DNA of 64,000 bases from Marivivens donghaensis (lineage in GTDB: Bacteria; Pseudomonadota; Alphaproteobacteria; Rhodobacterales; Rhodobacteraceae), in NCBI RefSeq assembly GCF_011806565.1, contig NZ_JAATOP010000003.1, forward strand, positions 248,001 through 312,000, read 5' to 3'. Every line of letters starts with the position of its first letter. Position 1 is the stretch's first letter. Below are positions 1 through 64,000 of this stretch, in pieces. The position numbers were made by a program, and so were the translations under genes. Below the pieces are notes generated by a model. It had not been told where the DNA came from. It did no database searches and saw only the letters and a list, made by a program, of their open reading frames with translations.

Positions 1-17
1 AAGCACATTAAACAACA

Positions 18-43
18 AAACGCCCGCTTTTCAGCGGGCGTTT
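18..43 (+). terminator. Hairpin terminator at window edge
   Basis: A perfect GC-rich inverted repeat, AACGCCCGC then GCGGGCGTT around a TTTTCA loop, is flanked by A on the left and T on the right. It looks like a rho-independent terminator, probably of a gene left of the window. The T-run is short, so it could serve either strand. Confidence 0.6.
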
Positions 44-170
44 CGACATTTGGGGACATGTCATCCGATGCGTCTCCGCACCGGACAGGCATTGGATATC
101 AGGGGGCGGGGAGGCGTCGCAAGTTGAGGGCTCGGCTGGAAATGGCCGTCCGCAAGATGCTGCTGATCAG

Positions 171-198
171 AAACAAAAAACACGCCCAGAGGCGTGTC
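171..198 (-). terminator. Terminator downstream of tRNA-Ala
   Basis: On the minus strand the stem ACACGCC / GGCGTGT with a TCTG loop is followed by six T residues. It sits 22 bases past the 3' end of the minus-strand tRNA-Ala and is the natural end of that transcript. Confidence 0.75.
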
Positions 199-219
199 AT
201 CGTCACCGTCGAGGGTGAT

Positions 220-295
<76 letters not shown>

Positions 296-396
296 GTTAT
301 CGTTCGCTTTTCCGTCACCGGCGTTACGTCGATGGCGGCTATCTAAAGGTCGGCTCGGGCGGGTGCAAGAGCAAAAACGCCCGAGCCGGAAATTTC

Positions 397-720
397 TTAG
401 TCGTCGTCGTCTTTGGCAGCAACGTCGCCAAGTTCTTCGAACGAGACGTTATCGTCGTCGCTGTCATCATCGTCGAGCAGGTCGTCGTCGATATCGACAT
501 CTTCATCGTCGTCGAGGATCAGATCTTCTTCTTCCTCGTTCGACTTCAGTTTCTTGGTCTGCGCGTCTTCGGCGTCGGCGACCATGGTACGGGTCTTCGA
601 CGATTCAACGTTTACGACTTCGCCAGTATAGGGGCTGACGATCGGGTCACGATTCAGGTCGTAAAAACGCTTGCCGGTGGTCGGGCAAACGCGCTTGGTT
701 CCCCATTCTTCCTTGGGCAT
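397..720 (-). CDS. TIGR02300 family (FYDLN acid) protein
   Basis: The 107-residue product starts MPKEEWGTKRVCPTTGKRFY and contains the FYDLNRDPIVSPYTGE signature that names the TIGR02300 / FYDLN_acid family of alphaproteobacteria. The N-terminal CP-T-GKRFYDL segment resembles a small zinc-ribbon-like knuckle with only one visible cysteine. The C-terminal half is almost wholly Asp/Glu and ends in four aspartates. The upstream in-frame Met at 765 would add 15 residues that do not fit the family, so the start at 720 is preferred. The biochemical function of the family is not known to me. The tRNA-Ala lies downstream on the same strand. Confidence 0.9.
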   Translation of the reverse strand: MPKEEWGTKRVCPTTGKRFYDLNRDPIVSPYTGEVVNVESSKTRTMVADAEDAQTKKLKSNEEEEDLILDDDEDVDIDDDLLDDDDSDDDNVSFEELGDVAAKDDDD

Positions 721-825
721 GGCTATCCCTTCAATATTCACGCTCTTGCGGTGGATCGATGCCACCTGCCATAAGCCGGAACAGGTGTCAAAGCCTTTGG
801 CACCTTAATTGTCAAGAAGGTGCAT

Positions 826-1518
826 ATGGGACCGCATAGTTTGCCTGGCAACCCTCCGATCGCGATCACCTTGCGTCGTTCGACGCGGGCGCGGCGGATC
901 AGCCTGCGAATTTCGCGGGTCGACGGGCGTGTGACCCTTACCATACCGAAAAAAGTCTCCGAGGCCGAGGGCATGGCCTTTGCCCGCGAGCGTGAAGACT
1001 GGCTGCGTGGTCACCTTTCCGAGATGTCGGGCGTCAATCTGGTCGGGATCGGCTCCAAAGTGCCCGTGCGCGGCATTCTGAGAGAGGTCACCGCTGGGCA
1101 GGGGCGGAGCGTCGCGATGAACGATTCGCAGCTTCTGGTGCCGGGTGATCCGGCGCGGGCGGGTGTGCGCGTGCAGGCGATGCTCAAGACGATGGCTCGC
1201 GATGCACTGGCAGAGGCGTCGGACCGTTATGCTGCCAAGGTCGGGAGGAGCTACAACAAGATCACCCTTCGCGACACGCGCTCCCGCTGGGGGTCGTGCA
1301 CGTCGCGCAAGGACCTGATGTATTCGTGGCGGCTGATCATGGCGCCGACAGAGGTGCTGGACTACGTTGCCGCCCACGAGGTCGCGCATCTGGTCGAAAT
1401 GAACCACTCCGACGCGTTCTGGAGCGTGGTCGAAGGCATCTATCCGGACTACCGCAAGGTCCGTCACTGGCTGCGTGTGAACGGGCAGGACCTGCACAGC
1501 TATCGCTTCACCGATTGA
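826..1518 (+). CDS. YgjP/DUF45-type M48-like metallopeptidase
   Basis: The 230-residue protein carries HEVAHLVEMNHSDAFW near the C-terminus. This is an HExxH zinc site followed by a second His, as in the YgjP-like (DUF45, SprT-related) putative metallopeptidases. The upstream SRWGSCTSRKDLMYSWRL block is the other family hallmark. ATG 826 is chosen because an AAGAAGG ribosome-binding site ends five bases before it; the GTG at 820 would abut that site. There is no signal peptide, so it is probably cytoplasmic. The substrate is unknown. It is divergent from the FYDLN gene and ends 31 bases before the gntR start. Confidence 0.87.
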   Translation: MGPHSLPGNPPIAITLRRSTRARRISLRISRVDGRVTLTIPKKVSEAEGMAFAREREDWLRGHLSEMSGVNLVGIGSKVPVRGILREVTAGQGRSVAMNDSQLLVPGDPARAGVRVQAMLKTMARDALAEASDRYAAKVGRSYNKITLRDTRSRWGSCTSRKDLMYSWRLIMAPTEVLDYVAAHEVAHLVEMNHSDAFWSVVEGIYPDYRKVRHWLRVNGQDLHSYRFTD

Positions 1519-1530
1519 CCTGCGCAGCGT

Positions 1531-1542
1531 TTGTGATCACAA
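1531..1542. promoter_or_regulatory. TTGTGATCACAA palindromic operator
   Basis: A perfect 12-bp palindrome ends seven bases before the gntR start codon at 1550. The core TGTGATCACA recurs, in pairs, upstream of sucC (12884-12914) and sdhC (20712-20742) and nowhere else in the window that I can find. Its position against the start codon suggests autoregulation. The link to the GntR protein is inference. Confidence 0.72.
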
Positions 1543-1549
1543 GAGCCGC

Positions 1550-2200
1550 ATGATCCCGCCCTCACGTCCCGTCGACTCCGCTGCTTCTGCCCATGAACGG
1601 GTGTACCGTGCGCTTCGCACGCAGGTCATGCATGGAGAGATCGCGCCAGGTGCCGCGCTGACGCTGCGGGGGATCGGCAAGCAGTTCGACGTGTCCATGA
1701 CCCCTGCGCGCGAAGCCGTGCGCCGCCTCGTGGCCGAAGGGGCGCTGTTCCTGTCGTCCTCGGGCCGTGTGTCCACGCCGGAACTGACGAACGAGCGGAT
1801 CGAGGAGCTTGCGAGCATCCGTGCGCTGCTGGAGCCGGAACTGGCGAGCCGTGCCTTGCCGCGCGCGCACTTTGCCCTCATCGAACGTCTGGAGACCATC
1901 AACTCCGGCGTCAGCCAGATGGTCGCGCGGCATAGCGCCTCGGGCTACATCCGCATGAACCTCGAATTCCACAGGACGCTCTATTTGCGAGCTCAGGCGC
2001 CTGCGATGCTCGCGATGCTTGAGACGGTGTGGTTGCAGCTCGGGCCGACCATGAGCGCTCTCTACGGGCGTCTGAACCGCACAGAGCCGCCGTATCACCA
2101 CAAGCTGATCCTTGCCGCGCTGAAGGCAGGCGACGAACCGGGCCTGCGCCTTGCCATTCGGACGGACGTGACGCAGGGCCTGCGGATGCTCAAGAACTGA
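1550..2200 (+). CDS. GntR-family regulator, FCD (FadR-like) type
   Basis: The 216-residue regulator has an N-terminal winged helix-turn-helix at about 15-75, with the typical GIGKQFDVSMTPAREAVRRL recognition segment. A helical FCD-type effector domain follows (about 85-210) with RALLEPELASRALPR, NLEFHRTLY and the PYHHKLILAALKAGD His pair, which in this family helps bind a metal and a carboxylate ligand. FCD regulators usually sense organic acids and bind short palindromes. A perfect TTGTGATCACAA lies directly before the start, and the same core precedes sucC and sdhC. I therefore infer a TCA-cycle regulator, not yet named. Confidence 0.9.
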   Translation: MIPPSRPVDSAASAHERVYRALRTQVMHGEIAPGAALTLRGIGKQFDVSMTPAREAVRRLVAEGALFLSSSGRVSTPELTNERIEELASIRALLEPELASRALPRAHFALIERLETINSGVSQMVARHSASGYIRMNLEFHRTLYLRAQAPAMLAMLETVWLQLGPTMSALYGRLNRTEPPYHHKLILAALKAGDEPGLRLAIRTDVTQGLRMLKN

Positions 2201-2203
2201 TCC

Positions 2204-2776
2204 TCAGGCGAGGACCATCTCTCCGTTTCCATCGAGAGTGCCGGACAGGCGGCGCAGGATTTCCTTCACCGTCTGTGGGCGCAGGTCGAGCTGGTCGGTC
2301 ACATCAAGCAGCGTATCGTAGGTTTCTTGCGTGATCGGACCGTAGGCGGCGGCCATGCGGATGGCGGCCTCCATGACCTCTGTACGTTGCTGGAACGACA
2401 GGGTGGTGCCGAGGGCGTCGATCATGTCGCGCGCACCGACGGTGCGTTGCAGACCGTCGAGAACGCGGCCGTGCAGCGGGCGCTCACCGAACATCTCGTC
2501 CAGCGCGTCACCGATAAAGTCGGCGTCGGCAGGATCGACGTCACCGCGCGCGGTCGCGACGTAGCACATGGCCGTCAGCGCCTCAGTCGTGGTGCGGGAC
2601 AGTTGATAGTTGACCGAGTTTTCGCGGCGCGGGCGGGACTGCGCGGGGGTAAGACGAAACATCAGCAGGGACAGGAGAATAGCAGCGACAAGGACGCCAA
2701 GCGTTGGCGCATCGCTGAACGGCATTGCAGCCGCAGGACCGTGGGATTCCACGGGCAACCAGAGAACTCGTAACAT
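2204..2776 (-). CDS. Membrane-anchored TerB-like domain protein
   Basis: The protein of up to 190 residues has one N-terminal membrane segment (about 26-42, TLGVLVAAILLSLLMF), then a helical domain with ATARGDVDPADADFIGDAL and MAAAYGPITQETYDTLLDV. These resemble the acidic Asp-rich helical hairpins of TerB-like domains (tellurite resistance / DUF533 group). No enzyme motif is visible. The start is uncertain: 2776 has no clear ribosome-binding site and Met 2725 is possible. It is convergent with gntR, with three bases between their stops. Confidence 0.6.
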   Translation of the reverse strand: MLRVLWLPVESHGPAAAMPFSDAPTLGVLVAAILLSLLMFRLTPAQSRPRRENSVNYQLSRTTTEALTAMCYVATARGDVDPADADFIGDALDEMFGERPLHGRVLDGLQRTVGARDMIDALGTTLSFQQRTEVMEAAIRMAAAYGPITQETYDTLLDVTDQLDLRPQTVKEILRRLSGTLDGNGEMVLA

Positions 2777-2941
2777 GACACACGCTCACACTGAGCAAAA
2801 ACAAACTGACTGAAAGCTATCATAAATTAAGGGCCTGTCTCAAAGAATATATCTTTTCACCAAAAGTATTGGGCAGTGATGCGACAGAAACACGACTTGA
2901 GCTCGTTCAATTTGGGAAAGCTAAACAACGTTTTATTCGAA

Positions 2942-3573
2942 ATGTCCGATTTCCTCCCCACTTCCCGCCGCGGTTTGCTGCGCGCTCTGGCTGCTGCTCC
3001 GGTCGCTGCCGTGTTCCCGATGGCCAGCCGTGCGCAGGACGCCGCCGCCGCCTCCGCCGGTCTAATTTCGTCTTCTGTCTGTCTGTCTGGTGATGCCCGA
3101 AACGACCGAGGGGCCGTACTACATCGAGCCCGAACTGGTACGTGCCGATATCACCGAAGAAAAAACCGGTGTGCCGCTCAAGATGCAGATTCAGGTGGTC
3201 GATGCGAACTGCACGCCGATCCCCGACGCGCGCGTCGATATCTGGCACTGCGATGCGCAGGGTAACTATTCTGGCTATGCGAACCAAGGTTCCGACGGCA
3301 CGGTGAACACCGAAGGCGAGACCTTCCTGCGCGGCACGCTGATGGCCGACGAGAGCGGGATTGTCAGCGTCGACACCATCTATCCCGGTTGGTATCGCGG
3401 CGCTGGTCATTGGCGTAAACCCCGATGCTGTCAGCAGCGAAGGCGGCATGGGTGCGCCGGGTGGTCAGCCGCCCGAAGGTGGCCCGCAGGGTGGCGGCGA
3501 GCCGCCGGCGCAGGGTGGTCCGCTGGGCGGTGACTGGACGCCCGAGGGGCTGGTTCCGGGCACGGACAGCTAA
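2942..3573 (+). pseudogene. Broken intradiol ring-cleavage dioxygenase
   Basis: Three frames together spell one gene. Frame A from 2942 gives a Tat-type signal (TSRRGLLRALAAAPVAAVFP). Frame B from about 3075 gives the dioxygenase core: TTEGPYYIEPELVR, VDIWHCDAQGNYSGY, FLRGTLMADESG, IYPGWYRG. Frame C from about 3392 gives the tail ALVIGVNPDAVSS plus Gly/Pro repeats, ending at 3573. Frames A and B would join if one of four TCTG copies at 3074-3089 were lost. Between B and C the HIH-type iron-ligand region expected after YPGWYRG is absent, consistent with an internal deletion near 3391-3402. A functional enzyme is therefore unlikely even if the first frame is restored. Confidence 0.88.
3074..3089 (+). 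repeat. Tetranucleotide repeat (TCTG)4
   Basis: Four uninterrupted TCTG units lie exactly where the reading frame of the dioxygenase shifts. Three units would read in frame as SSSVCLVMPETTEG; four break it. This is the sort of slippage-prone tract used for phase variation, though here it may simply mark a dead gene. Confidence 0.85.
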
Positions 3574-3579
3574 GGGCGG

Positions 3580-3640
3580 GAGGGGCTCTGCCCCTCTTGG
3601 CCTCCGGCCAATTCACCCCGGGATATTTGGGGCACAAAGG
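3580..3640. repeat. Dispersed intergenic palindromic repeat, copy A
   Basis: It holds GAGGGGCTCTGCCCCTC, a second small palindrome GGCCTCCGGCC, then TTCACCCCGGGATATTT and GGCACAAAGG. The inverted copy at 41457-41516 shares the same blocks, and a looser relative lies at 5577-5628. All three are between genes. Confidence 0.75.
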
Positions 3641-3647
3641 CAAAGAG

Positions 3648-3675
3648 AAAGGGCGGCCACTCGGGCCGCCCTTTG
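3648..3675. terminator. Bidirectional terminator between dioxygenase and lpd
   Basis: The inverted repeat AAAGGGCGGCC / GGCCGCCCTTT with a short loop is followed on the plus strand by GTTTTT and on the minus strand by T-rich sequence. It sits between convergent genes and can end both, most importantly the suc-lpd operon. Confidence 0.8.
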
Positions 3676-3693
3676 TTTTTCACGTGGGAGCGA

Positions 3694-5082
3694 TCAGCTG
3701 TGGATCGCGCCGTCGCCGCAGGCGAGCGCTGCTTCGCGGACCGCCTCGGAGAAGGTCGGGTGCGCGTGGCAGGTGCGTGCGAGGTCTTCGGCCGCAGCGC
3801 CGAATTCCATGGCGACGCAAACTTCGTGGATCAGGTCGCCAGCTGCCGGACCGATGATGTGACAGCCGAGGATGCGGTCGGTTTCTTTGTCCGCGAGGAT
3901 TTTGACGAAACCGTCGCCCATGAAGACAGCCTTGGCGCGGCCATTGCCCATGAAGGAGAACTTGCCGACCTTGTAGGGGCGACCTTCTTCCTTGAGCTGC
4001 TCTTCGGTCTTGCCGACCGAGGCAACCTCGGGAGCGGTGTAGATGACGCCCGGGATGACTTCGTAGTTCACGTGGCCCGCTTGACCGGCGATGATTTCTG
4101 CAACGGCCATTCCCTCGTCTTCGGCTTTGTGGGCCAGCATCGGGCCAGCGATCGCGTCACCGATGGCGTAGACGCCTTTGACGTTTGTTGCGTAGTGGCT
4201 GTCGGTCTTGATCTGGCCGCGCTCGGTCAGTTCGACGCCGATGGTGTCGAGGCCGAGACCGGTGGTGTAGGGGCGGCGGCCGGTGGCGACCAGGACGACT
4301 TCGGCGTCGATCGAAGCTTCGCTATCGTCCTTGCGCAGCTTGTAGGTGACGGTGTTCTTGCCGTCGCCTTTGGTCACGCCCTGAACGGCGGCGCCCATGA
4401 CGAAGTTCAGGCCCTGCTTTTTCAGCATCTTCTGGAAGGTCTTCTGGACCTCGCCGTCCATGCCGGGGGTAATGACGTCGAGGAATTCGACGACGGTCAC
4501 GTCGGTGCCGAGGCGTTTGTAGACCGAACCGAGTTCAAGGCCGATGACGCCTGCGCCGATGACGACCATCGATTCCGGCACTTTGTTCAGCGCGAGGGCG
4601 CCGGTCGAGGTGACGATGGTTTCTTCGTCAATGTCGATGCCGGGCAGGGCGGAAGGCTCTGAGCCCGAGGCGATGATGATGTTCTTGGCTTCATGGACGT
4701 CGTCGCCGACCTTGACCTTCCCCGCTTCGGGGATGGAGGCCCAGCCTTTGATCCAGTCGACCTTGTTCTTCTTGAACAGGAATTCGATGCCCTTGGTGTT
4801 GCCGTCGATGACGCCCTGCTTGTAGTCGAGCATCTTGGCCCACTCGACGTCGGGCTTGGCGACGTTCAGACCCATCTTGGCAAAGTTCTCTTCGGCTTCG
4901 TGCAGCGAGTGGGACGCGTGCAGGAGGGCCTTGGACGGGATACAGCCGACGTTGAGGCAGGTGCCGCCGAGCGCGTCACGGCCTTCGACGACTGCGGTTT
5001 TGAGACCAAGCTGGGCGCAGCGGATGGCGCAGACATAGCCGCCGGGGCCGGCACCGATTACGATCACGTCATAGGACGACAT
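3694..5082 (-). CDS. lpd: Dihydrolipoyl dehydrogenase (E3)
   Basis: The 462-residue flavoprotein reoxidises dihydrolipoamide of 2-oxo-acid dehydrogenase complexes, passing electrons to NAD+. The FAD-binding [10 protein letters not shown] is at 11-20, and the redox-active disulfide is C42/C47 in [12 protein letters not shown] second nucleotide-binding [11 protein letters not shown] and the C-terminal HPTFSE active-site His-Glu are present. Length is normal for the family. It is the last gene of the sucCD-sucAB block and is likely the E3 of the 2-oxoglutarate complex. A terminator follows at 3648-3675. Confidence 0.97.
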
Positions 5083-5132
5083 ATGTACACTCCTTTGTCA
5101 GGTCGGAGGCGCGCGGCCCCCGTAGAATTTGA

Positions 5133-5549
5133 TCAGGCGACGAAGCTCGACGCAATCATCACCATTGTCGCAAGAAAGCCGACCAGCCAGATGTAGGAGC
5201 GCCACGGGCGCCATCCGAAATAGTAGGCCGGAATATAGAGAACGCGGGCGGCGAGGTAGACCCACGCGCAGGCCGCGGAGAGACCGGTGGATTTGTCGCC
5301 GAGCGTGACGACGACCACGGCGATCGTGAAGAGGATGAGCGCTTCGAAGTGGTTGTTCAGAGCGCGGAAGAGGCGGCCTGTCTTGACGCTGACCATCTGT
5401 TCGAGCGGCTGGCCGAGCCGCTGCGGATCGCGTGGGCTGGTGGTGACCTTGGGGCCGAGCTCGATATTCGCGGGGACCGACATCAGGACGAACTGGAGGC
5501 CCTGAAGAAGTCCGGCGAGTGCAAGGACGGTAAGTTCTGGCGTCATCAT
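5133..5549 (-). CDS. MAPEG family membrane protein
   Basis: About 138 residues with four predicted membrane helices. The motif LFRALNNHFEALILF and the end YIPAYYFGWRPWRSYIW are typical of the MAPEG fold (membrane-associated eicosanoid/glutathione metabolism proteins), which in bacteria is common but of unknown role. The start MMTPELTV at 5549 opens directly into helix 1; the next Met at 5546 is equally possible. It lies between sucB and lpd on the same strand, but a repeat at 5577-5628 separates it from sucB, so co-transcription is not certain. No catalytic claim can be made. Confidence 0.82.
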   Translation of the reverse strand: MMTPELTVLALAGLLQGLQFVLMSVPANIELGPKVTTSPRDPQRLGQPLEQMVSVKTGRLFRALNNHFEALILFTIAVVVVTLGDKSTGLSAACAWVYLAARVLYIPAYYFGWRPWRSYIWLVGFLATMVMIASSFVA

Positions 5550-5576
5550 TTGACAGTGTCCGTCTGTGTGGAAAGA

Positions 5577-5628
5577 GGGCGGGGGGCTGTCTGCCCCCCG
5601 CACCCCCCGAAGGTATTTTCGTCAGAAT
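5577..5628. repeat. Dispersed intergenic repeat, copy B (diverged)
   Basis: GGGGGGCTGTCTGCCCCCC is followed by CACCCCCCGAAGGTATTTTCGTCAGAATGAAG. This has the same plan as copies A and C: a GGGGC...GCCCC hairpin, a C-run, then a GGxTATTT block. It sits between MAPEG and sucB and could act as a weak terminator or RNA-stabilising hairpin within the operon. Confidence 0.6.
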
Positions 5629-5659
5629 GAAGGGCGCGGGGGCTCTTCACGCCGTTGGA

Positions 5660-6868
5660 TTACAGATCCATCAGCAGGCGGCGCGGATCCTCGAGGGCTT
5701 CCTTGACGCGGACGAGGAAGGTCACGGCGCCTTTGCCGTCGACGATGCGGTGGTCATACGACAGGGCGAGGTACATCATCGGGCGGATGACGACCTGACC
5801 GTTGATGGCCATCGGACGGTCCTGAATCTTGTGCATGCCGAGGATGCCCGACTGCGGAGGGTTCAGGATTGGCGAGGACATCAGCGAGCCGTAGACGCCG
5901 CCGTTCGAGATGGTGAACGAACCACCCTGCATTTCGGTCATCGAGAGCTTGCCGTCACGGGCGCGGGCGCCTTTTTCTGCAATCGCCTTTTCGATCTCGG
6001 CGAAGGACATCTGGTCGGCATCCATGATAACCGGAACAACGAGGCCGGTCGGGGTGCCTGCGGCGATGCCCATGTTGACATAGTTCTTGTAGACGATGTC
6101 GGTGCCGTCGATTTCGGCGTTTACTTCCGGGACTTCCTTCAGCGCGTGAATACATGCCTTGGTGAAGAAGGACATGAAGCCGAGCTTGACGCCGTGCTTT
6201 TTGAAGAACAGGTCTTTGTATTCGTTCCGCAGGGCCATCACCTCGGTCATGTCCACCTCGTTGTAGGTGGTGAGCATGGCGGCGGTGTTCTGGCTGTCCT
6301 TCAGACGCTTGGCGATGGTCTGGCGCAGACGGGTCATCTTCACGCGTTCTTCGCGCGATGCCTGATCGGCCGCAACCGGTGCACGCGGCGCAGCAGCCGG
6401 AGCCGGTGCAGCGGCTTTGGGTGCGTTGATCGCGTTCAGCACGTCTTCTTTCATGATGCGGCCGTCTTTGCCGGAGCCTTTGACGTCGGCGGGCGAGACA
6501 TTGTTTTCGGCCATCAGCTTTTTGGCGGACGGGGCGTCTTCGGTGTCTTTACCGCCCGAGGACTGCGGAGCGGCGGCCGGAGCAGCCGGAGCCGGAGCGG
6601 CTTCGGACGCGGGAGCGGCAGCAGCGCCTTCGCCTTCGGTCAGGGTCGCGAGAAGGGCGTCGACACCAACGGTTTCGCCTTCGGCGGCGACGATTTCACC
6701 CAGAGTACCGGCGGTGGGCGACGGGACTTCGACGGTGACTTTGTCGGTTTCGAGTTCACACAGCATTTCGTCGACAGCGACTTTATCGCCCGGCTTCTTG
6801 AACCAGGTTGCGACGGTGGCCTCGGTGACGCTCTCACCCAGGGTGGGCACGCGGACTTCGATGCTCAT
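5660..6868 (-). CDS. sucB: 2-oxoglutarate dehydrogenase E2, dihydrolipoyl succinyltransferase
   Basis: The 402-residue E2 transfers succinyl from lipoamide to CoA. An N-terminal lipoyl domain has the modified Lys in [14 protein letters not shown] (about residue 43). An Ala/Pro-rich linker follows, then the peripheral-subunit-binding segment (about 117-152, [20 protein letters not shown]), another linker, and the catalytic domain ending in [12 protein letters not shown], whose His and Asp (about 371 and 375) are catalytic. There is a single lipoyl domain, as usual for SucB. The start lies three bases past the sucA stop, so the two are translationally coupled. Confidence 0.97.
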
Positions 6869-6871
6869 GGT

Positions 6872-9829
6872 TTATTTCCCTTCGATGGTCAGGGCCTCGT
6901 TAACGAGGGCTTCCTGTTGAGCTTTGTGTTGCGAGGCCAGGCCCGTTGCGGGCGAAGCCGATGCGGCGCGGCCGACGTAGACCGGACGCTTGTGAGTGGC
7001 GTTGATGCGGGTCAGCACCCATTCGATGTTCGGTTCGATGAACGACCAAGCACCCTGGTTGCGCGGCTCTTCCTGACACCAGACCATTTCGGCGCCTTTG
7101 AAGCGCTCGAGCTCGGCGATCAGCGACTGGGCAGGGAACGGGTAGAACTGTTCCAGACGCATCAGGTAGACATCGGTGATGCCGCGGGCGTCACGCTCTT
7201 CGAGGAGGTCGTAGTAGACCTTGCCCGAGCACATGACGACGCGCTTGATCTTGTCGTCGGCGACCAGCTTGGTGTCCGAGTGACCGCGTTCCGCGTCATC
7301 CCACAGGATGCGGTGGAAGGACGAACCGGTGGTGAAGTCCTCGGCGTCCGAGATGCAGAGCTTGTGGCGCAGCAGCGACTTCGGCGTCATCAGCACCAGC
7401 GGCTTGCGGTAGTTGCGGTGCATCTGGCGGCGCAGGATGTGGAAGTAGTTGGCCGGAGTCGAGCAGTTCGCAACGATCCAGTTGTCACCACCGCACATCT
7501 GCAGGAAGCGCTCGAGGCGGGCGGAGGAGTGCTCCGGCCCCTGACCTTCGAAGCCGTGCGGCAGAAGGCAGACGAGGCCCGACATACGCAGCCACTTGCT
7601 TTCGCCCGACGAGATGAACTGGTCGAACATGATCTGGGCGCCGTTGGCAAAGTCGCCGAACTGGGCTTCCCACATGACAAGCGCATTCGGTTCGGCCAGC
7701 GAGTAGCCGTATTCGAAGCCAAGTACCGCGTATTCCGACAGCATCGAGTCGATGACTTCGTAATGAGCCTGACCCTCGCGGATGTTATTCAGCGGGTAGT
7801 AGCGGTCTTCGGTCTTCTGGTCGATCAGGCCCGAGTGACGCTGCGAGAACGTACCGCGGGTGGCGTCCTGACCCGAAAGACGGACGGGGTAGCCTTCGAG
7901 CTGGAGCGAACCGAAGGCCATCGCCTCGGCGGTTGCCCAGTCGTAGCCCTGACCGGTTTCGAACATCTTCGCTTTGTTTTCCAGCTGGCGGGCAACGGTG
8001 CGGTGGATGTTGAAGTCTTCGGGGTAAGAGGACAGTGCCTTACCGATTTCCTGAAGGGTCTTTTCTTCAATCGCGGTTTTGCCGCGCTGGTACTTGCCCT
8101 CTTTTTCGCGGTCCATGTGGGACCAGCGACCGTCGAGCCAGTCAGCCTTGTTCGGCTTGTATTCCTTGGCCGCCTCGAACTCGTCGTTCAGGTTCGCTTG
8201 GAACTGGGCCTTCATGTCTTCGATCTCGCCCTCGGGGATGAGACCGTCGGCAACCAGACGTTCGGTGTAAAGCTGGAGCGTCGTCTTGTGACGCTTGATG
8301 TTGTTGTACATCGCCGGGTTGGTGAACATCGGCTCGTCGCCTTCGTTGTGACCGAAGCGGCGGTAGCAGAAGATGTCGATGACAACGTCTTTGTGGAACT
8401 TCTGGCGGAATTCGGTCGCGACCTTGGCGGCGTGGACAACAGCCTCCGGATCATCACCGTTCACGTGGAAGATCGGTGCTTCGACCATCAGCGCGATGTC
8501 GGTCGGGTAGGGCGACGAACGCGAGAAGTGCGGCGCGGTGGTGAAGCCGATCTGGTTGTTGACGACGATGTGGATCGTGCCGCCGGTGCGGTGACCTTTG
8601 AGGCCCGACAGACCGAAGCATTCCGCTACAACGCCCTGACCTGCAAAGGCGGCGTCGCCGTGCAGCAGGATCGGCAGAACGGTTTCGCGGGTCATGTCGT
8701 TGCGCTGGTCGGTCTTGGCGCGGGCCTTGCCGAGCACAACGGGGTTCACTGCTTCGAGGTGCGAGGGGTTCGCGGTCAGCGACAGGTGAACCTTGTTGCC
8801 GTCGAATTCGCGGTCGGATGAGGCACCGAGGTGGTACTTCACGTCGCCCGAACCATCGACGTCCTCGGGCTTGAACGAGCCGCCCTGGAATTCGTTGAAG
8901 ATCGCGCGGTAGGGTTTGTTCATCACGTTGGCCAGAACCGACAGGCGGCCGCGGTGCGGCATACCGATAACGATGTCCTGAACGCCCAGAGCGCCGCCGC
9001 GTTTGATGATCTGTTCCATCGCGGGGATGAGAGCTTCACCACCGTCCAGACCGAAACGTTTCGTGCCCATGAACTTGACGTGGCAGAACTTCTCGAAGCC
9101 CTCAGCCTCTACGAGCTTGTTCAGGATCGCCTTGCGGCCGTTCTGGGTGAAGGTGATTTCCTTGCCGAAACCTTCGATGCGTTCCTTCAGCCAGCCGGCT
9201 TCCTCGGGGTTCGAGATGTGCATGTACTGGAGCGCGAAGGTGCCGCAGTAGGTGCGACGGACGATCGCCATGATCTCGTTCATCGTCGCGACTTCGAGGC
9301 CGAGCACGTTGTCGATGAAGATCGGGCGGTTCATGTCGGCATCGGTGAAGCCGTAGGTCTTCGGATCAAGCTCCGGATGCACGGTCTGATCGCGCATGTT
9401 CAGCGGATCGAGGTCGGCGATCAGGTGGCCACGGATACGGTAGGCGCGGATGATCATCAGCGCGCGCAGCGAGTCGGTCACGGCAGCGCGGACTTGCTCT
9501 TCCGAGATCTCGACGCCCTTTTCAGCGGCTTTCTTCTTGATCTTGTCGCCTGCGGCCTTGGTGTCTTCGGGCCACTGGCCGTCAAGCGCGGCAACGAGGT
9601 CTCCACCCGGAGCGGGCGGCCAGTCGTTGCGGGCCCACGACGGACCGGCTGCTTCGGCTTTGGCATCCGATGCGCTGTCGCCAAGGGCGGCGAAGAACTC
9701 GCGCCAAGTCTCGTCTACGGCGTTCGGGTTGTCGGAATATCGCGCGTAAAGCTGCTCGATATACTCGGCGTTATGCCCCTGCAGGAAGCTCGAAGCATGG
9801 AACTGGTCGTTAGGGCTTTGGTCGTTCAT
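6872..9829 (-). CDS. sucA: 2-oxoglutarate dehydrogenase E1
   Basis: The 985-residue thiamine-diphosphate enzyme decarboxylates 2-oxoglutarate and succinylates the lipoyl group of SucB. It begins with the short E1o N-terminal tail (FLQGHNAEYIEQLYARY) that docks to partner subunits. IGMPHRGRLSVLANVM, the ThDP/Mg segment HGDAAFAGQGVVAE (about 390-403) and NNQIGFTT are all present, and the C-terminal half holds QFGDFANGAQ and LPHGFEGQGPEHSS. Length is typical. It belongs to the sucC-D-A-B block driven from the paired operators at 12884-12914. Confidence 0.97.
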   Translation of the reverse strand: MNDQSPNDQFHASSFLQGHNAEYIEQLYARYSDNPNAVDETWREFFAALGDSASDAKAEAAGPSWARNDWPPAPGGDLVAALDGQWPEDTKAAGDKIKKKAAEKGVEISEEQVRAAVTDSLRALMIIRAYRIRGHLIADLDPLNMRDQTVHPELDPKTYGFTDADMNRPIFIDNVLGLEVATMNEIMAIVRRTYCGTFALQYMHISNPEEAGWLKERIEGFGKEITFTQNGRKAILNKLVEAEGFEKFCHVKFMGTKRFGLDGGEALIPAMEQIIKRGGALGVQDIVIGMPHRGRLSVLANVMNKPYRAIFNEFQGGSFKPEDVDGSGDVKYHLGASSDREFDGNKVHLSLTANPSHLEAVNPVVLGKARAKTDQRNDMTRETVLPILLHGDAAFAGQGVVAECFGLSGLKGHRTGGTIHIVVNNQIGFTTAPHFSRSSPYPTDIALMVEAPIFHVNGDDPEAVVHAAKVATEFRQKFHKDVVIDIFCYRRFGHNEGDEPMFTNPAMYNNIKRHKTTLQLYTERLVADGLIPEGEIEDMKAQFQANLNDEFEAAKEYKPNKADWLDGRWSHMDREKEGKYQRGKTAIEEKTLQEIGKALSSYPEDFNIHRTVARQLENKAKMFETGQGYDWATAEAMAFGSLQLEGYPVRLSGQDATRGTFSQRHSGLIDQKTEDRYYPLNNIREGQAHYEVIDSMLSEYAVLGFEYGYSLAEPNALVMWEAQFGDFANGAQIMFDQFISSGESKWLRMSGLVCLLPHGFEGQGPEHSSARLERFLQMCGGDNWIVANCSTPANYFHILRRQMHRNYRKPLVLMTPKSLLRHKLCISDAEDFTTGSSFHRILWDDAERGHSDTKLVADDKIKRVVMCSGKVYYDLLEERDARGITDVYLMRLEQFYPFPAQSLIAELERFKGAEMVWCQEEPRNQGAWSFIEPNIEWVLTRINATHKRPVYVGRAASASPATGLASQHKAQQEALVNEALTIEGK

Positions 9830-9862
9830 TTTGTGGCCTTTCCCTCAGGGCGGAATGGGCGG

Positions 9863-10573
9863 TTAGTTTAAAGGGTCACGGTATTCCGTGAAGCGGAGTT
9901 CGACGCTCGTGGCGGGGAGGCCAAGGTCGAGGTCGGGCGTATAAGCGATGATCGTGGCGCCGAAGTCGGCAATCTGCGAGCCGTCAACAGGGCTGACCTG
10001 CGCAAGCGGCGCATCACGTTCACCGCGGAAGGCGAGGATCTGGCCGAGGTCTTTCATCTTCGTTTCCGGCGTTTCGGTCAGGGCCATCAAGCCGGTGTCG
10101 CCGGAATAGTCATCCGGCCACATGATGAGGCACGAGCGGACCACCATATCGATGGAGTCACCGACGAACGGGCCACTCTCGCGTTCCTGCGTGGCGGCAG
10201 CGCCGGTCGGGTGCGTCCAGTAGATCGTCTCGCGAATGAAGCCGGGGAAGGGCTCAAAGGCTTCGGCGAAATCGCCGGCTTCGATGAATTCGATGATGTT
10301 GTCCGTGGACCACGTGTTGTTCACCACGCGGTGCGCTTCGGTCACTTTGGCCATCTCAGCCGTCGGTTCGTCTACCTGCGAGAAACCTGCGGCTTCCATC
10401 GCGGCGACCTGATCTTCGAACGGCTGGGAGATGTCCGAACAGATGCCGAACGGAGTTACGGTCTGGGCGTGAGAGGCGAGGGGGAGAACCACCATAGCCG
10501 ACGCAAAAAACGCAGCTACCGAAAGACGGTATTGCGCAAGGTGCGGACCTGCCTGTTTTCGCGTGCTCTTCAT
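9863..10573 (-). CDS. Secreted hypothetical protein inside the suc operon
   Basis: The 236-residue protein has a clear signal peptide (basic start, hydrophobic stretch about 16-32, then SHAQ cleavage). The mature part contains two cysteines (FGICSDIS and RSCLIMWPDD) and no motif I recognise. It lies between sucD and sucA on the same strand, 33 bases before the sucA start and 125 after the sucD stop. A secreted protein in an operon of cytoplasmic TCA enzymes is odd. It may ride on the same transcript by chance or have a role in envelope or substrate uptake; function unknown. Confidence 0.72.
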   Translation of the reverse strand: MKSTRKQAGPHLAQYRLSVAAFFASAMVVLPLASHAQTVTPFGICSDISQPFEDQVAAMEAAGFSQVDEPTAEMAKVTEAHRVVNNTWSTDNIIEFIEAGDFAEAFEPFPGFIRETIYWTHPTGAAATQERESGPFVGDSIDMVVRSCLIMWPDDYSGDTGLMALTETPETKMKDLGQILAFRGERDAPLAQVSPVDGSQIADFGATIIAYTPDLDLGLPATSVELRFTEYRDPLN

Positions 10574-10698
10574 CCGAGCGGACCTTTTTTAGCTCTGACA
10601 ATCGGCCCCTGAACGGGCAATCCGATCTAACTATAGGGTTGCGGCCATCATTATCGACGCCCGCAACCTGATTTCTTACGACAATGGCGTGATGCCTA

Positions 10699-11586
10699 TT
10701 AGCCGTTCTGGATCGCTTTCATCACGGCTTCGCCCAGAGTAGCGGGGCTGTCTGCAACTACGATACCGGCCGACTTCATGGCTTCGATCTTGTCTTCAGC
10801 GCCGCCTTTGCCGCCTGCAACGATCGCACCGGCGTGGCCCATGCGGCGTCCCGGAGGTGCGGTACGGCCAGCGATGAAGCCAGCGGTCGGCTTCCAACGG
10901 CCCTTCTTGCGCTGCTCGGCGAGGAACTCGGCTGCGTCTTCTTCAGCCGAACCACCGATTTCACCGATCATGATGATTGCTTCGGTTTCCGGATCGTCGA
11001 GGAACATGTCGAGGACGTCGATGTGCTCGGTGCCCTTGATCGGGTCGCCGCCGATGCCGACAGCAGTCGACTGGCCGAGGCCCATGTCGGTGGTCTGCTT
11101 CACAGCTTCGTAGGTCAGGGTGCCCGAACGGGACACAACGCCGACCTTGCCGCGCTTGTGGATGTGACCCGGCATGATGCCGATCTTGCAGGCGTCAGGG
11201 GTGATGACGCCCGGGCAGTTCGGGCCGATCAGGCGCGACTTGGAGTCGATCAGCGCGCGCTTCACCTTCATCATGTCGAGAACCGGAATGCCCTCGGTGA
11301 TGCAGATGATCAGTTCCATTTCGGCGTCGATAGCTTCGAGGATCGAGTCAGCCGCGAAGGGCGGCGGGACGTAGATCACCGATGCGTTGGCTTCGGTCTT
11401 CGCCTTGGCTTCGTGAACCGAGTTGAAAACCGGCAGGCCGAGGTGATCCTGACCGCCCTTACCGGGGGTCACACCGCCAACCATCTTGGTGCCGTATGCG
11501 ATTGCCTGTTCCGAGTGGAACGTACCCTGCGAGCCGGTGAAGCCCTGACAGATGACTTTGGTATTTTCGTCTACGAGGATTGCCAT
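10699..11586 (-). CDS. sucD: Succinyl-CoA synthetase alpha subunit
   Basis: The 295-residue alpha subunit binds CoA and carries the phospho-histidine intermediate in succinyl-CoA + ADP + Pi <-> succinate + ATP + CoA. The CoA-binding Rossmann segment begins at [35 protein letters not shown] and the [20 protein letters not shown] loop with the active His are present. The start is five bases past the sucC stop, so the two are coupled. Nucleotide preference (ATP or GTP) cannot be read from the sequence. Confidence 0.97.
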
Positions 11587-11591
11587 AATTC

Positions 11592-12785
11592 TTAGCCCTT
11601 CACCGCTTTAACGATTTTCTCTGCGCCGTCCGACAGGTTGTCGGCTGCGATGACGTTAAGGCCGGAGGTGTTGATGATCTCTTTGCCCTTCTCGACGTTG
11701 GTGCCTTCGAGGCGAACGACGAGCGGAACCTGAAGACCGACTTCCTTGACCGCAGCGACAACGCCCTCAGCGATGACGTCGCAACGCATGATGCCGCCGA
11801 AGATGTTGACGAGGATGCCTTTGACGTTCGGGTCAGAGGTGATGATCTTGAACGCTTCGGTCACTTTCTCTTTGGTGGCGCCGCCACCTACGTCGAGGAA
11901 GTTTGCCGGCTCTGCGCCGTAGAGCTTGATGATGTCCATGGTGGCCATAGCCAGACCAGCACCGTTCACCATACAGCCGATTTCACCGTCGAGAGCGATG
12001 TAGTTCAGGTCGTACTTGGACGCCTGAAGTTCCTTCGGGTCTTCTTCGGTTTCGTCGCGCAGTTCGGCGATGTCCGGCTGGCGGTAGATCGCGTTGCCGT
12101 CGAAGCCGAGCTTGGCGTCGAGGACCTTGAGCGAACCGTTGGTCATGACGATCAGCGGGTTGATCTCAAGCATCTCCATGTCTTTTTCCATGAAGGCTTT
12201 GTAGAGAATGCCCATCAGCTTGACGCATTCCTTGACCTGCGAACCTTCGAGGCCGAGGGCAAATGCGATGCGGCGGCCATGGTAGGCCTGGTAGCCGGTG
12301 GCCGGATCGACGGAGAACGAGAGGATTTTCTCGGGGGTCGACGCTGCAACTTCCTCGATGTCCATGCCGCCTTCGGTCGAGCAGACGAAGGAGACGCGCG
12401 ACGATACGCGGTCGACCAGCAGGGCGAGGTACAGTTCGCGTTCGATGTCCGAACCGTCTTCGATGTAGATGCGGTTCACCTGCTTACCAGCCGGACCGGT
12501 CTGGTGGGTGACGAGGGTCTTGCCCAGCATCTTCTTGGCTTCTTCGGCGGCCTCTTCGACCGACTTGGCCAGGCGCACGCCGCCCTTTTCGCCAGCTTCG
12601 GCTTCCTTGAAGGAGCCTTTGCCGCGTCCACCTGCGTGGATCTGGGCTTTGACGACCCAAAGCGGACCGTCAAGTTCGCCTGCTGCCGCCTTGGCATTTT
12701 CGGCCTTCAGTACGGCACGGCCTTCCGAGACCGGAGCGCCGTAGCTGCGCAGGAGCGCCTTGGCCTGATATTCGTGAATGTTCAT
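11592..12785 (-). CDS. sucC: Succinyl-CoA synthetase beta subunit (ADP-forming type)
   Basis: The 397-residue ATP-grasp subunit starts [20 protein letters not shown], the standard SucC N-terminus; an upstream in-frame extension to 12830 is not family-like. GAG-rich [21 protein letters not shown] and the C-terminal [18 protein letters not shown] loop are conserved. A GAGG ribosome-binding site lies eight bases before ATG 12785. It is the first gene of the suc block and has a 170-bp leader containing two TGTGATCACA palindromes. Confidence 0.97.
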
Positions 12786-12847
12786 CGAGTAGTCCTCGCT
12801 GTGCTTCGCTTTGCACCCCACTAAGCACACTAAAACGGACCTTAGAA

Positions 12848-12872
12848 CGACAAACTTAGCTGTTTGCGGTAA
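12848..12872 (-). promoter_or_regulatory. TTACCGC / TTTGTCG block in the sucC leader
   Basis: On the minus strand TTACCGC (12872-12866) and TTTGTCG (12854-12848) follow the paired operators. The same two words follow the operators of sdhC at 20753-20759 and 20774-20780. TTGTCG could be a -35 element, but I cannot see a convincing -10 at matching distance in both. Confidence 0.4.
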
Positions 12873-12883
12873 AACCCGACATT

Positions 12884-12914
12884 TGTGATCACAGTTTTTC
12901 TGGGTGTGATCACA
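12884..12914. promoter_or_regulatory. Paired TGTGATCACA operators upstream of sucC
   Basis: Two exact copies of the 10-bp palindrome (12884-12893 and 12905-12914) have centres 21 bp apart, two turns of the helix. They lie about 100 bp upstream of the sucC start. The same pair with the same spacing precedes sdhC, and a single copy precedes the gntR gene at 1550. The spacing would put two dimers on one face of the DNA. Confidence 0.78.
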
Positions 12915-12955
12915 AATTTCACTCGCCCTTGTTCTTTAGGATATAAAGAATCAAA

Positions 12956-13621
12956 TCAGCGGTTGGGGCGGGCGATGAAAAGGACCTGACCTCGGGGCAA
13001 CATCACGGGCTGTCCGGTGATGCTCCAGTCGGTTACGGACCCCAGATGGTCGATATCCGTTTCCAGAACATGATAGGGCGCACGGATGTCGTGTGTGACC
13101 ACACCGTCAGGCTGACGATAGGGGCGCGTCGAAGCGACGGCATCGGGGGCCAGAAAGACGGTGAAGAGGAACTGCTCCAGCGCGGGAAAGCGGGACAGGT
13201 TCATAAGCGCGCGGCGCAGGAACGCGATCGGCAGGTGCGGGAAGACCGCGAAGGCGATGGCGTGGGTGATTTCGGCGGGGACGCGCGGAAAATCGAAGGT
13301 CGCGTCCTGAATCAGGTGGCTCTTGCGCAGCGCGGTGGGGTCTTCGAGTTCTTTCGCGTGACCCGCCAGCATGATGTCGCGGGAAAAGTCGGTCGCCCAG
13401 TAGTGGCCGCTTTCCAGATACGGGACCGCCTTGCAGCCGAGCCGCAGCGAGCCCGCACCGATATCGAGGAGATGGTGGTGAGGCAGCAGACCCGCCTCAC
13501 GCAGGATGCCCATCTGGGCACGTCCGGTTTCATCCCAACGCCCGCCGACGATGTCGCGGTGCTTTCCGTCGGCGATGGCCCGATCATAGAAACCAGGCGT
13601 CTCGTAGGGCGAAACCGGCAT
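12956..13621 (-). CDS. Class I SAM-dependent methyltransferase
   Basis: The 221-residue protein has the motif I sequence LLDIGAGSLRLGCKAVPYL (about 47-65), the SAM-binding glycine loop of class I methyltransferases, and TDFSRDIM as the probable acidic motif II. The start MPVSPYETPGFYD at 13621 lies five bases past the pepT stop; longer in-frame starts run through pepT and are rejected. The substrate is unknown. The C-terminal region (GQVLFIARPNR) closes a normal beta-strand. It is probably co-transcribed with pepT. Confidence 0.78.
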   Translation of the reverse strand: MPVSPYETPGFYDRAIADGKHRDIVGGRWDETGRAQMGILREAGLLPHHHLLDIGAGSLRLGCKAVPYLESGHYWATDFSRDIMLAGHAKELEDPTALRKSHLIQDATFDFPRVPAEITHAIAFAVFPHLPIAFLRRALMNLSRFPALEQFLFTVFLAPDAVASTRPYRQPDGVVTHDIRAPYHVLETDIDHLGSVTDWSITGQPVMLPRGQVLFIARPNR

Positions 13622-13626
13622 TCGCG

Positions 13627-14862
13627 TCAGCCTTTGACAGCGCGTTGCGCGATGGTGAGGCAAAGCTCTGTCGCGCGGGCCATGTCCTGAACCGAAACCC
13701 ATTCGAGCGGGCCGTGGATGTTCTGCATCCCCGTGAACAGGTTGGGGCAGGGGACGCCCATCTCGGTCAGGCGCGAGCCATCGGTGCCGCCGCGGATCGG
13801 AACGGATTTGGGATTGAGGCCCAATTCCTTCGCCGCTTCGGTCGCGAGGTTGACGGGCGTCATGTCCTTTTCCAACCAGTAGCGCATGTTGCGGTACTGG
13901 GGGCTGATTTCGCAAGTAATCTTGGCGCGGGGTTCGGTCGCGGCGACGGCGTTACACACGTCGCGGATCATCTGGCCCTTGGCCTCCAGTCCGTCGAGTT
14001 CGAAGTCGCGGATGATGACGCGGACGGTCATTTCCGAGCTACCGCCGTTCATATCGACCACATGGACGAAACCTTCGCGGCCCGAGGTCGTCTCGGGCGT
14101 CATCGCCCATTGCGGCAGGGTCTGCACGATCTTCGACGCGAGATGTGTGGCGTTGACCAGCTTGTCCTTGGAGAAACCGGGGTGGATCGAAACGCCGGTG
14201 ACTCTGATCTCTGCACCGTCGGCAGAGAACGTCTCGAATTCGATCTCGCCAAGGCGACCGCCGTCGAAGGTATAGGCCCAATCGACGCCAAGTTCGTCGG
14301 GCAGGCGCGGATCGACGCCGCGACCGACTTCTTCATCGGGGGTGAAGGCCACGCGGATTTTGCCGTGCGGAATGTCCTTGTTTTCCAGCATGTGACGGGC
14401 GGCGGCCATGATGATGGCAACGCCGGCCTTATCGTCAGCGCCGAGCAGCGTGAGGCCCGACGCGGTGATCAGGTCGTCGCCGACTTTTTCGGCCAGATAA
14501 GGGAACTGGTCGGGCGACATCGACAGGTCGGGATTGTCGGGGAAAGTGATGGTGCCGCCGTTGTAGCCTTTGATCACACGAGGCTTCACGTTGGTCGCGT
14601 TGAACTGCGGCGCGGTGTCGACGTGCGCAAGGAAACCAATGGTCGGGCCTTCGGCTGTGGCGGGGATGGTCGCCAGCACGACGCCGTATTCGGTGATCGT
14701 CACGTCCTCTGCGCCGATTTCGGTCAGCTCGTCACGCAGCAGGTTTAGCATCCCGAACTGGATGTCGGTGGACGGCTGGGACATGCTGTCGATGTCGGAC
14801 TGGCTATCAATTGCAGCATAGCGGCAAAGGCGGGTTTCGAGTTCGTCTGTAAAGTTCGTCAT
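13627..14862 (-). CDS. pepT: Peptidase T (tripeptide aminopeptidase)
   Basis: The 411-residue M20-family zinc enzyme releases N-terminal residues from tripeptides. LAHVDTAPQFNATNVKP carries the first metal-binding His-Asp, LLGADDKAGVAIIMAA the bridging Asp, and FTPDEEVGRGVDP the catalytic Glu pair. The dimerisation segment and the C-terminal PIRGGTDGSRLTEMGVPCPN with NIHGPLEWVS complete the site. Length matches PepT. It lies downstream of mdh, separated by a terminator, so it likely has its own promoter. Confidence 0.95.
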   Translation of the reverse strand: MTNFTDELETRLCRYAAIDSQSDIDSMSQPSTDIQFGMLNLLRDELTEIGAEDVTITEYGVVLATIPATAEGPTIGFLAHVDTAPQFNATNVKPRVIKGYNGGTITFPDNPDLSMSPDQFPYLAEKVGDDLITASGLTLLGADDKAGVAIIMAAARHMLENKDIPHGKIRVAFTPDEEVGRGVDPRLPDELGVDWAYTFDGGRLGEIEFETFSADGAEIRVTGVSIHPGFSKDKLVNATHLASKIVQTLPQWAMTPETTSGREGFVHVVDMNGGSSEMTVRVIIRDFELDGLEAKGQMIRDVCNAVAATEPRAKITCEISPQYRNMRYWLEKDMTPVNLATEAAKELGLNPKSVPIRGGTDGSRLTEMGVPCPNLFTGMQNIHGPLEWVSVQDMARATELCLTIAQRAVKG

Positions 14863-14946
14863 GGAAATCTCCTATTGCCCGAAGATCTGCGCCCGAGAGG
14901 CGCGTGTGTCAACGCAGGGCCTGCACATGTCCGTCTGCAAAAGCAA

Positions 14947-14972
14947 AAGGGCGACCCGTGGGCCGCCCTTCG
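14947..14972 (-). terminator. mdh terminator
   Basis: On the minus strand AAGGGCGGCCC and GGGTCGCCCTT pair around a short loop and are followed by TTTTGCTTTT. It lies 21 bases past the mdh stop. Confidence 0.78.
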
Positions 14973-14992
14973 TATTCGGTGCTGCGCGGCGA

Positions 14993-15970
<978 letters not shown>

Positions 15971-16079
15971 TTAAGGTTGAGGTCGGGGCATGGCGTAGCC
16001 CTTTCGTTGCGTGCAATCAAGTACACGAAGGGGTAAGGCGACATTGTTCCTATATCGCTTGGGGTGTTTGCGCTAAACT

Positions 16080-16097
16080 TGTGCATACAATTGCACA
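16080..16097. promoter_or_regulatory. TGTGCA-N6-TGCACA inverted repeat
   Basis: A perfect inverted repeat with a TACAAT spacer lies in the 200-bp gap between the divergent mdh and tauE genes, 58 bp before tauE. It has TGTG/CACA arms but not the GAT core of the suc/sdh operators. It may bind a regulator of either gene. Confidence 0.4.
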
Positions 16098-16155
16098 CAA
16101 TGGCGTTCCGCATGAGGTGTATCAGCGGTTCTGTGATTCTTTTTAAAGGTAAATT

Positions 16156-16905
16156 ATGGACGGTACGGCATTTTGGATCGTCTCGGTCATCGCTGCGATC
16201 AGCGTCGGACTGAGTAAAGGGGGACTTGCCGCGCTGGGGACGATTGCCGTGCCTGTCATGGCTCTGGCGATTGATCCGGTCGTCGCTGCGGGCCTGCTTC
16301 TGCCGGTGTTCGTGGTGTCGGACATCTTCGGCGTGTGGACCTACCGCAAGCATTTCGACAAGCAGGTTCTCATCATATCCATCATCGGCGGAACAGTCGG
16401 CGTTGTGATCGGCGGCCTGCTGGCGTCGGTTGTGTCCGAGCATGTCGTGACGCTGTTCGTCGGCCTCATCGGTGTGCTGTTCGCCCTGAACTTCATCCTC
16501 AAACGCGGGGCAGAGGTCGAGGCGGAGCCGCTGAGTAAACCGAAGGGCTATTTCTGGACCGCCATTGCGGGCTTCACCAGCTTCGTCAGCCATTCGGGCG
16601 GTCCGCCGTATCAGATGTTCGTGCTGCCGCTGAAGCTGCCGAAGATGGTGTTTGCGGGCACTATCACGCTGGCCTTCGCCTACATCAACGCGATCAAGCT
16701 GATCCCCTACGCGATGCTAGGGCAGATCAACCTGCACAGCCTCGGCGTCAGTGCGATCCTGATGGTTCCTGCCGTGATCTCGGTCTTTGTCGGGGTGCGT
16801 TTGGTGAAAATCCTGCCGGACAAGATCTTCTACAACTTCGTCATCATCGCGCTGGGTATCGTGTCGCTCAAGCTCGTCTATGACGCCATCATGGCGATGA
16901 TCTAA
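16156..16905 (+). CDS. TauE/SafE-family membrane permease
   Basis: The 249-residue protein has about eight predicted membrane helices and opens with AISVGLSKGGLAALGTIAVP, the glycine-rich first repeat of the TauE/SafE (DUF81) family. The second repeat starts near GFTSFVSHSGGPPYQMFVLP. Members export or import sulfite, sulfoacetate or other small anions; the substrate here is not known. A terminator follows at once, so it appears to be a single-gene unit divergent from mdh. A second, longer paralogue is at 36320. Confidence 0.88.
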   Translation: MDGTAFWIVSVIAAISVGLSKGGLAALGTIAVPVMALAIDPVVAAGLLLPVFVVSDIFGVWTYRKHFDKQVLIISIIGGTVGVVIGGLLASVVSEHVVTLFVGLIGVLFALNFILKRGAEVEAEPLSKPKGYFWTAIAGFTSFVSHSGGPPYQMFVLPLKLPKMVFAGTITLAFAYINAIKLIPYAMLGQINLHSLGVSAILMVPAVISVFVGVRLVKILPDKIFYNFVIIALGIVSLKLVYDAIMAMI

Positions 16906-16911
16906 AGAAAA

Positions 16912-16934
16912 AGGGCCACCCCGAAGGGCGGCCC
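16912..16934. terminator. Terminator between tauE and PRC gene
   Basis: AAAAAGGGCC-ACCCC-GAAGGGCGGCCCG forms a GC-rich hairpin between two convergent genes, with A-runs to the left and CTCTTT to the right. It probably serves both. Confidence 0.6.
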
Positions 16935-16958
16935 GAACTCTTTAGAAGAGCGCAAAGA

Positions 16959-17684
16959 TTACATTGCGTCTTTTTCGTATTCCGGCATGGAGTTCAGCGC
17001 GTCTTCAGTGGTGTTCATGTACACCTTGATGTCTTCGCCGTCTTCCTGCTTAAGGATGGTCAGTTCGTCGTACGAAACTTCAACCGACTTTTCGCCGATG
17101 CCGAGGAAACCACCTACGTCCATGATAACAGCTTGGATCGAACCGTCTTCGTTCAGGATCAGGTCATCGATCGACGAAACGGTGTCGTTCTCGGCGTTCA
17201 CAACATCAGCGTCGATCAGCTCTTCAGCCGAGAAGTCGCCGCCAGCCATAGAGATTTCGACCCAGCCGTCCATGTAGGCGTTGCCGGTCATCTCGGTGTC
17301 AGCAGCCATACCTACGGTGGCATCTTCTTCCGACATTTCTTCAGCCATGCCGTCCGGCATTGCGTCTGCTTCGGTGTCAGCGGTCAGGTCGGTGCCTGCT
17401 TCGGCGTCCATTTCGGTGTCGGACGACATTTCTTCGTCAGCGCCCATTTCATCGCCCATGCCTTCTTCGGTCGACATCTCGGTGTCGGTCTCGGCATCAG
17501 CGCTCATCTCGGTCGAAGCACCAGCTTCAGCATCCATGTTTTCAGTATCGGCCGAAGTGTCCATGTCAGTCGACATTTCGGTCGATGCTGCGGTGTCGTT
17601 GGTCACGGCGGTGGTGTCGTCTTGTGCAATCGCCGGTACTGCGAGAACAAGTGCAGCGGCGGTGGTCATAAGAAGCTTTTTCAT
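16959..17684 (-). CDS. Secreted PRC-barrel protein with acidic Met/Thr-rich repeats
   Basis: The 241-residue protein has a signal peptide (MKKLLMTTAAALVLAVPAIA) followed by about 110 residues made almost only of Asp, Glu, Met, Thr, Ser and Ala, with recurring TEMS, AD-T-EM and DAEAG words. The C-terminal 90 residues contain the PRC-barrel-like pattern ELIDADVVNAENDTVSSIDD, AVIMDVGGFLGIGEKSVEVS. PRC barrels in secreted alphaproteobacterial proteins are common and poorly understood. The acidic stretch could bind cations. The gene is alone and divergent from the mcl2 gene. Confidence 0.85.
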   Translation of the reverse strand: MKKLLMTTAAALVLAVPAIAQDDTTAVTNDTAASTEMSTDMDTSADTENMDAEAGASTEMSADAETDTEMSTEEGMGDEMGADEEMSSDTEMDAEAGTDLTADTEADAMPDGMAEEMSEEDATVGMAADTEMTGNAYMDGWVEISMAGGDFSAEELIDADVVNAENDTVSSIDDLILNEDGSIQAVIMDVGGFLGIGEKSVEVSYDELTILKQEDGEDIKVYMNTTEDALNSMPEYEKDAM

Positions 17685-17763
17685 AGTGACATTCCTTTAA
17701 ACTCAAGGGGCGGCGCTGTGCCGCTTTGTACCGAGAAAAGCGATGGCGGAATGCTTTGGTTGC

Positions 17764-17777
17764 ATATCAAATTTGAT
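17764..17777. promoter_or_regulatory. TATCAA/TTGATT palindrome between PRC gene and mcl2
   Basis: ATCAAATTTGAT is a perfect 12-bp palindrome lying about 80 bp upstream of the PRC gene start and about 155 bp upstream of mcl2. A similar TATCAA-T-TTGATA occurs upstream of ccr at 30103-30115. It is AT-rich and could be chance. Confidence 0.3.
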
Positions 17778-17855
17778 TTAATGCACGGAACTTTCAACCG
17801 CAGATGGCGTTCACGCGCGCTTCCTTAATATACCTTTCCTGACATCGGTGCTGCG

Positions 17856-17911
17856 TTGCGGCAATTTTTGCGTTGAAGTATTTGTGCGCATTTGTTCTGT
17901 TGCGAGCAACA
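17856..17911 (+). promoter_or_regulatory. TTGC...GCAA palindromes upstream of mcl2
   Basis: TTGC-G-GCAA at 17856-17864 and TGTTGC-GA-GCAACA at 17898-17911 lie 20 to 76 bp before the start of the malyl-CoA lyase-like gene. A very similar 14-bp palindrome, TCTTGC-GC-GCAAGA, stands before ccr at 30086-30099. They are candidate operators for an ethylmalonyl-CoA pathway regulator. Confidence 0.5.
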
Positions 17912-17931
17912 AAGTTGCGAGGTAGAATCAA

Positions 17932-18780
17932 ATGATCGATCGTCCGTTCCGTTCCGCCCTCTATATCCCCGGCTCGAAGGAGCGTGCGCTGGAAAAAGCG
18001 CGCAACCTTCCCGTCGATGCAATCCTGTTCGACCTCGAAGATGCGGTTTCGCCGGACGAGAAAGTCGCCGCGCGCCATACACTGAAGGAGGCGCTCTATC
18101 AGGGCGGCTACGGCAATCGCTATTGCGTCGTGCGGATCAACGGCCTCGATACCGAATGGGGCAGGGACGATGCGACCGAAGTGGTGGAGATGGACTGCGA
18201 CGCCGTCCTGCTGCCCAAGGTCAACAGCCCCGCCGACCTCGACGCGCTGGCGGAGATCACGGGCGATCTGCCGATCTGGGCTATGATTGAAACCCCGCTG
18301 GGGATCATCAACGCCGCCGCCATCGCCGCGCATCCGAAGCTTGAGGGCTTTGTGATGGGTACCAACGACCTCGCCAAGGATCTGAATACGCGCAAAGGCC
18401 AGAACCGCGAGCCGCTGCTCTACGCGCTGGAAGCCGCGCTGCTCGCCGCCCGTGCTTATGGTAAGGTCATCGTCGACGGCGTCTACAACGCATTCAAGGA
18501 CGAAGAGGGCCTAAAAGCCGAATGCGAGCAGGGGCGCGATATGGGTTTCGACGGCAAAACCCTTATCCATCCTGCCCAGGTCGATATCGCGAATGCAGCG
18601 TTTGCACCCAGCGAGGCCGAGGTCGACCTCGCCAACCGACAGATCGCGGCGTTCGAAAAAGCGACTACGAACGGCCAAGGCGTTGCCGTTGTTGACGGAA
18701 AGATCGTTGAAAACTTGCATATCGTCACCGCACGGGCAACACTGTCCAAGGTTGCTGCAATCGCAGCACTGGACCATTGA
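17932..18780 (+). CDS. HpcH/HpaI-CitE family; (3S)-malyl-CoA thioesterase-like
   Basis: The 282-residue protein belongs to the CitE-like malyl-CoA lyase group: RSALYIPGSKERALEKA, the Mg-binding ILFDLEDAVSPDEK (about 32-45), VVRINGLDTEWG, MIETPLGIINA and GFDGKTLIHPAQVD. It is shorter than Mcl1 (about 318 residues in Rhodobacter) and closer in size to Mcl2, which hydrolyses (3S)-malyl-CoA to malate in the ethylmalonyl-CoA pathway. Clustering with mch, ecm and ccr supports a role there, but a lyase function cannot be excluded. A GAGG ribosome-binding site precedes ATG 17932. Confidence 0.85.
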   Translation: MIDRPFRSALYIPGSKERALEKARNLPVDAILFDLEDAVSPDEKVAARHTLKEALYQGGYGNRYCVVRINGLDTEWGRDDATEVVEMDCDAVLLPKVNSPADLDALAEITGDLPIWAMIETPLGIINAAAIAAHPKLEGFVMGTNDLAKDLNTRKGQNREPLLYALEAALLAARAYGKVIVDGVYNAFKDEEGLKAECEQGRDMGFDGKTLIHPAQVDIANAAFAPSEAEVDLANRQIAAFEKATTNGQGVAVVDGKIVENLHIVTARATLSKVAAIAALDH

Positions 18781-18813
18781 TCGGGTCCGTGATTCCCAAT
18801 TTCAGGGGGCGGC

Positions 18814-19359
18814 ATGCTGTTACTCATTCTCGGGCTTCTTTTGTGGAGCCTATCGCACATGCTGCGCCGCATCGCGCCGACCTATCGCGCGGAGCTGGGA
18901 AAGCGGGGCTACCGCATGGTCGCGATCGCGTCGGGCGTCGGGATCGTGCTGATGATCTTCGGCTACCGCGCGTGGGACTCCGGTCAACTCTGGTATCCGC
19001 CTGCGGGCATGCGTCACGTCAACAACCTGCTGATGTTGATCGCGATCTATCTGTTCGCCGCCTCGGGTATGAAGACATGGGTCGCGCGCCGCTTCCGTCA
19101 CCCGATGCTGACGGGCGTCATCGTCTGGGCCGTTGCGCACCTTCTGGTCAACGGAGACTGGGCGTCGGTCGTGCTGTTCGGCGGAATGCTGGTCTGGGCA
19201 CTGCTGGAAATGGCGCTGATCAACCGCGACGAACCGCAGTGGGTTCCGCCGACGGGTGGCTCTGCTGGCAAGGAAATCGGCGCGATCGTGGGGGCCGTGG
19301 TTGTCCTCGGCGTAATCGGCTATATCCACGGTATGCTGGGCTACTGGCCCTTCGGCTGA
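18814..19359 (+). CDS. NnrU family membrane protein
   Basis: The 181-residue protein has about five membrane helices and the family pattern LWSLSHMLRRIAPTYRAELG at the start, with HVNNLLMLIAIYLFAA, ARRFRHPMLTGVIVWAVAHLLVNGD and GMLVWALLEM. NnrU-type proteins are linked to nitric-oxide respiration in some denitrifiers and are related to isoprenoid/carotenoid isomerases (Z-ISO). No denitrification gene is nearby, so the role here is open. It sits 33 bp behind the malyl-CoA gene on the same strand and is probably co-transcribed. Confidence 0.85.
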   Translation: MLLLILGLLLWSLSHMLRRIAPTYRAELGKRGYRMVAIASGVGIVLMIFGYRAWDSGQLWYPPAGMRHVNNLLMLIAIYLFAASGMKTWVARRFRHPMLTGVIVWAVAHLLVNGDWASVVLFGGMLVWALLEMALINRDEPQWVPPTGGSAGKEIGAIVGAVVVLGVIGYIHGMLGYWPFG

Positions 19360-19402
19360 TGCGTCCCGTGGTGGGGCGCGGCCCTACCAAGGATGTATCG
19401 CG

Positions 19403-19606
19403 ATGAAAGCCTACCGCTTCCTCTCCGAGGACGACACTTCTCAATTCTGCCACAAGGTTTCCGAAGCTCTCGCGAAGGGCTGGGAGCTTTATGGCGAGCC
19501 TACCTACGCTTTCGATGCGAGCCGCGGCGTGATGCGCTGCGGGCAAGCCGTCGTGAAAGTGGTGGAGGGCGAATATTCACCTGACATCAAACTGGGACAG
19601 CTATGA
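19403..19606 (+). CDS. DUF1737 small protein
   Basis: This 67-residue protein contains FCHKVSEALAKGWELYGEPT, the DUF1737 signature (a small fold seen in YrzO/DUF1737 proteins), and ends with KVVEGEYSPDIKLGQL. It overlaps the mch start by four bases (ATGA) and so is translationally coupled to mesaconyl-CoA hydratase. Function unknown. Confidence 0.82.
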   Translation: MKAYRFLSEDDTSQFCHKVSEALAKGWELYGEPTYAFDASRGVMRCGQAVVKVVEGEYSPDIKLGQL

Positions 19607-20631
19607 CAAAAACCAATCCGGGACGTTTTTTCGAAGACTATCAGGTCGGGCAGGTCATCCGCCACGCAGTGCCGCGCACCATCGCAGAAGGGGAGCGGGC
19701 GCTGTATCACGCGCTCTATCCGGCGCGTCACGCGCTGTACTCCTCGGACGTATTTGCGGGGGATTGCGGGCTTGAAGGATCGCCAGTCGATGATCTGCTG
19801 GCATTCCATGTTGTCTTTGGCAAAACCGTTCCGGATGTGTCGCTGAACGCGGTCGCGAACCTTGGCTATGCCGAGGGTCGCTGGCTGAAACCGGTCTATC
19901 CGGGCGATACGCTCCGCTCGGAGAGCGAGGTCATCGGCATCAAGCAGAATTCGAACGGCAAAACCGGCGTGGTCTACGTGCGTACGCGCGGTTTCAACCA
20001 GACCGATGAAGTTGTTATGGAGTACGTGCGCTGGGTGATGGTGCGTAAACGGGACGTCGAGGCGCCCGCGCCACAAACCGTGCTGCCGGATTTGAAAAGT
20101 GCTCTTTCGGTGGAAGATCTGGTCATTCCAGAGAGCCTGACGTTCGAAAATTACGATTTTGAGCTGGCGGGCGAGCCGCACCGTTGGGGCGATTACGCGG
20201 TCGGAGAGGTGATTGACCACGTCGATGGCGTCACCGTGGAGGAGGCGGAGCACATGCTCGCCACCCGTCTGTGGCAGAATACCGCGAAGGTGCACTTCGA
20301 CCTGACCTTCCGCCCCGAAGGTCGTTTGATTTACGGTGGTCACGTGATTTCCATGGCGCGCGCGCTGTCGTTTAATGGCCTCGCCAACGCGCAAATGATC
20401 GTTGGCCTGAATGGCGGAGCTCACGCGAACCCGTGTTTCTCGGGCGATACGATCAAGGCGTGGTCGGAAGTGCTGGATAAGGCCGAGACCGACGTCCCCG
20501 GAGTGGGTGCGATCCGTCTGCGCCTCGTCGCGACCAAGGGCGGTACGGCTGGCGAGCTGAAGGGCAAGGATGGCAAGTACCTTCCCACGGTGCTGCTCGA
20601 CCTCGATTACTGGGCGCTGATGCCGATTTAA
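19603..20631 (+). CDS. mch: Mesaconyl-CoA hydratase (beta-methylmalyl-CoA dehydratase)
   Basis: The 342-residue protein consists of two MaoC-like hotdog domains. It opens GRFFEDYQVGQVIRHAVPRT, as in the mesaconyl-CoA hydratases of Rhodobacter and Methylorubrum, with SSDVFAGDCGLEGSPVDDLL in the first repeat and GGHVISMARALSFNGLAN in the second. It interconverts mesaconyl-C1-CoA and beta-methylmalyl-CoA in the ethylmalonyl-CoA pathway. Its length matches the family. It is the last gene of the mcl2-nnrU-DUF1737-mch unit; the gap to sdhC holds the sdh promoter. Confidence 0.92.
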   Translation: MTKTNPGRFFEDYQVGQVIRHAVPRTIAEGERALYHALYPARHALYSSDVFAGDCGLEGSPVDDLLAFHVVFGKTVPDVSLNAVANLGYAEGRWLKPVYPGDTLRSESEVIGIKQNSNGKTGVVYVRTRGFNQTDEVVMEYVRWVMVRKRDVEAPAPQTVLPDLKSALSVEDLVIPESLTFENYDFELAGEPHRWGDYAVGEVIDHVDGVTVEEAEHMLATRLWQNTAKVHFDLTFRPEGRLIYGGHVISMARALSFNGLANAQMIVGLNGGAHANPCFSGDTIKAWSEVLDKAETDVPGVGAIRLRLVATKGGTAGELKGKDGKYLPTVLLDLDYWALMPI

Positions 20632-20711
20632 GGTCGGAAAAACGACGACTTGCATCGCGGATACGGCGCGAGTCGTTTTGTTATTGTGACTAAATCAGTC
20701 AGGAAATATTT

Positions 20712-20742
20712 TGTGATCACACATGCAAAACGTGTGATCACA
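20712..20742. promoter_or_regulatory. Paired TGTGATCACA operators upstream of sdhC
   Basis: Exact palindromes at 20712-20721 and 20733-20742 have centres 21 bp apart, the same spacing as before sucC. TTACCGC (20753-20759) and TTTGTCG (20774-20780) follow, words also found after the sucC pair. The pair lies about 150 bp before the chosen sdhC start at 20888. Confidence 0.78.
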
Positions 20743-20887
20743 AATGCGGTTGTTACCGCTAAATGGTGCAATTTTTGTCGCATATCCCTGTTAGGATAGC
20801 GTGACAGTGCCGTTAAATGCGCTAGAAGAATACCGATGGCCCGCACCCGACTGCGGTGCAATGGCCGAACCGAAAAAGGGGATCGTC

Positions 20888-21274
20888 ATGGCTGGAGAAA
20901 CCAAGGGCGTCGAACGTCCGCTTTCGCCGCACCTGCAAATCTATCGCTGGCAAGTCCCGATGCTGACGTCGATCCTGACGCGCGTCACGGGTAACGCCCT
21001 GATCGTTACGTCCGTTCTGGTCATCTGGTGGCTCGGCGCCGCTGCGACTGGCGAAGAGTATTTCAATACCGTCAACGGCATCATGACTTCGTTCATCGGT
21101 GACATCGTTATGACGCTGTCGGTACTGGGCGTCTGGTATCACTTCCTCGCCGGTCTGCGTCACCTCTATTATGACGCGGGCAAAGGTCTCGACATTCCGA
21201 CCGCTGAGAAGCTGGGTTGGGCCTGTCTGATCGGCTCGGTCGTGCTGACCATTCTTACCGTCATTATCGTCTGA
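20888..21274 (+). CDS. sdhC: Succinate dehydrogenase cytochrome b556 subunit
   Basis: The 128-residue membrane anchor starts MAGETKGVERPLSPHLQIYR; RPLSPHLQIYRW is the SdhC hallmark. Three helices follow, with SILTRVTG for quinone contact and the heme-ligand region GLRHLYYDAGKGL. ATG 20888 is preferred because an AAAAAGGGG ribosome-binding site lies six bases before it; ATG 20861 and a longer form from 20801 are possible. It is first of the sdhCDAB operon, with its leader carrying two TGTGATCACA sites. Confidence 0.93.
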   Translation: MAGETKGVERPLSPHLQIYRWQVPMLTSILTRVTGNALIVTSVLVIWWLGAAATGEEYFNTVNGIMTSFIGDIVMTLSVLGVWYHFLAGLRHLYYDAGKGLDIPTAEKLGWACLIGSVVLTILTVIIV

Positions 21275-21284
21275 GGGGCTGAAC

Positions 21285-21656
21285 ATGCGTTATATCACTG
21301 ATCGCAAGCGCGCCGTCGGCAAAGGCGCCGCAGGTTCGGGTACCGGACACCACTGGTACATGCAGGTCAGCGCCGCCGGCCTCGCATTCATCGTGCCGAC
21401 CTTCATCTATATCTTCGGCAAGGCGCTGGGCAGCGACTACGCGACCGTCCTCGAGACGTTCTCGCATCCAATCCCCGCTATTGTGACCGGCCTGATGATC
21501 ATCTTCGGTCTGCACCACTTCAACCGCGGTTTCGAGACCCTGATGCAGGACTACGCCCGCGGCCACACTCTGAAAATCTCCATCATCCTGATGACCGTAT
21601 TTACCTACGGCCTGATGGCAACGGGCCTGTTCTCGCTCGCGAAACTGGCTCTGTAA
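21285..21656 (+). CDS. sdhD: Succinate dehydrogenase hydrophobic anchor subunit
   Basis: The 123-residue protein has three membrane helices, with GSGTGHHWYMQVSAAGLAFI at the N-terminus, as in alphaproteobacterial SdhD, and HHFNRGFETLMQDYARGH, which includes the Asp-Tyr of the quinone site. It starts ten bases after sdhC. It anchors the SdhAB catalytic dimer to the inner membrane. Confidence 0.94.
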   Translation: MRYITDRKRAVGKGAAGSGTGHHWYMQVSAAGLAFIVPTFIYIFGKALGSDYATVLETFSHPIPAIVTGLMIIFGLHHFNRGFETLMQDYARGHTLKISIILMTVFTYGLMATGLFSLAKLAL

Positions 21657-21668
21657 GGAATAGGACCG

Positions 21669-23477
21669 ATGGCAGCAGCTTACGAATACGAAGTTCACGA
21701 ATACGACGTGGTCGTTGTCGGCGCCGGTGGCGCTGGCCTCCGCGCGACCCTCGGCATGGCCGAGCAGGGCCTGCGCACCGCGTGTATCTCCAAGGTTTTC
21801 CCGACCCGCTCGCACACCGTCGCGGCGCAGGGCGGCATTGCGGCATCGCTGGGCAACATGGGCCCCGATAGCTGGCAATGGCACATGTACGACACCGTAA
21901 AAGGGTCGGACTGGCTCGGTGATACCGATGCAATGGAATACCTCGCCCGCGAGGCCCCCAAGGCCGTTTACGAACTGGAGCACTACGGCGTTCCGTTCTC
22001 GCGTACCGAGGAAGGCAAGATCTACCAGCGTCCGTTCGGTGGCCACACCACCGAGTTCGGCGAAGGCCCGCCCGTACAGCGTACCTGCGCAGCCGCCGAC
22101 CGTACCGGCCACGCGATCCTGCACACTCTTTATGGCCAGTCGCTGAAGCAGCAGGCAGAATTCTACATCGAATACTTCGCCATCGACCTCATCATGAGCG
22201 ACGACGGCGTTTGCACCGGTGTTGTCTGCTGGAAGCTCGACGATGGCACCATGCACGTCTTCAACGCCAAGATGGTCGTTCTGGCCACCGGCGGTTATGG
22301 CCGTGCGTATTTCTCGGCGACTTCGGCCCACACCTGCACCGGTGACGGTGGCGGTATGGTTGCCCGTGCCGGCCTCGCACTTCAGGACATGGAATTCGTT
22401 CAGTTCCACCCGACCGGCATCTACGGTTCGGGCTGTCTGATCACCGAGGGCGCACGCGGCGAGGGTGGTTATCTGACCAACTCCGAAGGCGAGCGCTTCA
22501 TGGAGCGTTATGCGCCGCACTATAAAGACCTCGCGCCGCGTGACTACGTGTCCCGCTGTATGACGATGGAAATCCGCGAAGGCCGCGGCGTGGGCAAGGA
22601 TGGCGATCACATCCACCTGCACCTCAACCACCTTCCGGCGGAAGCTCTGGCAGAACGCCTGCCGGGTATTTCGGAGTCGGCAAAGATCTTTGCGGGCGTC
22701 GACGTCACCAAAGAGCCGATCCCGGTTCTGCCGACCGTTCACTACAACATGGGCGGCATTCCGACCAACTACTGGGGCGAAGTGCTGAACCCTACCGCCG
22801 ACAACCCGACCGCTACGGTTCCGGGCCTGATGGCTGTCGGCGAAGCTGGCTGTGCTTCGGTCCACGGTGCGAACCGTCTGGGTTCGAACTCGCTGATCGA
22901 CCTCGTGGTCTTTGGCCGCGCTGCTGCGATCCGCGCCGGTCAGGTTGTCGACCCGACCAAGGCCAACCCAACGCTCAACAAGGCCGCTGTCCAGAAGGCG
23001 TTCGACCGTTTCGACGGCCTGCGCTACGCACAGGGCGGCACGCCTACCGCAGAACTGCGTCTCGAGATGCAGAAGACCATGCAGCGTGACGCTGCCGTCT
23101 TCCGTACTGCCGAGACCATGAAGGACGGCGTCGAGGCGATGACTGCTATCGCGGGCAAGCTGAACGATCTGCACGTCACCGATACCTCGCTGGTATGGAA
23201 CTCCGACCTGATGGAGACGCTGGAGCTGACGAACCTCATGCCGAACGCTCTGGCCACCATCGTTGGTGCCGAAGCCCGTCACGAGTCGCGCGGTGCCCAC
23301 GCTCACGAGGATCACCCGACCCGTGACGACGAAAACTGGCGCGTCCACTCGGTCATGCGTGTCGATGGCAACAACGTCGATCTGACTTACCGGCCGGTCA
23401 TCGTTGATCCGCTCACCACCGAAGGTGAGGGCGGTATCAGCCTCGAGACCATCGCTCCGAAGGCACGTACCTTCTGA
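21669..23477 (+). CDS. sdhA: Succinate dehydrogenase flavoprotein subunit
   Basis: The 602-residue catalytic subunit oxidises succinate to fumarate. [14 protein letters not shown] (18-31) binds FAD, and His49 in [11 protein letters not shown] is the covalent flavin link. [21 protein letters not shown] and the active-site Arg in PRDYVSRCM are present. The C-terminal [16 protein letters not shown] and LTYRPVI complete the family. Length is normal. Its stop overlaps the start of the small lipoprotein gene (TGATG). Confidence 0.97.
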
Positions 23478-23758
23478 TGAAGTATGCGGCGCTTGCACTT
23501 CTGCTGGCGCTTGCCGCCTGCGGGCCTGTCTCTCCGGAGCGGGCTGCGCAGGTTTGCGAAGAAAAGGCCCGCCTTGCGCAAGGACCCACCGGCTCGGTCA
23601 CGATCGGTAGCAACTCGCGCTCCGGCAGCTATGTCAGTGGAGAGGTCGGCATTTCGCTCGACTCCTTTTCCGGCAAGGACCCGATGGTCGTGTACGAACG
23701 CTGTGTCGTCGACATGACCGGTCAGGGTCCAATTCGGATGCCAGCATTGCGGAGCTAA
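23477..23758 (+). CDS. Small putative lipoprotein between sdhA and sdhB
   Basis: The 93-residue protein has a lipoprotein signal, [20 protein letters not shown], with Cys15 in an LAAC lipobox. The mature part has two further cysteines (VCEEKAR and YERCVVD), which may pair, and a central Ser/Gly-rich segment. Its ATG overlaps the sdhA stop, so it is translationally coupled. No family recognised. Its place within the sdh operon is unusual; a link to complex II assembly would be speculation. Confidence 0.75.
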   Translation: MKYAALALLLALAACGPVSPERAAQVCEEKARLAQGPTGSVTIGSNSRSGSYVSGEVGISLDSFSGKDPMVVYERCVVDMTGQGPIRMPALRS

Positions 23759-23767
23759 AGGAACGTT

Positions 23768-24112
23768 ATGATGAAGAAACTCGCAGCACTCAGCATTGCC
23801 CTTCTGGCCGCCGCCGGATGTGATATGCGCCAGATCGAAGAGGCCGCCGGCAATGCGACCGTGCAGTCTGCCGAAGCTGTCGTTGTGCCGATCGTCATGC
23901 AGACCACACTTCCGACGGGTCAGACGATCCCGTCCACTATTGCGACCGCTGTTGCCGGTTGCATTGTTACCTCCGCCAGCGACACCGAACTGGCCGCGCT
24001 TGCAGGCGCTGCCATCACGGGGCCGACGGCCGACACGCGTTACATCGTGTCCAATATCCTTAACCGTCCAGAGACGACCGGATGCGCGGCTGCCGCGCTT
24101 TCCGGCAACTGA
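23768..24112 (+). CDS. Second small putative lipoprotein before sdhB
   Basis: The 114-residue protein starts MMKKLAALSIALLAAAGCDM with Cys18 in an AAGC lipobox. The mature domain is rich in Ala, Thr and Ile, with two cysteines (AGCIVTSASD and TTGCAAAAL) and a segment IPSTIATAVAGCIV that could be a short hydrophobic helix. It begins nine bases after the previous gene, with an AAAGGAACG ribosome-binding site, and ends 22 bases before sdhB. No family recognised. Confidence 0.78.
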   Translation: MMKKLAALSIALLAAAGCDMRQIEEAAGNATVQSAEAVVVPIVMQTTLPTGQTIPSTIATAVAGCIVTSASDTELAALAGAAITGPTADTRYIVSNILNRPETTGCAAAALSGN

Positions 24113-24134
24113 ACAAGTGGCAGGAGCCTGAACC

Positions 24135-24914
24135 ATGGTCCAATTCTCCCTTCCCAAGAACAGCCGCATGACGGTGGGCAAGACCTGGCCCAAGCCTGAA
24201 GGCGCGACCAACGTCCGCAAGTTCCAGATCTACCGCTGGAACCCCGATGACGGGAAGAACCCCGCGATCGACACCTACTTCGTCGACATGGACGATTGCG
24301 GTCCGATGGTTCTCGACGCTCTCATTTACATCAAAAACAAGGTCGACCCGACCCTGACGTTCCGCCGTTCGTGCCGTGAAGGCATCTGCGGTTCGTGCGC
24401 GATGAACATCGACGGTCGCAACACGCTGGCCTGTATCTATGGTCTCGACGAGATCAAGGGCGACGTGAAGATCTACCCGCTGCCGCACATGCCGGTGGTC
24501 AAAGACCTCATCCCCGACCTCACCCACTTCTACGCGCAGCACGCGTCGATCATGCCGTGGCTGGAAACCAAGACGAACCGTCCCGAAAAGGAATGGCGTC
24601 AGTCGATTGAGGACCGCAAAAAGCTCGACGGTCTGTATGAGTGCGTGATGTGCGCCTCGTGCTCGACCTCGTGCCCGAGCTACTGGTGGAACAGCGACAA
24701 GTACCTCGGCCCGGCCGCGCTGTTGCACGCCTACCGCTGGATCATCGACAGCCGCGACGAAGCCACCGGCGAGCGTCTGGACGATCTGGAAGATCCGTTC
24801 AAGCTGTACCGCTGCCACACCATCATGAACTGCGCCAAGACCTGCCCGAAGGGTCTGAACCCCGCAGAGGCAATCGCCAACATCAAGAAGATGATGGTCG
24901 AGCGTCAGGTCTGA
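24135..24914 (+). CDS. sdhB: Succinate dehydrogenase iron-sulfur subunit
   Basis: The 259-residue subunit carries electrons from FAD to quinone. Cysteines for the three clusters are visible: [14 protein letters not shown] and NTLAC for [2Fe-2S], [13 protein letters not shown] for [4Fe-4S], and [17 protein letters not shown] for [3Fe-4S]. The [17 protein letters not shown] segment contributes the Trp of the quinone site. A terminator follows. Confidence 0.97.
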
Positions 24915-24934
24915 TCCAGCATCGGAATTCAACC

Positions 24935-24960
24935 AAAAGCCCCGCAATTGCGGGGCTTTT
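24935..24960 (+). terminator. sdh operon terminator
   Basis: AAAAGCCCCGCAATTGCGGGGCTTTTTGCTTT is a perfect stem with a central AATT and a T-run, 20 bases after the sdhB stop. Confidence 0.9.
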
Positions 24961-25065
24961 TGCTTTGACGGGGGTGCATGGCGACTATGCCCGAATGGCC
25001 GTTTCACGCGGCGGGGGAGGGGACTATCTGAACGGCCATGGGAGGGGAAAATAGGAGACCCCGAA

Positions 25066-25218
25066 ATGACCGCTGCTGTCGCTAAGAAAGAAGAAACCAA
25101 AGACGTCGCAAACGCTGCCGATCTGTTTGCTTATTACGAGCCGGAAACTCCGGTCCAAGCAAATACCAATGATCGTCCGCTTTCTGCTCTGGAGCAGATG
25201 TACGCGTATTACGACTGA
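25066..25218 (+). CDS. 50-residue hypothetical protein after sdhB
   Basis: The frame starting at ATG 25066 encodes MTAAVAKKEETKDVANAADL, then a segment FAYYEPETPVQANTNDRP and an end LEQMYAYYD. Its support is a GGAG ribosome-binding site about 10 bases upstream, its own terminator at 25240-25265, and high-GC codon use. It has two similar Tyr-Tyr motifs (FAYYEP and YAYYD) and mixed charge, with no membrane segment. It lies between the sdhB terminator and the convergent deoD. Function unknown. Confidence 0.7.
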   Translation: MTAAVAKKEETKDVANAADLFAYYEPETPVQANTNDRPLSALEQMYAYYD

Positions 25219-25239
25219 TTTCAGGTTTCTGTCTGATGC

Positions 25240-25265
25240 AAGCCCCGCTGTTTGAGCGGGGCTTT
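25240..25265 (+). terminator. Terminator after the 50-residue gene
   Basis: AAGCCCCGC-TGTTTGA-GCGGGGCTTT is a strong stem-loop between two convergent genes and can also end deoD transcription on the minus strand. Confidence 0.82.
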
Positions 25266-25271
25266 GTCGTT

Positions 25272-25976
25272 TCAGGCGAATGCGGCGCTCAGAGCGACTT
25301 CGACCATATCGCCAAAGCTCTGCTCGCGCTGTTCGCTCGGAAGGGCCTCGCCCGTTTTCAGGTGATCGCTGACGGTCAGCACCGAAAGTGCGCGGACGCC
25401 ATAGCGGGCGGCGAGGATATAGAGCTCCGCCGTTTCCATTTCGACAGCGAGGATGCCGTGACGCTCCATCTGTTCGTTCAGATCGGGGCGCTCGTCATAG
25501 AACGTGTCCGACGAATAGATGCCGCCAATATGCGTTTTCGCGTCCAGCTTTTCGGCGGCCTTGGCGGCAGCGGAAAGCAGCGACCAATCGGCGGTCGGTG
25601 CGAAATTCAGTTCGCGAAAAATGGTGGAGGAGGGCGTCGCAATCGTGCTCGCCGTCATCGCGATAATCACATCGCGAATGCCAACGTGGTCTTGCATCCC
25701 GCCGCAAGATCCGATGCGAATGAGGGTCTTCGCACCGAAATCGCGGATCAATTCGTTCACATAAATGGACAGCGAGGGCATCCCCATTCCCGAGCCCTGA
25801 AACGTGACGCGATTGCCGTTCCAGTCACCGGTAAACCCGAGCATTCCGCGGGTGCGGTTTACTTCTTTAACATTTGTAAGAAACTTCTCGGCAGCCCATT
25901 TCGCGCGGAGCGGGTCGCCCGGCAGCAAAACGGTTTCAGCGATGTCGCCGATTTCTGCACCAATATGTACAGTCAT
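25272..25976 (-). CDS. deoD: Purine-nucleoside phosphorylase
   Basis: The 234-residue enzyme splits purine (deoxy)nucleosides with phosphate in salvage. [20 protein letters not shown] is the standard DeoD start; the upstream extension to 26057 is not. [16 protein letters not shown] binds phosphate, RIGSCGG and VEMETAELY (with the ribose-contacting Met-Glu) and VSDHLKTGE with the catalytic Asp are present. It lies downstream of the H-NS-like gene but a terminator separates them. Confidence 0.95.
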
Positions 25977-26030
25977 TTGTTGTCCTGTGCGATTTTGCAG
26001 AGAAATTCCCTGCGTGGGTTTGAAATAAAA

Positions 26031-26053
26031 AAAGGGCGGCAGTGCCACCCTTT
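26031..26053 (-). terminator. Terminator of the H-NS-like gene
   Basis: On the minus strand AAAGGGTGGCA pairs with TGCCGCCCTTT, followed by TTTTATTTC, five bases past the stop codon. Confidence 0.8.
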
Positions 26054-26057
26054 TCAA

Positions 26058-26369
26058 TCAGATCGCGAAAGTTGCGATGTCGACGCCGTTATCTTCGGCA
26101 TCTTTGACCCACTGGGGTTTGCGACCCCGGCCCGACCAGGTCTGGTTAGCGTCATCGGGGTTGCGGTATTTCGCAGCTGCTTTCGCTTTTGTCTTCGGCG
26201 AAGCATTTGCCAGTTCAGTCAGCGAGAAACCGTATTCACGCGCGGCCTTTTCAGCAGCTTCCCTTGCTACCTGAAATTCGCGGGCGCCAACACGATCAAG
26301 TGCTTTTTCCACGTCGGCCTTCAGCTTGGTCAGCTCGGCACGCGACATGGAGTCAAGATCGATATCCAT
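26058..26369 (-). CDS. H-NS-like nucleoid/regulatory protein (HvrA/Spb type)
   Basis: The 103-residue protein begins with a coiled-coil oligomerisation region (MSRAELTKLKADVEKALDRV, about 8-55). It ends with the H-NS C-terminal DNA-binding motif KYRNPDDANQTWSGRGRKPQ, whose GRGRKP core enters the minor groove. In Rhodobacter, relatives such as HvrA and Spb modulate photosynthesis and nitrogen genes. Met 26369 is preferred because the AAAGGAG ribosome-binding site is six bases upstream; Met 26375 would touch it. The leader holds ATTGGC/GCCAAT inverted repeats. Confidence 0.92.
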   Translation of the reverse strand: MDIDLDSMSRAELTKLKADVEKALDRVGAREFQVAREAAEKAAREYGFSLTELANASPKTKAKAAAKYRNPDDANQTWSGRGRKPQWVKDAEDNGVDIATFAI

Positions 26370-26384
26370 TTCCATCTCCTTTGG

Positions 26385-26441
26385 ATTGGCCAAAATTGCC
26401 AATTGGATTTGAAAATGCACAGATTGAATTTGATTGGCAAT
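26385..26441 (-). promoter_or_regulatory. Nested ATTGGC/GCCAAT inverted repeats upstream of hns-like gene
   Basis: ATTGGC-N7-GCCAAT (26385-26403) is followed by ATTGGCAAT (26433-26441), which is again the complement of TTGCCAAT at 26396-26403. The 90-bp region is notably AT-rich for this genome. It is probably the promoter of the H-NS-like gene and may bind its own product. Confidence 0.4.
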
Positions 26442-26461
26442 GCCGAATTAGAACTTTTGTC

Positions 26462-28429
26462 TTATTCTGCGGCTATTTCCTTAGGCTCAACCAATAGAGC
26501 AATGTCTTTCATGATCCGGTTCAGTTCGAAATCCTTCGGCGTGTAAACCTGCGCCACACCCATTTCGCGCAATTTCTGGGCATCGTCTTCGGGAATAATT
26601 CCGCCCGCAATTACCGGGATATGAGCCAGATTTACATCTTTGAGTTTCTGAAGAACTTCCGCGATCAACGGCAGGTGGGATCCGGACAGAATTGAAAGTC
26701 CTATAACGTGCGCATTGTCGCGCTGTGCGGCCTCAACAATTTCATCAGGTGTGAGGCGAATGCCTTCGTAAGTGATATCCATTCCGCAGTCGCGCGCGCG
26801 GGCCGCAATTTGTTCGGCGCCGTTCGAATGCCCATCAAGTCCGGGCTTGCCGACAATGAATTTCAGCGGTCGGCCGAGTTTTGCGGAAACATTGGCGACG
26901 AGATCACGAATTTCTTCGAGGCCCTCGGTCTGGTTGGACGGGTTTTTCGAAACGCCGGTCGGGGCGCGATATTGACCAAAGGTCTGGCGGATCGCCTCGG
27001 CCCACTCGCCAGTCGTCACGCCTGCCTTCGCAGCGGCAATAGACGGGACCATGATGTTCGAGCCATCACGCGCGGCGGCGGACAGATCGGCGAGGGCTTT
27101 GGCAACTGCCTCGGCATCGCGGCCCGTCCTCCATTCGTTCAGTCGCGCGATCTGTTCCTGCTCGACGGCGGGGTCGACGACCATAATGCTGTCCTCGCCC
27201 GAGGTGAGCGGGGAGGGCTCGCCCTGCTGCCATTTGTTCACGCCCACGACGGTGGTCTCGCCGCCCTCGATATTGCTGATGCGGCGGGCGTTGGATTCGA
27301 CGAGGCGGCCTTTCATGTACTCGATAGCCTGCACCGCGCCGCCCATCCCGTCGATGGTCGCGAGCTCTTCGCGGGCACCAGCTTTCAGCTCGGCAACCTT
27401 GCGATCGACGGCGGGGTTATTGTCGAAGAGGTCGTCGTATTCCAGCAAGTCGGTCTCATAGGCCATGATCTGCTGCATCCGGAGCGACCACTGCTGGTCC
27501 CACGGACGGGGCAGGCCGAGCGCTTCGTTCCACGCGGGGAGCTGAACAGCGCGGGCGCGGGCGTTTTTCGACAGGGTGACGGCCAGCATCTCGATCAGGA
27601 TGCGGTAGACGTTGTTTTCGGGTTGCTGTTCGGTCAGGCCAAGGCTGTTGACCTGTACGCCATAGCGGAAGCGGCGCATCTTGGGGTCTTCGACTCCGTA
27701 GCGTTCCTGACAAATCTCGTCCCATAGCTCCACAAACGCGCGCATCTTGCACATCTCGGTCACGAAGCGGATACCCGCGTTCACGAAGAACGAAATTCGG
27801 CCGACCATGGCGGGGAATTGCTCTGCGGGGACTTTGCCCTTGAGGTCGTCCAGAACGGCGGTCGCGGTAGCCAGCGCAAAGGCCAATTCTTCCTCGGGCG
27901 TCGCGCCGGCCTCTTGCAGGTGGTAGGAGCACACGTTCATCGGGTTCCACTTGGGAAGGTGCTCGCGCGTGTAGGCGGCGACGTCGGTGATCATGCGCAG
28001 CGAAGGCTTGGGCGGGCAGATATAGGTGCCGCGCGACAGGTATTCCTTGATGATGTCGTTCTGCACGGTGCCTTGCAGTTGGGACACGTCGGCTCCCTGT
28101 TCCTCGGCCACGGCGATGTAGAGCGAGAGCAGCCAAGGCGCGGTCGCGTTGATCGTCATCGAGGTGTTCATCTGCTCGAGCGGAATCTCGTCAAAGAGCG
28201 CACGCATGTCGCCGAGGTGGCAAACAGGAACGCCGACCTTGCCGACTTCACCGCGCGCGAGGCGATGATCGGAGTCGTAACCCGTCTGGGTGGGCAGGTC
28301 GAAAGCCACGGAAAGGCCGGTCTGACCCTTGGCGAGGTTCGCACGGTAGAGTGCGTTCGATGCCTTGGCGGTGGAGTGGCCCGCATAGGTGCGGAACAGC
28401 CACGGACGGTCTTTCTGCGATTGCGACAT
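26462..28429 (-). CDS. ecm: Ethylmalonyl-CoA mutase (B12-dependent)
   Basis: The 655-residue mutase starts with PWLFRTYAGHSTAKASNALY and the substrate domain GLSVAFDLPTQTGYDSDH, MNTSMTINATAPWLL. The C-terminal cobalamin domain has GKPGLDGHSNGAEQIA, with the DxHxxG cobalt-ligand motif, then LSILSGSHL and AGGIIPEDD. The single fused chain of about 655 residues is the size of MeaA-type ethylmalonyl-CoA mutase rather than the 700-plus MutB. It converts ethylmalonyl-CoA to methylsuccinyl-CoA. Its neighbours ccr, mch and mcl2 support this over methylmalonyl-CoA mutase. It is divergent from the acyltransferase gene. Confidence 0.93.
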   Translation of the reverse strand: MSQSQKDRPWLFRTYAGHSTAKASNALYRANLAKGQTGLSVAFDLPTQTGYDSDHRLARGEVGKVGVPVCHLGDMRALFDEIPLEQMNTSMTINATAPWLLSLYIAVAEEQGADVSQLQGTVQNDIIKEYLSRGTYICPPKPSLRMITDVAAYTREHLPKWNPMNVCSYHLQEAGATPEEELAFALATATAVLDDLKGKVPAEQFPAMVGRISFFVNAGIRFVTEMCKMRAFVELWDEICQERYGVEDPKMRRFRYGVQVNSLGLTEQQPENNVYRILIEMLAVTLSKNARARAVQLPAWNEALGLPRPWDQQWSLRMQQIMAYETDLLEYDDLFDNNPAVDRKVAELKAGAREELATIDGMGGAVQAIEYMKGRLVESNARRISNIEGGETTVVGVNKWQQGEPSPLTSGEDSIMVVDPAVEQEQIARLNEWRTGRDAEAVAKALADLSAAARDGSNIMVPSIAAAKAGVTTGEWAEAIRQTFGQYRAPTGVSKNPSNQTEGLEEIRDLVANVSAKLGRPLKFIVGKPGLDGHSNGAEQIAARARDCGMDITYEGIRLTPDEIVEAAQRDNAHVIGLSILSGSHLPLIAEVLQKLKDVNLAHIPVIAGGIIPEDDAQKLREMGVAQVYTPKDFELNRIMKDIALLVEPKEIAAE

Positions 28430-28567
28430 TATCGGCCTCCGGAGAATCTACTCGGTAATTTTATTGCGCTAGTGATCTGATAGCGGAAATAAAGATGCCC
28501 TGTCAATTCGCTGCGGCGCGGCGTGACCATCTTGTCCTGCTTCGCGGTTCAGTCCAATGTCCCGCGC

Positions 28568-29926
28568 ATGCAAATGCCCGTCACACTGCCGCTCTGGTTA
28601 TTGGTTCTTATTCTGCTTTTCGCGGCGGTCACTTTCGCGTCGCACTTCCTGTTTCCGTCGGTGCGGTGGTTCTTCCGCAAACGGATGGAGCGTGCGGTTT
28701 CCAAGCTGAACACCCGCCTGCGCAAACCGATCGAGCCGTTCAAGCTTGCGCGGCGGCACGACACGATCCAGCGGCTGATCTACGATCCCAAGGTGAGCGA
28801 GGCCGTTGTCCGCACGGCGAACGTGGAAAAAGTGCCGGAGGCTGTGGCATTCGAACGTGCCCGCAAATACGCCCGCGAGATCGTGCCGTCCTTTTCGGCC
28901 TCGGTCTATTTCGGCTTCGGAACGCGGGTTGCGAGGTGGCTGTCGAATGCGCTCTATGACATCCGGCTAGGCGAAGTGGACGACTCGGCGCTCAAGGTGA
29001 TCGACGGCGAAGCGACCGTTGTGTTCGTCATTAACCACCGCTCCAACATGGACTACGTGCTGATTACCCACCTCGTCAGCCGCGCCAGCACCGTGGCCTA
29101 TGCCGTGGGCGAATGGGCGCGGGTCTGGCCGCTATCGTGGCTGATCCGTGCGATGGGCGCGTACTTTATTCGTCGCGGATCGAAAGGGCAGCTCTACCGC
29201 GCTGTACTGTCGCGCTATGTGCAGATGGCCTCGCAGGCGGGCGTCACGCAGGCGTTTTTCCCCGAAGGTGGGCTGAGCCTGACGGGCAAGCCGCAAAAGC
29301 CGAAGCTCGGTATCATCAGCTACATCGTGCAGGGCTGGGAGCCGGGGAAGCGGGACGTCGTCTTCGTGCCGGTCGGCTTGAACTATGACCGTGTGCCTGA
29401 GGACACGGTGCTGGTGCGAGCTGCGACCACTGGTGAGCGCAAGTTCCGCCCGTCGGTCTGGTCGGTCATCACCGCGACGCCCGTGGTGATCTGGCGCGCG
29501 ATCCGTCTGAAGTTTACGCCGTTCGGCACAGTGGCTGTCGGCTTTGGCGATCCGCTCGTGCTGTCTCGCTATCTGGACGAGGGCGGCGACGAGACGATTG
29601 ACGGCATCGGCAACGAGCTCATGGGCCGCATCGCAGAGGTCATCCCGCTGGTGCCGGTGCCGCTGGTGTCCCGCGCGATCTTGTCGGGGGCGGAGACAAG
29701 GGCCGACATACTGGCGTTCGTCAAAAATGACCTCGTGGAGGCCAAAAGTCGCAATGTCACCACGCCGCGCCGTTCGGCAGAGCAGGTGGTCGAGGACGGT
29801 CTGAAGTTGCTGGCCGCACGCAAACTGATCGAGAGCACGACTGCTCCCGTTCCGTCCGACACTACCCGTCCGGTCATCGAATATTACGCCGCTACGGTCG
29901 CGCACCACTTCGAATCCGCCGCGTAA
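28568..29926 (+). CDS. PlsB-like acyltransferase, membrane bound
   Basis: About 452 residues. An N-terminal membrane helix (PLWLLVLILLFAAVTF) precedes an acyltransferase domain with motif I NHRSNMDYVL (about 156-165), GAYFIRRGSKGQLYR, motif III FFPEGGLSLTGKPQKPK and VFVPVGLNYDRVPED. This order and spacing match the glycerol-3-phosphate / 1-acylglycerol-3-phosphate acyltransferase superfamily, closest in pattern to the PlsB core, but it is much shorter than the 800-residue PlsB. The start is uncertain: Met 28568, 28574 and 28523 all precede the helix. It probably makes phosphatidate; the step is not certain. Confidence 0.82.
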   Translation: MQMPVTLPLWLLVLILLFAAVTFASHFLFPSVRWFFRKRMERAVSKLNTRLRKPIEPFKLARRHDTIQRLIYDPKVSEAVVRTANVEKVPEAVAFERARKYAREIVPSFSASVYFGFGTRVARWLSNALYDIRLGEVDDSALKVIDGEATVVFVINHRSNMDYVLITHLVSRASTVAYAVGEWARVWPLSWLIRAMGAYFIRRGSKGQLYRAVLSRYVQMASQAGVTQAFFPEGGLSLTGKPQKPKLGIISYIVQGWEPGKRDVVFVPVGLNYDRVPEDTVLVRAATTGERKFRPSVWSVITATPVVIWRAIRLKFTPFGTVAVGFGDPLVLSRYLDEGGDETIDGIGNELMGRIAEVIPLVPVPLVSRAILSGAETRADILAFVKNDLVEAKSRNVTTPRRSAEQVVEDGLKLLAARKLIESTTAPVPSDTTRPVIEYYAATVAHHFESAA

Positions 29927-30028
29927 TTATCTTTCCAACTTTAGTAGACGTCGGGGCAATATTTTGCGCCCGCAGCACGCTTTGCGCGTGGTTGAGTGCT
30001 GTTTTTCCCTTTGGTTGTAAGCCTTTAA

Positions 30029-30115
30029 GCCATTAATGGCCACTAAAGCAATAAAGTTACAAATGCTGCGTTGCTATTGTTGAAATCTTGCGCGCAAGAA
30101 TATATCAATTTGATA
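30029..30115 (+). promoter_or_regulatory. Three palindromes in the ccr leader
   Basis: The 245-bp gap before ccr contains GCCATTAATGGC (30029-30040), TCTTGCGCGCAAGA (30086-30099) and TATCAATTTGATA (30103-30115), each a perfect palindrome. The second resembles TGTTGCGAGCAACA before mcl2. The region is AT-rich and likely includes the ccr promoter. Confidence 0.5.
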
Positions 30116-30171
30116 GAGCGTTGATTCTGCAACGCGGCGAAAACGAGTAACGCGAGCCGATGGAGAGACCG

Positions 30172-31446
30172 ATGGCACTCGACTACGAGGCACCGAAAAA
30201 AGACCTGTATGAAGTTGGTGAAATCCCGCCGCTCGGCCATGTGCCCGAGCAAATGTACGCATGGGCGATCCGCCGCGAGCGTCATGGCGAGCCGGATAAA
30301 TCGTTCCAGGTCGAAGTTGTCGAAACCCCGAAACTGGACAATCACGAAGTGCTCGTCCTCGTTATGGCGGCTGGCGTGAACTACAACGGCGTCTGGGCCG
30401 GTCTGGGCGTTCCGATTTCGCCTTTCGACGGCCATGGTGCCGACTATCATATTGCGGGTTCGGACGCGTCGGGCATCGTTTGGGCCGTTGGCGACAAGGT
30501 GAAGAACTGGAAGGTTGGCGATGAAGTCGTCATCCATTGCAATCAGGACGACGGCGACGACGAAGAATGCAACGGTGGCGATCCGATGTTTTCCCCGTCG
30601 CAGCGCATCTGGGGCTATGAAACTCCCGATGGCTCGTTCGCCCAGTTCACCCGCGTTCAGGCCCAGCAGCTTCTGCCGCGTCCGAAGCACCTGACTTGGG
30701 AGCAGTCGGCCTGCTACACGCTGACGCTTGCGACCGCTTACCGTATGCTGTTCGGCCACGCGCCGCACGACATCAAGCCGGGTCAGCACGTTCTGGTCTG
30801 GGGCGCTTCGGGTGGCCTCGGTTCCTTCGCAGTACAGCTGGCCAAAGCTGCCGGTGCTCATGCGATCGGCGTGATTTCGGACGAGTCCAAGCGTGATTTC
30901 GTCATGTCGATGGGCGCGAAGGGCGTCATCAACCGCCGCGACTTCGATTGCTGGGGCCAGCTGCCCAAGGTCAACACGCCGGAATACGACGCGTGGTTCA
31001 AGGAGGCCCGCCGTTTCGGTAAGGCGATCTGGGAATTCACCGGCAAGGGCAATAACGTCGACATCGTCTTCGAACACCCCGGCGAGTCCACGTTCCCCGT
31101 GTCGAACCTCGTCTGTAAAAAGGGCGGCATGGTCGTTATCTGCGCCGGCACCTCGGGTTTCAATTGTACGTTCGACGTTCGCTATACGTGGATGCACCAG
31201 AAGCGCTTGCAGGGTTCGCACTTCGCGCACCTCAAGCAGGCTGCTGCCGCCAACCGTCTGGTCTGCGAGGAAAAGATCGACCCGTGCATGTCCGAAGTGT
31301 TCCCGTGGGCCGAAATCCCCGACGCGCACACCAAGATGCTAAAGAACCAGCATCTACCGGGCAACATGGCTGTCTTGGTCCAAGCGCAGAAGCCGGGGCT
31401 TAAGACTTTCGACGAGGTTCTGGCGAATTCCGCTGCCAACCGTTGA
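30172..31446 (+). CDS. ccr: Crotonyl-CoA carboxylase/reductase
   Basis: The 424-residue medium-chain dehydrogenase fold enzyme carboxylates crotonyl-CoA reductively with NADPH and CO2 to ethylmalonyl-CoA, the key step of the ethylmalonyl-CoA pathway. DYHIAGSDASGIVWAVGDKV, VLVWGASGGLGSFAVQLAKA (NADPH fold), EFTGKGNNVDIVFEHPGEST and CAGTSGFNCTFDVRYTWMHQ with KRLQGSHFAHL are Ccr landmarks. ATG 30172 is chosen because GGAGAG lies a few bases before it; ATG 30160 overlaps that site. It is monocistronic, with a strong terminator. Confidence 0.97.
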   Translation: MALDYEAPKKDLYEVGEIPPLGHVPEQMYAWAIRRERHGEPDKSFQVEVVETPKLDNHEVLVLVMAAGVNYNGVWAGLGVPISPFDGHGADYHIAGSDASGIVWAVGDKVKNWKVGDEVVIHCNQDDGDDEECNGGDPMFSPSQRIWGYETPDGSFAQFTRVQAQQLLPRPKHLTWEQSACYTLTLATAYRMLFGHAPHDIKPGQHVLVWGASGGLGSFAVQLAKAAGAHAIGVISDESKRDFVMSMGAKGVINRRDFDCWGQLPKVNTPEYDAWFKEARRFGKAIWEFTGKGNNVDIVFEHPGESTFPVSNLVCKKGGMVVICAGTSGFNCTFDVRYTWMHQKRLQGSHFAHLKQAAAANRLVCEEKIDPCMSEVFPWAEIPDAHTKMLKNQHLPGNMAVLVQAQKPGLKTFDEVLANSAANR

Positions 31447-31467
31447 TTCGAGCGAACATGTCTAGCG

Positions 31468-31502
31468 AAGCGCCGTTCCGAGTGGAGCGGCGCTTTGTTT
31501 TT
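31468..31502 (+). terminator. ccr terminator
   Basis: AAGCGCCG...CGGCGCTT forms an 8-bp stem around a 12-base loop and is followed by TGTTTTTG, 21 bases after the ccr stop. Confidence 0.85.
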
Positions 31503-31587
31503 GCGCCAAACACTTAGCTCGTGGCCTCATCGCTATTTCTGGGGAGGGCATAAAGGCGAATTAATCGTGGATAACTCGCCTGATACT

Positions 31588-31613
31588 ATGGTTGTTAATA
31601 CTTCGTTAACCAT
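31588..31613 (+). promoter_or_regulatory. ATGGTT-N14-AACCAT inverted repeat upstream of the quorum-sensing genes
   Basis: A 26-bp imperfect dyad with GTTAAT...GTTAAC inner arms lies 18 bp before the small ORF at 31632. It does not match the classic lux box, yet it is the only clear dyad in the leader, so it could be the site of the local LuxR protein or of another regulator. Confidence 0.4.
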
Positions 31614-31631
31614 TCGTGGATGAGTCTGACC

Positions 31632-31847
31632 ATGGGAAATACATGGATTATTGGCGTTCTCGGCGACCTTCGGGCCTTTGCGGCCCTTAACGGGATGGAG
31701 CGGCTGTCGAGCGAACTGGAAAAGGTCGCGGATATCGCCCAAGCCGAAATCGCCTCAGCGGATGGGGCGGCACAGGCAGTGCCGGTATTGAATGGCAAAA
31801 GCGCTGGAACAGTTTCTTGGACGGCTGGAGCAAGCCAGCAACCTTGA
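31632..31847 (+). CDS. 71-residue protein overlapping luxR
   Basis: The frame starts MGNTWIIGVLGDLRAFAALN and continues with GMERLSSELEKVADIAQAEI, an amphipathic helical pattern, then a low-complexity Ala/Gly/Ser tail within the overlap with luxR (56 bp). The N-terminal 45 residues look like a genuine small helical protein; the tail may be weakly constrained. The luxR start has no good ribosome-binding site, so translation of luxR may depend on this frame. The function is unknown. Confidence 0.55.
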   Translation: MGNTWIIGVLGDLRAFAALNGMERLSSELEKVADIAQAEIASADGAAQAVPVLNGKSAGTVSWTAGASQQP

Positions 31848-32562
31848 TGATTTGCAGGACCTGATCCTCGATCTGAGGGGCATGGTCGACGTCGATCACA
31901 CTGTCTATCATTGGGTCAGTTCGGACGGCGAACAATACGGCTGCGGCACGTACCCGCCCGAGTGGGTCCAGCACTACGTCGAAAACGACTACATCCGCAT
32001 CGATCCGGTGGTGCAAGGATGTTACCAACGCTTCCACCCCGTGGATTGGAAGCGGCTCGATTGGTCGAGCAAAAGCGCACGGGCTTTCCTCCAGAACGCA
32101 TTAAAGCACGGTGTCGGCAATCAGGGGCTGTCTGTCCCGATCCGCGGACCAAACGGCCAATTCGCGATGTTCACCGTTTCGCACCACTGTTCCGATGAAG
32201 AGTGGGCAGCGTTTATCGAGGAATGGCAGCGCGATCTCATAGTAATTGCGCACTATTTTAATCAAAAGGCACTGGAAATTGCCGGTGACCGCGCGCCCGA
32301 ACGGACGAAGGCGCTATCGCCGCGCGAGACAGATGCGCTGACGTTCCTTGCTATGGGATACGGGCGCGGACAAGTCTCTGAAATGCTGGCGATTTCCGAG
32401 CATACACTGCGGGTTTATATCGAAAGCGCACGGTTCAAACTGGGCGCCGCGAACACCACCCACGCGGTCGCCAAAGCGCTTGCCGAGGGGCTCATTCTGA
32501 TCGGCGGAGCGGCGCGTGGATCGGCGGGAGACTGGCCCGGACGCAAGCAAGCGGCCGAGTAA
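31792..32562 (+). CDS. LuxR-family autoinducer-binding regulator
   Basis: The 256-residue regulator has an autoinducer-binding domain (about 10-170). The expected ligand-pocket residues are in YPPEWVQHYVENDYIRIDPV, VDWKRLDW and GLSVPIRGPNG (TraR W57, Y61, D70-P71, W85 and G113 equivalents). A C-terminal LuxR helix-turn-helix follows, LSPRETDALTFLAMGYGRGQ and ISEHTLRVYIESARFKLGA. It is followed 74 bp later by luxI, so it forms an AHL quorum-sensing pair. The start at 31792 lies inside the preceding small frame. Confidence 0.93.
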   Translation: MAKALEQFLGRLEQASNLDDLQDLILDLRGMVDVDHTVYHWVSSDGEQYGCGTYPPEWVQHYVENDYIRIDPVVQGCYQRFHPVDWKRLDWSSKSARAFLQNALKHGVGNQGLSVPIRGPNGQFAMFTVSHHCSDEEWAAFIEEWQRDLIVIAHYFNQKALEIAGDRAPERTKALSPRETDALTFLAMGYGRGQVSEMLAISEHTLRVYIESARFKLGAANTTHAVAKALAEGLILIGGAARGSAGDWPGRKQAAE

Positions 32563-32636
32563 CGCACGGTACATAAGAAGAACATTAAGACTTTTGGGGC
32601 ACCATCGGGGCAGGGATCAGCTACCGAGGAACGAAT

Positions 32637-33269
32637 ATGCTACGTTATGTCTATGCCGACCAACTCGATCAATTTCCGCGCCTTCGCGACACCATGTTCC
32701 GTGATCGCGCCGACCAGTTTCGCACCCGCCTCGGCTGGGAGGTTGAGGTCGATGACAACGGTTTTGAGCGCGATCAATACGACGATCTGAACCCGCTCTA
32801 TGTGATCTGGGAGCGTGCCGATGGCACCCACGGCGGGTCGATGCGGTTCCTGCCGACCACAGGCCGTACGATGGTCAACGAACATTTTCTCGAACTGATG
32901 GACGGCGTGCACATCAACAGCCCGCTGATCTGGGAATGCACGCGGTTCTGCCTGAACCGGAACAGCGAAAGCCGCGTCGCCGCCGCGCTAATGCTGGGCG
33001 GGGGCGAGTTGATGCGCGCGTTCGGGGTTAAGCACTTTGTCGGCGTATTTGATGCCCGCATGGTGCGCATCTACCGCATGATCGGCTCTTCGCCGACAGT
33101 TCTGGGCGCGAGCGGCGAGGGCCGGACCCAGATCAGCGTTGGTCTGTGGGACTACACGGCGGACGACCGCGCCAAGGTGATCGAGCGAGCAGGCGTGCGG
33201 TCTGCCCTGTCCGAGGCGTGGTTCGAAAGCAGCTTCGGCCACCTGCCGGAAATGCGCATGACCGCCTGA
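32637..33269 (+). CDS. Acyl-homoserine-lactone synthase (LuxI family)
   Basis: The 210-residue enzyme makes an N-acyl-homoserine lactone from SAM and an acyl-ACP. The conserved Arg, Phe and Trp of LuxI proteins are in FRDRADQFRTRLGWEVEVDD, the acidic ERDQYDDLNPLYVI follows, then GGSMRFLPTTGRTMVNEHF and the catalytic WECTRFCL. All core residues are present, so activity is expected. Acyl-chain length cannot be read, though the central hydrophobic pocket region is of usual size. A GAGGAACGAAT leader with GAGG ribosome-binding site precedes ATG 32637. Confidence 0.94.
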   Translation: MLRYVYADQLDQFPRLRDTMFRDRADQFRTRLGWEVEVDDNGFERDQYDDLNPLYVIWERADGTHGGSMRFLPTTGRTMVNEHFLELMDGVHINSPLIWECTRFCLNRNSESRVAAALMLGGGELMRAFGVKHFVGVFDARMVRIYRMIGSSPTVLGASGEGRTQISVGLWDYTADDRAKVIERAGVRSALSEAWFESSFGHLPEMRMTA

Positions 33270-33310
33270 CGGCTCTGGCACCCGAAGTCGGCTAGGGGTA
33301 GTGTCACGCT

Positions 33311-34843
33311 ATGACATTGCCCACCCTCAAATTTTCCGAAGATCAGGCCGCCGCTTGGGATGCCATTTCCGATAATCTGGCCGAGGCCGGCGTCGATCTC
33401 GTCGACTCGCTGATGCAAAAGCCCCAAGGGCCGAGCAGCAGCGTCATGGCCGTCATCGGGAAGGCTGGCTCGGGCAAAACGCTTCTGCTGGCAGAGCTGA
33501 CCAAGGCGTTGCGCGATGCGGGCGTCTCGATCATCTCGGGCGATTGGGAGGGAAAAAAGTCCCGCGATCGCAGGACGTTGGCCGTCCTCGCGCCGACGAA
33601 CAAAGCTGCTGCCGTTCTGCGAAATCGCGGCGTGCCGGCGACGACGATCCACCGCATCCTCTACACTCCGGTTTACGATCCGCACTACGAACAGATCGCG
33701 GAATGGCTGGCGGGGGAGGCGGAGCGCCCGACCGTCGAGGGGCTGACCGACACCGCGCTGGACCGCGCCTATGCGTCCTACCAGATCAACGCGTCCATTC
33801 CTGCGGCCTTGGCGGCGGCGGGTCTGCGCGGCTCCGACTTTATCACGGGTTGGAAGCGCCGCGAGGAGCCGCTGGACATCGGGTTCATCGACGAAAGTTC
33901 GATGCTCGATCAGAAGGCGCTGGATGATCTCAAGGAGATTTTCCCGACGCTGGTGCTGTTCGGCGATCCCGCCCAGCTGCCGCCAGTTCAGGGCACGGGC
34001 GGAATGGTGTTCGAGGCGCTGCCGGACAAGCAGAAGCTGATCCTCAACCGCATCCACCGTCAGGAAGCAGGCAACCCGATCCTCGATCTCGCGCACGCGC
34101 TTGCCGATCCGTGGGTCGATTTCTACAAGTTCGAGCAACTCGTCGAAGAGGCGTCAAAGAAAGACCCGCGCGTGGTCTGGGCCCAACGTGTCGAATCCGA
34201 TCTTATGGCGCGCTCTCCAGTGCTGGTCTGGCGCAACGCCACGCGCATTCGCCTCATACACGCGTTCCGCAATGCGTTCGATGCGCCGCAGGACAAGCTG
34301 CTGCCTGGCGAGCCGCTGATTTGCGACGGCATTGAATTGCCTGCGAAACACCGCAAAAAACGGCTCGATTTGGAAGCGCGCGGGCTCATTAAGGGCGCGC
34401 AGGTCATCTATCGCGGGCCGGGCAGCAAGCCAGGATTTTCGCGGCTGTGGGTGATGGGGGCGGAGGAGCCTCAACTGTCGGCTGCGAGCATCGTGAAGAT
34501 CGAGATGGAGGGCGAGGAAGAACCCTTTATCCCCTACGCCGCGCGGATGGGGGCGACGTTCCTGCATGGCGCAGCCGTGACGATCCACAAAGCGCAGGGT
34601 TCGCAGTGGGACACGGTTCAGGTTTTTGGTCCCGACATCTATGCCGCCGCGCAGATGGGGCGGTCCGAGGCGGGTCAACCGCTTTGGAAGCGCCTTGCGT
34701 ATGTGGCGATCACGCGGGCGGAGCGGGAGCTTCGCTGGGTGACGCGCCGCAGCCTCGCGCGCCCGACGTCTCCGCTGTCGATTGACGATCTGTCTGCTCC
34801 GGCGGCAGAGTTGCGCCTGACAACGCAGGAGGCCCCAGAATGA
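33311..34843 (+). CDS. RecD/Dda-type SF1B ATP-dependent DNA helicase
   Basis: The 510-residue helicase has Walker A VIGKAGSGKTLLLAEL (about 48-63), motif Ia VLAPTNKAAAVLR, Walker B FIDESSMLDQKALDDL, motif III LFGDPAQLPPVQGTG and the C-terminal UvrD_C_2 block GAAVTIHKAQGSQWDTVQVF with YVAITRAERELRWV. This is the RecD2 / Dda / PIF1-like group. It lacks the RecB-interaction extension, and no recB or recC is near, so it probably works alone on 5'-3' unwinding. Its stop overlaps the SDR start (ATGA). Confidence 0.9.
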   Translation: MTLPTLKFSEDQAAAWDAISDNLAEAGVDLVDSLMQKPQGPSSSVMAVIGKAGSGKTLLLAELTKALRDAGVSIISGDWEGKKSRDRRTLAVLAPTNKAAAVLRNRGVPATTIHRILYTPVYDPHYEQIAEWLAGEAERPTVEGLTDTALDRAYASYQINASIPAALAAAGLRGSDFITGWKRREEPLDIGFIDESSMLDQKALDDLKEIFPTLVLFGDPAQLPPVQGTGGMVFEALPDKQKLILNRIHRQEAGNPILDLAHALADPWVDFYKFEQLVEEASKKDPRVVWAQRVESDLMARSPVLVWRNATRIRLIHAFRNAFDAPQDKLLPGEPLICDGIELPAKHRKKRLDLEARGLIKGAQVIYRGPGSKPGFSRLWVMGAEEPQLSAASIVKIEMEGEEEPFIPYAARMGATFLHGAAVTIHKAQGSQWDTVQVFGPDIYAAAQMGRSEAGQPLWKRLAYVAITRAERELRWVTRRSLARPTSPLSIDDLSAPAAELRLTTQEAPE

Positions 34844-35568
34844 AAACGGCGATCATCACAGGCGCGAGCAGCGGTATCGGGCGCGCAGTGGCGGAAAAGC
34901 TGGCCCACGCAGGCTGGTCGATCGGGCTGATCGCACGGCGCTCAGACGTTTTGGAAGAAATGGCCGCCAGCCTGCCTGACGCAATGGCGCTGCCCTGTGA
35001 CGTCAGCGATGCGGCTGCGGTGGAAGAGGCTTTCGCCGTTTTCGCGGCAAAGTACGGCCACCTCGCTCTGCTGTTCAACAACGCGGGCGTCTTCACGCCG
35101 CAGGCCGATATTGATGATGTGCCGCTGGACGATTGGGACCGTGCGCTGTCGGTGAACCTCACCGGCATGTTCCTTTGCGCTCGTCAGGCGTTCGGCCAGA
35201 TGAAGCGGCAGGAGCCGCGCGGCGGGCGGATTATCAACAACGGCTCTGTGTCTGCCCATGTGCCGCGCCCGCAGGCGGTGACCTACACGGTGACCAAGCA
35301 CGCCATTACGGGACTGACGAAGCAATTGGCGCTCGACGGTCGGGAGCTGGACATCTGCTGCGGCCAGATCGACATCGGGAACACTTACACCGAAATGCTG
35401 GCCGACATAAGCGACGCCGCGATTGCCAAAGGCGAGACGCCGCCGCCGTCGTTCGACGTGAGCCATGTGGCCGATAGCGTGCTGGCGATGGCCGAGCTGC
35501 CGCTCAATGCGAACGTTCTGTTCCAGACGATCATGGCGCGGGGAATGCCCTACGTCGGTCGCGGTTAA
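34840..35568 (+). CDS. Short-chain dehydrogenase/reductase
   Basis: The 242-residue SDR has the NAD(P)-binding TGASSGIGRAVAEKL (6-20), the structural LFNNAGVF (NNAG), the catalytic Ser in NNGSVSAHVP and YTVTKHA for the Tyr-x-x-x-Lys pair. Arg residues after the first turn (IARRSD) favour NADP(H). Substrate unknown. It is translationally coupled to the helicase, probably by operon layout rather than function. It is convergent with the TIGR02186 gene, and the two stops overlap by four bases. Confidence 0.92.
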   Translation: MKTAIITGASSGIGRAVAEKLAHAGWSIGLIARRSDVLEEMAASLPDAMALPCDVSDAAAVEEAFAVFAAKYGHLALLFNNAGVFTPQADIDDVPLDDWDRALSVNLTGMFLCARQAFGQMKRQEPRGGRIINNGSVSAHVPRPQAVTYTVTKHAITGLTKQLALDGRELDICCGQIDIGNTYTEMLADISDAAIAKGETPPPSFDVSHVADSVLAMAELPLNANVLFQTIMARGMPYVGRG

Positions 35569-36323
35569 CGGCGGAGCCTGCCGAAGATTGCCGAGGCGGC
35601 CCAGCCTGCAACGGCCGCGATGAACAGCGACAACAGACCGTAGATCGCGCCTTGCTCGGTCGCGAGGTTGTAGAGCCAGCGCTCGATGCCGACTTTGAAA
35701 ACCGGAATGATGACGCGGATCTGGTCGACGACCTGACCATTGCGCGTGATGAAAATGCGGGTGCGATAGTTGCCCTCGACCAGTTTGGAGGGCAGGGCGA
35801 TCGACGTGTGGAACAGCGTGTCCTCGTCGAGCGAAACCTCGCCTTCGAGCACTTGGAACAGGTCCTCGCGTTCTTTGAGGCGGGCGTAGGCGTCGGTGTA
35901 ATCGTTGGTGCTGAACGCGTCCTGACCGACCGCGCGGATCACGCGCTCGCCGGTGATCGCCTGCTGTAAATCCTCAAGAGGGTTGAGCACGTCGTCCATC
36001 GGGCCGGAGGTGGCGACGGCGTAGAACGACGGCGCAATCTCGATCTCGACGGAGCGGGTGTTCACCCAGATGCCAGCGATGCGCTCCTTTTTGCGGACGG
36101 TCGTGGGCACGTTCGGGCCGGCGACGGCAATGATAACGCCGAGGTCCGAAAACTCGGGCGGCGGCGACTCGCGGCGGATTGCGCCGAAGATCAGGATTTC
36201 GGAGCCTGTGAATGTCGCGGAAATCGCGACTTCGTCCTGCGACAGGCCGAGCACGATTTCTTCCTGCGCACGCGCGGACAGGGCCGTGATGCAAAGGGTG
36301 AGTATCGCGAGGAGCCGGATCAT
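35565..36323 (-). CDS. TIGR02186 family membrane-anchored protein
   Basis: The 252-residue protein has a signal peptide (MIRLLAILTLCITALSARAQ), a beta-rich extracytoplasmic domain with EEIVLGLSQDEVAISATFTG and IGIERW-type elements, and a C-terminal membrane anchor (GLLSLFIAAVAGWAASAIFG). This matches the uncharacterised TIGR02186 family. Its start codon overlaps the stop of the upstream TauE-like gene (ATGA), and this pairing is common in the family, so the two probably work together at the inner membrane, perhaps in sulfite/thiosulfate handling or assembly. Confidence 0.86.
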   Translation of the reverse strand: MIRLLAILTLCITALSARAQEEIVLGLSQDEVAISATFTGSEILIFGAIRRESPPPEFSDLGVIIAVAGPNVPTTVRKKERIAGIWVNTRSVEIEIAPSFYAVATSGPMDDVLNPLEDLQQAITGERVIRAVGQDAFSTNDYTDAYARLKEREDLFQVLEGEVSLDEDTLFHTSIALPSKLVEGNYRTRIFITRNGQVVDQIRVIIPVFKVGIERWLYNLATEQGAIYGLLSLFIAAVAGWAASAIFGRLRR

Positions 36324-37228
36324 TCGCCTGTCCCCAGCGAGTAGACATCGAGCGGCGTGATGACGAGGTCGAGGCCGAGTTTGATACACACCAGCAGAAC
36401 CAGCGCGGCAAGCAGGATGCGGAGCTGTTCTGCCTTCAGCTTGGCGCCGATACGGGTGCCGAACTGCGCGCCGATCACGCCGCCGATCAGCAGCAGAAGC
36501 GCCAGCACGATATCAACGGTGTGGTTGGTGATCGCGTGCATCATCGTGGTGTAAGCGGACACGAAGATGATCTGGAACAGCGACGTGCCGATCACCACCT
36601 TGGTCGGCATGCCAAGCAGGTAGATCATCGCAGGCACCATGATGAAGCCGCCGCCAACGCCCATGATCGCGGACAGGATGCCGACGAAAACGCCGACCAT
36701 CAGCGGCGGGATCACCGAAATATAAAGGCCGGAAATGCGGAACTTCACCTTGAAGGGCAGGTTGTGGACCCAGTTGTGACGGCGGCGTTTTCTGGCACCG
36801 CTACGCTTGCTTTTGCGCAGGGCGTTGATGCTTTCGATAAACATCAGGCCGCCGACGATGCCGAGGAACACGACGTAGCAAAGGTTCACGAGCAGATCGA
36901 CTTGGCCCATCGCCTTGAGCAGGTTGAAGATCTGTACCCCGATCGTGGAGCCAATCAGGCCTCCGATCAGCAGGACCGTCCCCATCCAGTAATCGACGCC
37001 CTTGCGTTTGATATGCCCGAACAGGGCGGACACGGAGGACGCGACGATCTGGTTGGCAGAGGTGGCAACCGCAACGGCGGGCGGAATGCCGACAAAGAAC
37101 AGCAGCGGTGTAATAAGGAAGCCGCCACCCACGCCGAACATGCCGGAGAGCACACCAACAAGGCCACCGATCCCGAGGAGGAGGTAGATGTTGACTGAGA
37201 TTTCGGCAATCGGGAGGTAGATTTGCAT
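36320..37228 (-). CDS. TauE/SafE-family membrane permease (long form)
   Basis: The 302-residue permease has two homologous halves, each with a Gly-rich motif: GVLSGMFGVGGGFLITPLLF and GILSAIMGVGGGFIMVPAMI. A basic cytoplasmic loop (RKSKRSGARKRRRHNW) separates them, and eight or nine helices are predicted. Met 37228 (MQIYLPIAEISVN) is used as start. It is coupled to the TIGR02186 gene. The substrate is probably a small sulfur oxyanion or organosulfonate, unproven. Confidence 0.9.
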   Translation of the reverse strand: MQIYLPIAEISVNIYLLLGIGGLVGVLSGMFGVGGGFLITPLLFFVGIPPAVAVATSANQIVASSVSALFGHIKRKGVDYWMGTVLLIGGLIGSTIGVQIFNLLKAMGQVDLLVNLCYVVFLGIVGGLMFIESINALRKSKRSGARKRRRHNWVHNLPFKVKFRISGLYISVIPPLMVGVFVGILSAIMGVGGGFIMVPAMIYLLGMPTKVVIGTSLFQIIFVSAYTTMMHAITNHTVDIVLALLLLIGGVIGAQFGTRIGAKLKAEQLRILLAALVLLVCIKLGLDLVITPLDVYSLGTGE

Positions 37229-37338
37229 GTCCCGTCCGGTCTTTGAGCTTGTTTCGAACAAGACTCGTTATCGGTCGGGTGTCAAACCCATTGCCCCTGA
37301 AAAATGCAGAAATCTGTAATTGAAGATATAAGTATTGA

Positions 37339-38559
37339 TTATGTCTGGGCGGAGGTCTGACGGATCACGCGCCCCAATCGCCCGATACCCTCGTCAATTT
37401 TATCGGGCAGCGCGCAGGAGAAGGACAACCTTATTCCATTGCCGTTCGCGCTATCCGCGTAAAATGCCCGCCCCGGTACGAACGCCACCTTTTCGGTCTT
37501 GAGCGACTCGGCCAGAAGGTCCGCTCCGTCAATATCTTGGGGCAGCGTCACCCAGATGAACATTCCGCCTTCGGGGCGGGTCCACGATACATTATCGGGC
37601 ATTTCCCTTTCGAGGGCCGCAAGCATGTGATCGCGGCGGGCGCTGTATGTTTTGCGGATCAGATCGACCTGTTTACCGAACGTGGCGCGGGCCACGCGGT
37701 TGATGGCGATCTGGTTGAGCGATGCGGAGTGCAGATCGGACGCCTGTTTGATCAGGACCAGACGCTGGATGACTTCTTTGGCCGCAACGACCCAACCGAC
37801 ACGCAGGCCGGGGGCGAGGGTCTTCGAAAAGCTGCCACAGTATATAGTGCGGCAATCCTCGATCGTGCCGCGCTTCTCGATCTCCATCGCGAGGACGGAC
37901 GGCTGCGGCTCGCCATCATAGCGGAGGCTCTGATAGGCGGCGTCTTCGATGAACGGGATGTCGAGCGCCTCGCTTAGGTCGAGCAACCCCTGACGTTCGC
38001 GGCGATCCATGGTCATGCCCGTGGGGTTCGCGAAATCGACCGAAGCATACGCGAATTTGACCGCGCCGCCTTTGGCCTCGGCTGTGGCGCGATAGTCGTC
38101 CGCAGTTCGGTTCGACGCCGGGTCGAGGCGGTCGTAATGGGGCTCGTAGGCGTTGAACGCGCCGAGCGCGCCCATGTAGGTCGGCCAAGTGACCAGCGCG
38201 GTGTCGTTGGGCGACAGGAAGAGTTTACCCAGATAGTCGAGCGCCTGCTGCGATCCCGAGGTGATGAGGATGTTGTCGAGATCGCAGGGAATGCCGATCT
38301 CGCCCATCTGCTGGGCCAGCCATTCGCGGAGCGGCTTGTAACCTTCGGACACACTATACTGTAGCGCCTGTTGTCCCTCGGCGGTGGAGAAGATGTCAGC
38401 GAAGGCTTCCGAGAACGCGTCTGTCGGGAAAAGGGCAGGGTCGGGGATGCCGCCGGCAAAGGAAATGATGTCGGGCTGGTCGAGCAGTTTCAGCAGTTCC
38501 CTGATTTCCGACGCCTTCATTCGCGATTGCCTGCTGGCAAAGACCTGAGCCCAGTCCAT
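37339..38559 (-). CDS. PLP-dependent aminotransferase (class I, LysN/2-aminoadipate type)
   Basis: The 406-residue enzyme opens MDWAQVFASRQSRMKASEIR, then ISFAGGIPDPALFPTDAF, typical of 2-aminoadipate/aromatic aminotransferases related to the MocR C-terminal domain. YSVSEGYKPLREWLAQQM, ITSGSQQALDYL, the PLP-binding Asp and Tyr in FIEDAAYQSLRYDG, and the Schiff-base Lys in GSFSKTLAPGLRVGW are present. An AAGGAGG ribosome-binding site precedes Met 38559. The amino donor cannot be fixed from sequence. It is transcribed alone. Confidence 0.92.
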   Translation of the reverse strand: MDWAQVFASRQSRMKASEIRELLKLLDQPDIISFAGGIPDPALFPTDAFSEAFADIFSTAEGQQALQYSVSEGYKPLREWLAQQMGEIGIPCDLDNILITSGSQQALDYLGKLFLSPNDTALVTWPTYMGALGAFNAYEPHYDRLDPASNRTADDYRATAEAKGGAVKFAYASVDFANPTGMTMDRRERQGLLDLSEALDIPFIEDAAYQSLRYDGEPQPSVLAMEIEKRGTIEDCRTIYCGSFSKTLAPGLRVGWVVAAKEVIQRLVLIKQASDLHSASLNQIAINRVARATFGKQVDLIRKTYSARRDHMLAALEREMPDNVSWTRPEGGMFIWVTLPQDIDGADLLAESLKTEKVAFVPGRAFYADSANGNGIRLSFSCALPDKIDEGIGRLGRVIRQTSAQT

Positions 38560-38897
38560 TGATTCCTCCTTGGGATTGAGCGCAGAGGACACCTTGGAGA
38601 ATTTTAAGTCAATAGTTATGACCTACCTGTCACGCCGAAATGTCGCACCCGCCTTGCATATCGACGGCCCGATGATTTGATCTAACTCAAAGTAGACGCG
38701 CAAAACATGTGGCTTAAGGGTTTTACGGCGCCCCTGGATACGACCTCCCCTGTATTCGGGTGCGCCATTTTACCTCGGCTTAATAGCCCTTTCGAATATT
38801 GCCGTATTTGTCGGAAACGACTAGAACCGCTCCCAAAGTCGGTGGGCGGAGTGTGACTCGGCCTGCCTGTTGGAATTTACCAATTCGGGAGAGCCAC
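38560..38897. other. 338-bp intergenic region before ctaD
   Basis: This gap between the divergent aminotransferase and ctaD genes has no reading frame I would call. It contains an FNR-type box near 38677 (separate entry) and a number of AT-rich stretches around 38700-38810 that could hold the ctaD promoter. I see no repeat or RNA gene. Confidence 0.5.
38677..38690 (+). promoter_or_regulatory. FNR-type box upstream of ctaD
   Basis: TTGAT-CTAA-CTCAA differs at one base from the FNR/FnrL consensus TTGAT-N4-ATCAA. It lies about 208 bp upstream of ctaD and 118 bp from the aminotransferase start. Oxygen-responsive control of an aa3-type oxidase by FnrL is known in relatives, so this is plausible. 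Confidence 0.45.
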
Positions 38898-40568
38898 ATG
38901 GCAGATGCAGCCATTCATGGCCATGAACACCACGACGAGAGAGGCTTCTTCACTCGTTGGTTCATGTCCACCAACCACAAGGACATCGGGATCCTTTACC
39001 TGTTCGTTTCGGGTATCGTAGGTTTCATCTCGGTTCTGTTCACCGTTTATATGCGTCTCGAACTGATGCATCCGGGCGTTCAGTACATGTGCACTGAGGG
39101 CGCACGTTTCATCGCCAGCGAGGCGACCTGTACGCCGAACGGCCACCTGTGGAACGTGATGATCACCTATCATGGCGTCCTGATGATGTTCTTCGTCGTC
39201 ATCCCGGCCCTGTTCGGCGGCTTCGGCAACTACCTGATGCCGCTGCAAATCGGCGCTCCGGACATGGCTTTCCCGCGCATGAACAACCTGTCGTTCTGGA
39301 TGTACGTTGCAGGTGTCGGACTGGGCGTTGCCTCGATGTTCGCACCGGGCGGCGACGGCCAGGCCGGTTCGGGCATCGGCTGGGTTCTCTACCCGCCGCT
39401 CTCCACGCAGGAAGCAGGCTACTCCACCGACCTCGCGATCTTCGCGGTCCACGTTTCGGGTGCTTCGTCGATCCTCGGCGCCATCAACATCATCACCACC
39501 TTCCTGAACATGCGCGCACCGGGCATGACCCTGCACAAGGTTCCGCTGTTCGCCTGGTCGGTATTCGTGACCGCATGGCTGATCCTTCTGTCGCTGCCGG
39601 TTCTGGCTGGCGCGATCACCATGCTCCTGATGGACCGTAACTTCGGCACTTCGTTCTTCCAGCCTGCTGGCGGCGGTGACCCGATCCTCTACCAGCACAT
39701 CCTGTGGTTCTTCGGCCACCCGGAAGTCTACATCATCATCATCCCGGGCTTCGGCATCATCAGCCACGTCATTGCCACCTTCTCGCGCAAGCCGATCTTT
39801 GGCTACCTGCCGATGGTTTACGCAATGGTCGCGATCGGTGTTCTCGGCTTCGTCGTGTGGGCTCACCACATGTACACCGTTGGTATGTCGCTGACCCAGC
39901 AGTCGTACTTCATGATGGCCACCATGGTTATCGCGGTTCCGACCGGCGTGAAGATCTTCTCGTGGATCGCCACCATGTGGGGCGGTTCGGTAGAGTTCCG
40001 CTCGCCGATGCTCTGGGCCTTCGGCTTCCTGTTCCTGTTCACCGTTGGCGGTGTGACCGGTATCGTTCTGTCGCAGGCTCCGATCGACCGCGCGTACCAC
40101 GACACCTACTATGTGGTTGCTCACTTCCACTACGTGATGTCGCTGGGTGCTGTCTTCGCGATCTTCGCAGGTATCTACTTCTACCTGCCGAAGTTCTCGG
40201 GCCGCGCTGCTCCGGAATGGGCTGCCAAGCTGCACTTCTGGATGATGTTCATCGGTGCGAACCTGACCTTCTTCCCGCAGCACTTCCTTGGCCGTCAGGG
40301 TATGCCGCGTCGTTACATCGAGTATCCGGAAGCATTCGCGACCTGGAACCTCGTGTCCTCGATCGGTGCCTTCGTAGCCTTCGCTTCGTTCTGCTTCTTC
40401 ATCGGCGTTCTGGCCTACACCCTCCTGGCTGGCCGTCGTGAGACCCGTCCGAACCCGTACAACGAGTTCGCTGACACCCTCGAATGGACGCTGCCGTCGC
40501 CGCCGCCGGAGCACACCTTCGAGATCCTTCCGAAGCAGGAAGACTGGGACAAAGGCCACTCGCACTAG
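38898..40568 (+). CDS. ctaD: Cytochrome c oxidase subunit I (aa3 type)
   Basis: The 556-residue haem-copper oxidase subunit has twelve membrane helices. [15 protein letters not shown], the D-channel region [20 protein letters not shown], the CuB/cross-linked His-Tyr [13 protein letters not shown] and [14 protein letters not shown] for haem ligands are all present. It reduces O2 at the inner membrane while pumping protons. A GGGAGAG ribosome-binding site precedes ATG 38898. Subunits II, III and assembly genes are not in the window, in line with a separate ctaD locus. A strong terminator follows. Confidence 0.97.
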
Positions 40569-40590
40569 TCAAGCGGCCTTCTGAAATCGG

Positions 40591-40620
40591 AAAACCCCGG
40601 CCGCTGCGCCGGGGTTTTTT
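40591..40620 (+). terminator. ctaD terminator
   Basis: AAAACCCCGG-CCGCTG-CGCCGGGGTTTTTT is a strong stem-loop with a T6 run, 22 bases past the ctaD stop. Confidence 0.92.
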
Positions 40621-40650
40621 GTTAGGCAACCTGCCTTGAGGACCCACCCC

Positions 40651-41148
40651 ATGCCCTACGAATGGATCGCTAAGCCCGAAGGCGACGACGCGCCTGTCGC
40701 CGAGCTTCACCTCTGGCCCTATCGCAGCCTTCCCAAATCCGGCTTTGTCTGGTTCGTCGGGGGCACGATCGCATTTCTGTCCGTCCCACTGATCGCAATG
40801 ATCGGTACGCAAGTGCTCTGGGGGCTGCTGCCTTTCATTATGCTCGTGATGTGGGCGCTCTGGTCCGCCCTCCAGCGCAGCTACAAAGATGGCGAGGTGC
40901 TGGAAGAGCTGAAGATTTGGCCCGACCGGATGACGCTGGACAGGCATAACCCGCGCAGTCGCAAGCAGTCGTGGGAAGCGACCCCCTATGGGGTGCAAAT
41001 TACCCGCCATGAAAAGAACGGACCGGTCGAAGAGTACCTCACGATGAAGGGCAGCAACCGCGAGGTCGAAATCGGCTCGTTCCTGTCTGTCGAAGAGCGC
41101 CGCGCTCTCTATCCCGAACTCCTCGGCGCTCTCTCGAAAGTGCGCTGA
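40651..41148 (+). CDS. DUF2244 family membrane protein
   Basis: The 165-residue protein has two adjacent membrane helices (about 32-70, GTIAFLSVPLIAMIG and LLPFIMLVMWALWSAL), then a soluble domain with RSYKDGEVLEELKIWPDRM and EIGSFLSVEERRALYPELLG, the DUF2244 signature. Members often lie near cytochrome oxidase genes; the function is not known. Met 40651 follows GAGG by eight bases. It is downstream of ctaD but behind a terminator. Confidence 0.87.
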   Translation: MPYEWIAKPEGDDAPVAELHLWPYRSLPKSGFVWFVGGTIAFLSVPLIAMIGTQVLWGLLPFIMLVMWALWSALQRSYKDGEVLEELKIWPDRMTLDRHNPRSRKQSWEATPYGVQITRHEKNGPVEEYLTMKGSNREVEIGSFLSVEERRALYPELLGALSKVR

Positions 41149-41152
41149 GCGC

Positions 41153-41335
41153 TCAGTGGGACTGCTTCGGCAGCTCCTTGCGCGGAACCGACGCCATCTC
41201 TTCCAGCTCGGCCTCGGTCATATTCTCGTACATATTCTGCGATGCACCTTGCAGATCGTCAGGGTCGCTATCGCCCCGCTTTGCCGAAAGGGCGGCTCCC
41301 GCGGCCTTCTGCTGCTGTTGCGACTGGGCTCTCAT
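41153..41335 (-). CDS. DUF3008 family small protein
   Basis: The 60-residue protein reads RAQSQQQQKAAGAALSAKRG after Met, then GASQNMYENMTEAELEEMAS and a basic RKELPKQSH end. This matches the DUF3008 family: short, polar, seen in stress- and desiccation-linked sets. An AGGAG ribosome-binding site is seven bases before ATG 41335. It is convergent with the DUF2244 gene, with four bases between stops. Longer in-frame starts up to 41428 are not supported. Confidence 0.82.
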   Translation of the reverse strand: MRAQSQQQQKAAGAALSAKRGDSDPDDLQGASQNMYENMTEAELEEMASVPRKELPKQSH

Positions 41336-41431
41336 GTCTCGTCTCCTGTTGATGTCGGTCAGAAAACGAAAATCTAGGCGCACCGTTCCCGCGGGCAAAA
41401 CGGCTCGGCCAAACAATGCCGAACACATAAG

Positions 41432-41455
41432 AAAAGGGCGACAGAAGCCGCCCTG
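41432..41455 (-). terminator. yqeY terminator
   Basis: On the minus strand AGGGCGGC-TTCTGT-CGCCCTTTTCTT forms a short GC stem with a T-rich tail, about 65 bases past the yqeY stop and beyond a dispersed repeat. Confidence 0.65.
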
Positions 41456-41456
41456 C

Positions 41457-41516
41457 CTTTGTGCCTGAAATATCCCGGGGTGAATGCCCGCAGGGCAGAG
41501 GGGCAGCGCCCCTCAT
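41457..41516. repeat. Dispersed intergenic palindromic repeat, copy C (inverted to A)
   Basis: Read on the minus strand it gives GAGGGGCGCTGCCCCTC, TTCACCCCGGGATATTT and GGCACAAAGG, the same blocks as copy A at 3580-3640, in the same order. It begins directly after the yqeY stop, as copy A begins directly after the dioxygenase stop. Confidence 0.75.
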
Positions 41517-41519
41517 CCG

Positions 41520-41978
41520 TCAGTTCAGACGCTCTTTTACTTTCGGGCCAACAGCACCGAAATCCATCTGGCCGGTGTATTTAGCCTTCAGGGCGCCCAT
41601 AACCTTGCCCATGTCACGAATCGACTCTGCGCCGACTTCGGTGACAGCAGCATCGATGGCCGCTGCGACTTCATCGTCGTCCAGCTGACGCGGCAGGAAC
41701 TCTTCGATCACCTTGATTTCCGAGCGTTCCTTTTCCGCCAGCTCGAGGCGGCCTGCCTCTTCGTACTGGCGCGCGCTTTCCTGGCGCTGCTTGACCATTT
41801 TGCCAAGGATCGCGAGGATTTCCTCGTTGCCGACGGTCTGTTCCTCGCCGTCAATACGGGACGCAATCTCGCGGTCCTTGATCGCGGCATTGATCAGACG
41901 AAGGGTCGACAGACGCTCCGCATCTTTGGCCTTCATGGCTTCTTTCAGAGCCGTGTTCAGTCTTTCGCGCATTTCCAT
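41520..41978 (-). CDS. yqeY: GatB/YqeY domain protein
   Basis: The 152-residue protein reads MEMRERLNTALKEAMKAKDA then RLSTLRLINAAIKDREIASR, the standard YqeY start, followed by ILGKMVKQRQESARQYEEAG, a helical Glu/Gln-rich region and DFGAVGPKVKERL at the end. YqeY resembles the tRNA-binding tail domain of the GatB amidotransferase subunit and is of uncertain role. Met 41978 aligns with family starts; 41972 is also possible. It is divergent from carA, as is common in alphaproteobacteria. Confidence 0.92.
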   Translation of the reverse strand: MEMRERLNTALKEAMKAKDAERLSTLRLINAAIKDREIASRIDGEEQTVGNEEILAILGKMVKQRQESARQYEEAGRLELAEKERSEIKVIEEFLPRQLDDDEVAAAIDAAVTEVGAESIRDMGKVMGALKAKYTGQMDFGAVGPKVKERLN

Positions 41979-42129
41979 CCCAATCTTTGGCAAGTGCGAT
42001 AACGTCCGCCCCGTTTATTCCTTCCTCGCGAACGGTACAACCGTTCGTGCATCAGGGCTGATACGTCCTTGACCCTAGGTGCCACCCTGCTTAATGACGC
42101 AGCAATTTGGCCTTAGGGGAGTCGCTGTC

Positions 42130-43287
42130 ATGTCGCTTGGAACCACAGATAAACCGACCGCCTGCCTCGCGCTTGCGGATGGAACGCTTTTCTACGGTAT
42201 CGGTTTCGGCGCAACTGGCGTCACCACCGCAGAGCTTTGCTTCAACACCGCGATGACGGGTTATCAGGAAATCATGACGGACCCGTCCTACGCTGGTCAG
42301 GTCGTCACCTTCACCTTCCCGCACATCGGTAACACCGGCGTCACCCCCGAGGACGACGAAACCGCCGAGCCCGTCGCTGCCGGTATGGTCGTCAAGTGGG
42401 ACCCGACCGAGCCGTCCAACTGGCGCTCGACCGAAGAGCTCGGCACCTGGCTTGCCAAGAAGGGCCGCATCGGCATGGGCGGCGTCGACACCCGCCGCCT
42501 GACCCGCGCCATCCGCCAGCAGGGTGCACCGCACGTTGCAATCGCTCACGATCCCGAAGGCAACTTCGACGTAGAGGCTCTGGTCGCTGCTGCTCGCGGC
42601 TTCAAAGGTCTCGTTGGTCTCGATCTGGCGAAGGACGTCACCTGCGCCCAGTCTTACACCTGGAACGAAATGCGTTGGGCTTGGCCCGAAGGCTACCAGC
42701 CGCAGAACGCGCCGCAGCACAAGGTCGTTGCCATCGACTACGGCGCCAAGCGTAACATCCTGCGCTGCCTCGCTTCGGCTGGTTGCGAAGTCATCGTTCT
42801 GCCCGCCAGCGCGACCGCTGAAGAAGTCATGGCCCACAACCCCGACGGCGTGTTCCTGTCGAACGGTCCGGGCGATCCGGCTGCGACCGGCGAATATGCC
42901 GTTCCGATGATCAAGGAAGTTCTGTCCAAGGACCTGCCGGTCTTCGGTATCTGCCTCGGTCACCAGATGCTGGCCCTCGCGCTCGGCGCCAAGACGGTCA
43001 AGATGAACCACGGCCACCACGGTGCGAACCACCCCGTGAAGGACAACACCACCGGCAAGGTCGAGATCACCTCGATGAACCACGGCTTTACCGTTGATAG
43101 CCAGACCCTGCCCGAAGGCGTGATCGAGAGCCACGTTTCGCTGTTTGACGGTTCGAACTGCGGTATCGAGGTCGCCGGCAAGCCGGTCTTCTCGGTCCAG
43201 CACCACCCCGAAGCCAGCCCGGGCCCGCAGGACAGCTTCTACCTGTTCGAGCGTTTCGCCGACGCCATGGCCGCTCGCAAGGCCTGA
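42130..43287 (+). CDS. carA: Carbamoyl-phosphate synthase small subunit
   Basis: The 385-residue glutaminase subunit supplies ammonia to CarB for carbamoyl phosphate (arginine and pyrimidine synthesis). The N-terminal [20 protein letters not shown] and [20 protein letters not shown] are CarA-specific. The class I amidotransferase site has [19 protein letters not shown], with the nucleophilic Cys, and [13 protein letters not shown] with His-x-Glu. GGGGAG about ten bases before Met 42130 supports this start. carB is not in the window. Confidence 0.96.
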
Positions 43288-43320
43288 GCCTTTACCGCGA
43301 ATTAACGAACGTATGATGAA

Positions 43321-43345
43321 CTCCCGGCCAGTGGTCGGGAGTTTT
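43321..43345 (+). terminator. carA terminator
   Basis: CTCCCGGCCA-G-TGGTCGGGAG is followed by TTTTCGTTT. It lies 33 bases past the carA stop and six bases before the next gene. Confidence 0.82.
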
Positions 43346-43350
43346 CGTTT

Positions 43351-44976
43351 ATGCAGATGCCACGTCAGAACGACTGGCCGGTTACCGAGTTGTGCGCGGG
43401 GCGGGATGAGGCGCTTGTCGCAGCGTATGGAGCGCGCGACTGCGTGCGCGATCAGGTACTGCCCGTCAGGAAGGCATGCGGCGAGACGATTGTTCTAGCC
43501 GCCAGTGATAGCGCCATATCGAAGGTCAAGGCGCGGCTGGGGCGTGTCCGCTTGGGCATCGTCGACGCCGAGGAGTTGCGGCGCGAAATTGAAAAGGCGA
43601 CCGCGAAGGCGCTGGTGAAGGGGGCCGAGAGGGCCGTGGCTGACGGCGAGAGCTGCCGTTCGTGGAACGCGCCTCTCTTTGCCACCATCTGCGCTGCCTT
43701 ATGCGCTGCGCTAGTATTTGTCGCAGTCTTGTCGCCGCACACTCTCGGGCTGACGCTAGTCGGACTCGCGGTGCTGGTCTCTTTACTAAATTCCAGCCTC
43801 AAAGCCGTCGCGACAATTGCGGGCACGCGGGCTTCGGTCGATATCCGTCCGCCTGTGCCGCTGCGACTGCCAGTCGTGACTGTTTTTGTGCCGCTGTTCA
43901 AAGAAAGCAAAATCGCCAGCCACTCGATCCGCCGCCTGTCGGCCATCGACTATCCCGCGGACAAGTTGGACGTTTGCCTGCTGCTGGAGGCGGACGACAA
44001 AGTGACCCGTGATGCGGTCGCGGAAACCGAACTACCGCGCTGGATGCGGGCAATTGTGGTGCCCGAAGGCAGTATCAAAACCAAACCTCGGGCGCTGAAC
44101 TACGGGCTCAACCACGCTAAGGGGAGCATTATCGGGGTCTATGATGCTGAGGACTCGCCGTCCGCCGACCAGATCCACAAGGTCGTCGCCCGCTTCGCCA
44201 TGTCAGGGCCGGAGGTCGTCTGCCTGCAAGGCGTGCTCGATTTCTACAACGCGCGGACCAATTGGCTTTCGCGGTGTTTCGCGTTGGAATACGCGACGTG
44301 GTTTCAGGTGATCCTGCCCGGGCTTGCACGGCTGGGCCTTGTGATCCCGCTCGGCGGCACGACGCTGTTCTTTCGCCGCAGCGTCCTTGAAGAGATAGGC
44401 GCTTGGGATGCGCATAACGTGACTGAGGACGCGGACCTCGGCATCCGCCTCGCGCGGCGCGGCTATCGTACCGAGCTGTTTCACAGCATCACCGGCGAGG
44501 AGGCGAACTGCCGGTGGTGGCCGTGGATCAAACAGCGGTCGCGGTGGCTCAAGGGGTACGCCGTGACCTATGCCGTCCATATGCGGAGCCCGAGGCAGCT
44601 TTGGCGCGACCTCGGCGCGAAACGGTTCGGTGCACTGCAAATCCAGTTCCTCGGGACACTGCTGCAATTTGTGCTGGCACCGGTGCTGTGGAGCCTCTGG
44701 CTCGTGCCTCTCGGCCTGTGGGAATCACCTTTTGGGGAGCTACCGATCTGGGCCATCGCCGCCGTCATCTCGGCGTTCTCGTTCGGGGAGTTCGTGACGC
44801 TCACCGCCGGTTTCATCGCGGCGCAAAAATCAAAGCGTATGTGGCTCGCGAAGTGGGTGCCGACTCTGCACTTCTATTTCCCGCTCGCCACTTTTGCCGT
44901 CTACAAAGGGCTGTGGGAACTGCTCCACAACCCTTTCTACTGGGATAAAACCGAGCACGGCATCTACGAGAGTTAG
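43351..44976 (+). CDS. Membrane GT2-family glycosyltransferase with N-terminal MshEN-like domain
   Basis: The 541-residue protein starts with about 105 soluble residues (VLPVRKACGETIVLAASDSA, RLGIVDAEELRREIEKATAK) that resemble the MshEN/type II secretion ATPase N-domain, a fold that can bind c-di-GMP. Two membrane helices follow (about 112-150). The cellulose-synthase-like GT2 domain has VTVFVPLFKESK, YDAEDSPSADQIH, NVTEDADLGIRLARRGY and QRSRWLKGY (QxxRW), then three C-terminal helices. It probably makes an extracellular polysaccharide. The stop overlaps the stop of the convergent gntR gene by four bases. Confidence 0.87.
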   Translation: MQMPRQNDWPVTELCAGRDEALVAAYGARDCVRDQVLPVRKACGETIVLAASDSAISKVKARLGRVRLGIVDAEELRREIEKATAKALVKGAERAVADGESCRSWNAPLFATICAALCAALVFVAVLSPHTLGLTLVGLAVLVSLLNSSLKAVATIAGTRASVDIRPPVPLRLPVVTVFVPLFKESKIASHSIRRLSAIDYPADKLDVCLLLEADDKVTRDAVAETELPRWMRAIVVPEGSIKTKPRALNYGLNHAKGSIIGVYDAEDSPSADQIHKVVARFAMSGPEVVCLQGVLDFYNARTNWLSRCFALEYATWFQVILPGLARLGLVIPLGGTTLFFRRSVLEEIGAWDAHNVTEDADLGIRLARRGYRTELFHSITGEEANCRWWPWIKQRSRWLKGYAVTYAVHMRSPRQLWRDLGAKRFGALQIQFLGTLLQFVLAPVLWSLWLVPLGLWESPFGELPIWAIAAVISAFSFGEFVTLTAGFIAAQKSKRMWLAKWVPTLHFYFPLATFAVYKGLWELLHNPFYWDKTEHGIYES

Positions 44977-45629
44977 CCGTTCTTTTCGACCTCGGCCGCA
45001 TCGAGCTTCAGGCGGGTCACAAACGCCTTGGAAATATGTTCGCGCAGCGCCTTGTCGGCAGCATCGCCATCGCTGTTTTCAATAGCACGCACGATGGCTT
45101 CGTGTTCGGCGAGGGCGTCCTCTCCTCGACCTTCGGCAGCGAGAGAGGTTGTCGCCAGCAACGCCATGGAGCGGTGAACGAGGTCGAGTTGCTGCACGAG
45201 GAAGCGGTTATGCGAGGCAAGGTGGATCTGTTTGTGGAACCGTTTGTTCGCGCGGCTCATCGCACCCGGATCGCCGAGCAGGTTACGGTCGGCAGTTACC
45301 ATGTCGCGCAGGACGCGGATTTCTTCTGGCGTCGCGTGACGGGCGGCCAGACGCGCAGCCAGCCCTTCCAGTTCACCGCGCACCACGTAAAGCTCCGCCA
45401 TCTGCGTGTGGTCGAGCGAGGCCACGATCAGCGAACGACCGTCACGGGTCAGCAGGCTCTGGGTTTCCAGACGCTGCAACGCTTCGCGAATGGGCGTGCG
45501 CGATACTCCGAAACGTTCGGCAAGGTCGCTTTCCACAAGGCGGTCACCCGGCTTGTAGATATGGCTGTCGATGGCATCGAGGATCAGCTGGTAGGCGTCC
45601 TTGTTCTGCGAAGGCGAGGTATCTGACAT
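44973..45629 (-). CDS. GntR-family regulator, FCD type (second copy)
   Basis: The 218-residue regulator has an N-terminal winged helix with LVESDLAERFGVSRTPIREA (about 33-52), LQRLETQSLLTRDGRS, then the FCD domain with NKRFHKQIHLASHNRFLVQQ and EHEAIVRAIENSDGDAAD. It is a different subclass from the 1550 gene and has no TGTGATCACA upstream. The leader does have GTGACGCATCAC (about 45642-45653), a one-mismatch palindrome that may be its own site. Met 45629 is used; Met 45653 is possible. The regulon is unknown. Confidence 0.9.
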   Translation of the reverse strand: MSDTSPSQNKDAYQLILDAIDSHIYKPGDRLVESDLAERFGVSRTPIREALQRLETQSLLTRDGRSLIVASLDHTQMAELYVVRGELEGLAARLAARHATPEEIRVLRDMVTADRNLLGDPGAMSRANKRFHKQIHLASHNRFLVQQLDLVHRSMALLATTSLAAEGRGEDALAEHEAIVRAIENSDGDAADKALREHISKAFVTRLKLDAAEVEKNG

Positions 45630-45729
45630 GGTGCTTTCAGGGTTGTGACGCATCACGTTACCCGTCATCGCATCGGGCGATCAAGCCAAAGACGTTGCGA
45701 CTCTTTCGGCGGGGGGCTAGCAAGCCACT

Positions 45730-46374
45730 ATGGTAGCTGCATCTTTCGCTCACGTCGGTATCTGGGTCTTTGACCTAGACAATACGCTGTACCCGCCCGA
45801 AGCCCGTCTGTTCGACCAGATCGAGGTCAGGATGGAAGCCTATGTCCAGCGCGAACTGGGCGTGTCGCAGGAAGAGGCGGACCGGCTGCGGTCGGTCTAC
45901 TGGAAGACCTACGGCACCACGATGTCGGGGCTTATGAACGAACACGGCATCGATCCCGATCCGTTTCTGGACGAGGTGCACGACATTGACTTCAGCGTTC
46001 TGAATGCCGATCCCGTACTGGCGGAACGGATTTCCAAATTGCCGGGCCGCAAAATTGTCTACACCAACGGCGCGCGGCCCTATGCGCACAACGTCCTGAA
46101 GGCGCGGGGCCTCGACGGGGTGTTCGATGCCGTCTACGGGGTCGAGCACGCGGGCTATCTGCCGAAACCCGAGCAGGCGGCGTTCGAGGCGGTATTCGCG
46201 CTCGATGGCGTCGACCCGACCAGGGGTGCGATGTTCGAGGACGATTTGCGTAACCTTGCTGTGCCGCATCTATTGGGAATGCGGACCGTGCATGTTTGGC
46301 CGGAGCCGCTTCCCGCCGATCACATCCATCACCACACCGCCGACCTTTCGGCATTTCTGTCGCAGCTGGTCTGA
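45730..46374 (+). CDS. HAD-type pyrimidine 5'-nucleotidase
   Basis: The 214-residue protein has the HAD motif I WVFDLDNTLYPPEARLFDQI (Asp-Leu-Asp), motif II IVYTNGARPYAHNVLKARGL, the conserved KPEQAAFEAVF and motif IV AMFEDDLRNLAVPHLLGMRT. The DNTLYPP form is that of the SDT1-like pyrimidine 5'-nucleotidases, which dephosphorylate UMP/CMP and related compounds. Cytoplasmic. It is a divergent neighbour of the second gntR gene and ends 30 bases before the monooxygenase gene. Confidence 0.9.
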   Translation: MVAASFAHVGIWVFDLDNTLYPPEARLFDQIEVRMEAYVQRELGVSQEEADRLRSVYWKTYGTTMSGLMNEHGIDPDPFLDEVHDIDFSVLNADPVLAERISKLPGRKIVYTNGARPYAHNVLKARGLDGVFDAVYGVEHAGYLPKPEQAAFEAVFALDGVDPTRGAMFEDDLRNLAVPHLLGMRTVHVWPEPLPADHIHHHTADLSAFLSQLV

Positions 46375-46404
46375 CGCCTCTTTCCGAAGACCCTTGAGCG
46401 GCCT

Positions 46405-47616
46405 ATGTCATGGGGCATGGAACGGATTTCGTGCGATATTCTCGTAGCGGGCGGCGGCGTTGCCGGACTGTCTTGTGCCGCAGCTTTTGCGACTGCCGGT
46501 TTTTCGGTAGTCTGTGTCGATCCCGCGCCGCCGGTGACCGACAACCAGAGCGTTGGCAGCGATCACCGCACGACTGCGTTCTTCCAAGGATCGCGCAATT
46601 TCCTCGCTGATGCGGGGATCTGGGAACGGCTCGACCCGCAGGCTGCGCCACTTCAGGTGATGAGGATCGTGGACGCGGGCGGCGAAGAGCCCGAGCCGCG
46701 CGTCATCAAGGATTTCAACGCCGCTGATATTTCCGAGCTGCCGTTCGGCTGGAACCTCCCGAACTGGCTGCTGCGCCGCGAGATGGTCGCGCGGCTTGAG
46801 GATCTGCCGAACTGCGATTTCCGTGCGGGCACCGGTTTCAAATCGATGGTCACCCGCGAGACCGAAGCGCTGGTCAATCTGACCGACGGCACGCAGGTTC
46901 GCTGCAAGCTGGTCATTGGCGCGGACGGTCGCAATAGCGCGGTTCGTCAGGCGGCGGGGATCGGTGCCAAGACCACCCGCTATGGGCAGAAGGCGGTCGT
47001 GTTCGCCGTGACGCACCCTGAGCCGCACAATAATGTCTCGACCGAGGTTCACCGCTCCGGCGGGCCGTTCACGCTGGTTCCGCTGCCCGATCTGGACGGC
47101 AAGCCGCGTTCGGCCGTGGTCTGGATGGAGAGTGGGGCAGAGGCGCTGCGTCTGCGTGATCTGCCCGAGGAAGACTTCAACGCCGCTGCGACCGAGCGTT
47201 CCGCAGGTATTTACGGCCCGCTCACGCTGGTCGGACAGCGTCAGGCTTGGCCGATCATCGCTCAAGTCGCGAACCGCATGTCGGCGCAGCGCGTCGCACT
47301 GGTTGCCGAGGCTGCACACGTTGTGCCGCCGATTGGTGCGCAGGGGCTGAACATGAGCCTTGGCGATATGATCACGCTGCTTGATCTGGCTAAGGCGCGT
47401 CCCGACGGGCTGGGCGATGAGAAGATGCTAGATGCTTACGAACGCCGCCGTCATCCCGAAGTGCAACTGCGCGTGCGCGGTGTCGATGCGCTGAACCGCG
47501 CGTCGATTGCAGGCGGGCAGGGGCTGCGCGATATGCGGGCGAAGGGCATCGAGGCGCTTTACGCTATGACGCCCGTTCGCAAAGCGCTGATGGAGCTCGG
47601 CCTCGGCGCGCGTTAA
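46405..47616 (+). CDS. UbiH/UbiF/COQ6-family FAD monooxygenase
   Basis: The 403-residue flavoprotein has the FAD motif [20 protein letters not shown] (about 14-33), the DG motif [16 protein letters not shown] and the second FAD site [20 protein letters not shown]. This is the ubiquinone-ring hydroxylase family, so it probably hydroxylates the benzoquinone ring in ubiquinone synthesis. The position of hydroxylation (C5, C1 or C6) cannot be decided. Met 46405 or 46417 may start it. Its stop overlaps that of convergent lipB by four bases. Confidence 0.92.
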
Positions 47617-48272
47617 TCGCAGCGGGGCGTGACCACACGGTCGAAGGTCTTTTTCAGCGCGACATCCACATCATCCATCGTCACGGGTAGGCCGAGGTCC
47701 ACCAGCGACGTGACGCCGTGTCCCGTGATGCCGCAGGGGACGATGCCGCCAAAATGGCTCAGGTCTGGTTCGACGTTGATCGACAGGCCGTGGAAACTCA
47801 CCCATTTACGCAGACGAATGCCGAGAGCGGCGATCTTGTCCTCGCGCTGCGAGCCGTCGGGCAGCAGCGGTTTGTCGGGGCGGGGCACCCAGACGCCGAC
47901 CCGGCCATCGCGGATTTCGCCCTCGACGTTGAATTCCTTCAGCGCGGCGATGATCCACTGCTCCATATCGCGGACGAAGCAGCGCACATCGCGGCCACGT
48001 TCACCGACGTTGAGCATGACGTAGGCCACGCGCTGTCCCGGACCGTGGTAGGTGTACTGGCCGCCGCGCTTGGACGGGTAGACGGGGAAACGCTCTGGTT
48101 CCAGAAGGTCTTCGGACTTCGCAGAGGTGCCCGCAGTATAGAGCGGCGGGTGCTCGACCAGCCAGATCAGTTCTTCGGCCTCGCCCTTGGCAATCGCCTC
48201 GGCGCGGGCCTCCATGAAAGCGACGGCCTCGTCGTAATCGGTCAGGCCCGTCGCGGTGATCCATTCCACCAT
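47613..48272 (-). CDS. lipB: Octanoyl-ACP:protein octanoyltransferase
   Basis: The 219-residue LipB transfers octanoate from ACP to lipoyl domains, the first step of lipoyl synthesis, needed by SucB encoded in this window. [20 protein letters not shown] is the family signature, [17 protein letters not shown] holds the catalytic Lys, and [15 protein letters not shown] the nucleophilic Cys. Length is normal. It is four bases behind the LytTR regulator gene on the same strand, so the two are probably co-transcribed. Confidence 0.95.
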
Positions 48273-48275
48273 GCT

Positions 48276-49049
48276 TTACCCGGGCAGAAACCCGGCCTCT
48301 TTGATCGCGGGGACGTAGCGGCGGCTGACGGGGATGTCGTCCCCGTGGCTGACCGTCAGGATGGCCCTGTCGCCTTCACGCCGAGCGGCGGTAACGGCAT
48401 CGCGGGCGACCCAGTGTGACCTGTGCACCTGAAGGCCGCTCGTCTGGCCCACTTCGCGCATCGCGTCGGTCAGACGCATCAGAATCACCGCTTCCCCATT
48501 GTGTGTCCGAACACGGACATAGTGGTCCTCGACCGAAATCGCTACCAGCGGCGCGCGTTTGTCATACGGAAGGCGATCGAGGATCGGCGGAAGGGAGTCC
48601 TCGGCTTTGGCCTGAGGGGCAGGCGCCATGTGATCGGCGGTGACCTGCAGCATGAGCGAAATGATCGCCGCGATACCGAAAATCGTCGGCAGCAGGACCA
48701 TCGCGTCGGCCATGTCGGGCCAGTAGCCGAGGAGAGCCAGGTTCACCAAAAGGACCGTGCCCGTGATGGCAAGCGCGCTCGTCGCGGCTATGAGGGCATA
48801 TTGCGCGTAGAGCGTGACGCGCAGCTGACGCTCCACCAGCAGGGACACGATTAAACCGACCGAATAGGTCGCGAAGACCATCACCAGCCAGTAACCGAGG
48901 CGGGGGAGGGCACGCATCAAGCGGTCGGATTCGAAAGGTGCGACCAAGGTGAGGATCACAGCGGTGCCGCAGAGCATGACCAGCGCAATAGGCTTGGAAA
49001 TATGGCTCCGCCATTCGCGTATCGCGGAATGCGATGGGGTGTCAGTCAC
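48276..49049 (-). CDS. Membrane-bound LytTR-type DNA-binding regulator
   Basis: The 257-residue protein has four membrane helices (about 20-140, including PIALVMLCGTAVILTLVAPF and MVLLPTIFGIAAIISLML). A C-terminal LytTR domain follows, ISVEDHYVRVRTHNGEAVIL, MREVGQTSGLQVHRSHWVAR and DIPVSRRYVPAIKEAG. Membrane-anchored LytTR regulators are common in Rhodobacteraceae; the signal and targets are unknown. The DUF2306 gene starts divergently close by (49148), so it may be a target. Confidence 0.9.
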   Translation of the reverse strand: MTDTPSHSAIREWRSHISKPIALVMLCGTAVILTLVAPFESDRLMRALPRLGYWLVMVFATYSVGLIVSLLVERQLRVTLYAQYALIAATSALAITGTVLLVNLALLGYWPDMADAMVLLPTIFGIAAIISLMLQVTADHMAPAPQAKAEDSLPPILDRLPYDKRAPLVAISVEDHYVRVRTHNGEAVILMRLTDAMREVGQTSGLQVHRSHWVARDAVTAARREGDRAILTVSHGDDIPVSRRYVPAIKEAGFLPG

Positions 49050-49147
49050 GTATCACTCCGGTCTTTCGTTCATCCTGCGTTGAGCCGTTCGTCCGGCCCG
49101 TGCTTTTCCATCGGCAGTTTAGTCAAATCTGCTTTGAGGAGAAGAAA

Positions 49148-49639
49148 ATGTCGCTTGAGCCGTTTCTCGACGCCCCGACCCATATCCAGATCCACGCCGC
49201 CTGCGCCACATTGGCGATCGCGCTGGGCCCTGTCGCGATCTACCGCCGTCGCCGCGATGCGATTCACAAGGTGTCGGGCTATGTGTGGATCGTCGCGATG
49301 CTGACGACGGCGATTACCTCTTTCTGGATCCACAGCTTTGCCGTCATCGGCCCGTTCAGCCCGATTCACCTGCTGGCAATTGCGGCGATCTGGTCGATCT
49401 TTCAGGGAATGCGTGCGATTTTCCGTGGCAACGTCCATCTGCACCGCGCGGTTTTCCGGAATCTCTACTGGAACGGGCTCATGATCGCCGGACTTCTCAA
49501 TTTTCTGCCCGGACGCACGACCGCCCGTAGTTTTCTTGGGCCGGATAGTGCGTTGAATTGGGCCGTTATTGCGGTCGGCGGGGCGTTTCTGGCCTACCGG
49601 ATGCTGCGCGGGAAAATGAATTTGCAGGTCGCGGCATAA
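49148..49639 (+). CDS. DUF2306 family membrane protein
   Basis: The 163-residue protein has four to five membrane helices and the pattern IQIHAACATLAIALGPVAIY, HKVSGYVWIVAMLTTAITSF and GNVHLHRAVFRNLYWNGLMI, typical of DUF2306 proteins with conserved His residues facing the membrane interior. A GAGGAGAAGA ribosome-binding site precedes Met 49148; a longer form from 49034 would overlap the divergent gene. Function unknown. Confidence 0.87.
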   Translation: MSLEPFLDAPTHIQIHAACATLAIALGPVAIYRRRRDAIHKVSGYVWIVAMLTTAITSFWIHSFAVIGPFSPIHLLAIAAIWSIFQGMRAIFRGNVHLHRAVFRNLYWNGLMIAGLLNFLPGRTTARSFLGPDSALNWAVIAVGGAFLAYRMLRGKMNLQVAA

Positions 49640-49706
49640 TTTTTCATTTTTGCTCTTGTGGCCGTCTGAGGGAAAGTTTAGAGACCCCACACCAAGCCTA
49701 GACAGT

Positions 49707-49793
49707 GCGGTCGTGGCGGAATTGGTAGACGCGCAGCGTTGAGGTCGCTGTGGGGTAACTCCCGTGGAAGTTCGAGTCTTCTCGACCGCACCA
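49707..49793 (+). tRNA. tRNA-Leu (anticodon GAG)
   Basis: This 87-base class II tRNA has acceptor GCGGTCG paired with CGACCGC, and the anticodon stem CAGCG/CGCTG around TTGAGGT gives GAG, reading leucine CUC/CUU. The long variable arm (TGGGGTAACTCCCGT) and the T-arm with TTCGAGT are clear. The 3' CCA is encoded. It stands alone, and no integrase or direct repeat is seen beside it. Confidence 0.96.
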
Positions 49794-49907
49794 TCACTCT
49801 CCCTGACAGAGTTGATCGACAGAACACCGACAGGTGGACTGCGTCTAAAATTCCCTCCTTACAAGCCGTTAACCCGTTCGACTGATTTTGTGTGAACAGG
49901 TTTATCG

Positions 49908-52526
49908 ATGACGACCTACAATCTGACGGGCATCAATCCGGGGCACTTTGTCGGCTGGGACGGCTCCAGCCTTCTTGCGGCCGGATCGACGATCACGCTC
50001 AAGCGCGATTGGGACGTTGCCACCGAGGTCCTGCATTACCAAGTCACTGACGGCGATACGAATTTCGACGGTGACTCTGCCCAGCAGGAAATCGGCGACG
50101 ATGGCGATCAGAACGCCACTGTCTTTGATGCGAACTGGAATAACCTCGGCGGCGGGCGTGTCTACGTCGAGGACCATTTCGAACTGCGCGCGCCGGACGG
50201 GTCGACCATCCACCTCTACACGATGGAGATTTCGGGCGACCCCATCGGTGTCGTGGCAACTGCGCAGCTGCAACCGGGTGTGAAGTACGAAGTCATCGCG
50301 TCCTATAACTCCGGCGCGGTGTCCTATTCGTCGCTTGCCGAACAGAACTACGACATCAGCGCCGACAACACCCTCACGGGCATGAACACGCAGAGCGAAA
50401 CGCTGCGCGGTGAGGATGGTAACGATACAATCAGCGGGCAGGGCGGGGACGACCGCCTCTCTGGTGACAAGGGTATGGACACCGTCTATGGCGGCGCGGG
50501 CAACGACACGGTTGTCGGCGGTCTGAGCAGTGACGTGCTCTATGGCGGCACCGGCGACGATATAGTGCTGGGCGACGGCGAGCTCTATGCGCTCGAAACC
50601 ACGCCTTCGGGGCCGGACACCACAGCGACGACGCTGACGATCGTGAACAACTCTACCGGTCCGATCATCCTGAGCCATATCGACCAAGCGGGGACCTCGA
50701 CCGATTACGCGACCATCGGCGAGGGCCAGTCGCTGACGATCAACACGTTCGAGGAAACCAACTGGGTTATCCGCGACGAGAACCGATACTTCATCGACTT
50801 CATCGAAGGCGCGGCGAACCAGACCTATACGCTCGACAACACGCAGCACGACACCGTCTACGGCGGCGACGGCAATGACATGGTCATGGGCCAAGTCGGC
50901 CACGATACCGTCTACGGCGATGCGGGAGATGACACCGTTTGGGGCGGATCGGGCAACGATAGTGTTTACGGCGGCACGGGCAACGATACGCTCTACGGCG
51001 GCGATGACCGCGATACGATCTATATCGACGGCGATGACGTTGTTTATGGCGGCGAGGGCGGGGACGACTACGACTACGCCGTCCTGTCCAACATCGGCAC
51101 CACTGTCACATTCACCGACAACGAGTCCGGTACGTTCACCACCCACGGCGGCGCGACGAACGGTTCGTTCTCCGAAATCGAACTGGTTTCGGGCGGCACG
51201 GGCGACGACATCATCGACGCGTCCGCCACCAGTTTCCAGACGATTCGGGGCGGCGAGGGTAACAACATCCTCTATGGCGGCTCCAGCACCGATACGCTTG
51301 CAGCAGGCAGCGGCTCTGACACGATATACGGCAATGCTGGAGACGACACGATCCTCTTCGGCGCGGGCGGCGGCGTTGTTTATGGCGGCGCGGGCAACGA
51401 CTACATCGACGACGATTACGGTACGCAAGAGGCCGGCGTGGATACGATCTACGGCGGCGATGGCGACGATACGATTTTCTCCGGTCTGGATAACGACGTC
51501 ATTTATGGCGGCACCGGCAATGACTGGATGAGCGGCGAGGGTGGCGACGACACCCTCTATGGCGGCGATGGCGGTGACGTCATGTCGGGCGGTGACGGTA
51601 ACGACCGCCTCGACGGTGGTGCCGGCAACGACGGTATCTCAGGTGGCGCGGGTAACGACACGTTTGTCGTCAGCAGCGGAACCGGCACGGATACCATCAC
51701 CGACTTTGACATTGGCGATGATGACCTCGACGGATTCACGAACGACCAAATTGACGTGTCGGGACTGGTCAACGGTGACGGCAATCCTGTCACCGGCTGG
51801 GATGTCACGGTTGTTGATGACGGCGCAGGCAATGCGAAGCTGATTTTCCCGTCGGGAGAGGCGATTATCCTGCAAGGCGTCGCGCCGACGTCCATCGACA
51901 GCGCGCCCGAGATGTATAAGTCGGGCATTCCGTGCTTCACCGTGGGGACGATGATCCTGACGCCGACGGGCGAAAAGCCTGTGGAGATGCTCCGCCCCGG
52001 TGATCTGGTGGTTACGCGGGACAATGGTCCGCAGCCGATCATCTGGGCGGGCGCAAAGCTGGTGACGCGCGAGGAACTGGCCGCCAAGCCCGAGCTGCTG
52101 CCCATCAAAATCGAGGCAGGTGGCTGGGCGGGTAACCGCGGTCTGCTGGTCTCCCCGCAGCACGCTATCAGCGTCTATTCCGGAGAGGCGGGCGGCACCC
52201 ATTCGCTGGTCCGCGCAAGGCACCTCGCGAAGCTGCGCGGCGGCAAGGTTCGTATTGCCAAAGGCGTGCGTTCGGTGACCTACGTACACCTTATGTTTGA
52301 AAAGCATCAGGTTGTTTATTCGAACGGGATCGCGAGCGAGAGCTTCTATCCGGGGCCGTGGGGAATGTCGGCGCTGAACTTCGAATCAATCCGCGAAGTG
52401 GTCTCTTTGTTCCCCGAATTGGGCCGACTCAAAGTCGAAGATGCCTACGGACCGAGTGCGCGACCAGTGGCGCGATTCAGCGACCTTCCTGACGTCATTC
52501 GCGACCTAGAGCTGGATCGCCATTAA
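49908..52526 (+). CDS. RTX calcium-binding protein with C-terminal Hint domain
   Basis: The 872-residue protein has a 150-residue N-terminal domain (FVGWDGSSLLAAGSTITLKR), then many RTX nonapeptide repeats (GGxGxDxLxG, e.g. LYGGTGDDIVLGDGEL, VYGGAGNDYIDDDYG) in blocks at about 165-225, 320-400, 425-570 and 580-600, which bind Ca2+ after export. A 210-residue Hint domain follows: GIPCFTVGTMILTPTGEKPV with an N-terminal Cys, VSPQHAISVYSG and KHQVVYSNGIASESFYPG. There is no N-terminal signal, as expected for type I secretion. It may self-process. Secretion ABC genes are not adjacent. Confidence 0.92.
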   Translation: MTTYNLTGINPGHFVGWDGSSLLAAGSTITLKRDWDVATEVLHYQVTDGDTNFDGDSAQQEIGDDGDQNATVFDANWNNLGGGRVYVEDHFELRAPDGSTIHLYTMEISGDPIGVVATAQLQPGVKYEVIASYNSGAVSYSSLAEQNYDISADNTLTGMNTQSETLRGEDGNDTISGQGGDDRLSGDKGMDTVYGGAGNDTVVGGLSSDVLYGGTGDDIVLGDGELYALETTPSGPDTTATTLTIVNNSTGPIILSHIDQAGTSTDYATIGEGQSLTINTFEETNWVIRDENRYFIDFIEGAANQTYTLDNTQHDTVYGGDGNDMVMGQVGHDTVYGDAGDDTVWGGSGNDSVYGGTGNDTLYGGDDRDTIYIDGDDVVYGGEGGDDYDYAVLSNIGTTVTFTDNESGTFTTHGGATNGSFSEIELVSGGTGDDIIDASATSFQTIRGGEGNNILYGGSSTDTLAAGSGSDTIYGNAGDDTILFGAGGGVVYGGAGNDYIDDDYGTQEAGVDTIYGGDGDDTIFSGLDNDVIYGGTGNDWMSGEGGDDTLYGGDGGDVMSGGDGNDRLDGGAGNDGISGGAGNDTFVVSSGTGTDTITDFDIGDDDLDGFTNDQIDVSGLVNGDGNPVTGWDVTVVDDGAGNAKLIFPSGEAIILQGVAPTSIDSAPEMYKSGIPCFTVGTMILTPTGEKPVEMLRPGDLVVTRDNGPQPIIWAGAKLVTREELAAKPELLPIKIEAGGWAGNRGLLVSPQHAISVYSGEAGGTHSLVRARHLAKLRGGKVRIAKGVRSVTYVHLMFEKHQVVYSNGIASESFYPGPWGMSALNFESIREVVSLFPELGRLKVEDAYGPSARPVARFSDLPDVIRDLELDRH

Positions 52527-52751
52527 AGGAAAACAGCCGAACGTTGAAGCGCTAAACGTTGTCATTGATCCTTCATATTTCGCGGGATGCAGAACAAAAA
52601 ACCGCTTTGCTTAGATTTGACGGAGAAATTGCTGGAAATAGGGGTGTGTGCGAAAGGCATCTGCCTATTTTGTTGCAATATTCTCGTGCGGTTGTTTTAG
52701 TTGGGACAGAACAGGCAGAGGAAACTGCCGACCACGTCAGGGAGAGCCGTT

Positions 52752-53852
52752 TTGGCGCCAACAGCAGCCGATAATGCGTTCGTTGAATTCGATCGCGTGC
52801 AAAAAAGCTATGATGGCGAGACACTCGTCGTCAAAGACCTCAACCTCAGTATGCCGCGCGGCGAGTTTCTTACGATGCTCGGGCCGTCGGGTTCGGGGAA
52901 AACCACCTGCCTCATGATGCTCGCAGGTTTCGAGACCGCCACCCATGGTGACATCCGGATCGGCGGAACCTCGATCAACCACATCCCGCCGCACAAGCGC
53001 GGGATCGGGATGGTGTTCCAGAACTACGCCCTGTTCCCCCACATGACCGTGGCCGAGAACCTCGCCTTCCCGCTGGAAGTCCGCAAACTGGGCAAGTCCG
53101 AGCGCGAAGCCAAAGTGCAGCGCGCACTCGACATGGTTCAGATGGGCAAGTTCGGCGGTCGCCGTCCGGCCCAGCTTTCGGGCGGTCAGCAGCAGCGTAT
53201 CGCACTGGCCCGCGCGCTGGTGTTCGAGCCTGAACTGGTTCTGATGGACGAACCGCTCGGCGCGCTCGACAAGCAGCTGCGCGAACACATGCAGTTCGAA
53301 ATTACCCGCATCGCGCATAACCTCGGTATTACCACGGTTTACGTGACGCACGACCAGACCGAAGCGCTGACCATGTCCGACCGCGTCGCAGTGTTCGACG
53401 ATGGCCGCATCCAGCAGCTTGCCCCGCCGGATGAGCTTTACGAGGCTCCGCAGAACAGCTTCGTTGCGCAGTTCATCGGCGAGAACAACACCCTGACCGG
53501 CGTCATCAAATCGATCGACGGCGGGCGCTGCGCAGTCCAGCTCGACAGTGGCGAGGTCATCGACGCGATGCCCGTCAACGTCAGCAAGCCGGGTGAGCGC
53601 ACCAAGGTATCCATCCGCCCCGAACGTGTAGAGATCAACAAGTCCCGACTTTCGCCCGATGCGCACACGCTGAAGGCCGAAGTGCTTGAATTCATCTACA
53701 TGGGCGACATCTTCCGTACTCGTCTGCGGGTTGCAGGCCGCGAGGACTTTATCGTCAAAACGCGAAATGCACCCGACCAGGTACGACTTCAGCCCGGCAC
53801 GACCATCGAGATCGGCTGGCTGCCAGAAGATTGCCGCGCGCTCGACGCCTGA
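52752..53852 (+). CDS. Polyamine-type ABC transporter ATPase (PotA-like)
   Basis: The 366-residue ATPase has Walker A GPSGSGKTT (about 44-52), the Q-loop FQNYALFPHMTVAENL, signature LSGGQQQRIALARAL (about 140-155), Walker B LVLMDEPLGALDKQLREHM and the H-loop VTHDQTEAL. A C-terminal TOBE regulatory domain follows. I place the start at TTG 52752 because AGGGAGAG lies five bases before it; Met 52701 would put non-family residues in front. PotA-like proteins drive import of spermidine/putrescine. It is first of a four-gene operon. Confidence 0.9.
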   Translation: MAPTAADNAFVEFDRVQKSYDGETLVVKDLNLSMPRGEFLTMLGPSGSGKTTCLMMLAGFETATHGDIRIGGTSINHIPPHKRGIGMVFQNYALFPHMTVAENLAFPLEVRKLGKSEREAKVQRALDMVQMGKFGGRRPAQLSGGQQQRIALARALVFEPELVLMDEPLGALDKQLREHMQFEITRIAHNLGITTVYVTHDQTEALTMSDRVAVFDDGRIQQLAPPDELYEAPQNSFVAQFIGENNTLTGVIKSIDGGRCAVQLDSGEVIDAMPVNVSKPGERTKVSIRPERVEINKSRLSPDAHTLKAEVLEFIYMGDIFRTRLRVAGREDFIVKTRNAPDQVRLQPGTTIEIGWLPEDCRALDA

Positions 53853-53869
53853 GCGAACGGCTAATGAAT

Positions 53870-53897
53870 GCGACCGCTCCACCCGGAAAGCGGTCGC
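53870..53897 (+). terminator. Hairpin between ATPase and binding-protein genes
   Basis: GCGACCGCT...AGCGGTCGC is a 9-bp perfect stem without a T-run. It lies within the operon, 38 bases before the solute-binding protein. It may stabilise the upstream mRNA or partly end transcription. Confidence 0.5.
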
Positions 53898-53934
53898 AAT
53901 ACTAAATCAACCGGGAAACACGGGAGTATAAAGT

Positions 53935-55041
53935 ATGAAACTCACTAAAGTTCTTATGGCGACTTCGGCTCTGACCGTTGGTGCCGGTGCTGCGTTTGCC
54001 GACGGCCACATGGCCTCCGACATGACCATCGTCAGCTGGGGCGGTGCATACCAGAACAGCCAGCTGAAGGCCTATGTCGAGCCCTACCTCGAAGCCAACC
54101 CGGACGTGAACATCGTTTGGGACGAAAGCTCGGCCGAAGCCGTTGCCAAGCTCCGCGCTATGTCGGAAACCGGCAACATCACTTGGGACCTCGTCGACGT
54201 AGAAGCCGCTGACTCGATGCGCCTTTGCGACGAAGGTCTTGCGATGGAAGTCGACTACGACCAGCTGGCCGAAGGCAACGACGGCTCGTCCGCTGAAGAC
54301 GACTTCGGCGACTCGATCGTTTCGGACTGCTTCATCCCGCAGATCGTGTTCTCGACCACCGTTGGCTACCGCAGCGACATGGTCGGCGACACCCCGCCGG
54401 AAAGCATCTGCGCGATCTTCGACACCGAAATGTACCCGGGCAAGCGCGCGCTCAACAAGCGTCCGCTGGCAAACATGGAATGGGCACTGCTCTGTGACGG
54501 CGTAGCCAAGGACGACATCTATGACGTTATGGCAACCGAAGAAGGTCAGGAGCAGGCATTCGCCAAGCTCGACACCATCAAGGACGACGTGATCTGGTGG
54601 ACAGCTGCTGCCGAAACTCCGCAGCTGCTGGCTGACGGCGAAATCGTCATGGGTTCGACCTACAACGGTCGTCTGTTCTCGGCTATCGCCGAGCAGGACC
54701 AGCCGATCGGTATGCTCTGGGACGCTCAGATGCTCGACTTCGACGGTTGGGTCATCCCCGAAGACCTGCCGGAAGACCGCCTCGCTCGCGTGATGGACTT
54801 CCTGTACTTCGCAACCGACACCCAGCGTCTGGCTGATCAGGCTGCTTACATCTCCTACGGTCCGGCTCGTGCATCGTCCGCTCCGCTCGTAGGTAAGCAC
54901 GCCGAGCTCGGCATCGAAATGGCGCCGCACATGCCGACCGATCCGGCTAACTCCAAGAACGTCTTTGTCACCCAGTACGATTTCTGGGCTGACTACCGCG
55001 ACGATCTGGACGCCAAGTTCCAAGCCTGGCTCGCCAACTAA
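53935..55041 (+). CDS. Extracellular solute-binding protein, PotD/PotF-like
   Basis: The 368-residue protein has a signal peptide (MKLTKVLMATSALTVGAGAAFADG) and the class-D fold pattern TIVSWGGAYQNSQLKAYVEP, WDLVDVEAADSMRLCDEG, PGKRALNKRPLANMEWALLC and GSTYNGRLFSAIAEQDQ. WGGAYQ is usual in spermidine/putrescine or related binders. Mature cysteines (LCDEG, DCFIP, SICAIF, LLCDGV) may form disulfides. The true ligand is not certain. Hairpins on both sides of the gene suit higher expression than its neighbours. Confidence 0.93.
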   Translation: MKLTKVLMATSALTVGAGAAFADGHMASDMTIVSWGGAYQNSQLKAYVEPYLEANPDVNIVWDESSAEAVAKLRAMSETGNITWDLVDVEAADSMRLCDEGLAMEVDYDQLAEGNDGSSAEDDFGDSIVSDCFIPQIVFSTTVGYRSDMVGDTPPESICAIFDTEMYPGKRALNKRPLANMEWALLCDGVAKDDIYDVMATEEGQEQAFAKLDTIKDDVIWWTAAAETPQLLADGEIVMGSTYNGRLFSAIAEQDQPIGMLWDAQMLDFDGWVIPEDLPEDRLARVMDFLYFATDTQRLADQAAYISYGPARASSAPLVGKHAELGIEMAPHMPTDPANSKNVFVTQYDFWADYRDDLDAKFQAWLAN

Positions 55042-55049
55042 TCAGACTT

Positions 55050-55072
55050 AGGCCCGACGTTCTGTCGGGCCT
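55050..55072 (+). terminator. Hairpin between binding protein and permease genes
   Basis: AGGCCCGAC-GTTCT-GTCGGGCCT is a strong 9-bp stem eight bases after the binding-protein stop and lacks a T-run. It resembles the intercistronic stem-loops that protect binding-protein mRNA in other transporter operons. Confidence 0.6.
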
Positions 55073-55130
55073 GGCCTGAAAAGCTGCGGTCCCGATCCTG
55101 GGGCCGCGGCGCATCGGGACTGGACAGACG

Positions 55131-56669
55131 ATGACCGACACGACTTCGCAATCCGGGCCGATGCTGGCCGCGGATGGTACCCCCCTCAAAAAGAGCCTGC
55201 ATCGCGCGCAGCGCCGCCAAAAAGTGCGGGCGCTCATGCTTATCGCGCCGCTGCTGCTCTTTATTCTTGTTACTTTTATCGCGCCTATCTTCGATATGCT
55301 GCTGCGCTCGGTCGAGAACGACATCGTTCCCGATACGCTGCCTCGCACCGTCGTTGCCCTTCAGGATTGGGACAACGCAAGCGGCGAAGCACCGGACGAA
55401 GAGACGTTCCGTGCGTTCTACACCGACTTTGCTCTGGCCGAAGAGCAGAAGGCCCACACACGTCTGGGCTCGCGCCTGAACTTTGAAATGTCGGGCATTT
55501 CTTCGGTCTTCCGTTCGACCGGCCGCGATGTCGGCAAGTTCGACACCGATTACTACACCGACCAGTTCGTCGACGCTGACGAAGTGTATGAAGATCCGGT
55601 CCAGTGGTCCGAGTGGATGGCCGACGATGGCGTCGCCTCCGCACTGCCGCAGACCGCTGATGCTTACGCTGGTTGGGTGAAAGTCCTCAATGAAGAGGGC
55701 GACGACCCGCTGGACGAAGACATCCCCGATTTCGTCTATACCGCTCTCTACCATGACCTCGCAGCCGGCGCGAACCCGCCCGTACTGCCGTCCGTGGACG
55801 TGTCGGGCTGGGATGACATCTCGCTCAAGGAGCAGTTCATCGACTCCAACGAAGACTGGGCCGATCCGGACATCTGGGCGACGATCAAAGCCTTCTCGGG
55901 TCCGTACACTGCCGGTTACTTCGCGAACTCCATCGACCTGCAGTCCACGCCCGAGGGTTTTGCCCAGCGTGACGAGGACGAGCGCATCTACATCAAGCTT
56001 TTCATCCGCACGATGGTGATGTCGTTAGCGATTACGGGCATGTGTATCCTGCTCGGATATCCGATTGCCTACCTGCTGTCGCACCTGCCGGCACGCAAGG
56101 CTAACCTGCTGATGATCCTCGTACTTCTGCCGTTCTGGACCTCGCTTCTGGTCCGTACTTCGGCATGGAAAGTGCTGCTTCAGAACCAAGGTGTGATCAA
56201 CGATATCCTCGTGTGGATTGGCATCGTCAGTGACGACAACCGCCTTGCGCTGATCAACAACGCGAACGGTACGATCATCGCGATGACGCACATTCTGTTG
56301 CCGTTCATGATCCTGCCGCTGTTCTCTGTGATGAAGACGATCAACCCGTCCTACGTCCGCGCGGCCAAATCGATGGGCGCGAATGACTGGACCGCTTTCT
56401 GGCGCGTCTACTTCCCGAACTCGGTTCCGGGTATCGGTGCTGGCTCGATCCTCGTGTTCATCCTGTCGATCGGCTACTACATCACCCCCGAACTCGTCGG
56501 CGGCGTGGATGGCGTGTTCATCTCGAACCGTATCGCCTACCACATCTCGTCCTCGCTGAACTGGGGTCTGGCGGCTGCGCTTGGTTCGATCCTTCTCGTC
56601 CTCGTGCTCGGTCTGTACTACGTCTACGACCGCGTCGTCGGCATCGATAACGTCAAACTCGGAGGTTGA
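55131..56669 (+). CDS. ABC transporter permease 1 (PotB-like) with long periplasmic insert
   Basis: The 512-residue permease has a first membrane helix (about 36-56, MLIAPLLLFILVTFIAPIF), then about 240 residues that are acidic and probably periplasmic (containing DNASGEAPDEETFRAFYTDF and TDYYTDQFVDADEVYEDP), before five more helices. The EAA-loop YVRAAKSMGANDWTAFWRVY is intact. Typical PotB proteins are near 280-320 residues, so the insert is large. It may contact the binding protein or substrate. It belongs to the potA-D-B-C-like operon. Confidence 0.9.
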   Translation: MTDTTSQSGPMLAADGTPLKKSLHRAQRRQKVRALMLIAPLLLFILVTFIAPIFDMLLRSVENDIVPDTLPRTVVALQDWDNASGEAPDEETFRAFYTDFALAEEQKAHTRLGSRLNFEMSGISSVFRSTGRDVGKFDTDYYTDQFVDADEVYEDPVQWSEWMADDGVASALPQTADAYAGWVKVLNEEGDDPLDEDIPDFVYTALYHDLAAGANPPVLPSVDVSGWDDISLKEQFIDSNEDWADPDIWATIKAFSGPYTAGYFANSIDLQSTPEGFAQRDEDERIYIKLFIRTMVMSLAITGMCILLGYPIAYLLSHLPARKANLLMILVLLPFWTSLLVRTSAWKVLLQNQGVINDILVWIGIVSDDNRLALINNANGTIIAMTHILLPFMILPLFSVMKTINPSYVRAAKSMGANDWTAFWRVYFPNSVPGIGAGSILVFILSIGYYITPELVGGVDGVFISNRIAYHISSSLNWGLAAALGSILLVLVLGLYYVYDRVVGIDNVKLGG

Positions 56670-56673
56670 TGAC

Positions 56674-57567
56674 ATGGCACTTCCTATTTACGCCAGCACC
56701 ACCCAACGGGTTTGGCACTACAGCTACCTCACGATCTGCGGCCTGATCTTCTTCTTCCTGATCGCGCCGATCCTCGTGATCATTCCGCTGTCGTTCAACG
56801 CGCAGAACTTCTTCACCTTCACACCGGAAATGCTGCGTTTCGATCCTGCGGGGTATTCGCTGAAGCACTACAATGACTTCTTCACGAACTCCGACTGGCA
56901 GCTCGCCATGAAGAACTCGCTGAAGATCGCACCGGTGGCGACGCTGATTTCGGTGTCGCTCGGCACTCTGGCGGCCATCGGCCTGTCGCAGAGCCACGTT
57001 CCGGGACGCCGCGCGATCATGGCGACGCTCATCTCTCCGATGATCGTGCCGCTTATCATTTCGGCGACGGGCATGTATTTCTTCTACTCGAACCCGTACA
57101 TCCCGATCCCGTTCTACGGAAAGCTCTACCTGCCGTTCACTCTGACGGGTGAGTACTGGGGCGTTGTTCTGGCGCACGCTGCGCTGGGCATCCCGTTCGT
57201 GATCATTACCGTGACGGCCACGCTCGTCGGCTTCGATAAGTCGCTGACCCGTGCGTCGGCGATGATGGGTGCAGGTCCGGTCCGCACGTTCTTCCGCGTG
57301 CAGATGCCGCTGATCATGCCGGGTGTCATCTCGGGTGCGCTGTTCGCGTTCATCACCTCCTTCGACGAAGTTGTTGTGGTGCTGTTCGTCGGCTCCGCGC
57401 AGAACAAGACGCTGCCTTGGCAGATGTTCATCGGTCTACGCGAACAGATCAGCCCGACGATCCTCGCAGCCGCGACGATCCTGATCACGGTCTCGGTCAT
57501 TCTGCTGCTGGTGGTCGAGCTACTGCGGCGGAGGTCGGAACGACTTCGCGGCATGTCGCCGGGTTAA
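56674..57567 (+). CDS. ABC transporter permease 2 (PotC-like)
   Basis: The 297-residue permease has six membrane helices and the EAA-loop LTRASAMMGAGPVRTFFRVQ that contacts the ATPase. It starts MALPIYASTTQRVWHYSYLT with GGAGG ten bases upstream of Met 56674, four bases after the previous stop. SHVPGRRAIMATLISPMIVP and SFDEVVVVLFVG are typical PotC features. It pairs with the long permease to form the channel. A terminator follows. Confidence 0.93.
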   Translation: MALPIYASTTQRVWHYSYLTICGLIFFFLIAPILVIIPLSFNAQNFFTFTPEMLRFDPAGYSLKHYNDFFTNSDWQLAMKNSLKIAPVATLISVSLGTLAAIGLSQSHVPGRRAIMATLISPMIVPLIISATGMYFFYSNPYIPIPFYGKLYLPFTLTGEYWGVVLAHAALGIPFVIITVTATLVGFDKSLTRASAMMGAGPVRTFFRVQMPLIMPGVISGALFAFITSFDEVVVVLFVGSAQNKTLPWQMFIGLREQISPTILAAATILITVSVILLLVVELLRRRSERLRGMSPG

Positions 57568-57571
57568 AAAG

Positions 57572-57597
57572 AAGGGGCCGAGAGGCCCCTTTTTCTT
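57572..57597. terminator. Terminator between transporter operon and AEC gene
   Basis: AAGGGGCC-GAGA-GGCCCCTT is followed by TTTTCTTT on the plus strand and T-rich sequence on the minus strand; it can serve both convergent units. Confidence 0.85.
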
Positions 57598-57603
57598 TGG
57601 CTG

Positions 57604-58533
57604 TTACGGCAGGATCATCAGCCAGAAAGCAGCGGTTAACACCGTCATCCCCGTACCGATCAGAACCGCAGAGGCCGCGACCCGTTTGGCGTGGCCGTAC
57701 ATGTTGGCAAAGAGGTAAGCGTTAATCCCTGGTGCCATTGCGGCGGTCACAACGGCAGATCGGAAGCCATCGGTCGACAGGTTGAGCGATGTACCCAGCA
57801 GCCACGTGACAGTAGGGTGGAGCACCAGAGATACGGAAACGATAAAGCCGATGGTGCGCAGATCGCCCTGCGGTTTGTAACGCACCAGAACACCGCCCAG
57901 AGCGAACAGCGCGGCAGGAAGCGCGGCGCGGGCCATGAGGTCGATGGCGCTTTGCAGAGTGTTGTGCAGCGGAATGCCGGTCAGGTTGACGATCAGGCCC
58001 GCAGAAATACCGAGGATCAGCGCGTTGCGGAACATGGACCGCAGGACCTTGGCAGGCAGGGCGCTAAGCTTGCCGCCGCGGTTCTTCACGATCTCCATCG
58101 TGGTGATGCCGATGGCATAGCAGACGGGCGAGTGGATCGCGATGATCGCGTAGTTCGATGCCAGCGCGTCGGAGCCATAGGCACGCTCGGTGATCGGCAG
58201 GCCGAGCAGCAGCGAGTTGGAGAAGAGCCCGATGAACCCGATGGCGATGGAGTCCTCCCAGCTACGCTTGAACAGCAGACGCGCGCCCGTGATCCCGACG
58301 ATGAAGCCCGAGATCGCGCCAGCATAGAAGCTGAACAACAGCCTGACGTCGAAGTGGGCGCCAAGGTCCAGCGAAGAGATGCCTTTGAACAGCAGGCACG
58401 GCACGGCGAAGTTCTGCGCGAACTTCATCAACTCGTCGACCGAGGTTTCCTTGAACCAGCCTTTCCAGACGGCGAAATAGCCGAAGCCGAGGACGAGGAA
58501 GACGGGAAGGATAATGTCGATCAGGGCGATCAT
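57604..58533 (-). CDS. AEC-family (auxin efflux carrier type) transporter
   Basis: The 309-residue membrane protein has about ten helices. ILPVFLVLGFGYFAVWKGWF at the start and LFSNSLLLGLPITERAYGSD, PAALFALGGVLVRYK and PGINAYLFANMYGHAKRVAA are typical of the AEC (PIN-like) family, which exports or imports organic acids such as malate or malonate. The substrate is unknown. It is the last gene of the minus-strand cluster and is separated from the MBL gene by 32 bases. Confidence 0.9.
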   Translation of the reverse strand: MIALIDIILPVFLVLGFGYFAVWKGWFKETSVDELMKFAQNFAVPCLLFKGISSLDLGAHFDVRLLFSFYAGAISGFIVGITGARLLFKRSWEDSIAIGFIGLFSNSLLLGLPITERAYGSDALASNYAIIAIHSPVCYAIGITTMEIVKNRGGKLSALPAKVLRSMFRNALILGISAGLIVNLTGIPLHNTLQSAIDLMARAALPAALFALGGVLVRYKPQGDLRTIGFIVSVSLVLHPTVTWLLGTSLNLSTDGFRSAVVTAAMAPGINAYLFANMYGHAKRVAASAVLIGTGMTVLTAAFWLMILP

Positions 58534-58565
58534 ATGTGCCTCTAGGGGCCTCGCCCCGCGTTAAG

Positions 58566-59366
58566 TCAAAGCGGGAAGCTCAGCGTCATGCCGTCGAAGG
58601 CTGGGACCACACCGTCGGGTACTTCTCCCACCAGCGTATCATAGTCCAGATCGACATGCATATTGGTCAGGACGGCATGTTTCGGCGCGACCCGCGCAAT
58701 CCACTCCAATGTCTGTTCCAAATGGGAATGGGTCGGGTGCGGTGCGCGGCGCAAGGCGTCCACGATCCAGCAGTCCAGCCCTTCGACCACCTTCCACGCG
58801 TTGTCATTCATATGCGCAACGTCAGGGAGATAGGCGATATCGTTAAAACGGAACCCCAGCGCGTCAATCGAGCCGTGGTTTACTGAAAATGGCGTAAAGG
58901 TAATATCGCCGCCCGCGCCGGTGATGGTCACATTGCCATCAATCCCGTTGAGTTCGCAAATGGGCGGGTAGGGGGAGCCTTTGGGCTGCACGAAGGCATA
59001 GCCGAAACGGCCGAGCAGGCTTTCCGATGTGTCTCCATCGGCCCAGACCTGAAGGCGCTCACCAGTGTTGAAAACGATCTGGCGGAGGTCGTCGAGGCCG
59101 TGGGTATGGTCGGCGTGCGCGTGGGTGTAGATCACTGCGTCCAGCGTACCGACGCCTGCATCGACCAGCTGGTCCTTCATATCGGGGCTGGTGTCGATCA
59201 GAACGCGTGTGGTGCCTGCCTCGGTGATGCGCTGTACGAGCAGCGAACAACGGCGGCGGCGGTTCTTCGGATTGGCCGGATCACAGTCGCCCCAGATGCC
59301 ACCGATGCGGGGAACCCCGCCGGACGAGCCGCAGCCCAGAATGGTGACGTCGAGGCGCGCGATCAT
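58566..59366 (-). CDS. MBL-fold metallohydrolase (PhnP / RNase Z-like)
   Basis: The 266-residue hydrolase has the metallo-beta-lactamase motif YTHAHADHTHGLDDLRQIVF (HxHxDH), VLIDTSPDMKDQLVDAG and GCGSSGGVPRIGG at the start, with CDPANPKNRRRRCSLLV. The N-terminal GSGGGxP-like block and the C-terminal TNMHVDLDY His are those of the PhnP-like phosphodiesterases. Cyclic phosphate or lipoyl-related substrates are possible. Its start overlaps the tatD stop (ATGA). Confidence 0.9.
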   Translation of the reverse strand: MIARLDVTILGCGSSGGVPRIGGIWGDCDPANPKNRRRRCSLLVQRITEAGTTRVLIDTSPDMKDQLVDAGVGTLDAVIYTHAHADHTHGLDDLRQIVFNTGERLQVWADGDTSESLLGRFGYAFVQPKGSPYPPICELNGIDGNVTITGAGGDITFTPFSVNHGSIDALGFRFNDIAYLPDVAHMNDNAWKVVEGLDCWIVDALRRAPHPTHSHLEQTLEWIARVAPKHAVLTNMHVDLDYDTLVGEVPDGVVPAFDGMTLSFPL

Positions 59367-60151
59367 AGCTTTGCCTTGGAGAACAGACGGTCGAAATTTG
59401 CGGTCGTAGCGGCGGCGAAGTCGTCGTAGCTCATACCGAAGACGTCTGCGCCGACGGCAGCGGTATGGACGCTGTAGGCGGGCTCGTTGCGCTTGCCACG
59501 GTAGGGCTTGGGCGCGAGGTACGGGCTGTCGGTCTCGACAAGAATACGGTCGATCGGGGCGGCGGCGAAGATATCGCGCACGTCCTGCGATTTCGGGAAA
59601 GTCGCAATGCCGGACATCGACAGGTAGAACCCCATCTCCAGCGCGACCTTCGCCAGTTCCGGTCCCGACGAGAAGCAGTGCATAACGCAGGAATAAGGCG
59701 CCTTATCATAGCCTTCGCGTAGGATAGCGGCCATATCATCGTCTGCATCGCGTGAGTGGATGATGAGCGGCAGTCCGGTTTTCTGCGCGGCTTCGATGTG
59801 GATGCGAAGCGAGGTTTTCTGTACCTCGGCGCTATCGGGCGTATAGTGGTAGTCGAGGCCCGTCTCGCCAATACCGACCATCTTCTGGTTCGCGGCTTCG
59901 GCGACGAGATCATCGACGGTGACGGGCTCGTGGCTCGCCGCGCTCATCGGGTGGATGCCGTAGGCGTAGAATACCTCGGGGTAGGTCGCGGCGATGGCTT
60001 TGACGTTGTCGAGGCCCGCCTTCTTCGTGCAGATCGACACCATGCGTTCGACGCCCGCGTCCAGAGCGTTCTGGATAATGGTATCGAGCTGGCCTTCGAA
60101 ATCAGGGAAGTCCAGATGGCAGTGGCTATCGACGATGGTGGGGCGGGACAT
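59363..60151 (-). CDS. tatD: TatD-family hydrolase (metal-dependent DNase)
   Basis: The 262-residue TIM-barrel hydrolase opens VDSHCHLDFPDFEGQLDTII (metal-binding His-x-His), then GIGETGLDYHY with the bridging Glu, LIIHSRDADDDMAAIL, CVMHCFSSGPELAKVA and ILVETDSPYLAPKPYRGKRN. TatD proteins are 3'-5' DNases with a role in repair or processing. It is located between holB and the MBL gene, a frequent arrangement in proteobacteria. Confidence 0.94.
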   Translation of the reverse strand: MSRPTIVDSHCHLDFPDFEGQLDTIIQNALDAGVERMVSICTKKAGLDNVKAIAATYPEVFYAYGIHPMSAASHEPVTVDDLVAEAANQKMVGIGETGLDYHYTPDSAEVQKTSLRIHIEAAQKTGLPLIIHSRDADDDMAAILREGYDKAPYSCVMHCFSSGPELAKVALEMGFYLSMSGIATFPKSQDVRDIFAAAPIDRILVETDSPYLAPKPYRGKRNEPAYSVHTAAVGADVFGMSYDDFAAATTANFDRLFSKAKL

Positions 60152-60157
60152 GCGACC

Positions 60158-61267
60158 TCAGGCGTTGGTGACGGTGCGGGCCGTCTCTTCGATCCTGAAA
60201 AGCATATCTAGGATCAATGCGGTAGGGTCAAGGTTGACGGCCCTGCCTCTGCGCACACGAAGCGACAACTCCTGTTGAAGTTCCGCCCATTTGCGGGCAG
60301 CGCGGGCATCGTGGGACAGGCGGGCGAGCAAGAGGGCTTCGCCCGAGGCACCTTGCGACGTGGGCTCTCCGGTCAGGCCGGCGCGGGCGGTGCGCGCAAG
60401 GAACAGGTCGATCAGGTCCAGCATCAAGGGATACCGCTGTTCGCCCGCTTTGCCAGCGCAGCTTTCGGCAAGGCGGATCGCGGCGGGGCGGGACATGTTC
60501 GGCATCTCGGAGAAAAGCTTCACCAGCTCCGCGTAGAGCGGCAGCCCGTCGAGATTCACAAGTCGAATTGCTTCGCCGACAGAGCCAGCGGAGAGGGCGG
60601 CAAGAGCGTCCGGCGCATCGGTACGCACACCCGCCTGTTCGAGCGCGGCGGCCATGTCATCCGCGCCGAGCGGCGAACAGCGCAGTTCGCGGCAACGGGA
60701 GCGGATCGTCGGCAAGAGGCGCGATGGTTGGTGCGACAGGAGCAACAGGGTCGTGCGGGCAGGGGGCTCTTCGAGCTCTTTCAGGATCGAGTTTGCAGCA
60801 GTGACGTTCATCTCGTCCGCAGAGTCGACGATGACCACGCGGCGGCCACCATCTGCCGACGACATCTGGAAGAACCGTTTGAGGTCACGCACAGGTTCTG
60901 CGGTAATTTCAGCGCGCAGCTTGCCGGTGTCCTGATTGAGCGGGCGTCGGATGACGGCGAGGCGCGGGTGGCTGCTGGCTTGGATCAGCGCAAGCTCGGG
61001 GTGGTTCGGATCGACGGTGAGCGAGGTCGCAGGACCGCCGAACATGCCGCCGCCGTCGTCGGTCAATAGAAACGCGGCGATCCGGTAGGCGAGGGTCGCT
61101 TTGCCGATACCTTGCGGGCCGGTGATCATCCAGCCCGAATGCAGGCGGCCCGAATTGAACGCTTCGAGGAATGTTTCCTCGGCCTTCTGCTGACCAAAAA
61201 GGCGCACGGTTTCGCGGGGATGCGGTGCGCCTTCGATCCGGTCGGGTTCGGGGATTTCCGCGCTCAT
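60158..61267 (-). CDS. holB: DNA polymerase III delta' subunit
   Basis: The 369-residue clamp-loader subunit has an AAA+ fold with SGWMITGPQGIGKATLAYRI, VVIVDSADEMNVTAANSILK and LEEPPARTTLLLLSHQPSRL, then the delta' sensor region PTIRSRCRELRC (SRC motif). It acts in the complex that opens the sliding clamp. It starts four bases into the tmk stop (ATGA overlap). The order dacC-like, tmk, holB, tatD is conserved in alphaproteobacteria. Confidence 0.94.
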   Translation of the reverse strand: MSAEIPEPDRIEGAPHPRETVRLFGQQKAEETFLEAFNSGRLHSGWMITGPQGIGKATLAYRIAAFLLTDDGGGMFGGPATSLTVDPNHPELALIQASSHPRLAVIRRPLNQDTGKLRAEITAEPVRDLKRFFQMSSADGGRRVVIVDSADEMNVTAANSILKELEEPPARTTLLLLSHQPSRLLPTIRSRCRELRCSPLGADDMAAALEQAGVRTDAPDALAALSAGSVGEAIRLVNLDGLPLYAELVKLFSEMPNMSRPAAIRLAESCAGKAGEQRYPLMLDLIDLFLARTARAGLTGEPTSQGASGEALLLARLSHDARAARKWAELQQELSLRVRRGRAVNLDPTALILDMLFRIEETARTVTNA

Positions 61268-61893
61268 GCGCGCTCCTCGTAGATGGCGAGGACTTCGGCG
61301 CCGACCTGTTCGAGCGGGCGGTTGCCGTCCACGACGATGCAGCGTTCGGGGTTCTGGTGCGCAATCGACAGGAAGCCGTGGCGCAGTGTTTCCTGAAAGC
61401 CGAGGCCGAAGTCCTCGAAGCGATCCTCGCCCGAATTGCGGGCGAGGCCACGCTCCAGCGCGACCTTTGGGTCCATGTCGATGATGAACGTGAGGTCGGG
61501 TTCCTGACCGATCATGATCTGGTGCAGGCTGTCGACGGTACCGCGCAGATCGCCGCGCGTTGCGCCCTGATAGACGCGGGTGCTGTCGGCAAAACGGTCG
61601 CAGATCACGGTCTTGCCGGCGGCGAGCGCGGGGCGGATCGTCTTTTCAAGGTGATCGCGGCGCGCGGCGGTAAAGAGCAGGATCTCTGTCTCTGCCGACC
61701 ATCGGTTCGTATCGCCAGTCAGCAAAAGGGCGCGGATTTCCTCCGCGCCTTCGCTGCCACCGGGTTCGCGGGTCAGAACGACCTCGTGCCCTTTGGCTTG
61801 CAGTCTCTCGGCCAGTCGCCGTGCTTGGGTCGATTTGCCGGAGCCGTCGATACCTTCGAACGTTACCAGCAGGCCGGTATCCTGTGTCGTCAC
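61264..61893 (-). CDS. tmk: Thymidylate kinase
   Basis: The 209-residue kinase phosphorylates dTMP to dTDP. The P-loop FEGIDGSGKSTQARRL is at 13-28, LTREPGGSEGAEEIRALLL is the DR(E)PGG motif, CDRFADSTRVYQGATRG is the dTMP site and LTFIIDMDPKVALERGLARN the lid region. Length is standard. It overlaps the stops and starts of both neighbours by four bases. Confidence 0.96.
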   Translation of the reverse strand: MTTQDTGLLVTFEGIDGSGKSTQARRLAERLQAKGHEVVLTREPGGSEGAEEIRALLLTGDTNRWSAETEILLFTAARRDHLEKTIRPALAAGKTVICDRFADSTRVYQGATRGDLRGTVDSLHQIMIGQEPDLTFIIDMDPKVALERGLARNSGEDRFEDFGLGFQETLRHGFLSIAHQNPERCIVVDGNRPLEQVGAEVLAIYEERA

Positions 61894-63077
61894 GTGTTGC
61901 TTTCCGCCATCTCGTCAGTCGCCGGTTCTTCGGCAACCTTGTCGAGAAGCACGTTTACAGCAGTTTTGAGCCGAACGCCAAAGCCTCCGGTCGCGACATT
62001 TGCGTCAGCGATCAGCGGCACGCGCACGTCGGGGAGGTTCTCGTCGAGCTTGATAACCAACTCGCCCAGTTGCTGTCCTTGCGTGACCGGCGCCTGGATC
62101 GGGGCATCATAGACAACCTCGGCGTCGACGGTTCCCTGATTCATGATCGGAACCAGCATGTTGAGGTCTTCGGCAACGGTCAGGCCGACCGAACCGGCTT
62201 CGCCCATCCAGACATCAGCGGAGGCGATGCGGGTGCCTGCCTCTACGATCTGCTTTTCGGCAAAGTGGCGAAAGGCCCAGTTCAGAATGCGCTCGCCTTC
62301 TTCGGCGCGAGCCGCAGCACTGTCGAGGCCCGCGACAACGAACACAACGCGGCGGTCACCCTGACGGGCGGAACCGACGAGGCCATAGCCTGCTTCGGCG
62401 GTGTGGCCGGTTTTCAGACCATCCGCGCCAAGGCCAAGGCCGAGGATCGGGTTGCGGTTCTGGCTGTTCGACGGGACACGGCCATCAAATTCGAAGCTTT
62501 CCTCGGCGAAGATCGGATAGAAGGTCGGGAAATCCTCGATGATACGGGTCGCGAGGATGCCGAGGTCATGCACCGACATACGCTGGATCGGGTCGGGCCA
62601 GCCGTTGGAGTTGGCGAAGGCGGAGTTGTTCATGCCCAGCTGCTTGGCGCGCTCGGTCATCATGCGGGCAAAGCCTGCCTCGGTGCCATCGGGGGACAGT
62701 GCTTCAGCAAGAACGGCGCTCGCATCATTGCCGGATAGCACGATCACGCCGCGGATCAGGTCTTCGACCTTCACGCGCTCACCGGACCGCAGGAACATCG
62801 ACGAACCTTCGTAGTTCATCGCGTGCTGCGAGACGAGCAGTTCGTCCTCGGGCTGGAGACGACCGTCGGCAATGGCCTCGAAGGTCATGTAGAGCGTCAT
62901 CAGCTTCGACATCGACGCGGGCGGCAGCGGCACGTCCGCGTTCTTTTCCAGCAGCGTCACGCCGGTGGTGATGTCATAGACGTAGGCCGCGCGGGCTTGC
63001 GTTTCGAAGCTCTGCGCGCCCGCGGTGGTCGCGACGGCGATGGTGAAAACTGCGATCAGTCGGGTGAGGAGTTTCAT
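61890..63077 (-). CDS. D-alanyl-D-alanine carboxypeptidase (DacA/PBP5 type)
   Basis: The 395-residue protein has a signal peptide (LIAVFTIAVATTAGAQS), the serine protease-like PBP motifs SMSK (SxxK) in LPPASMSKLMTLYMTF, SGN in IVLSGNDASAV and KTG in DGLKTGHTAEAGYGL. A C-terminal beta-rich domain (GLTVAEDLNMLVPIMNQGTV) is as in PBP5. It trims the terminal D-Ala of peptidoglycan side chains in the periplasm. The C-terminus ends with a short acidic tail in place of a clear amphipathic membrane helix. Confidence 0.94.
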   Translation of the reverse strand: MKLLTRLIAVFTIAVATTAGAQSFETQARAAYVYDITTGVTLLEKNADVPLPPASMSKLMTLYMTFEAIADGRLQPEDELLVSQHAMNYEGSSMFLRSGERVKVEDLIRGVIVLSGNDASAVLAEALSPDGTEAGFARMMTERAKQLGMNNSAFANSNGWPDPIQRMSVHDLGILATRIIEDFPTFYPIFAEESFEFDGRVPSNSQNRNPILGLGLGADGLKTGHTAEAGYGLVGSARQGDRRVVFVVAGLDSAAARAEEGERILNWAFRHFAEKQIVEAGTRIASADVWMGEAGSVGLTVAEDLNMLVPIMNQGTVDAEVVYDAPIQAPVTQGQQLGELVIKLDENLPDVRVPLIADANVATGGFGVRLKTAVNVLLDKVAEEPATDEMAESNT

Positions 63078-63088
63078 GGTGAGGACCC

Positions 63089-63970
63089 TCAGTTTGTTAC
63101 GAAGTAAGCGTCGGTAAAGCCTTGCGCCTTGATGCGCGTCAGCAGATCTGCACGTTCCGCTTCGAACGCGGCAGGACCGACAATGACACGCCAGAAGGTG
63201 CGGCCCTGGCTCGATTGTTCAAGTACGGTCGGCACGATCTCCGTGGTGCGCAAGCGGTCTGCGGTGCGGGTCGCGTTCTCCTCGATCGAGAAGATACCGA
63301 TCTGGATGAACGGCTTGGCGAGGTCGGACGTCGCAGGCGCAGCGGGCGCCGGAGCCTCGGGGGCGGGCGCAGCTTCGGGCATCGGGGCAGGGGCTGCCTG
63401 TGCTGCTTCGGCCGCAGCGATAGCGGCTTCGGCACCGGCAATCGGGTCAAGCGTCATGGTCTCGACCTCTGCGCCTTCGTCGAAGGTAGGCGTTGCCTCG
63501 GCGACTTGCGCAGGCGCTTCCTCGCGGCGGAGGGCCGTCACTTGCAGTTGTGCGGGCGCACCTGCGAGCATTCCCAGAGCCGCTGCTGCATCAGACGACG
63601 CTTGCAGGGCAGGGCCGGGGTTCTCACGCTCGCGGCGAAACAGCGCGCCGATCACGAACTTGCCGTTGTCGAGGTTGCGCACGATGACGCGCTCGGGGTC
63701 CTGCACATCGGGGTGGGCCACCCAGACACCGCCGAGCGACGGGCGACCGTCCCAAAGACCGTTTTCAGTCACCTGAAACACCTGCGGTGCTTCGACATCT
63801 CGCTCGATCAGTTCGACCGAACGGTTTTCCTCGACGACCAAAGTCTCGTCCGAGCCGCTGTTTTTATTGAAGAAAGACATGCCGCCGTCTTCTGAGCACC
63901 CCGCCACGAAAGCGAGAGCCGCAACCGACAGAACCGTCGTGCGGAAGTGTGCCATAACCTTGCCAGACAT
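63089..63970 (-). CDS. SPOR-domain lipoprotein
   Basis: The 293-residue protein has a lipoprotein signal (LSVAALAFVAGCSEDGG, lipobox VAGC). A central domain WVAHPDVQDPERVIVRNLDN followed by VIGALFRRERENPGPALQAS resembles the double-psi-barrel region of RlpA-like proteins without obvious catalytic residues. A long Ala/Pro/Glu linker leads to a C-terminal SPOR domain (KPFIQIGIFSIEENATRTAD, VLEQSSQGRTFWRVIVGPAA) that binds denuded peptidoglycan. It sits next to the D,D-carboxypeptidase gene, so it probably acts in cell-wall remodelling. AAAGGGG precedes Met 63970. Confidence 0.85.
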   Translation of the reverse strand: MSGKVMAHFRTTVLSVAALAFVAGCSEDGGMSFFNKNSGSDETLVVEENRSVELIERDVEAPQVFQVTENGLWDGRPSLGGVWVAHPDVQDPERVIVRNLDNGKFVIGALFRRERENPGPALQASSDAAAALGMLAGAPAQLQVTALRREEAPAQVAEATPTFDEGAEVETMTLDPIAGAEAAIAAAEAAQAAPAPMPEAAPAPEAPAPAAPATSDLAKPFIQIGIFSIEENATRTADRLRTTEIVPTVLEQSSQGRTFWRVIVGPAAFEAERADLLTRIKAQGFTDAYFVTN

Positions 63971-64000
63971 GAGTGCCCCTTTAACCTGTTGCGGCGAACC

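Follow-up and report, generated by a model that had tools for sequence, protein, structure and literature searches.

Paired operators predicted for the GntR-type regulator AkgR upstream of sucC and sdhC in Marivivens donghaensis and related Rhodobacteraceae

In the window, which is the whole analysed stretch of 64,000 nucleotides from Marivivens donghaensis, pairs of a 10-bp palindrome precede sucC and sdhC, and the question is which protein recognizes these pairs and what their arrangement may be good for. A preliminary description had proposed a shared regulator of succinyl-CoA synthetase/2-oxoglutarate dehydrogenase and succinate dehydrogenase. In our reading, to which we assign a probability of about 0.93, the boxes are predicted operators of AkgR, a GntR/FCD regulator encoded at position 1550, with paired dimers that activate and a single box that serves autoregulation. 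The boxes are almost certainly sites of AkgR, a described TCA-cycle activator of Rhodobacter and relatives, so that the core of this is already known. What appears to be new, as judged from the sequences, is the strict spacing, the linkage between sites and gene, and a self-operator that is placed as if for autorepression.

Operator pairs at sucC and sdhC

The palindrome TGTGATCACA occurs five times in the window, exactly where the preliminary description had located it. Dinucleotide-preserving shuffles contained 0.05 copies on average, and none of 100 shuffles reached five. Allowing one mismatch raises the count to seven, compared to a shuffle mean of 1.49. All five exact sites carry GTGATCAC, and the two half-sites of each 10-bp box abut. 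The sucC pair consists of a predicted AkgR box proximal to sucC (12884..12893) and a distal one (12905..12914), the sdhC pair of a distal (20712..20721) and a proximal box (20733..20742), all of them exact matches without assigned strand, and the spacing of 21 bp from centre to centre (N11) that had been noted for both pairs is correct. A scan of the whole genome (3,334,067 bases on 24 contigs) yielded six TGTGATCACA sites, five of them inside the window; the sixth (1854-1863 of contig C17) lies within an ORF of 485 aa, the product of which looked FliF-like when read by eye.

The pairs are located before the sucCD(-sucAB-lpd) and sdh operons. On the minus strand, 98 bases separate the sucC pair from the start codon of sucC (succinyl-CoA synthetase beta subunit, 11592..12785, NCBIfam NF001913, matching from the methionine at 12785 on), and the same strand carries sucD (alpha subunit, 10699..11586, NF004230), sucA (2-oxoglutarate dehydrogenase E1, 6872..9829, NF006914), sucB (E2, 5660..6868, NF004309) and lpd (dihydrolipoyl dehydrogenase, 3694..5082, TIGR01350). 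On the plus strand, 145 bases lie between the sdhC pair and the start codon of sdhC (succinate dehydrogenase cytochrome b556 subunit, 20888..21274, TIGR02970), and the genes sdhD (membrane anchor, 21285..21656, TIGR02968), sdhA (flavoprotein, 21669..23477, TIGR01816) and sdhB (iron-sulfur subunit, 24135..24914, NF004616) are found on that strand as well.

The preliminary description had considered that the pair might be common before unrelated genes or absent in relatives, and neither is the case. The exact pair was found in 120 of 198 family genomes, and an N11 pair with at most three mismatches in 168 of 198, compared to only 11 of 198 with the half-turn control spacing N16. Among the 88 exact pairs that could be placed, with gaps of 1-31 bases permitted, 82 precede sucC (66) or sdhC (16), and these 82 have N11 in 71 cases, N10 in 11 cases and no other gap. 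The fixed spacing of 20-21 bp looks like a family-wide design rule. The distance from the end of these 82 pairs to the start codon is 95-190 bases. Of 289 genomes drawn from the class, only six have the exact pair, and four of these six are the sole marked family members in that draw, including the genome of the window. A third box (at least 8/10) at a distance of 20 or 21 bp is rare, being found upstream of 2/82 and downstream of 0/82 exact pairs. In Rhodobacter calidifons, three boxes were seen before sucC.

With respect to the core promoters, a putative -35 element GTGACA of sdhC (20801..20806, plus strand) starts 58 bases after the pair, and 11 of 16 sdhC promoters have TGAC at about the same distance, where also the best -35-like positions cluster. 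In 21/66 sucC and 7/16 sdhC cases, such positions fall into a cluster at 45-59 bases past the pair, which argues that the pair sits upstream of the core promoter. A consensus scan of the stretch beside the window's sdhC pair found no consensus sigma-70 promoter there. In the relatives, core-promoter scores of sdhC are somewhat better than those of shuffles (7.7 versus 6.1), and those of sucC show no excess (median 6.05 versus 6.1). Each palindrome would be bound by one AkgR dimer, and boxes that are 20 or 21 bp apart would bring two dimers onto the same helix face, about two turns from each other; the dimers may bind co-operatively. From a position ahead of the core promoters, some 45-60 bp away from the likely -35 region where one can be located, paired AkgR dimers would help to recruit RNA polymerase at sucC and sdhC, with activation being the probable sign of the effect.

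The regulator and its own operator

The gene at 1550 (1550..2200, plus strand) encodes a transcription factor of 216 aa with the Pfam domains GntR and FCD, and it has a 79%-identical orthologue in Cereibacter johrii. The preliminary description had already pointed to this gntR gene, which by sequence criteria is strongly supported as the best regulator candidate by a wide margin, but had missed its name AkgR (RSP_0981). The pairs occur where the regulator gene occurs: when strong orthologues (E <= 1e-75) were compared with pairs in a hand-assembled table of the 198 genomes, 172 of the 175 genomes that have such an orthologue contained either the exact pair or a near-pair with N11 spacing, versus 4 of the 23 others (Fisher p about 9e-20). 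Pairs without a strong orthologue were seen in G114 (two near-pairs, genome rated 100% complete), in G096 (four near-pairs, 77% complete), and in G019 and G033 (one exact pair each), and in G033 the contig with the pair also encodes a protein of 50% identity. A strong orthologue without a pair was found in G009, G147 and G166, the latter two being only 71-73% complete. Placement, conservation and this tracking of the gntR orthologue strongly support the proposed shared regulator of suc and sdh, as far as sequences can tell.

Orthology to RSP_0981 was traced via C. johrii as a close relative of Rhodobacter sphaeroides; the reaction-centre L proteins of the two are 100% identical. C. johrii has a single strong match to the 1550 product, which is encoded next to sdhBADC and less than 10 kb from sucC, and N11 pairs with one base changed in each precede its sdhC and sucC. 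This neighbourhood, which the locus numbers RSP_0962-0981 in PMC4344238 imply, fits RSP_0981 being AkgR.

The single box TGTGATCACA at 1532..1541, a putative autoregulatory AkgR operator, ends 8 bases before the akgR start codon. A putative -35 element TTGACC (1515..1520, plus strand), from which the akgR promoter is predicted, begins 35 bases upstream of the A in the akgR ATG and shares bases with the stop codon of the preceding YgjP-like gene. GTGATCAC is found near the start in 25 of 31 akgR loci, and in 23 of these 25 its first base lies 18 bases past the first base of TTGAC; the self-operator is absent in 6 of the 31 loci, including that of C. johrii. With a box inside its likely core promoter, AkgR would probably limit its own synthesis. 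It is tempting to generalize this to a family-wide geometric code, in which far-upstream two-turn pairs are activating platforms for two dimers and a box between the -35 element and the leaderless akgR start mediates self-repression, resulting in a homeostatic circuit for the TCA flux, the regulator and operators of which are lost together, but we rate the chances of this extended view slightly below even.

Alternative readings of the boxes

Another protein could bind the boxes, such as a 37%-identical GntR paralogue encoded on contig C19, since the genome does encode a second GntR-type protein that is related to the 1550 product, or a protein of the CRP/FNR type. There is only a slim chance for this, as the pairs track the strong orthologue of the 1550 gene, 25 of the 31 akgR loci have a box close to the start of the gene, and four genomes with two exact pairs (G015, G081, G123, G132) have a single match to the 1550 product at E <= 1e-25. 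CRP-type sites, moreover, have half-sites 6 bp apart, unlike the abutting half-sites here. That each pair acts as an RNA hairpin, be it as terminator or as attenuator, is extremely unlikely. The boxes are self-complementary and a pair can therefore fold, and a terminator-like hairpin was indeed scored over the sdhC pair, for which alone an intrinsic terminator was sought, but this hairpin was scored on the minus strand only, and a T-run is missing after the pair on the plus strand, from which the gene upstream of sdhC is read. A hairpin loop also would not have to be 10 or 11 bases long throughout, as is the case in all 82 pairs, and neither the one box at the akgR locus nor the tracking of a transcription-factor gene fits a hairpin.

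It is unlikely, yet less so than the aforementioned readings, that AkgR represses suc and sdh from the pairs instead of activating these operons. Many GntR factors are known as repressors, but the 82 pairs are far from the start codon and a cluster of -35-like positions comes 45-59 bases beyond them, and AkgR is termed an activator in the available part of PMC6365646.

Relation to known systems

The AkgR (RSP_0981) regulon of R. sphaeroides 2.4.1 is said to have been described by Imam et al. in 2015 (mBio, e02461-14). In the excerpts available, sucCD, sucAB-lpd and sdh are named as predicted targets of RSP_0981 (PMC4344238), and GTGATCAC is among the reported sites of the activator AkgR (PMC6365646). 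Like that system, the one described here has a GntR-family regulator, the same predicted targets and GTGATCAC sites, and the common motif, predicted targets and orthologue together suggest that the genome of the window is a further one with the already known AkgR regulon. The loci differ in that akgR of the window is about 19 kb away from sdhC, beyond the suc operon, and carries its own box, whereas the C. johrii orthologue adjoins sdhBADC and has no such box. The palindrome GTGATCAC is shared by PS417_07240 of Pseudomonas simiae, a GntR-like protein of a deoxyribonate cluster that is 32% identical to AkgR but belongs to another pathway and, according to the accessible text of PMC6365646, has a single palindrome, located at -47 to -40 relative to the start codon, and no fixed pair. 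By sequence match alone, McbR of Escherichia coli, an HTH-type regulator, is a structural relative of the 1550 product and its nearest solved structure (PDB 4p9f, E = 4.1e-21).

Two palindromes at a near-constant distance are also found in double operators of the FadR and HutC subfamilies of GntR factors, which in one divergon group were read as co-operative sites (PMC4494728, in part). That survey deals with divergently transcribed operons, whereas each of the present pairs seems to serve a single operon, from upstream. The excerpts on AkgR and GntR sites, which do not cover the primary AkgR paper, contain no description of the paired spacing. The arrangement shows how 2-oxoglutarate dehydrogenase/succinyl-CoA synthetase and succinate dehydrogenase can be co-set in this family, and the strict 20/21-bp spacing provides an exact pattern with which to look for the regulon in genomes that have not been studied. 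As the probable site of an activator from a family better known for its repressors, the pair also lends itself to a straightforward test of helical phasing.

Just downstream of both window pairs there is a TTACCGCWAA-like stretch. According to the available part of PMC11323563, the CceR regulon of R. sphaeroides includes succinate dehydrogenase and 2-oxoglutarate dehydrogenase, that of Paracoccus denitrificans does not. The published pattern of CceR, a LacI-type regulator ([AGT]GTT-N6-8-AAC[ACT], excerpt of PMC4344238), is found near 3/66 sucC and 1/16 sdhC pairs, with means of 2.7 and 0.6 after base shuffling, and since this is chance level in the relatives, the reading as a fixed AkgR-CceR unit, which the stretch had first suggested, was set aside. 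The looser LacI-type palindrome TTAGCGCTAA, a consensus of our own choice, is enriched, with at least 8/10 matches near 20 of 82 pairs, compared to about 3.4 in shuffled sequences.

Paired boxes before sucC and sdhC

In the window, the palindrome TGTGATCACA occurs in five exact copies, one before the gene at 1550 (1532-1541) and, at the places that the preliminary description had named, two before sucC (12884-12893 and 12905-12914) and two before sdhC (20712-20721 and 20733-20742), as compared to a mean of 0.05 in shuffled sequence. The 3.33-Mb genome contains a sixth and final copy on another contig, inside an open reading frame that, read by eye, appears to encode the flagellar FliF. The spacing before the two operons is indeed identical, with an 11-bp gap within each pair. 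By NCBIfam, sucC, sucD, sucA, sdhC and sdhA as well as sucB, lpd, sdhD and sdhB are identified in the window, and the protein encoded at 1550 (P0001) belongs to the GntR family and carries an FCD domain. Between the suc and sdh operons (17932-20631) are a CitE-like gene and one resembling that for mesaconyl-CoA hydratase, an order also found in the four relatives compared, including Cereibacter johrii.

Identity of the regulator

The regulator encoded at 1550 is almost certainly the known AkgR, and the core of the finding is therefore not new; the simplest reading offered at the outset, a shared regulator of the suc and sdh operons, holds. Imam, Noguera and Donohue (mBio, 2015) are reported to identify RSP_0981 with AkgR of Rhodobacter sphaeroides and to have found that it directly activates TCA-cycle genes. 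With the R. sphaeroides reaction-centre L protein as query, C. johrii, a close relative of that species, gave 100% identity. There the orthologue of P0001, at 79% identity (E 1.7e-103, as against 1.4e-19 for the runner-up), adjoins sdhB in the order akgR - sdhB, sdhA, sdhD, sdhC - sucC, sucD, sucA, and pairs with 11 bases between the boxes (N11) and one changed base are present at both sdhC and sucC. This order agrees with that implied for R. sphaeroides by the locus numbers RSP_0981, RSP_0974-6 and RSP_0967-62, where RSP_0981 is a GntR regulator with succinyl-CoA synthetase, succinate dehydrogenase and 2-oxoglutarate dehydrogenase as its predicted targets (excerpts of PMC4344238). AkgR of R. 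sphaeroides is described as a transcriptional activator, with GTGATCAC reported among its sites (excerpts of PMC6365646). Added to this known core are the two-turn spacing rule and its gene specificity, the family-wide linkage of spaced pairs to the regulator gene, and a likely self-operator at akgR.

Conservation and linkage to akgR

Conservation in relatives had been proposed as a check, and the pair is kept: among 198 Rhodobacteraceae genomes, the window's own included, 120 have an exact pair (gaps of 1-31 bp allowed), the reversed control pattern giving 0 in the rows of the exact-pair table. With up to 3 mismatches, N11 is found in 168/198, commonly twice per genome, as compared to 11/198 for the half-turn control N16. 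In a class-wide draw of 289 genomes, 6 have an exact pair, namely 4/4 marked family members and 2/285 others.

Exact pairs placed against genes numbered 88, of which 75 were among the matches listed in the family search, 5 came from four named genomes and 8 from the class draw, including the window's own two. The pair is not common before unrelated genes, as 66 of these precede sucC and 16 sdhC; the gap among these 82 is N11 in 71 and N10 in 11, other gaps 0, and the start codon, extrapolated in relatives from the window's proteins, follows the pair end by 95-190 bases. For the remaining 6 (gaps 5, 11, 12, 14, 17, 21) there was no downstream SucC/SdhC match within the stretch searched. One family genome has three exact boxes with gaps of 5 and 17 (G125:C6:303624-303675; L199 1225-1276) and no adjoining SucC/SdhC match, the sole such cluster among the 88, and Rhodobacter calidifons carries three rather than two AkgR-type boxes ahead of sucC, all in 21-bp register (L214 12609-12660).

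A P0001 match at E <= 1e-25 is present in 184/198 family genomes, and exact pairs occur in 120/184 of these versus 0/14 of the others (Fisher p = 1e-6). With strong orthologues defined by E <= 1e-75 (next best genome 3.4e-58), a table assembled by hand from the exact-pair, P0001-match and near-pair results gives an exact pair or N11 near-pair in 172/175 genomes with a strong orthologue versus 4/23 others, where p about 9e-20 is a guide only because the genomes are related. The exceptions are G009, G147 (73% complete) and G166 (71% complete), with a strong orthologue and no pair, and G096 (77% complete), G114, G019 and G033, with a pair and no strong orthologue; G033 encodes a 50%-identical protein on the same contig as its sucC pair. 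A looser search of the 23 returned mostly distant GntR proteins, and in G109 and G157 discontinuous akgR-like pieces, with stop codons in those of G157; no pair was seen in these two, G157 being just 80% complete.

Promoter context

The outer flanking bases of the 82 pairs are mostly T on the left (61/82) and A on the right (71/82), and the inner ones C or G (70/82 and 72/82). The best -35-like position lies 45-49 bases past the pair in 21/66 sucC promoters (no bin exceeded 13 in 40 base shuffles) and 55-59 bases past it in 7/16 sdhC promoters (at most 4 when shuffled); 11/16 of the latter have TGAC near offset 58. Core-promoter scores at sucC in relatives were no higher than in shuffles, and the window's own sucC promoter has no clear hexamers. 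If the -35-like positions are promoters, two AkgR dimers would sit between about -85 and -120, where they would be well positioned for activation. In the relatives' sucC leaders, a GGGAC word is conserved about 94-100 bases past the pair, shortly before the start codon (29/66 in one position bin), perhaps a ribosome-binding or leader element. The published pattern of CceR, a LacI-type regulator, is not enriched near the 82 pairs; LacI-type palindromes are near 20/82 (shuffled about 3.4). A TTACCGCWAA stretch stands on the regulated-gene side of each pair in the window (12863-12872 and 20753-20762).

At akgR itself, 31 loci were compared, the 30 best P0001 matches of 184 (window's own included) and C. 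johrii, a set that leans towards close relatives because it was drawn from best matches. GTGATCAC is near the akgR start in 25/31 and absent in 6/31, C. johrii among them. In 23/25 box-bearing loci a TTGAC precedes the box, with 18 bases from its first base to that of the box, and in 18/25 this TTGAC starts 34-36 bases ahead of the first ATG past the box. From this arrangement, the akgR mRNA may be leaderless, and the box is likely a self-operator that would cover the -10 region of the leaderless promoter, which would imply autorepression. In the window (1515-1552), TTGACC starts 35 bases before the akgR ATG, with the AkgR box in between.
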